Positions 1 through 22,848 of a stretch of DNA of 22,848 nucleotides are shown here, piece after piece. Both the position numbers and the translations under genes were made by a program. This stretch comes from a virus: positions 1 through 22,848 of the IMG/VR virus record IMGVR_UViG_3300025685_000031; one strand, written 5' to 3'. The notes under the pieces were generated by a model. That model did not search any database. It was not told the origin of the DNA and was given only the letters and a program-made list of their open reading frames with translations. Positions within the stretch are counted from its first letter, which is position 1. Every line of letters begins with the position of its first letter.

Positions 1-1545
1 TACTGCCAGCAGGACGTACGAACGGAGCACGCCCTATCCGCCCGACTAGGTGGGTTGCAGGGTGACGAGTTGTCCCTGTGGCAACTTGACCAGCGTATGA
101 ATGCCCGGGGCGTGCAGATAGATTTACCCCTAGTTGATAAGGCAATTGAGCTGGCGGATATCTGCTCCGAAGAGTCAAACGCTAGCCTATATACGTTAAC
201 CGAAGGAGCGGTACGTACGTGCAACCAGCGGGACGCATTTCTCAACTGGATCAATGGTCGGGGAGGCCCAAAGATTCAGGACACACAGAAGGCCACTATC
301 GAGGCCGCAGTGAAGGATCCGAATTGGGATGACACCGCTCGTCAGGCGCTACAGATTCGCCTAGATCAGGCGAAATCGTCAGTCAAGAAGTATCCGGCCA
401 TGAAGAAGGTGACCAACTCTGATGGCCGTGCTAGGGGGCTGTTGGCTTATCATGGAGCTGACACCGGCCGATGGGCTGGGCGTTTAATCCAACCTCAGAA
501 CTTTCCGAGAGGGACAGCCGAAGGGCCTATAGAGATCCTGTGCGACACTATCCTGACCGGAGATCGCGATGAGATAGAGTTCTTATACGGCCCAACTATG
601 GAGGCCCTCGCGTCAGCACTTCGGGGGGCTATGGTATCCGGCCCGGATTGTGACCTGATATGCTCGGACTACTCGTCAATCGAAGCCCGAGGAACCTTTT
701 GGATCACGGGTGACCAAGAGGCGTTACAGGTCTTAGGGCAAGGGAAAGATATTTACAAGGACATGGCTACGCTTATCTATGGAGTGCCATACGGTGAAGT
801 TACTAAAAGCCAACGGCAAGTTGGTAAGCAAGCAATCCTCGGACTCGGATACCAGATGGGCTGGGAGAAGTTCCGAGACACTTGTGCTAAATATGGCATT
901 GACATGGAAGACGACATGGCAAAGAGAGTCGTGAAGACCTACCGACATGCTCACCACCCGGTTCGCTCTTTCTGGTATGACTTAGAGAAGTACGCAATTG
1001 AGACTGTGCAGAGCCAGCGCCGCATGAAGTTCGGCAAGCTCGACATGTACCTGTCAGAAGGCTTTTTCCAGATTCAACTTCCATCAGGCCGATGCCTGTC
1101 TTACTTCGAGCCTCGTGTTGAGCGGATTGTGTCGAAGTGGCAAGACGACGAGATGGAGGGCATACACCAGCGGTCCATCGAGGAAGGTTGGTCTGTGGCG
1201 AAGTGTGACGCTGAAGGTTTGAAAACGAAGAGACAGTTGACCTTCATGGGGGTCAACTCACAGACTCGAAAGTTTTCAAGGCAGTCTACGTACGGCGGTA
1301 AGCTGACCGAGAACGTCGTGCAGGGGATTAGTCGAGACATCATGGCTGCGGCTTTGCTTCGGCTAGAGGAAGCAGGGATATATAGTCCGATCCTCACAGT
1401 CCACGATGAGATCCTCGCGGAGGTGCCCCCTGGCAAAGGCAGCATCGAAGATTTTGAAAACCAACTGACCGTCCTTCCAGATTGGGCCAAAGGGTTTCCG
1501 GTAGGAGCAGACGGTGGATGGAGAGGGAAAAGGTACAGGAAGTGA
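1..1545 (+). CDS. polA: DNA polymerase I, family A (5' end outside window)
   Basis: Replicative DNA polymerase of the PolA type. The reading frame is open from base 1, so the gene starts upstream; the TTG at 55 is only an internal codon. The first residues, YCQQD, fit the Exo III motif (YxxxD) of the 3'-5' exonuclease domain, so most of that domain lies outside. Polymerase motif A (SDYSSIEAR, catalytic Asp codon at 667-669) is at 664-690. Motif B, the O-helix, begins at Arg 814 with its Lys at 826 and reads KQAILGLGYQMG. Motif C is VHDE at 1399-1410. The O-helix residue matching E. coli Phe762 is Leu. The stop overlaps the next start as GTGA, and nrdJ and the helicase follow in the same operon. 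Family assignment is firm; the N-terminal domain content is inferred. Confidence 0.96.
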   Translation, partial: YCQQDVRTEHALSARLGGLQGDELSLWQLDQRMNARGVQIDLPLVDKAIELADICSEESNASLYTLTEGAVRTCNQRDAFLNWINGRGGPKIQDTQKATIEAAVKDPNWDDTARQALQIRLDQAKSSVKKYPAMKKVTNSDGRARGLLAYHGADTGRWAGRLIQPQNFPRGTAEGPIEILCDTILTGDRDEIEFLYGPTMEALASALRGAMVSGPDCDLICSDYSSIEARGTFWITGDQEALQVLGQGKDIYKDMATLIYGVPYGEVTKSQRQVGKQAILGLGYQMGWEKFRDTCAKYGIDMEDDMAKRVVKTYRHAHHPVRSFWYDLEKYAIETVQSQRRMKFGKLDMYLSEGFFQIQLPSGRCLSYFEPRVERIVSKWQDDEMEGIHQRSIEEGWSVAKCDAEGLKTKRQLTFMGVNSQTRKFSRQSTYGGKLTENVVQGISRDIMAAALLRLEEAGIYSPILTVHDEILAEVPPGKGSIEDFENQLTVLPDWAKGFPVGADGGWRGKRYRK

Positions 1546-1781
1546 AAATTAGCAGCAATCAAATTTGGGGAATCATCGGAATCGTAGCCCTTTGGGTTTT
1601 TGGCGAGACCGCAGTAGCCCTGAAGAACGCAGGCATCACGGCACAGTCGCTTGATGCTTTTTTCTCGGACCTTAGTCAGGGTGAGCTTTTTGCCGCTCTC
1701 GGAGCCAGTGCGACTGGCGGAGCTGGGTTTTTGTTTGGCGGCCGACATGAAAAGGCCAAGAAAGTAAAGGAATTGAAATAG
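1542..1781 (+). CDS. Small two-segment membrane protein (holin-like candidate)
   Basis: Unrecognised 79-residue protein. I chose GTG 1542 because it overlaps the polymerase stop as GTGA and has AAAAGG eight bases upstream; ATG 1518 in the same frame is an alternative adding eight residues. The product has one clear hydrophobic helix (about residues 7-26, starting QIWGIIGIVALWVF), a linker with acidic residues, a Gly/Ala-rich second hydrophobic stretch (about 49-67, ending GGAGFLFGG), and a strongly basic tail (RHEKAKKVKELK). Two hydrophobic segments with a basic tail fit a small holin, but it sits between the polymerase and nrdJ, far from the endolysin. It could equally be an inner-membrane protein of unknown role. 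The stop TAG overlaps the nrdJ GTG by one base. Confidence 0.72.
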   Translation: MKISSNQIWGIIGIVALWVFGETAVALKNAGITAQSLDAFFSDLSQGELFAALGASATGGAGFLFGGRHEKAKKVKELK

Positions 1782-3502
1782 TGAGTAAAGGGCCGCAGAC
1801 ACAATTTAGCGATGACCTTCACGCCCAAAAGTATCGAGCACCCGGAGAGACTTTCGTGGAGGCGATGAACCGGGTAGCTGGGGCGTTGAAGGATGACGAA
1901 GATCATTTTCGAGATATCCAAGACGTTCTTAAAGGGATGAGATTCCTTCCGGGGGGCCGTGTTCAGGCGGCCATGGGCGCAATCAAGGATGTTAGTCCAA
2001 TCAACTGCTTCATGTCAGGGGACATCACGGACTCATTCGTGTCCGAAGATGGCAACATCATGCAGCGAGCCACCGAGGCTGCGGCAACGATGCGTCTAGG
2101 TGGGGGTATCGGCACGAACTTCTCGACGCTCCGACCTCGTGGCGATCTCATCACCAAACTCAGCTCTCAATCTTGTGGGCCAATCGGGTTTATGGAGATC
2201 TTCGATGCGATTGGCAAGACGGTTGCATCCAGCGGGCACCGCCGGGGAGCCCAGATGGGAGTACTGCGGGTTGACCATCCCGATATCGAGGAGTTCATCC
2301 ACGCCAAGAATGACAATCATACGCTTACCGGTTTCAACATCTCAGTGCTTGTGACCGACGAGTTCATGGAGGCGGTGAAAGAGGACGGTGACTTCAACCT
2401 AACTTTCGAGGGTCGCGTCTATAAGACTATTAGGGCTCGTAACCTCTGGGACATGATCATGCGTTCTACGTATGACTATGCAGAGCCTGGGGTTATCTTC
2501 ATTGACCGCATTCAAAAAGAGAACAACCTTGCGTACTGCGAGGAAATCACAGGCACGAACCCGTGCGGAGAGATTCCGCTACCGGCCTTTGGTGCGTGTC
2601 TACTAGGCTCTTTTAACCTTGTCAAGTACGTCAACCTCGAAAGTAACCAGTTTGAGACCGAAAAGCTGATCGCGGATATCCCCGGAGTCGTACGTGCTCT
2701 AGATAACGTAATCGACCGTGCCCAAGTGTGGCCTCTTCCCGAACAGGAGTTGGAGATGAAGTCCAAGCGCCGTATTGGGATCGGAGTGACCGGCCTTGCG
2801 AATGCCCTAGAGGCACTGGGATGCCCCTATGGATCCAAGTCCTTCGTCAAGGGCACTCAGATGATTATGCGTACCTTGCGGGACGAGTGCTACCGGGCAT
2901 CTATTAAGCTGGCAGCCGAGAAGGGGTCCTTCCCACTGTTTGATGCAGAACCATTCCTGTCTAGTGACTTCGCCAAACGTCTCCCGGAAGATGTCCGCGA
3001 AGAAATCCGACTGCACGGTATCCGTAATTCACACCTAATAGCCATCGCACCGACGGGGACGATCAGCCTATGCGCCGATAACATCTCTTCAGGATTAGAG
3101 CCCGTCTTTGCGTATCGCTTTGATCGAACGATTCAAAAGTTTGAGGGGCCAACCATCGAGACTGTCGAAGACTATGCGGTTCGGGAGTGGGACGTTGAGG
3201 GTAGGACAGCGGGCGAGCTGACTCCCGAGGAACATTTGAACGCGCTATCCGCTTGCGTGCCGTATGTTGATCAGGCCATTAGTAAGACGATTAACTGCCC
3301 CACTGATATCGCTTGGGAAGACTTCAAGGACGTATACGTACGTGGTTGGCGGGAGGGCGCTAAGGGCGTAACCACCTTCAGGATTGGCGGAATGCGCGGA
3401 GCGCTACTAGAAGAAAAACCGGAACCCGAGCAGGTCGAAGAGACTGGTTCGGCACTTGCCTGCGAACAAGACCCGACAACGGGACGATGGGATTGCAACT
3501 AA
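1781..3502 (+). CDS. nrdJ: Ribonucleotide reductase, class II (adenosylcobalamin-dependent)
   Basis: Converts ribonucleotides to deoxyribonucleotides for phage DNA synthesis, using a coenzyme B12-derived radical. In 573 residues the family landmarks are present: Cys76 (INCFMSG), the active-site motif NPCGE at 260-264 (Asn260, radical Cys262, Glu264), and partner Cys273, eleven residues after Cys262 as in the family. PTGTIS is at 425-430, followed by NISSGLEPVFA. Two C-terminal cysteines (561 and 572) could shuttle reducing equivalents. No NrdB-like small subunit lies nearby, which supports class II over class I. There is no N-terminal ATP-cone, so dATP activity control is probably absent. Starts at GTG with AAAGGA nine bases upstream, directly coupled to the preceding stop. 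Confidence 0.95.
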   Translation: MSKGPQTQFSDDLHAQKYRAPGETFVEAMNRVAGALKDDEDHFRDIQDVLKGMRFLPGGRVQAAMGAIKDVSPINCFMSGDITDSFVSEDGNIMQRATEAAATMRLGGGIGTNFSTLRPRGDLITKLSSQSCGPIGFMEIFDAIGKTVASSGHRRGAQMGVLRVDHPDIEEFIHAKNDNHTLTGFNISVLVTDEFMEAVKEDGDFNLTFEGRVYKTIRARNLWDMIMRSTYDYAEPGVIFIDRIQKENNLAYCEEITGTNPCGEIPLPAFGACLLGSFNLVKYVNLESNQFETEKLIADIPGVVRALDNVIDRAQVWPLPEQELEMKSKRRIGIGVTGLANALEALGCPYGSKSFVKGTQMIMRTLRDECYRASIKLAAEKGSFPLFDAEPFLSSDFAKRLPEDVREEIRLHGIRNSHLIAIAPTGTISLCADNISSGLEPVFAYRFDRTIQKFEGPTIETVEDYAVREWDVEGRTAGELTPEEHLNALSACVPYVDQAISKTINCPTDIAWEDFKDVYVRGWREGAKGVTTFRIGGMRGALLEEKPEPEQVEETGSALACEQDPTTGRWDCN

Positions 3503-3915
3503 TGTTTCTTGCCACTGACGAGGCAGCCGAAAGGCTGCAACAACATGTCGAACAGCTCCGAGAATCTCTCTATGTTTTATCTAAGCCAGACTCAGCATCC
3601 GATATATTTGAAATCTCGAAAGCTTGGGTACAGGGGGAAGGGATGGCTTGGACCTTAATGAAGCGAGAGAGAGCCGAGGAAACAATCGAAGCTCTGTATG
3701 GTTTCATACATGCCCATGACCTTATATTCAAAGAAGGACAAGGGTTCAAGCGACTATGCGACTTGGTCGGCGTAGACGTAGAGAGCACGCGAGCCGCGTT
3801 GCGCGAGGAGATGATTGACCCTCTTTTGAGTGGGTCCCTGTATGACACCAACCTCTTTAAGTACCGTAAGATGGTGAATGTCTTAGTCGAACGGATGAGA
3901 TCCTTTGCCCACTGA
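3502..3915 (+). CDS. Hypothetical protein, mostly helical
   Basis: Unrecognised 137-residue protein. ATG 3502 overlaps the nrdJ stop (TAATG) and has GGGA nine bases upstream; an in-frame ATG at 3487 would overlap more and has a poorer ribosome site. The sequence looks mostly alpha-helical, with an N-terminal charged helix and a central segment reading FKRLCDLVGVDVESTR. That segment resembles a phage pattern (F..lC..lGld...vR) seen in small unannotated replication-region proteins, possibly helix-turn-helix-like. It has no signal peptide or membrane helix. The neighbourhood (nrdJ before, nuclease and helicase after) suggests a DNA-metabolism accessory, but that is only inference. Confidence 0.8.
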   Translation: MFLATDEAAERLQQHVEQLRESLYVLSKPDSASDIFEISKAWVQGEGMAWTLMKRERAEETIEALYGFIHAHDLIFKEGQGFKRLCDLVGVDVESTRAALREEMIDPLLSGSLYDTNLFKYRKMVNVLVERMRSFAH

Positions 3916-4294
3916 AAAGGCCTTGGAGAAGCACGGCGCAAAAGTAGCAAAGCGCCTTGGCATCTTCGTGGTTAAACTCGGTGTGTTAGGGGGCGGAGGG
4001 TGGCCCGATCATACCTTTTTCAAGGCAGGTCGGGTCGCCTTCATCGAGTACAAGATCGAGGAGTCAGCTAGATTTCAGCCGCTACAAAAGTACTACCTAA
4101 ACCTGCTTGACAGGTTAGGGTTCAGAGTAGCAGTATGCTGGACTAAAGATCAGGTCAAAGAGTTCTTAGAAGGGTTCCACGATGAAGTTCAAACCGCACA
4201 AGTATCAGGAGCAAGTGCTCCAGAAGATGATGGCGCAGGATCGACTAGCTCTACTGCTAGATCCAGGGATGGGCAAGACAGCAATTTGCCTTGA
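3905..4294 (+). CDS. VRR-NUC domain nuclease
   Basis: Small restriction-endonuclease-fold nuclease of the VRR-NUC family, probably acting on branched or replication-intermediate DNA. Of 129 residues, about 1-92 form the domain: GWPD at 32-35, the catalytic EYK at 48-50 and a conserved Gln61, followed by the helix and strand of the family (LGFRVAVCW). It starts at TTG 3905 with GAGA just upstream; an in-frame TGA at 3896-3898 excludes an earlier start, and TTG 3923 is the only close alternative. The last ~37 residues are Ser/Gly/Ala/Asp-rich and lie entirely inside the start of the helicase gene in another frame, giving a 113-base overlap. VRR-NUC genes next to SNF2-like helicases are a common phage pairing. 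Confidence 0.9.
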   Translation: MPTEKALEKHGAKVAKRLGIFVVKLGVLGGGGWPDHTFFKAGRVAFIEYKIEESARFQPLQKYYLNLLDRLGFRVAVCWTKDQVKEFLEGFHDEVQTAQVSGASAPEDDGAGSTSSTARSRDGQDSNLP

Positions 4295-5585
4295 GGACTT
4301 TGTACGCCGACGCGAGTTGATGGTTGCAAAGCGCGCGCTGGTAGTTGGTCCACTCCGGGTATGTCATTCTACATGGCCGACAGAAGCCAAGAAGTGGTCT
4401 ACCTTTTCTGACCTTAAAGTTCATGTTGCCCATGGCAAGGGCAAAGTGCTTGAGACTGTTAACAGTGCGGAGGTAGTGGTCATTAACCCAGAAGGCCTCG
4501 AATGGCTGGTACAGAACGATAAACACCTGTACGGATTCGACGTAATATATGTAGACGAATCGACACTGTTCAAAAACAGCCAGTCGAAACGTGCGAAGAT
4601 GCTGTATAAGGTTGTACATAAGATGAAGGGCGGGATCCCATTCCGCTTTATCCTGACGGGTACGCCCGCTCCAAACGGAGTCGAAAATCTGTTTGGTCAA
4701 TTCAAGATCCTCGACCCAGAAATACTGGGGAGCACACTGGGTAAGTTTCGTGGGGACCACTACTTCCATGCCCAGCGAATGTCCTTTGGTGTGATCTGGG
4801 AGCCGACGAAGGCATCCGTTCAGTCTATCACTAAGGCCATCACCCCACACAGCGTTCGGCTCGACGCTACGGACCACCTCGACTTACCCGGCATACAGTA
4901 CATCCGGCGACCTATCCGATTGTCGCAGTCCGTCATGCAGTTGTATCGGGAGCTGGCCTCCGAGCTGACAGTCGAGGTGCAGGGAGGCACCGTAATGGCA
5001 GCCAACGCGGGCGTAGCGACTTCTAAGTGCCGACAGGTGGCTAACGGGGCGGTCTACCTCACGCAGGATGGGATGGCCGCCACGGAAGAGACGCGAAACA
5101 TTGAGTGGCTGCATACGTCTAAAGTTGAAGACCTATGCGATCTTTTCGAGGAGTTAGGAGGCAAGCCGCTGATGGTCGGGTTTGAGTTTAAGCATGATCT
5201 CAGTCAGATTAAGCTGGGGGTAAAGCAGCGTTTCGGGTTCACCCCCCGCTACATCGGAGAGACGACGAACGTAGAGGCTGATACCAAACTTATCGAGCAA
5301 TGGAATAAGAGAGAGCTGCCTATGATGTTGGTCAACCCGGCAGCGGCATCGCACGGCCTGAACCTTCAGGCCGGAGGTCATCATCTCTACTGGTATTCTC
5401 AGATATGGGATCTGGAGGTGTACCAGCAGTTCAACGCCCGCCTTTGGAGGCAGGGGCAGTCGGAAGGAGTGTTCGTACACCACGCAGTCGCCGAAAAGAC
5501 CGTGGATGAGAAGGCCTTTAAGGGCCGTCTCAAGAAAGAAGGAACCCAGCGCAAGCTGTTATACGAATTAAAGGGGGACGGATGA
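4182..5585 (+). CDS. SNF2-like superfamily 2 helicase/ATPase
   Basis: DNA-dependent ATPase of the SF2/SNF2 type, presumably remodelling or unwinding DNA during phage replication or recombination. In 467 residues the motifs run in order: a Q-like N-terminal KYQEQ, Walker A DPGMGKT (27-33), motif II as DEST (125-128, in place of the usual DEAH/DESH), and motif III LTGTP (158-162). The second RecA lobe has HGLNLQAG (motif V, from 391) and the arginine motif ARLWRQGQ (motif VI, 419-426). It starts at ATG 4182, 113 bases before the VRR-NUC stop; the N-terminus matches the natural start of phage homologues. The stop overlaps the next start as ATGA. The likely partner is the preceding nuclease. Confidence 0.94.
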   Translation: MKFKPHKYQEQVLQKMMAQDRLALLLDPGMGKTAICLEDFVRRRELMVAKRALVVGPLRVCHSTWPTEAKKWSTFSDLKVHVAHGKGKVLETVNSAEVVVINPEGLEWLVQNDKHLYGFDVIYVDESTLFKNSQSKRAKMLYKVVHKMKGGIPFRFILTGTPAPNGVENLFGQFKILDPEILGSTLGKFRGDHYFHAQRMSFGVIWEPTKASVQSITKAITPHSVRLDATDHLDLPGIQYIRRPIRLSQSVMQLYRELASELTVEVQGGTVMAANAGVATSKCRQVANGAVYLTQDGMAATEETRNIEWLHTSKVEDLCDLFEELGGKPLMVGFEFKHDLSQIKLGVKQRFGFTPRYIGETTNVEADTKLIEQWNKRELPMMLVNPAAASHGLNLQAGGHHLYWYSQIWDLEVYQQFNARLWRQGQSEGVFVHHAVAEKTVDEKAFKGRLKKEGTQRKLLYELKGDG

Positions 5586-6196
5586 GTGATTCATGCCATA
5601 CTGAAGGTATGATAAGAGAAGCGATAATCCTAACGGGGGCCGCAGGCAGTGGGAAAGACACTGTGGCCAATGCCATATACGATGAATTTGACCCGGTGTT
5701 CTATGAGGGGAAATTCTCTGCGGCCATAAAGGATGCGACGTGCGATCTTTTCGGGTGGGATCGGTATGAAATCGATGACAACCTACAGTACAAAGAAGCC
5801 GTCGCTACTTGGCCGGATGGCACTCCGCAGACCCGCCATAGCCACACGCGTCGTCAGATCATGCAGATCTTTGGCACCGATGTTTTTCGAGACATGTTTG
5901 ACCAGGATTTCTGGGTTCGTAAGCTGGTCAGCGAGATTGAGAGCAGTTCGTCCGAAGACCCCTGGGTGATTTCGGACTGCCGGTTCCTCAACGAGTTCGA
6001 AGCATTGCAGAGCGTGTTTGACAGAACCCTGGTGATCCAGTTGCGTCGGAAGGGGGCTCCGACGCATGGGCACACCCATGCGTCGGAGATGGAGTGGATG
6101 CAGATCCCAGCAGATCTCACCATCGAAGCGGCGAGTGGGGACATCGACTTAATCCAAGATGTAGCTTTGCGGCATGTTCGGGAGTTTCTCGCATGA
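5582..6196 (+). CDS. Deoxynucleoside monophosphate kinase
   Basis: P-loop kinase that phosphorylates dNMPs to dNDPs, extending the dNTP supply begun by NrdJ. The 204-residue protein has the Walker A motif GAAGSGKDT at 19-27 and the family segment SDCRFLNEFEAL in the second half, as in T4 gp1 and T5 dNMP kinases. The region between is rich in Asp and aromatic residues, as expected for the substrate lid. It starts at ATG 5582 within an ATGA overlap with the helicase stop, with AGGGGG just upstream. The in-frame ATG at 5609, directly before IREAIILTG, lacks a well-spaced ribosome site. The stop overlaps the next ATG as ATGA. Confidence 0.9.
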   Translation: MSDSCHTEGMIREAIILTGAAGSGKDTVANAIYDEFDPVFYEGKFSAAIKDATCDLFGWDRYEIDDNLQYKEAVATWPDGTPQTRHSHTRRQIMQIFGTDVFRDMFDQDFWVRKLVSEIESSSSEDPWVISDCRFLNEFEALQSVFDRTLVIQLRRKGAPTHGHTHASEMEWMQIPADLTIEAASGDIDLIQDVALRHVREFLA

Positions 6197-6285
6197 GAGA
6201 GATTCCGATATGGGAGCCTAGTTGCAAGAAGTGTAAGTCACAATTTTCGAGGTGCAGATGTGAGCGTAATGGCAATACAAAATGA
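6193..6285 (+). CDS. Cys-rich miniprotein (30 aa, zinc-knuckle-like)
   Basis: A very short gene supported by its initiation signals. ATG 6193 forms an ATGA overlap with the kinase stop, and GGGAG lies eight bases upstream. The product has four cysteines spaced C11-x2-C14-x6-C21-x-C23 among Lys/Arg residues (CKKC...CRC), which looks like a metal-binding knuckle and may contact nucleic acid. A longer in-frame reading from 6094 would overlap the kinase by about 100 bases and is less likely. It is unlike any protein I can name. A chance open frame is possible, but coupling plus four clustered cysteines argues against it. Confidence 0.6.
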   Translation: MREIPIWEPSCKKCKSQFSRCRCERNGNTK

Positions 6286-6466
6286 TGAAAGCTCGCGGGT
6301 AACGTATAGGACCCGCGAAGCGGCGCAGTCTCTGGTCAATTGCATACCCTTCTTGGACGGGTTCCAAGATGGGTTCCAGGCTGTTGCTACGATTTCTAAA
6401 GGCCGCTACTCTATAGCGGTGTATGACCCTTACCTCAGGAAAGTGGGCTGGGTATGCTACGGGTAG
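6260..6466 (+). CDS. Hypothetical protein (68 aa)
   Basis: Unrecognised small soluble protein. GTG 6260 is preferred because GAGG stands seven bases upstream; the in-frame ATG at 6269 has no good ribosome site. It overlaps the miniprotein by 26 bases and the next gene by 13. The N-terminal part is polar (NDESSRVTYRTREAAQSLV). The C-terminal part alternates hydrophobic and polar residues (AVATISKGRYSIAVYDPYL) like a small beta-sheet and ends in GWVCYG. Function unknown; it belongs to the same operon. Confidence 0.65.
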   Translation: MSVMAIQNDESSRVTYRTREAAQSLVNCIPFLDGFQDGFQAVATISKGRYSIAVYDPYLRKVGWVCYG

Positions 6467-6645
6467 CCGCTGTCCTGCTAACCTTAATGCTGCTAGGTTG
6501 TGCCCCGATCCAAACCGCCCGCGAGAACACCAAGGCTTATCTCGACTACGTCGATGAGAACTACGACTGCATCGGAGTCGAGATCAAGAACGAAGCGGCG
6601 ATCTGCCTCGATGATGTGGCGTTAACCGTGACTGTGACTTTCTGA
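6454..6645 (+). CDS. Small lipoprotein (lipobox LLGC)
   Basis: A 63-residue predicted lipoprotein. The N-terminus is MLRVAAVLLTLMLLGC, with one Arg, a hydrophobic core and a lipobox cleaved before Cys16. The mature part is 48 residues, acidic in the middle (YLDYVDENYDC), with two further cysteines (39 and 51) that could form a disulfide in the periplasm. It is therefore expected at the outer membrane of a Gram-negative host. Candidates are an outer-membrane spanin subunit or a superinfection-exclusion lipoprotein; it lacks the proline richness typical of Rz1. It is the last gene of the + strand operon and overlaps the preceding gene by 13 bases. Confidence 0.78.
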   Translation: MLRVAAVLLTLMLLGCAPIQTARENTKAYLDYVDENYDCIGVEIKNEAAICLDDVALTVTVTF

Positions 6646-6649
6646 TAAT
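6622..6649 (+). promoter_or_regulatory. Candidate sigma70-type promoter
   Basis: TTAACC (6622-6627), a 16-base spacer and GATAAT (6644-6649) match four of six and five of six consensus positions. The predicted start is near 6656, exactly where the structured segment begins. It lies in the 3' end of the lipoprotein gene. A chance match is possible, and the host sigma factor is unknown. Confidence 0.35.
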
Positions 6650-6655
6650 TCCTGT

Positions 6656-6780
6656 GTGGGGACCGCATGTCTGCGCCAGTCCTGGCAGCCCGTCACGGCT
6701 GATCCAGTTAGGGCGAGGTAGGTGCAAGGACCACCAACAGGGGATACTGGCCCGGTGACGCGGATCGGAGACCCCAAACG
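6656..6780 (+). ncRNA. Candidate structured RNA with possible pseudoknot
   Basis: A gene-free GC-rich segment with many complementary pairs: CGCA/TGCG (6664-6667 with 6672-6675), CCA/TGG (6676-6678 with 6683-6685), AGCC/GGCT (6687-6690 with 6697-6700), CCAGT/ACTGG (6704-6708 with 6746-6750), GGTG/CACC (6721-6724 with 6732-6735) and closing GGGG/CCCC (6658-6661 with 6772-6775). The six-base loop CGTCAC (6691-6696) is the exact complement of GTGACG (6755-6760), allowing a pseudoknot. A candidate promoter ends just before it and strong hairpins follow. No RNA family was firmly recognised. It could also be merely a structured 3' untranslated region of the + operon. Confidence 0.4.
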
Positions 6781-6786
6781 TAAAAA

Positions 6787-6814
6787 GGCGGGGGGACCTC
6801 ACGGTCCCCCCGCC
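6787..6814 (-). terminator. Intrinsic terminator of the late (leftward) transcript
   Basis: Perfect 12-base-pair GC-rich stem (6787-6798 with 6803-6814) with a four-base loop. Read on the - strand the hairpin is followed by TTTTT (complement of 6782-6786), the classical intrinsic terminator layout. On the + strand no T-run follows, so it should act mainly on the tail/lysis transcript. Confidence 0.85.
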
Positions 6815-6858
6815 CCACGCAGCACGGCAAACCCCCGAAAGCCGTACTAATTCAAGTA

Positions 6859-6908
6859 TTTCACAAAGCGCCCGTTTCACGCCCAAAGAAACGGGCGCTT
6901 TAGTGAAA
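6859..6908. terminator. Long bidirectional hairpin terminator between convergent operons
   Basis: A perfect 14-base-pair stem (6865-6878 with 6888-6901, nine-base loop) is extended by six more pairs (6859-6864 with 6903-6908) across a single bulged A6902. The stem carries AAA/TTT at its base in both directions, so it can act on either strand. It begins just past the stop of the last leftward gene and probably also stops rightward transcripts. Confidence 0.75.
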
Positions 6909-6911
6909 CAC

Positions 6912-7289
6912 TTACTGGTCTTGCCACGCCTTCCAGCCGAAAAGGCGAAGTGCGTAGTAGCGCACCCAGGAGCGCAGAACACCGATGGCGATCATGGATT
7001 TGCCATCGAGCTTGCTCTTGATGTAGCGGATGCAGTCTTCACGGTATGCGACATCTGCGGCGTGCCTATGGTGCCGATGCAGGCTATGTTTACGCCCGAT
7101 GTAATATCTCCAATCGTGCAAAGTCGCAGGTAGATCGAGATGGTCGTAGTCGGTGGTCGTCTGCCCGATCCGCACCCCCATCATGTGGTCAGTCGAGCAC
7201 GAGGAGCCATCCGCTCCCGCCCAACCTTCTTCAAGCGCGCGATCCCATTCTTCCGCAGTGGGCCTCCGCATAAACTCATCGACTCTCAT
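6912..7289 (-). CDS. DUF1353-like / phospholipase-like protein after endolysin
   Basis: 125-residue protein at the end of the late operon. It shows CSTD (31-34), then PATLHDWRYYIG with His58-Asp59, then a His/Arg-rich loop, AAD (77-79) and YREDC (82-86). The order of TD, HD and AD elements recalls phage DUF1353 proteins and, loosely, the HD pair of phospholipase A2-like proteins. It has no signal peptide; residues 98-118 are amphipathic and aromatic (SWVRYYALRLFGW). The start ATG follows the endolysin stop directly (TAGATG), with GGAGG five bases upstream. Position suggests a lysis or late accessory function, but the enzymatic role is not established. Confidence 0.8.
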   Translation of the reverse strand: MRVDEFMRRPTAEEWDRALEEGWAGADGSSCSTDHMMGVRIGQTTTDYDHLDLPATLHDWRYYIGRKHSLHRHHRHAADVAYREDCIRYIKSKLDGKSMIAIGVLRSWVRYYALRLFGWKAWQDQ

Positions 7290-7685
7290 CTAATCCTCCA
7301 ATAGTTCAAAATGGACGTAGTCGCGAAACGTTTCGTCCCGCATGAACCCGTCACCGTCCCAATCACCGCCCCAGCGTAGGTCAATACCATTCTGAATGGC
7401 GATCGTGAAAACCACCCCCGCTAGAAATACAAAGCGTTCCGTGTCCTCCCAGTCGATAGGGTAGGGGGCTATATCAACAGCCAAACTGGGCAGCGAGTTA
7501 TGCTTAGAGTCGGGCCACTGGAGCTTTGATTGGCCTGTTCGGAACATCTCATCTTGGCGATCCGGCCCTCGATACCCCTCCAACACTGAGAAATCGACGA
7601 TCTCTATAGCTTGCTCGATCACTCCCCGGAGCCGTATATCGACCAGGGAGAGGTTCTCTAAGCTTCTCTCACTCAACGTAGGCAT
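7290..7685 (-). CDS. Endolysin, M15 L,D-/D,D-peptidase (T5-type)
   Basis: Zinc peptidase that cuts peptidoglycan cross-links or stem peptides at host lysis. With ATG 7685 it has 131 residues, the usual size for single-domain M15 phage endolysins. Zn ligands fit His62 and Asp71 (KHNSLPSLAVDIAPYP) and His125 (DYVHFEL); the EGYRG motif (36-40) supplies the conserved Arg. GGGAG lies eleven bases before ATG 7685. The in-frame GTG 7697 would have that sequence touching the start, so it is less likely. It has no signal peptide or membrane segment, so it needs a holin or another export route. It overlaps the upstream membrane protein by 17 bases and is followed immediately by the DUF1353-like gene. 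Confidence 0.9.
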   Translation of the reverse strand: MPTLSERSLENLSLVDIRLRGVIEQAIEIVDFSVLEGYRGPDRQDEMFRTGQSKLQWPDSKHNSLPSLAVDIAPYPIDWEDTERFVFLAGVVFTIAIQNGIDLRWGGDWDGDGFMRDETFRDYVHFELLED

Positions 7686-8013
7686 GGGGCTGCTCACTCC
7701 CGTGTAGTCTGCTCAGACGCTCTGTGCGTTCTGATAGTGAGTCAACTTGCGCACTAAGCCTAATCCTATTCTCCCTTTCAGCTTGTATCTCGGAAGCGCC
7801 CTGCTCCATGAGCACTACGATCCGGCTAAGACTTCCGTCGATATTTTCAAAGGTCTTAGCGAACATACGGTCCTGCTCTTCGAGGCGGGTGATTCGGCTT
7901 TCGACTCGGACAGCCACGAGTGTTCCCATTATCAGCAACACTACCACAATCCTTAGAAACCAAGCGGGGGAGTTTGACAATGCCTCTGACATTAGTTCAT
8001 GTGGTTCATCCAA
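7669..8013 (-). CDS. Membrane-anchored coiled-coil protein (i-spanin-like candidate)
   Basis: 114-residue protein upstream of the endolysin. It has a short N-terminal tail, one strong transmembrane helix (about 17-36, FLRIVVVLLIMGTLVAV) and then a long heptad-rich charged helix with Leu/Ile/Val repeats to the C-terminus. This architecture is that of an inner-membrane spanin (Rz) or a single-pass lysis accessory; a pinholin-like role is possible but less fitting. It starts at TTG 8013, chosen because AAGGAG stands eight bases upstream; ATG 7992 in frame has none. It follows the tip protein gene by 12 bases and overlaps the endolysin. Confidence 0.8.
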   Translation of the reverse strand: MDEPHELMSEALSNSPAWFLRIVVVLLIMGTLVAVRVESRITRLEEQDRMFAKTFENIDGSLSRIVVLMEQGASEIQAERENRIRLSAQVDSLSERTERLSRLHGSEQPHAYVE

Positions 8014-8025
8014 CGGTTGGTCTCC

Positions 8026-11000
8026 TTATGGGGTTCTGTTGGTTGTAGCGGTCCATTCAATAATATGCCTTTGAAGCCCGTATGAGTCTTGAGTGACGGC
8101 AGTGTCCGTCATGCCGGACCATACTTCGATGTAGTACTTCTGACCAGAAGTAATTGACAACCCTGTCCCGGCGCTAGTCGCAGCGCTATCAAGGGAGGAC
8201 ATCAAGTTTACTCCAGTAACCGTAGTCGCCGATCCACTCAGGAACTCAGCAGAAGCACGGAAGCCAGTTACGTCGGCAGCCGCACCGTGATCATTGATCG
8301 TTACTGAGTCCGGGTTGGTGTACCCATAGATGGTAGCGGCTTCGGGGTACCGTAGTGGGGGCGTAGTCGGCATCCAGCCTTGCTTCCACCTAGCAAAAGC
8401 CGTCTGTTTTCTCTGCTCTTCTGTTGCACCATCTGCGTCATCTTGCAGTAGGTGGAAGATGAGATGTGGACGCCACGTTGCTCTCGCGGTCGTTGTATCC
8501 GAAGCTACGTTAAGTACGTTAGTAGCGGCTATGTCGGTATCATAGTGGCTGATAGTAAGGTTGTAGCCTGTGGATTCACTGTAGGCTGGAAAAGTAAGAC
8601 CTACTACCGATGAAGGGGGTTCGCCGCCAATAACCGAAGGCGTAAAGCTCATCTCGCCCCAGAACTTACTAGCTGGGTCACCTCCCGCAGTCTTGCGAGC
8701 GTTCTTTGGAAGGAGTGGGAGATCCTTGCGGTTCAATTTAGGCGAAGTGACTGTAACCGCAGCAGCCTGACTGATGTCTAGAAGCGAACCTTGTGACTCT
8801 GTAATGTGCTTATAAGTGCGCGAAGAAAGCCCGGTCTGTGCCACTACGTCATAGAGCAGATCGTTGACAGGCAATATAAACACATCAGAGTCGTGATTAA
8901 GCATCTGAATTCCCGTGTCAAGCACACCGCGATACACACCATCTAAGCAAATAAAGTCAACGGTTCTTTCGGGCGCTTTGTATCCGGGGCCAAAGAGATA
9001 CCCATACACAAATGTGTTTGTGATAGTATCGGCATTCAACACCAAATCAGCCTGAGGGTTCCCTTCGATTCCACCTCTCGGACCAACATACATCGAAAGG
9101 GGCACCTGCCTAATCTCCTCAAACGCAATAAGTTCGTCGAAGCGACTATCACCGTTTGCCCAAGCAGGCCTAACTAAGGCTAGGCCAAACCCAAACTCCT
9201 TGATCTCGCCAATTGTCTGGGTTAATCTAGCGACATCCGGCCCGACCTTAAATCGAATTGATAATTCACCTAATCTCGCACCATAATCTGATTCCGAAGA
9301 CTCCGGGGCGATTAGGCTTAGATAGTGAGGGAGGCCGATATCATACGCGGAACCTCCCCCTTCAATATCGAAGTTAATAGGGTCGGCGCTGCCGCCAAAG
9401 TATCGCCCATACGGACTTGATGAAAACAAATCAATGCTGTTACTGGCGGGCTCTGAGATAAAACTGTTACCATATTGGAATAAAGTGCTATCGAAAACAA
9501 AAGGGCTAACGGGGTCATCAGCAAAAATCATAGTAGAATCAACTACTAGTTTACCAACAGCCGCAGGAGCTTTTGGCCCGGAAGTGTTAATGTATTCAAC
9601 AAAGCCGCTAGGTACTTCAAAGGGTTGTATGGCAGATACCTCATCCGTAGGAGCCCCTACGATATGCCATGTTGAGTCGCCTGTGCCAGTTATTAGCCCC
9701 GCATCAACAAGAAGCTGATGCAGGAAATACGGCAGACCACTTAAAATAGTACGAGCGGGAGAAGTAGCTACTGCGGTTCGATCTGGTGGAGGATTGGCCG
9801 TGCCTATCGCCGGGGGTTCGGTAGGGTCGTTAGCGTCGAGTACTCCCGTGATCCCTGCGACGTTAACAGTCTTGGGAGATTCGTCGAAGACATCGCGCAT
9901 ACCTCGGACCATCACGTTGCCTTTTGAATCTGAGGGCAGACCAACTTCCAATACCCTCATTACAAAGTCTGTTAGCTCGAAGTCAGGGTAGTTGACTTTT
10001 ATTACGTCACCCGGTCGAAGACTACTGAACGAGCGATTTAACTCCATGCCTAAAGCGGTGATCGGGTAAGCGTGCGTTCGCAGTTTACGCTGCGCTACGA
10101 CTTTTGCTGCATTAGGGCTTCGAATGCCTTGCATGTCAAAGGTCTTGATTGTCTTTCTACCACTCTGGATAGCTAGATTGCCCATATCATGCGCGGTAGC
10201 AATAGTCTCTGCAAACTCTTTGAATCGGTTTAGGTACTTCACTTGAACTACGTTAAACGTCTCATTCCAGCTCTGCCTAGACGCACTTTTCATTTTTATG
10301 ATCGAGGACTGATCGACCTCTCGCATCTGCTCGTACCGTTCAGCAGTAGCAGTTACATTTAAGCCTATGAAGCTAGCGTTGGCCGCCAAATCCTCACCCG
10401 TGGTGCTGGCGAAAAAGACGAAGGGTTGAGTGCCGTCTGCGTTAGTAGCCTTTTGGACAATCTTGACTAGTTTTCGCCCACTGTTCTCGGTTATATTACT
10501 AACTGCGACCAGCTCACCAACCTCTAGCGAGTTCCACATCAAAGTCGAGGTGAATCGTGCGTCAGCGCCTGCGGTGGCTGTTTTGCAAAGGCATGCGGTG
10601 CCGGTATCGTCACGGATTTCCTCGGTGACTTTGAGAATGCCTTTGTAGTCTAATAGAGCTTTAGACTCACCGGCTACGTAAGTCTCTCGGAGGAGTTTCA
10701 GTACAAACTTACCCTCACTATCTTGAGTAAGTGAGCTGTTGATTTGATCGTTGATACTGTCAATTACCTTCTTTGCCTGCTTGGGGCTTTGGATGGTATA
10801 ACTAAAACCATTCCCCTCAGTATGAAGCTGTTCGGCAACATCCAAAAAAGACTGTCGATCAATTAAAGTGGGATCTAAACTCAAACCCCAATTTGTATCG
10901 GTGAGAATCTCGTATATAACATGTGCAGGATTAGCGTCCGCCTGACCGGTAGTAGCATCAACGTTGATACGAGAGAAAGCAGTGGTAAGCCCGGTCGGGT

Positions 11001-11796
11001 ACCGACTGATATGGATCTTAAACTGCGGAACCGTTGGCCTCTCTCCGAGAACTCCGCCTTCCCAGACCAAGTGGCAAACGCCTTTTTGAGAAGATAATAG
11101 GTCATATTTTCGGACAAAGTCAGCAGTGACGCCAGTCCCATGAAGATCGATCAGCTCTGTGTTTACACTCTTCAGGTACGGACTAACCTGTTGAGTATCG
11201 GTGCCAAAGAAAAAAGTCATGTCGCCAGCTATGTAGCCACCTGTTTTCTCACCGCCAAAAAAGCCTGGATCGACTATCCCCGCATATTGGTAGAAATCAG
11301 AAGCGATAGTGCCCCTTTCGAGGCCCCGAGCTGGCGCAGTTTTTCCCGCGAACGTCTCATTGGCCTTCATTATGAAGCCATCGTCCACCTCGACTGCGTT
11401 GAGGCTGTCTACTGGCCCCCAACATAGAGCGAGGTCCAACCCATATGAGTATCGGTACCCCACCGGTTGATCTGCGGTATCTAGGTAGTATGCCTCATAG
11501 TCGCCGTACCAAGTGACGTTCTGTCCATCAACTCTGGCACTACCCCAAACGATAGGGATGTAGCGGCTTTCCAAGTTCGTAGGAAACCCAAACTCACCTA
11601 GTCCGCTGGGTTCTGACTTCTCAATATCGGCTGAGGGAGCAATCAAAGCCATCGTAACGGATAGAACAACAGACAGCACTACCATTACGATCAGGTACGA
11701 TATGCCAAAATCGGCTCGTATATACGAGTCAGAGGTTTCGACAGGCCCTATGAAGTACGCAAAGCCAAAAACAGTTGCAAGTATGAAATTTTTCAT
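8026..11796 (-). CDS. Tail tip / central fibre protein, lambda gpJ-like
   Basis: The 1256-residue protein at the distal end of the tail, expected to form the tip and contact the host receptor. The N-terminus has two hydrophobic stretches (3-17 and a strong one at 31-53), then RYIPIVWGSARVDGQNVTWYGD (78-99), the conserved opening of gpJ-like proteins. The segment NPAHVIYEILTDTNWGLSL (from 289) is the family's central hub signature. The C-terminal half is beta-rich and variable-looking, as expected for receptor-binding regions, and ends in fibronectin-like strands (VTGVNLMSSLDSAATSAG region). ATG 11796 forms an ATGA overlap with the gpL-like gene, so synthesis is probably coupled. Family role is firm; the exact receptor domain is not identifiable here. 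Confidence 0.92.
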   Translation of the reverse strand: MKNFILATVFGFAYFIGPVETSDSYIRADFGISYLIVMVVLSVVLSVTMALIAPSADIEKSEPSGLGEFGFPTNLESRYIPIVWGSARVDGQNVTWYGDYEAYYLDTADQPVGYRYSYGLDLALCWGPVDSLNAVEVDDGFIMKANETFAGKTAPARGLERGTIASDFYQYAGIVDPGFFGGEKTGGYIAGDMTFFFGTDTQQVSPYLKSVNTELIDLHGTGVTADFVRKYDLLSSQKGVCHLVWEGGVLGERPTVPQFKIHISRYPTGLTTAFSRINVDATTGQADANPAHVIYEILTDTNWGLSLDPTLIDRQSFLDVAEQLHTEGNGFSYTIQSPKQAKKVIDSINDQINSSLTQDSEGKFVLKLLRETYVAGESKALLDYKGILKVTEEIRDDTGTACLCKTATAGADARFTSTLMWNSLEVGELVAVSNITENSGRKLVKIVQKATNADGTQPFVFFASTTGEDLAANASFIGLNVTATAERYEQMREVDQSSIIKMKSASRQSWNETFNVVQVKYLNRFKEFAETIATAHDMGNLAIQSGRKTIKTFDMQGIRSPNAAKVVAQRKLRTHAYPITALGMELNRSFSSLRPGDVIKVNYPDFELTDFVMRVLEVGLPSDSKGNVMVRGMRDVFDESPKTVNVAGITGVLDANDPTEPPAIGTANPPPDRTAVATSPARTILSGLPYFLHQLLVDAGLITGTGDSTWHIVGAPTDEVSAIQPFEVPSGFVEYINTSGPKAPAAVGKLVVDSTMIFADDPVSPFVFDSTLFQYGNSFISEPASNSIDLFSSSPYGRYFGGSADPINFDIEGGGSAYDIGLPHYLSLIAPESSESDYGARLGELSIRFKVGPDVARLTQTIGEIKEFGFGLALVRPAWANGDSRFDELIAFEEIRQVPLSMYVGPRGGIEGNPQADLVLNADTITNTFVYGYLFGPGYKAPERTVDFICLDGVYRGVLDTGIQMLNHDSDVFILPVNDLLYDVVAQTGLSSRTYKHITESQGSLLDISQAAAVTVTSPKLNRKDLPLLPKNARKTAGGDPASKFWGEMSFTPSVIGGEPPSSVVGLTFPAYSESTGYNLTISHYDTDIAATNVLNVASDTTTARATWRPHLIFHLLQDDADGATEEQRKQTAFARWKQGWMPTTPPLRYPEAATIYGYTNPDSVTINDHGAAADVTGFRASAEFLSGSATTVTGVNLMSSLDSAATSAGTGLSITSGQKYYIEVWSGMTDTAVTQDSYGLQRHIIEWTATTNRTP

Positions 11797-12656
11797 CGAT
11801 TCGCCGACCTGTTCTTATTGTCAATAGAGAAGGGGTTAAGGGTGGGGATAAAAGGAAAACCGCCATACCTTTGTGAGTTAGAGAACCTAGAAAAACAGGT
11901 TTGCATCGCACGATCACACCCTGCGGACAAAGAAATGGTTTGACCAGCATTGAGGCCATCAACCGGCACCATCAGTTTCACCAAGTAGGTATTCGCAACC
12001 ACCGCTTGTTCAAACTCCAACGCCATGCGCTGACTCCCCTCAACGCCAGTCCGAACCGTGCCGCCATTAAAAAACCCTATGTCGGTAGTCAATTTCGCTA
12101 AGGCTTGGCCACTGTCTTTTAGGGTCACCCTGATCCCATCAGAACTAACCGATAGGACCTCAAAGTTGAAGGTGAAACTCGACTCAGCCACCCGACATCC
12201 GTCTCCATACAAGACATGGTTGCACATCCAAGAAAAAGTCTTAGAAGGGATTTGCGCTTCCATGCGAGACGCGATGCCACCTATACTTACAGTAACGTCG
12301 GTGCCTTTGAACTTGACGCCCGTGACAAACCCTGACAAGAAAGGTTTAACTTCTAGTGTGCTGTCACTGAGGTGCGCTCGAAATATTTCAAGTCGATCTT
12401 GTGCCGGGGCAATGCCCCCTAGGTACCGTTGTACAAAAGGGTTGTTAAAAGGAAAATTCACGTTGAAATTTCCCGAACTTTCTTTCGCATTGATGGTAGG
12501 AGCCGTGCGTGAGATAGGTATAGGCTTGTACACATCGCCATCAAAAGTAAATTCCGTGGCTAACGACGTGTAATAGAAAGAGTCTACACCCGTTATTCTG
12601 TACAGCTCAATAGGAGCGGATCCTTCTGTAGAGCTATCTTGTTCGGAGTATGACAT
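11793..12656 (-). CDS. Tail hub protein, DUF2163/BR0599-like (gpL-like)
   Basis: 287-residue tail tip component. The N-terminal ~130 residues match the DUF2163-type beta fold. The C-terminal part is the BR0599-type domain with CNHVLYGDGC (Cys145, Cys154) and GCDRAMQTC (Cys247, Cys254), followed by RFSNSQRYGGFPFIPTLNPF. The four cysteines have the spacing expected for the iron-sulfur cluster known in lambda gpL-type proteins; that ligation is inferred here. It lies between the distal tail-like protein and the gpJ-like tip, the usual order. Its start sits on an AGAGGATAACCCCC leader, shared with another late gene. Confidence 0.92.
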   Translation of the reverse strand: MSYSEQDSSTEGSAPIELYRITGVDSFYYTSLATEFTFDGDVYKPIPISRTAPTINAKESSGNFNVNFPFNNPFVQRYLGGIAPAQDRLEIFRAHLSDSTLEVKPFLSGFVTGVKFKGTDVTVSIGGIASRMEAQIPSKTFSWMCNHVLYGDGCRVAESSFTFNFEVLSVSSDGIRVTLKDSGQALAKLTTDIGFFNGGTVRTGVEGSQRMALEFEQAVVANTYLVKLMVPVDGLNAGQTISLSAGCDRAMQTCFSRFSNSQRYGGFPFIPTLNPFSIDNKNRSANR

Positions 12657-12670
12657 GGGGGTTATCCTCT
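12657..12670 (-). promoter_or_regulatory. Ribosome binding leader, AGAGGATAACCCCC-ATG
   Basis: Shine-Dalgarno AGAGGA followed by TAACCCCC directly before the gpL-like start. The upstream gene's TAA stop abuts it. The same ATAACCCCC-ATG arrangement occurs at 16447-16461. Confidence 0.7.
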
Positions 12671-14284
12671 TTATTGTTTTACAGTTTGAACGTCAAAGTT
12701 ACAACGAACTGAGTCGGTGCCATCATATGTAAGGCGGATGTCATCTGAGGACAAACGCACATGAAACAATAGCTCAATGGACTGTAGGGTGGTAACGTCC
12801 GCAATCGATAGGGACTGCGTATACGTCAAAGTGACTGTTCCGTCCGCATTCGTTACTGATCCGGTGACCTGATGCTGGGTTTTGCTACCGTTTGGCCAAG
12901 TGGCCTCAAAAGAAGAGTAACCATCAAGTAGCGGAGTTAAGCCGCCTAGTTCGTTCCCTTCCAGCACTAACGTGCGTGCAGCGTTGTTATGGGATAAAGG
13001 CACTAGGTTAGAGAAACCAGAAGGAACCCAGAAAGACCTTTGCCTGCCTTGAGTCCACATCAAGAACCGAAACAACGCTCTGACCTTATCCGGCTCATAG
13101 CTATAGTCAAAGCGCCTTTCAAAATTCAATATTGAAGAATCCCTGCGATGGAAAGACTCAATCACCCCAATTTTCCGGTCAAAAATAATGGCCTGAGAGT
13201 TTGAGCTTATGTCTAAGGTCTTTTCAATTAAGTTTCCTTCTCTTAGGATGGGTCGAGTCGGATCAAAAGAAGGCGAGTCGGGAGCTAAGTCGGAATATAA
13301 GGTTGAAGAGTCGAGATTGTTCCCCGGATATTGGTCTAACTGGCCCTCCCAGACAGTTTCATACGAAAGCGTTTCGTTAGGGTACACAGAGACGAAAGGG
13401 TCTTCACGTAAGTGACAAAGGGCCGTAGGCATCAAAGCCACTGGAAACTGCCCAAATAGAGGTATCGTGGCTCCCGCGACATCGGTAAAATTGACGTATA
13501 TGATAGATGCATTGCTAGTCGCGTCTCTTGTCATTTCCACAAACTGTAAATCGTTGTTTGCATTCACAATCGTCAGGATTTCGCCTACTTTCAACGCTTG
13601 TATCGATCCGTCTCTTTGTGCTTCCGGGATTTGAAGGCTAATCTCTGGTGGGGTATTGCCTGCTTGGTAGGCCGCAGATACCGTCAAGTTAGGCCTATGC
13701 CAAAGGATGACTTTTGCTTGGTGAGAGGGCATCCCCAGGAGCCTCGACTGGAGGGTGCTTTTACCTGCGGAGTCCGAAGCCGGGAGTAGATACTCATACT
13801 CAAACTTAGTACGCGGGTTAGCCCGTAGCCTTGCCCGGATCTCGGTGCCGTCCCAAGCCTCAGATACGTCAGTTTTGAATCTTATTGTTTCCGACACCTG
13901 ATTTTGTGGCTTTTCCTTGATTACTAGATTTCTTTGGAAAAGGACGGATAATGAGGCACCTTGGTACCGCAAAACTACCGATTGCGACGACGCCCTTCCC
14001 GGTTCTAAGAATTTTACGGTTATGGTTATCGCGTCATGCGCCTTGATTGTCAAATCGTTGGCCGCGAGTTCCGCCGCGTTAGACAGTGCCACCTGATTTA
14101 GCCAAGTTACCTCAAACGTGTCATCTTCAAGAGGTACCGTTAGTGGGCCGGTTACCGCCTTACCTGTAGCATTATAGATGGTTACATCAAAAGTGCTGGC
14201 GAAAGCCACTCCTTTCAGATCTAGTTCAAGCGCTGCATCTAGGAAGTACTGATTACTGAAGTATAGCTCTCCGAAAGTGGGCAT
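12671..14284 (-). CDS. Distal tail-like minor tail protein
   Basis: 537-residue virion protein upstream of the gpL-like hub, the position of distal tail (Dit/gpM-like) proteins. A recognisable segment lies at about 389-429: FERRFDYSYEPDK followed by ALFRFLMWTQGRQRSFWVPSG. This resembles the 'rRGr..pFWlPs' pattern of phage minor tail proteins. The end, RLSSDDIRLTYDGTDSVRCNFDV, also fits that family's C-terminus. The first ~300 residues are beta-rich with immunoglobulin-like spacing (FDVTIYNATGKAVTGPLTVPL). ATG 14284 has AGAGG eight bases upstream. Confidence is high that it is a tail structural protein and moderate for the Dit-like role. Confidence 0.82.
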   Translation of the reverse strand: MPTFGELYFSNQYFLDAALELDLKGVAFASTFDVTIYNATGKAVTGPLTVPLEDDTFEVTWLNQVALSNAAELAANDLTIKAHDAITITVKFLEPGRASSQSVVLRYQGASLSVLFQRNLVIKEKPQNQVSETIRFKTDVSEAWDGTEIRARLRANPRTKFEYEYLLPASDSAGKSTLQSRLLGMPSHQAKVILWHRPNLTVSAAYQAGNTPPEISLQIPEAQRDGSIQALKVGEILTIVNANNDLQFVEMTRDATSNASIIYVNFTDVAGATIPLFGQFPVALMPTALCHLREDPFVSVYPNETLSYETVWEGQLDQYPGNNLDSSTLYSDLAPDSPSFDPTRPILREGNLIEKTLDISSNSQAIIFDRKIGVIESFHRRDSSILNFERRFDYSYEPDKVRALFRFLMWTQGRQRSFWVPSGFSNLVPLSHNNAARTLVLEGNELGGLTPLLDGYSSFEATWPNGSKTQHQVTGSVTNADGTVTLTYTQSLSIADVTTLQSIELLFHVRLSSDDIRLTYDGTDSVRCNFDVQTVKQ

Positions 14285-14289
14285 ATGAC

Positions 14290-16446
14290 CTACCTCTTGT
14301 ACACGTAGCTGGCCCAGCCAGAGTGTTCATCAATGTTGAGAGACCTTTGCTTACCGCCTGTTACTAATTTCTTGTAAACAGGGCGGTACACATACGTATC
14401 TTCACCCAAAGTCGCCTCTGTAATAATCTGGCCAGCAGTCTCCGTGCCCCTCCAAACTCCCGGGAATTCTCCTAGCATCATGTACGATGCTTTGTGGAAA
14501 CCATATCGAGAATTGCGTTGTAATCGGGTCTCCCCTACGGTGACGTAATCTACCTCCAGAATAGGCTGAACGCTGGGGCTAGATGTGTTGATGATGTCGA
14601 ACCGAACGTGAAAGATTGCTTGGCCCGATCTATTATCCAACCAGTTAGGGTGTGTGGTAGGGTTGTAACTCAGGGTCACCCATTTGCCGTCACGAAACCC
14701 ATCCGGTTCAGGGAGTGTGATCTGCGTTGTTTCGCTGAATCGTGAAGTCCCGCTTGTCCATGCTGGGACTGTCCAGTACATCTTCCCCTCCCAGTTTGCG
14801 GAAGGGGTGGCCTCCCGTCGCAGACGTACTCTGATCTCCACCCGGTCATAGTGGGCGGTTGGAGTGTAGTTCATGGCGATGCCACTGTTGCTGTTGCCTA
14901 TGTTTAAGCCTGAGTCGTTAGCTGTCCCCGTTAAAACTAACAAACCATTCTCTAAGGCCGTACTGGATCCAAAACCGCTAATGTTAGCGTCAGCGAACAT
15001 GTCAGGGGCATAGAATTGAGGATCGGGTGGGGGAGAAATCCCGGCCATCCGAGTTTGCACAACTTCCGGCCGAGGGAGTTGGGTGAGTATGGCGTGCGTC
15101 TTCGCGAACGGACTTATGTAGTAAGACTTAGTTTCAGCGAGATTTAAAATTCCTAGGGGCACCGGTCCTGGCCGCAAAGGGTAGTAGGTGCGCCCCCGTG
15201 CCCCTCTCATTCCGTATGAATGCCCCCCGGTAAAGTCGTTCAAACCAGCTTGAATGGAATACCGGGCACTTGCTAGGGTCCTAGTTGCACCAGTGGCCGG
15301 GCCATATTGGTTGTCGTGAGAGGTCCCGGTGGGTCCGTACCCATTCCGGCCCCCTGCTACTTCTTTGAAAGAATTCGTCCCCGAGTCACTGATTGATGCA
15401 GTCATGATGCAAGGGTTCTTCCAGCATTCCCCAGCATCGCTGTACGAGAAAGGGTACTGGTATGTATCCGATCCATATGCATCGGTGTGAGGGCCAGTTG
15501 TACCTAGGAAAAGCCCCGAAGGGATAGCCGAGCCCTGAAGCACCGCCGCATTGCCCGAAACGCGCCCCATCCACCAATGAGATCTAGGTTTATTATACTC
15601 TTGGTAATTGCCCTTGGTGTTGAGTACCATGTGGAAATACTCATTTCCGCGCGTTGCATCTCCATAGAATTCGTACTCAACTCCGGCATTAAAATCTAAT
15701 CGGCCAGATCTAGGAAGCCAGCCCTCTGCTATTTGAACGGGGGTGAGTTCGTCACCGTTCCACAGGTTGCTAGAAAAAGAACCGATTGGGGTTTGCTCAG
15801 GGCGTTGTAATGCAGTGGGACTAAGAAGGCCCGAAGCATATGCGCCGCCGTAGGTTGATGGTAAAGCGAAAGTAGCATCTTGATCGGTGCTTCCCGTCGT
15901 CCGATCGTAGGAGCCTTTAACGATGGCAGTGAACGTCTGAGCGGTGCTATCTACTGCGGTTACTTCTAGGATGTGCCGAACTGTGGCATTCTCCTTAAAG
16001 ATAATAGCAGAACCGACCGCTACGTTTAGCAAAGCAGAGCCCGCAGCATACGTTACGGTACCGCTGTAAGTGCTCACGCCTGCGACGACACTTAACGTGG
16101 CAGTGACATTACCCAGCAGAGTTCGCATACTTACCGATTCGTCCGAGACATAGTACGCCTGATAATTAGTGACGAACCGCCCTTGCAATGTGTCAAGCAA
16201 TTGGCCGACTATTACGGTTTCCGAAGACAAGTTGTTCATGCTAAGACCATTTATAAAGTCAAAGATGTAGGTAGCTCCGGTATCTTTATGTTGAAACGCG
16301 ACAGTGCCAGAACTGTCCGAAAACGGGCTAGCGCCATATGTATTCCCAAAGGGGTCACTGAAGTTTCCGAGCGTACGGACAGCAAAGCCGCGCATGGCTC
16401 TCCTGAACTCGTCAATTGAAGTTGCGGTGCCTGTGGCGTAAGGCAT
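14290..16446 (-). CDS. Large virion structural protein with carbohydrate-binding-like domain
   Basis: 718-residue protein, not assigned to a named family. ATG 16446 is chosen over the longer reading from 16518 because the SD AAGGAG lies nine bases upstream and the longer form would overlap the preceding gene by ~60 bases. It opens with IDEFRRAMRGFAV, a motif seen in large phage virion proteins. Residues ~475-640 form a beta-sandwich-like segment with YDRVEIRVRLRR, NWEGKMYWTV and a final LEVDYVTVGE. That pattern is typical of lectin or carbohydrate-binding modules in tail proteins, so glycan contact is plausible. The ~200-residue middle region is Gly/Tyr-rich. It lies between another large unknown structural gene and the distal tail-like gene. 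Confidence 0.8.
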   Translation of the reverse strand: MPYATGTATSIDEFRRAMRGFAVRTLGNFSDPFGNTYGASPFSDSSGTVAFQHKDTGATYIFDFINGLSMNNLSSETVIVGQLLDTLQGRFVTNYQAYYVSDESVSMRTLLGNVTATLSVVAGVSTYSGTVTYAAGSALLNVAVGSAIIFKENATVRHILEVTAVDSTAQTFTAIVKGSYDRTTGSTDQDATFALPSTYGGAYASGLLSPTALQRPEQTPIGSFSSNLWNGDELTPVQIAEGWLPRSGRLDFNAGVEYEFYGDATRGNEYFHMVLNTKGNYQEYNKPRSHWWMGRVSGNAAVLQGSAIPSGLFLGTTGPHTDAYGSDTYQYPFSYSDAGECWKNPCIMTASISDSGTNSFKEVAGGRNGYGPTGTSHDNQYGPATGATRTLASARYSIQAGLNDFTGGHSYGMRGARGRTYYPLRPGPVPLGILNLAETKSYYISPFAKTHAILTQLPRPEVVQTRMAGISPPPDPQFYAPDMFADANISGFGSSTALENGLLVLTGTANDSGLNIGNSNSGIAMNYTPTAHYDRVEIRVRLRREATPSANWEGKMYWTVPAWTSGTSRFSETTQITLPEPDGFRDGKWVTLSYNPTTHPNWLDNRSGQAIFHVRFDIINTSSPSVQPILEVDYVTVGETRLQRNSRYGFHKASYMMLGEFPGVWRGTETAGQIITEATLGEDTYVYRPVYKKLVTGGKQRSLNIDEHSGWASYVYKR

Positions 16447-16461
16447 GGGGGTTATCTCCTT
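16447..16461 (-). promoter_or_regulatory. Ribosome binding leader, AAGGAGATAACCCCC-ATG
   Basis: AAGGAG then ATAACCCCC directly before ATG 16446. The preceding gene's TAA stop (16460-16462) lies inside it. This leader decides the start of the 718-residue protein and matches the one at 12657-12670. Confidence 0.7.
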
Positions 16462-18463
16462 ACAGCGGGTTGAGGTCGAAAAATAGGTTACCTGAGTTAT
16501 CATAAGCCAACCCGTCAACTACGTTAAAGTAGGGTGGCGTGAAATTGCTATGGCCAATGACCATCCGATATGTGCGGTTTTTAATCACGAACTCCGATCC
16601 GGCGGGGTACACTGTGGTTCCTGTGTTGGCATAGAAGTCAATCTCTGGCCCCCAATACAATCCGGGCAACTCGCCTATATTCTCATACACAGGGGTAGAC
16701 CCGGAACCCGTGTTGGTGCTTGGTAGCAAAAGCGAGGCGGGTTGGTTAAACTCTGACCCGGTCTGTGCTGTGCCATCTTGATAGGTCCAAGTATGATGAT
16801 CGGGAGCTACTTGTGTCAGAGTTATGGGTTCAATGTTTGGCGTACCGCCTGGGTTGGACATATGAATCCCAAGTGCCATGGACGGGTTTGAATAGCCCAC
16901 CACAGGATCCCACGAGACAGCCTCCCTGCCTTGGTCAAAAGCTGTAGTAAGCTGCCTTGCGCGGTCGTCGGGCGTCCCGATGTTAAGGGTTCCGATGTTA
17001 TCTACCCCTTGATAATTGTCAGAATGAGCCAGGCCCGCAGCATTTGTATCGATTACGTCCAGCAGGGGAACTGCTGGAGAATTTATTGAGGGCATGAACA
17101 GCTTCGTATACTTCGGTTGGTTATACGTTCCTGAGGCGGACGCTTCCATTCGGAACTGGCGAGATAGGATAAAAGGCATACGCGCAGTGAACTGCCCATT
17201 AGCTCTCATACCTGCTACGCGACCACTCAGTGCCCAAACGTCATCAACGGGTTCCGTTAAGGTGCCCCGAGACGCCCTCCAGAAAGGCCGTACAGAATCA
17301 TTTCCTACCCTTGATGCGCTCCCACCGACCTTGCCTAAGAAAGCCATAGGGTGTGGGTAGTCCTCCATGGTCTCATAGGGCTTGAACATGCCAAAGAAAA
17401 CACAATCATCTCGTTCAGCGTAGGTGGCATTAACGGTTCCAGAGGGCATATCTGCTACTTGAGCTAAAATCCGCACGTAGCCGTTGCCCCGGATCATTGT
17501 GAATTTATTAGGATTAAAATTCGCAGTCCCCCCGCCTGAAGTAGAAGATCGACCACAGTCCATGGACGCAAAGATCGAGTTGCCGGTGGGTCCGTATGTG
17601 TCTGCTCTCCAAAACGCCCCCGAACATACAGTCTGGTTGTTACTAATGGTAGCTGTTGGCAGCACTAACAACTCAGTGATCCAAGTGATAAACGCAATGC
17701 CTTGCATGTCATAGTCGCTTAGCGGGGCAGTAGGGTCAACAGTAGCACCCCGGCCTCCGTCATAGAACAGAACACTGTGGGATGTGTTGTTCTGGATGCC
17801 ATCACTTCTATTGCTACGAGTTACCTCAGCCCAATTGTACGCCGGGGTATACTCCGGCTGTCGGATTGTAACGTCTATGAAATCGTTGTACGGGCCTGTT
17901 CCGGGGACGCCGGAAAAGCCAACAGGGTCCCTAATGGCGACGGAGAAAACAAAGTTCCCTTGGTCGTCATAGAAGTCAGTGCAAGCGTCATAAGGGGCGT
18001 CCAGCCTTCCGGTGTTGGCCTCATCTCGCAGATTGATGTTATCACCTTCTAGGTTATCCCCCTGTATAAAAAAGCTAGATGCTGTTAGGTAGATCCGGTA
18101 AGTGCCTACGGCCAGAGACCTATCGCCCGCGCTTCTATTCTGCTGAAGGCGATCGGAGAACGTTGAATAAGCCGATGCAGTACTGACGGATGGACGAGTA
18201 GCCGCATCCGCACGGGTAACCGAAGTCTCAACTACCTCAAGCTTCGCTGTAGCTGATGGGTTGCCACCTAACGTGACCGAGATGGAATTGTAATCAACAA
18301 TAGGTGCGCCTAGCATAAACTGCATTAGGTTATTGGCGAAAGCTTGCGTCCCCGATACAGCCGGCCCAAAAAAGGACGAAAAAGGCCTGCTGACCGCTAG
18401 GGAGTTTGCGATCGGGCTGGCAAAGTATCTGCTTGGGACGGTTACTGTAAATTTATCTTCCAT
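16460..18463 (-). CDS. Large virion structural protein, unknown
   Basis: 667-residue protein directly after the tape measure gene; no family recognised. It is beta-rich with many Gly/Ser/Asn/Thr stretches, few charges and no membrane helix, which fits a tail or tail-tip structural component. It opens FTVTVPSRYFASPIANSLAVSRP and closes TYRMVIGHSNFTPPYFNVVDG then FFDLNPL. There are three cysteines in the middle third. ATG 18463 has GGAG six bases upstream. Position between tape measure and distal tail proteins suggests it is added at the distal end, possibly in place of a canonical gpM-like protein, but this is inference. Confidence 0.8.
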   Translation of the reverse strand: MEDKFTVTVPSRYFASPIANSLAVSRPFSSFFGPAVSGTQAFANNLMQFMLGAPIVDYNSISVTLGGNPSATAKLEVVETSVTRADAATRPSVSTASAYSTFSDRLQQNRSAGDRSLAVGTYRIYLTASSFFIQGDNLEGDNINLRDEANTGRLDAPYDACTDFYDDQGNFVFSVAIRDPVGFSGVPGTGPYNDFIDVTIRQPEYTPAYNWAEVTRSNRSDGIQNNTSHSVLFYDGGRGATVDPTAPLSDYDMQGIAFITWITELLVLPTATISNNQTVCSGAFWRADTYGPTGNSIFASMDCGRSSTSGGGTANFNPNKFTMIRGNGYVRILAQVADMPSGTVNATYAERDDCVFFGMFKPYETMEDYPHPMAFLGKVGGSASRVGNDSVRPFWRASRGTLTEPVDDVWALSGRVAGMRANGQFTARMPFILSRQFRMEASASGTYNQPKYTKLFMPSINSPAVPLLDVIDTNAAGLAHSDNYQGVDNIGTLNIGTPDDRARQLTTAFDQGREAVSWDPVVGYSNPSMALGIHMSNPGGTPNIEPITLTQVAPDHHTWTYQDGTAQTGSEFNQPASLLLPSTNTGSGSTPVYENIGELPGLYWGPEIDFYANTGTTVYPAGSEFVIKNRTYRMVIGHSNFTPPYFNVVDGLAYDNSGNLFFDLNPL

Positions 18464-18481
18464 GGTATTCTCCGGGGGTTG

Positions 18482-21346
18482 CTATGCCATGCCTCTCATA
18501 ATCTCTGGATTACGTTGCATTACATTCAAGATAATGTTTTCGCCCTCTTCGGAACCCATGGCGTTCAGGGTGTTCTCGGCGGAATCCACGTTGACGATGG
18601 TAACCTGCGGCTTTTGGCCGCCCATCATGTTTGCCGTTTCCTTGTTACTCTTGATTGAGCCGCTCTTCGGTGGGACAAAAAGCTCTGGGCCACGCTCTCC
18701 GACCACATAAGGCTGACCGCCTGAAACAGGGCCGCCTGCCGCTCTACTGCCAAGGCCCATTAATGCGAGCGCCCCTTCGCCGCCAACCGCTTTGATTACC
18801 ATGATCAGAGCCATCATGACCGTCATTTGTACGATCATCTGCGTGATCATGGTGAGAAATGACATGCCCAGCTCTTTGAAGTTCGCCTTGCCGGTCGTCG
18901 CCATCTCAGTGATTGCATTACTCAAGCCTCCAATTCCCGCTGCCGTGATACTCGCGATGTTGGCCCCGAGATCCAGGGCAGGGCCTGCAACGCTCGCAAA
19001 GCCCTGCTCCATCGACGCGAACATACCCTCACGCAGCTGCGCGCCGGTCAGCTCCCCTTCGAGGAGACTGTTGTTCATGGTCTCCATGTCCCGGGTGTTC
19101 TGCTTTATGGCCTCTTGCTGCTCAATCCGACGCTTAAAGGCTGCCTCCATCTCGTCAAGCTGCTCCGCAGAGACGCCCCCCATGTTGCCGTCGCCTTGGC
19201 GAGCCGCTTTAAACGTCGCCAGTCCCTGTGTCTTTTCCTCTCCTAGTTGCAGGATCTCGCCCTGCGTTCCGCCGAGTGAGGTCAGGCCCTGAAAAATCTG
19301 CTGTCCCTCAAGGGCCGCGGCTCGCTTTTTCATTAGCTCGATATCCTTCTGGGATATTTCCTTGTTGTCTTTCGCCTGTTCCTCGATCTTTTGTAGGGAA
19401 AGTCTATAACGTTCGTTAGCTTGCGTAACCGCGTCCAGCGAGCCGAGTGACTGTCCGAGGATTTGTAGTCTTTCCTTTTCTAGGTCTTGAGTATCACGAA
19501 CGGAGTCTGCATTATCCTCCTGCGCCTTTTTTAACCGCTTTGTAAATGCAGTTAGGTCGGCCATCTTTACGCCCGTGGCCCCTAGCAGAATTTCGAGACT
19601 TTTGTAAGCCTGAGAGCTGGTGTCAAGGTCGCCAGTAACCTCGTTGAATTCCTTCGACACCGGAATCAAGCGGATTAGATCGTTTCCTACGCCCTGAAAC
19701 AGTCTCCGCATATCCGCGAGCTGTTCTTGGGTCAATCCCCCTGTCTGGATTACTACGTCACTATATGTAGACCCGATCCGTTTTAGGTCATCCATCAGGG
19801 AATCGACAGGCCAGTTAGCATCATACTCTGCCTTGAAGTCGGTGATGGCGACTTTGGTCAGCTCAGCCATACTGTTCGACACATCTTTCAGGGCTTGTCG
19901 TTTAGCGGCCAGCTCATCATACGCAGCAACAAGTTTATAGAGACCATCCGCCAGAGAGTCGAACGCTAGTTGTTGTTCTAGGGGCAGCAACCCAGTCGTC
20001 TTCATAGCTGATTTTGACACTGCCTCCAGAGCAGACTCAAAGGCAGATTTCTGTCTCATATAGGCTGCGTCGATAGCGTCATCCATACTGGCGTAATCGC
20101 CCTGCTTAACCTGAATGTCTCCTAATTGAACCGATTGATTAGCTTTGACTTTAAGGCCAGCAAACTCTTTTAGAGCTTCCGTATTCTGGCCGACCATGTC
20201 GTAATGCTCTTTCCAGAACTCTATGGCGTCTTGATTGTTATTGGCAATATCAGCCAGGGCCGTCGAAGCGTTCTCCAGCTCACTGCGCATGGGCTTCAGG
20301 GCTTTCTTCTCCGTTTCGGAGGTTGCCTTGAAGTAAGTATATGTGGCACCCGCGGCCAAGACCGCTCCCGCAGCAAGTTTGGCATAAGGATTCGGGATCC
20401 TAGCGAGCAAGCCAGCTAAGGTTCCCGCCTTAGTAACTTCCGTAGTAAGACGGGCCGTACTTGTAATCAGCTTTGACCCGGCGTACGCAACACCCAAAGC
20501 AATGATCATGTCCTTGAGCTTTTCGAGCTGGCCTGTAAACTCCTGCGCCAACGGGCCGCCGGTCGCAAACGATCGGTTGAGTTCGGTGACGAAATCGACG
20601 ACTCCCTTGACTGCATCACCTAATGTTTCCCCCGCTCCACTCAACTTGGACAGGGTGTCTATAAGGATTGTACCTTCCCGCTTGAGACTGATAAACTGAT
20701 CCGCGATCGGAAACTTAAATTTGGCAAACTTCGCGTCCAGATCCTCGATTGAATTGCCAAGCGCGTCCTTCATGACCGTCGCGGTGATCTTGCCTTCCTT
20801 ACCGAGAGCACGAAGCTCACCGACCGCAACGCCCATTGAGTCCGCGAGGATCCGAGCGATCATCGGAGTCTGCTCCAAGATCGAGTTGAGTTCCTGACCC
20901 GAAAGTCGGTTGGCGGCGAGTGCCTGACCGAACTGCCGCAGAGCGCCGGTTGCTTCCTGTGCGGTCGCGCCAGAGAGCTTGGTCGCCTTGGCGAGGTTGC
21001 TGACCATGACAGTGACTTGCTCATTAGACAAGCCAACTTGGTCTGCGGACATGGAGACGCGTTGCATAACGTCTGCAACGCCGCTCATCTCCATGTTCAT
21101 GGTTCGCGCCACCGAAACAACCGTTGCCATTCGGTTGGCGGCTTGGTTCTGGTCTCGTGCGAACACCCGGCTCTTATTGCCAAGGTTCGTCATCTCATCG
21201 GAAGCGCGAATGACCTGCCGGGCCATACCAACGGCAGCAAGGCCGACCGAGGCCAGCCCGACTACCAGACCCTTCATCTGTCGGGAGACTTTACGTGCTC
21301 CCATCTGCTTGACTTTGATGAGTACGGTATGCGTATTCATGGCCAT
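18482..21346 (-). CDS. Tail tape measure protein
   Basis: 954-residue protein that sets tail length and threads through the tail tube. The N-terminal tape-measure domain spans about 40-230 (ASDEMTNLGNKSRVFA, then SGQELNSILEQTPMIARILADSMG). A hydrophobic stretch lies at ~309-340. The middle is long and helical, with coiled-coil-like charged repeats. A strongly hydrophobic segment at ~828-866 is followed by VGERGPELFVPP (~882-893), the typical C-terminal tape-measure motif. By the usual ~1.5 angstrom per residue it predicts a tail of roughly 140 nm. ATG 21346 overlaps the upstream stop (TAATG), with GGGG eight bases upstream. In-frame ATG 21340 is a weaker option. Confidence 0.95.
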   Translation of the reverse strand: MAMNTHTVLIKVKQMGARKVSRQMKGLVVGLASVGLAAVGMARQVIRASDEMTNLGNKSRVFARDQNQAANRMATVVSVARTMNMEMSGVADVMQRVSMSADQVGLSNEQVTVMVSNLAKATKLSGATAQEATGALRQFGQALAANRLSGQELNSILEQTPMIARILADSMGVAVGELRALGKEGKITATVMKDALGNSIEDLDAKFAKFKFPIADQFISLKREGTILIDTLSKLSGAGETLGDAVKGVVDFVTELNRSFATGGPLAQEFTGQLEKLKDMIIALGVAYAGSKLITSTARLTTEVTKAGTLAGLLARIPNPYAKLAAGAVLAAGATYTYFKATSETEKKALKPMRSELENASTALADIANNNQDAIEFWKEHYDMVGQNTEALKEFAGLKVKANQSVQLGDIQVKQGDYASMDDAIDAAYMRQKSAFESALEAVSKSAMKTTGLLPLEQQLAFDSLADGLYKLVAAYDELAAKRQALKDVSNSMAELTKVAITDFKAEYDANWPVDSLMDDLKRIGSTYSDVVIQTGGLTQEQLADMRRLFQGVGNDLIRLIPVSKEFNEVTGDLDTSSQAYKSLEILLGATGVKMADLTAFTKRLKKAQEDNADSVRDTQDLEKERLQILGQSLGSLDAVTQANERYRLSLQKIEEQAKDNKEISQKDIELMKKRAAALEGQQIFQGLTSLGGTQGEILQLGEEKTQGLATFKAARQGDGNMGGVSAEQLDEMEAAFKRRIEQQEAIKQNTRDMETMNNSLLEGELTGAQLREGMFASMEQGFASVAGPALDLGANIASITAAGIGGLSNAITEMATTGKANFKELGMSFLTMITQMIVQMTVMMALIMVIKAVGGEGALALMGLGSRAAGGPVSGGQPYVVGERGPELFVPPKSGSIKSNKETANMMGGQKPQVTIVNVDSAENTLNAMGSEEGENIILNVMQRNPEIMRGMA

Positions 21347-21795
21347 TACTTACGCCCCTTCCCGCGCTTGGCGGTGAGCTTTACGTCGTGCATCTTAAAA
21401 TCAAGATAAGACAACGCCCGCTGTATGCCCGTCCTAACAAAATTGCTAGGTGCCTGAGTGCTAGATCCATTTTCGAGAAGGCCGATATAATGAACGCCAT
21501 TGGCAATCGAGGCTTCCTCCTCATCCCCGCGGAGCTTACGGATTTCCAGCTCCGGGTCAGGCTCATCGTGTAAGAAGGCTTCGCCCGGATCGGTGAAGTC
21601 TCCTTTGAGGTCGGGTGATATGTTCCATCCGTTGACGGCTCTGCGGGTTTTCCTAGGAGTGCCTAGGGGCGGAACATCTTGGACCTCGTAGATGATGTAG
21701 GCGGCTGCCTCTTTAACCATCCCTAGCGCTTTCTGCTCGATCTCCTCAAACTCGTCTTCGAGATCCTTAACTACTAGCGGGATTGGTTTGGCCAT
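21346..21795 (-). CDS. Tail completion/neck protein, HK97 gp10 / gpZ-like
   Basis: 149-residue protein of the HK97 gp10-like family, which helps join tail to head or complete the tail. Signals: VPPLGTPRKTRRAVNGW (41-57), the family's 'P..tG..R..W' region, and VHYIGLLENGSSTQAPSNFVR (101-121), matching the family's 'Y....E.GtS...P...vr' pattern. The C-terminal tail is basic (KRGKGRK). ATG 21795 has GAGGAG five bases upstream. It lies between the tail assembly chaperones and the tape measure; homologues usually sit upstream of the major tail gene, so the placement is unusual. Confidence 0.85.
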   Translation of the reverse strand: MAKPIPLVVKDLEDEFEEIEQKALGMVKEAAAYIIYEVQDVPPLGTPRKTRRAVNGWNISPDLKGDFTDPGEAFLHDEPDPELEIRKLRGDEEEASIANGVHYIGLLENGSSTQAPSNFVRTGIQRALSYLDFKMHDVKLTAKRGKGRK

Positions 21796-21796
21796 G

Positions 21797-22162
21797 TCAG
21801 CTCCTCTTGCGTTCTGCTTTTTTACGTTCTCGTTCTATCTCTTCAGAGCATATTTGAATGTACTTTGAATCTAATGAGGCCAGGATGTACATAAAATCTT
21901 CGTACATGTCTTCATACCTAGTAAGGCCGAGAACTACCGCGTAGCGATGTGCCGCCGTCCAGGGGATGGATGCCGGTCCAGCGGAAGTGAAGTGTCTGTC
22001 CCGAGAAAGGTCCCAAAAATAACGAATGAATAGTTCGTCCTCGACATCTAAGTCTGGAGGTAGCATGGCGGGCGGAGGGGGCTTGCCCTGCTCCGCCGCA
22101 GCCTCGATGATCGGGGCAGCCTTTTCACCATACATCAAAGACCATTCAAGGAACCCGACTAT
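21797..22162 (-). CDS. C-terminal (T) half of tail assembly chaperone GpGT, made by -1 frameshift
   Basis: Second half of the tail assembly chaperone. Ribosomes translating G slip one base back at 22162-22168 and continue here, giving about 121 extra residues and a fusion of ~258. The T part starts IVGFLEWSLMYGEKAAP and contains LFIRYFWDLSRDRHF, PIPW-like SIPWTAAHRYAVV and ILASLDSKYI, typical of T domains, then a basic tail. A separate start at TTG 22138 is possible, but there is no ribosome site before it. T domains recruit the tape measure protein to the major tail protein during assembly. Confidence 0.88.
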   Translation of the reverse strand: MVGFLEWSLMYGEKAAPIIEAAAEQGKPPPPAMLPPDLDVEDELFIRYFWDLSRDRHFTSAGPASIPWTAAHRYAVVLGLTRYEDMYEDFMYILASLDSKYIQICSEEIERERKKAERKRS

Positions 22163-22572
22163 TTTCCCGTTCGCTCCTCCCGGTCTGCCGCGATAAAGTT
22201 TGCAATGTCAGATGCTTCGTCTTGGATCATCTGTCGTAGCGTAGGCAGTTCCATTAAGAGACTAATCGCAGTCTCCGTCGAATACTTCATCTCTTTACCC
22301 TCGCGGTCGGTGACGCCACTCCAGCCAAGGATGACCGTGTCGGCCAGGGCTTGACACAGAATGCGTTCAGCCTGCTCATCCTTCATCGTGCCCTTCTGCA
22401 TCGCGTACTTATAGGGCTTCATGAGGGCGTTCAGCTTCGTGCCGAACTTCTTGTTTTCGCCTCCGGCACGGGCAAGTTCGAAGGAGATCTTCGCATCGCC
22501 GTCCTGAAGCTCAAGGGTAAAGCTCTCCGATTCGTCGAGCTTGTCTTCATCGAAAATTTCATATAGGTTCAT
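22159..22572 (-). CDS. Tail assembly chaperone, G-like
   Basis: 137-residue chaperone that, in the lambda model, coats the tape measure protein. It starts MNLYEIFDEDKLDESESFTLEL, with an N-terminal acidic strand-rich part, a central basic helix (KKFGTKLNALMKPYKYAMQKG), and a C-terminal helical part ending in ADREERTGK. The order major tail, G, T, then tape measure (here with one inserted gene) is the standard siphovirus layout. It ends at TAG immediately after a canonical slippery heptamer. ATG 22572 has AAAGGA upstream with an AACCCCC spacer. Confidence 0.9.
   Translation of the reverse strand: MNLYEIFDEDKLDESESFTLELQDGDAKISFELARAGGENKKFGTKLNALMKPYKYAMQKGTMKDEQAERILCQALADTVILGWSGVTDREGKEMKYSTETAISLLMELPTLRQMIQDEASDIANFIAADREERTGK
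22162..22168 (-). promoter_or_regulatory. Programmed -1 frameshift slippery site GGGAAAA
   Basis: The - strand reads ACG-GGA-AAA-TAG in the G frame, so the heptamer G-GGA-AAA has the X-XXY-YYZ phase and stands directly before the stop. After slippage the frame runs without a stop into T. Lambda uses the close relative GGGAAAG at the same point. Confidence 0.92.
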
Positions 22573-22586
22573 TGGGGGTTTCCTTT
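22573..22586 (-). promoter_or_regulatory. Ribosome binding leader of G, AAAGGAAACCCCCA
   Basis: AAAGGA followed by AACCCCCA directly before ATG 22572. It is a third member of the SD-AACCCCC leaders found before other late genes. Confidence 0.6.
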
Positions 22587-22599
22587 GTTGGGGTTAAAT

Positions 22600-22625
22600 G
22601 GTGGGGAGCCCTAAGGCTCCCCACC
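22600..22625 (-). terminator. Hairpin between major tail protein and tail chaperone genes
   Basis: Perfect 11-base-pair stem (22600-22610 with 22615-22625) and four-base loop. On the - strand only a weak T-run (ATTTAA) follows, so it is probably an attenuating terminator or mRNA-stabilising hairpin. Either would keep the major tail protein transcript in excess over the chaperones. Confidence 0.7.
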
Positions 22626-22661
22626 CAAAACGGTCCAGGCGGTAGCGAGCGCCTTTGCCGT

Positions 22662-22848
22662 TTATGCCGCGAAACGAGTAATTTTCAAGGTGTAGCCGTC
22701 AGCCGTGGCTGATGGGCCTGATTTTCGAATCGCCTGATAGCCGAGGTTAAGCATAACATCCTCGTTCTTGCCAGAGACTTCAGGTACGCCTTCAGAAAAC
22801 TTGATAGCAGGCATCTCAAAGATCAAAGCGGATCCGTCGCTAGACGCA
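22662..22848 (-). CDS. Major tail (tube) protein, C-terminal part only
   Basis: Reading the - strand from the right edge gives 61 codons ending in TAA at 22662-22664; the gene begins outside the window. The visible peptide contains FEMPAIKFSEGVPEVSGKNE, LNLGYQAIRKS and ends YTLKITRFAA, the typical C-terminus of phage tail tube subunits. Its place just before the hairpin and the G/T chaperones supports this. As the tube subunit it is needed in many copies, which agrees with the hairpin following it. Confidence 0.85.
   Translation of the reverse strand, partial: ASSDGSALIFEMPAIKFSEGVPEVSGKNEDVMLNLGYQAIRKSGPSATADGYTLKITRFAA

Follow-up and report, generated by a model that had tools for sequence, protein, structure and literature searches.

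A tail assembly chaperone locus of an uncultured phage with a probable programmed -1 ribosomal frameshift

The window analysed here is an entire IMG/VR record (IMGVR_UViG_3300025685_000031; 22,848 bases). On its minus strand lies a locus that, judged from sequence comparison, is very probably (roughly 95%) a phage tail assembly chaperone gene from which programmed -1 ribosomal frameshifting yields two proteins. Most ribosomes would halt at the TAG at 22161–22159 and produce the 137-aa G protein, and a minority would slip one base back on G_GGA_AAA and read on in the -1 frame to give a 258-aa G-T fusion (...ERTGK-IVGFLEW...). If the lambda model applies, plentiful G and scarce GT molecules would bind the tape measure protein via the G part, the T part would recruit the tail tube subunit, and G and GT would both leave the finished tail. 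We infer slippage, its rate and, by analogy, lambda-like roles for G and GT. This reading is the best supported because the proteins match chaperone families, the heptamer and the -1 frame are conserved among relatives, no T start is conserved, and the G and T models share their best viral fold hit.

Results

Anatomy of the G/T junction

G (22159..22572, minus strand) is the zero-frame tail assembly chaperone of 137 aa; its 414 nt contain no internal stop and it has a ribosome site of its own, AAAGGAAA, ahead of its ATG. Its 3' codons read CGG GAG GAG CGA ACG GGA AAA TAG, so that, as the initial annotation had claimed and a recheck of the positions bore out, the slippery heptamer G_GGA_AAA (22168–22162, minus strand) is in phase and ends immediately before the G stop. 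The same annotation had the -1 frame running open straight into a T domain, and this too is what we found: 121 codons follow from the slip site (IVGFLEW...) to a TGA at 21799–21797 (T domain, 21797..22162, minus strand). Going upstream, the -1 frame is first closed by a stop at 22210–22208, and G thus overlaps the open -1 frame over 22162..22207 (minus strand), where a shift would produce the G-T fusion; the overlap usable for a shift is 15 codons. On contig L001, which has the identical junction, the other alternative frame meets a stop no more than 15 nt from that of G.

To gauge how often such a motif arises by chance, we counted in-phase XXXYYYZ heptamers with YYY = AAA or TTT. Twelve other open reading frames of the window, hand-picked as likely genes, had one at 15 of 6468 codons, one of these being GGGAAAA, and the bodies of the 35 G genes described below had one at 5 of 4070 codons, with AAAAAAC, GGGAAAC and GGGAAAA absent among them. 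A heptamer would fall exactly at the last sense codons with odds of about 0.002, and somewhere within the 15-codon overlap with odds of about 0.035. Taken alone, the odds for the window heptamer are suggestive; it is the presence of an in-phase heptamer in 34 of 35 loci that settles the frameshift-site observation.

Family matches and neighbouring genes

Searched against PHROGs, G matched PHROG 313 (E = 2.2e-25) and PHROG 8233 (E = 1.1e-18), with nothing in Pfam at E ≤ 1. The T domain matched Pfam PF23812, Phage_TAC_18 (E = 4e-10; 40.1 bits, cut-off 27), PHROG 3817 (E = 1.5e-14) and PHROG 8233 (E = 2.3e-12). Positions 5–139 of the 271-position PHROG 8233 profile correspond to G and positions 143–259 to T, and all four matched families (PHROG 313, PHROG 8233, PHROG 3817 and PF23812) are named as tail chaperones or tail chaperonin. 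T also hit Pfam SPT23_MGA2_DBD (E = 0.0024) at 18.3 bits, below the cut-off of 27, which we judged a chance match of the charged tail. Counting against the proposed reading, Pfam at E ≤ 1 linked neither G nor T of the window to the family of lambda G (PF06894) or to that of lambda T (PF06223), in searches where HMMER filters limit weak matches; the ten G members of set A2 likewise lacked a Pfam match to the lambda G/T families at E ≤ 1, and the lambda proteins, run as a control, do match PF06894 and PF06223.

The locus is placed between the slot of the tail tube gene and the tape measure gene, with a Neck1-like gene intervening, as in relatives. Upstream is the 3' end of a tail gene truncated at the edge of the window (22662..22847, minus strand), which matches PHROG 290, minor tail protein (E = 2e-7); in relatives the slot upstream of G holds the major tail or tail tube gene. 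Downstream of T are a tail completion or Neck1-like gene (21346..21795, minus strand; PHROG 169, E = 2.1e-12), found at the same position in relatives, and the gene for a tape measure protein of 954 aa (18482..21346, minus strand; Pfam TMP_3, E = 5e-42, and Tape_meas_lam_C, E = 1.4e-9). The annotated order in PaMx25, FP1 and PaMx42 is tail tube, G, T, Neck1 and tape measure.

Elsewhere in the window, two minus-strand genes downstream of the tape measure gene encode proteins of 667 aa (16460–18463), with no Pfam or PHROG match at E ≤ 1, and 742 aa (14290–16518), with no PHROG match at E ≤ 0.01. A further minus-strand gene (11793–12656) encodes a protein with Phage_phiJL001_Gp84_N (baseplate hub) and BR0599 domains, a tail-tip type that also occurs in gene transfer agents. 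Replication genes occupy the opposite strand at 1–6196 (plus strand) and encode a DNA polymerase, a ribonucleotide reductase large subunit, an endonuclease, a helicase and a dNMP kinase.

Conservation of the slippery heptamer

Relatives were gathered by tblastn of G, which matched 285 of 50,697 phage records at E ≤ 0.01, every one below 60% identity, and by a pattern search with four G proteins, which gave 16 IMG/VR loci. A T search of the phage collection by itself returned only two records, so that T evolves apart faster than G. From these results we assembled 35 loci, comprising 25 public phages and 10 IMG/VR contigs, among them L001, which shares the junction of the window. The public records were picked for spread, 24 from the 285 G matches and one, Pfeifenkraut (also H99), from the T search, and all loci other than Pfeifenkraut were thus recruited on G similarity alone. 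The 35 loci are not independent, with L022/L023, L029/L031, L014/L036 and L016/L051 forming close pairs. Left out were L030 and L032, near copies of L029 and L031 with heptamer and place identical, L002–L005, which repeat the L001 junction, L006–L009 and L017–L021, which are contigs already used, and L010, which is the window.

An in-phase canonical heptamer lay within the G/-1 overlap at 34 of these 35 loci, and none had two. Run on lambda as a control, the script recovered GGGAAAG 15 nt before the lambda G stop. The heptamer was AAAAAAC at 16 loci, GGGAAAC at 13 and GGGAAAA at 5; it adjoined the G stop in 25 of the 34 and lay 3 to 51 nt ahead of it in the remainder. The single locus without a canonical heptamer, L028 (1891–1902), reads GCA AAA AGC TGA, and this AAAAAGC before the stop counts against the frameshift reading. 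Its -1 frame still codes for a T-like protein and its heptamer site is one base from A_AAA_AAC; a different way of slipping or an error in the sequence may lie behind this.

The second slippery codon was AAC at 29 of the 34 loci, AAA at 5 and AAG at none, in which the set differs from lambda. One could suppose that the wobble base of this codon is host-tuned, and that the window lineage moved to AAA, altering the G:GT ratio with the machinery kept the same. We regard this as doubtful, and the E. coli phage and the Klebsiella phage in the set, both of which also have AAC, count against it.

Conservation across the set bears on two further explanations of the junction. In the first, RNA polymerase would stutter on the A run, leaving some messages in the new frame, and the six-A run of the AAAAAAC relatives (16 of 34) would suit such transcriptional slippage. 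The run is, however, four bases long in the window and three in the 13 GGGAAAC relatives, and A runs of three or four are generally too short for transcriptional slippage; we consider this explanation extremely improbable. In the second, a sequencing or assembly indel would have split one ordinary GT gene. We found no supporting point for it, and such a split would look identical; however, the junction is exactly repeated in five other IMG/VR contigs (L001–L005, from samples that may be related), and G and T lie in different frames at all 35 loci, with differing heptamers in 34. Since L001–L005 carry the identical junction, an assembly error at the window junction is unlikely, and the chance that a sequencing or assembly indel accounts for it is minimal.

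Start sites for T

Production of T as a separate protein, by coupled re-initiation 20–23 nt past the G stop, would do without a frameshift. The nearest candidate starts, TTG 22138 and ATG 22135 (22133..22138, minus strand), share the frame of T and lie 23 and 26 nt beyond the first base of the stop. Their ribosome sites are weak, however, with anti-SD energies of -3.7 kcal/mol for the TTG and -2.7 kcal/mol for the ATG, and the G starts of the 22 loci scored (of 35) range from -5.4 to -9.9 kcal/mol. The initial annotation had T lacking its own ribosome site, and we judged both codons to be unused.

Across the 35 loci the T start codon is unconserved. Seven have no start codon at all in the first 30 codons of T, and the ATG codon of the window is replaced by AAG in L022 and ACC in L024. 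A start within 30 codons with a site of -7 kcal/mol or better, which would favour separate initiation, was present at six of the 35 loci; five of these sites sit inside the domain, at codons 17–30, and the sixth is a TTG at codon 9 of PaP007. Relaxing the threshold to the weakest G level (-5.4 kcal/mol) brings in nyashin as a seventh, and these 7 of 35 loci, with a T start whose ribosome site equals or betters that of the weakest G start, count against programmed frameshifting.

The proteins themselves align from the slip site onward. At the slip site, the first residue of all 35 -1 products is L or I, and the first 14 alignment columns are gap-free, the T start of L028 having been placed by hand from the base ahead of its G stop. 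The nine codons ahead of the ATG of the window include four identical, three synonymous and two nonsynonymous ones between the window and L022, and two, six and one, respectively, between the window and L024; at the same position, L022 and L024 differ by four synonymous and three nonsynonymous codons and share two. The first helix of the T model (mean pLDDT 93.0) spans residues 2–24 and would be cut by a start at residue 10. Separate initiation would also leave the in-phase heptamers of 34 of the 35 loci unexplained, and we consider it very improbable.

Candidate stimulators of frameshifting

For programmed frameshifting, sequences around the heptamer could act as stimulators. Upstream of the heptamer the window has an SD-like stretch, GGGAGGAG (22181–22174, minus strand), with a pairing energy of -10.3 kcal/mol that was equalled by 3% of 300 synonymous versions. 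The corresponding values for PaMx25, FP1 and MMDA13 were 4% each, and RcHartney, RcTitan, Halfdan and nyashin were at the opposite extreme (97–100%). With a mean z of -0.02 across 34 loci, an SD-like stimulator was ruled out as a feature of the family, and the stretch in the window may or may not matter for frameshifting.

Downstream of the heptamer, RNA structure was folded in four loci (the window, L022, L024 and L025), and no conserved stimulator was found among them. Three stretches of the window gave z-scores of -0.36, 0.42 and -0.22, L022 gave -0.04 and L025 gave -0.76; L024 (1909–2000) has a very stable predicted stem-loop directly downstream of its heptamer (-52.9 kcal/mol; z = -6.04). 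No conserved SD-like element or RNA stimulator emerged from these comparisons, which counts against the proposed reading.

Predicted folds

The structure models had mean pLDDT values of 78.6 for G and 93.0 for T. When the two were searched separately against predicted viral structures, the best viral hit of both was the same protein, a 262-aa putative tail assembly chaperone of Acinetobacter phage Loki (G, E = 2.2e-9, TMq 0.79; T, E = 2.3e-5, TMq 0.80), and a 268-aa chaperone of Colossus was also matched by both; the search output carries no indication of which part of the Loki or Colossus protein each half covers. Among solved structures, profile searches gave nothing credible (best E = 0.76 for G and 0.53 for T), structure alignment yielded no chain that reached Z ≥ 5, either for G (998 chains) or for T (150 chains), and a Foldseek search of the PDB with G produced no match at E ≤ 0.001. 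The best Z for G was 4.3, to a proteasome chain, and an HK97-type chaperone was not noticed among the matches listed.

Discussion

Family matches, the conserved heptamer and the conserved -1 frame together support what the initial annotation had proposed, a G/T tail chaperone pair probably made by -1 frameshifting. Its prediction that automated annotation would split T or mis-start it was seen to be true of the relatives: 19 of the 25 public records list T as a separate CDS, three (RcHartney, AH03 and RcRudolph) annotate a joined G-T gene, and three (PW916, YuA and HD01) leave T unannotated. In all 22 records that have a T or joined CDS, its end coincides with the end of the -1 frame. The window locus is an ordinary case, from an uncultured phage, of a frameshift device familiar from long-tailed phages, and the finding leaves knowledge of tail assembly unchanged. 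Its value is that the chaperone gene of an uncultured phage can be annotated properly as G and GT, and that a new comparison set shows AAAAAAC, GGGAAAC and GGGAAAA swapping at one site.

In lambda, a -1 shift yields two products, G and GT, at a ratio of 30:1; their G parts attach to the tape measure protein and T to the major tail subunit, and both products are absent from the virion (PMC5009743). The window resembles lambda in that a -1 slip site of the XXXYYYZ type sits close to the 3' end of G, T lies in the -1 frame and the tape measure gene follows downstream. It differs in that the lambda heptamer, GGGAAAG, lies 15 nt before the stop, whereas G_GGA_AAA adjoins it, and in that T and H are direct neighbours in lambda, whereas a Neck1-like gene separates T from the tape measure gene in the window. 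The strongest E. coli slip sites named in the same source are those ending in AAG, not GGGAAAA (PMC5009743), a point against the proposed reading. For two HK97-like chaperone genes, frameshifting has been measured at 6% and 7% (PMC3711429), and Rhodobacter phage RcZahn, which is outside the 35 loci, is described as having chaperone genes without a clear frameshift signal (PMC8601537), which speaks against a universal frameshift.

GGGAAAA itself is given as a slippery sequence for Microbacterium phage Bush (PMC11749239) and, by citation, for Mycobacteriophage TM4 (PMC4626039). These actinobacterial phages share the seven letters with the window.

The closest parallels in layout come from other phages. 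In Loki, a fusion of gp12 and gp13 has been predicted at an AAAAAAC directly beside the gp12 stop, with the same motif in IME_AB3, and an HK97 gp10-like gene lies between the Loki chaperones and the tape measure gene (PMC5313236). Loki and IME_AB3 thus resemble the window in a heptamer that adjoins the G stop, a predicted fusion, a gene before the tape measure gene and the shared fold hit, and they differ in having AAAAAAC rather than GGGAAAA; G of IME_AB3 is 27.0% identical to G of the window over residues 1–126. In the Caulobacter phages of the phiCbK group and in Colossus, a chaperone ahead of the tape measure gene has been described with AAAAAAC, or GGGAAAC in the case of Colossus (PMC3556154). 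CcrC3, a relative, and the 268-aa Colossus protein match the window proteins, whereas the CcrC3 genome is far larger (311,757 bases) and the heptamers of the group are not GGGAAAA. The layout seen in the window has already been published as a prediction, both for the Acinetobacter phages Loki and IME_AB3 (PMC5313236) and for the phiCbK group (PMC3556154).
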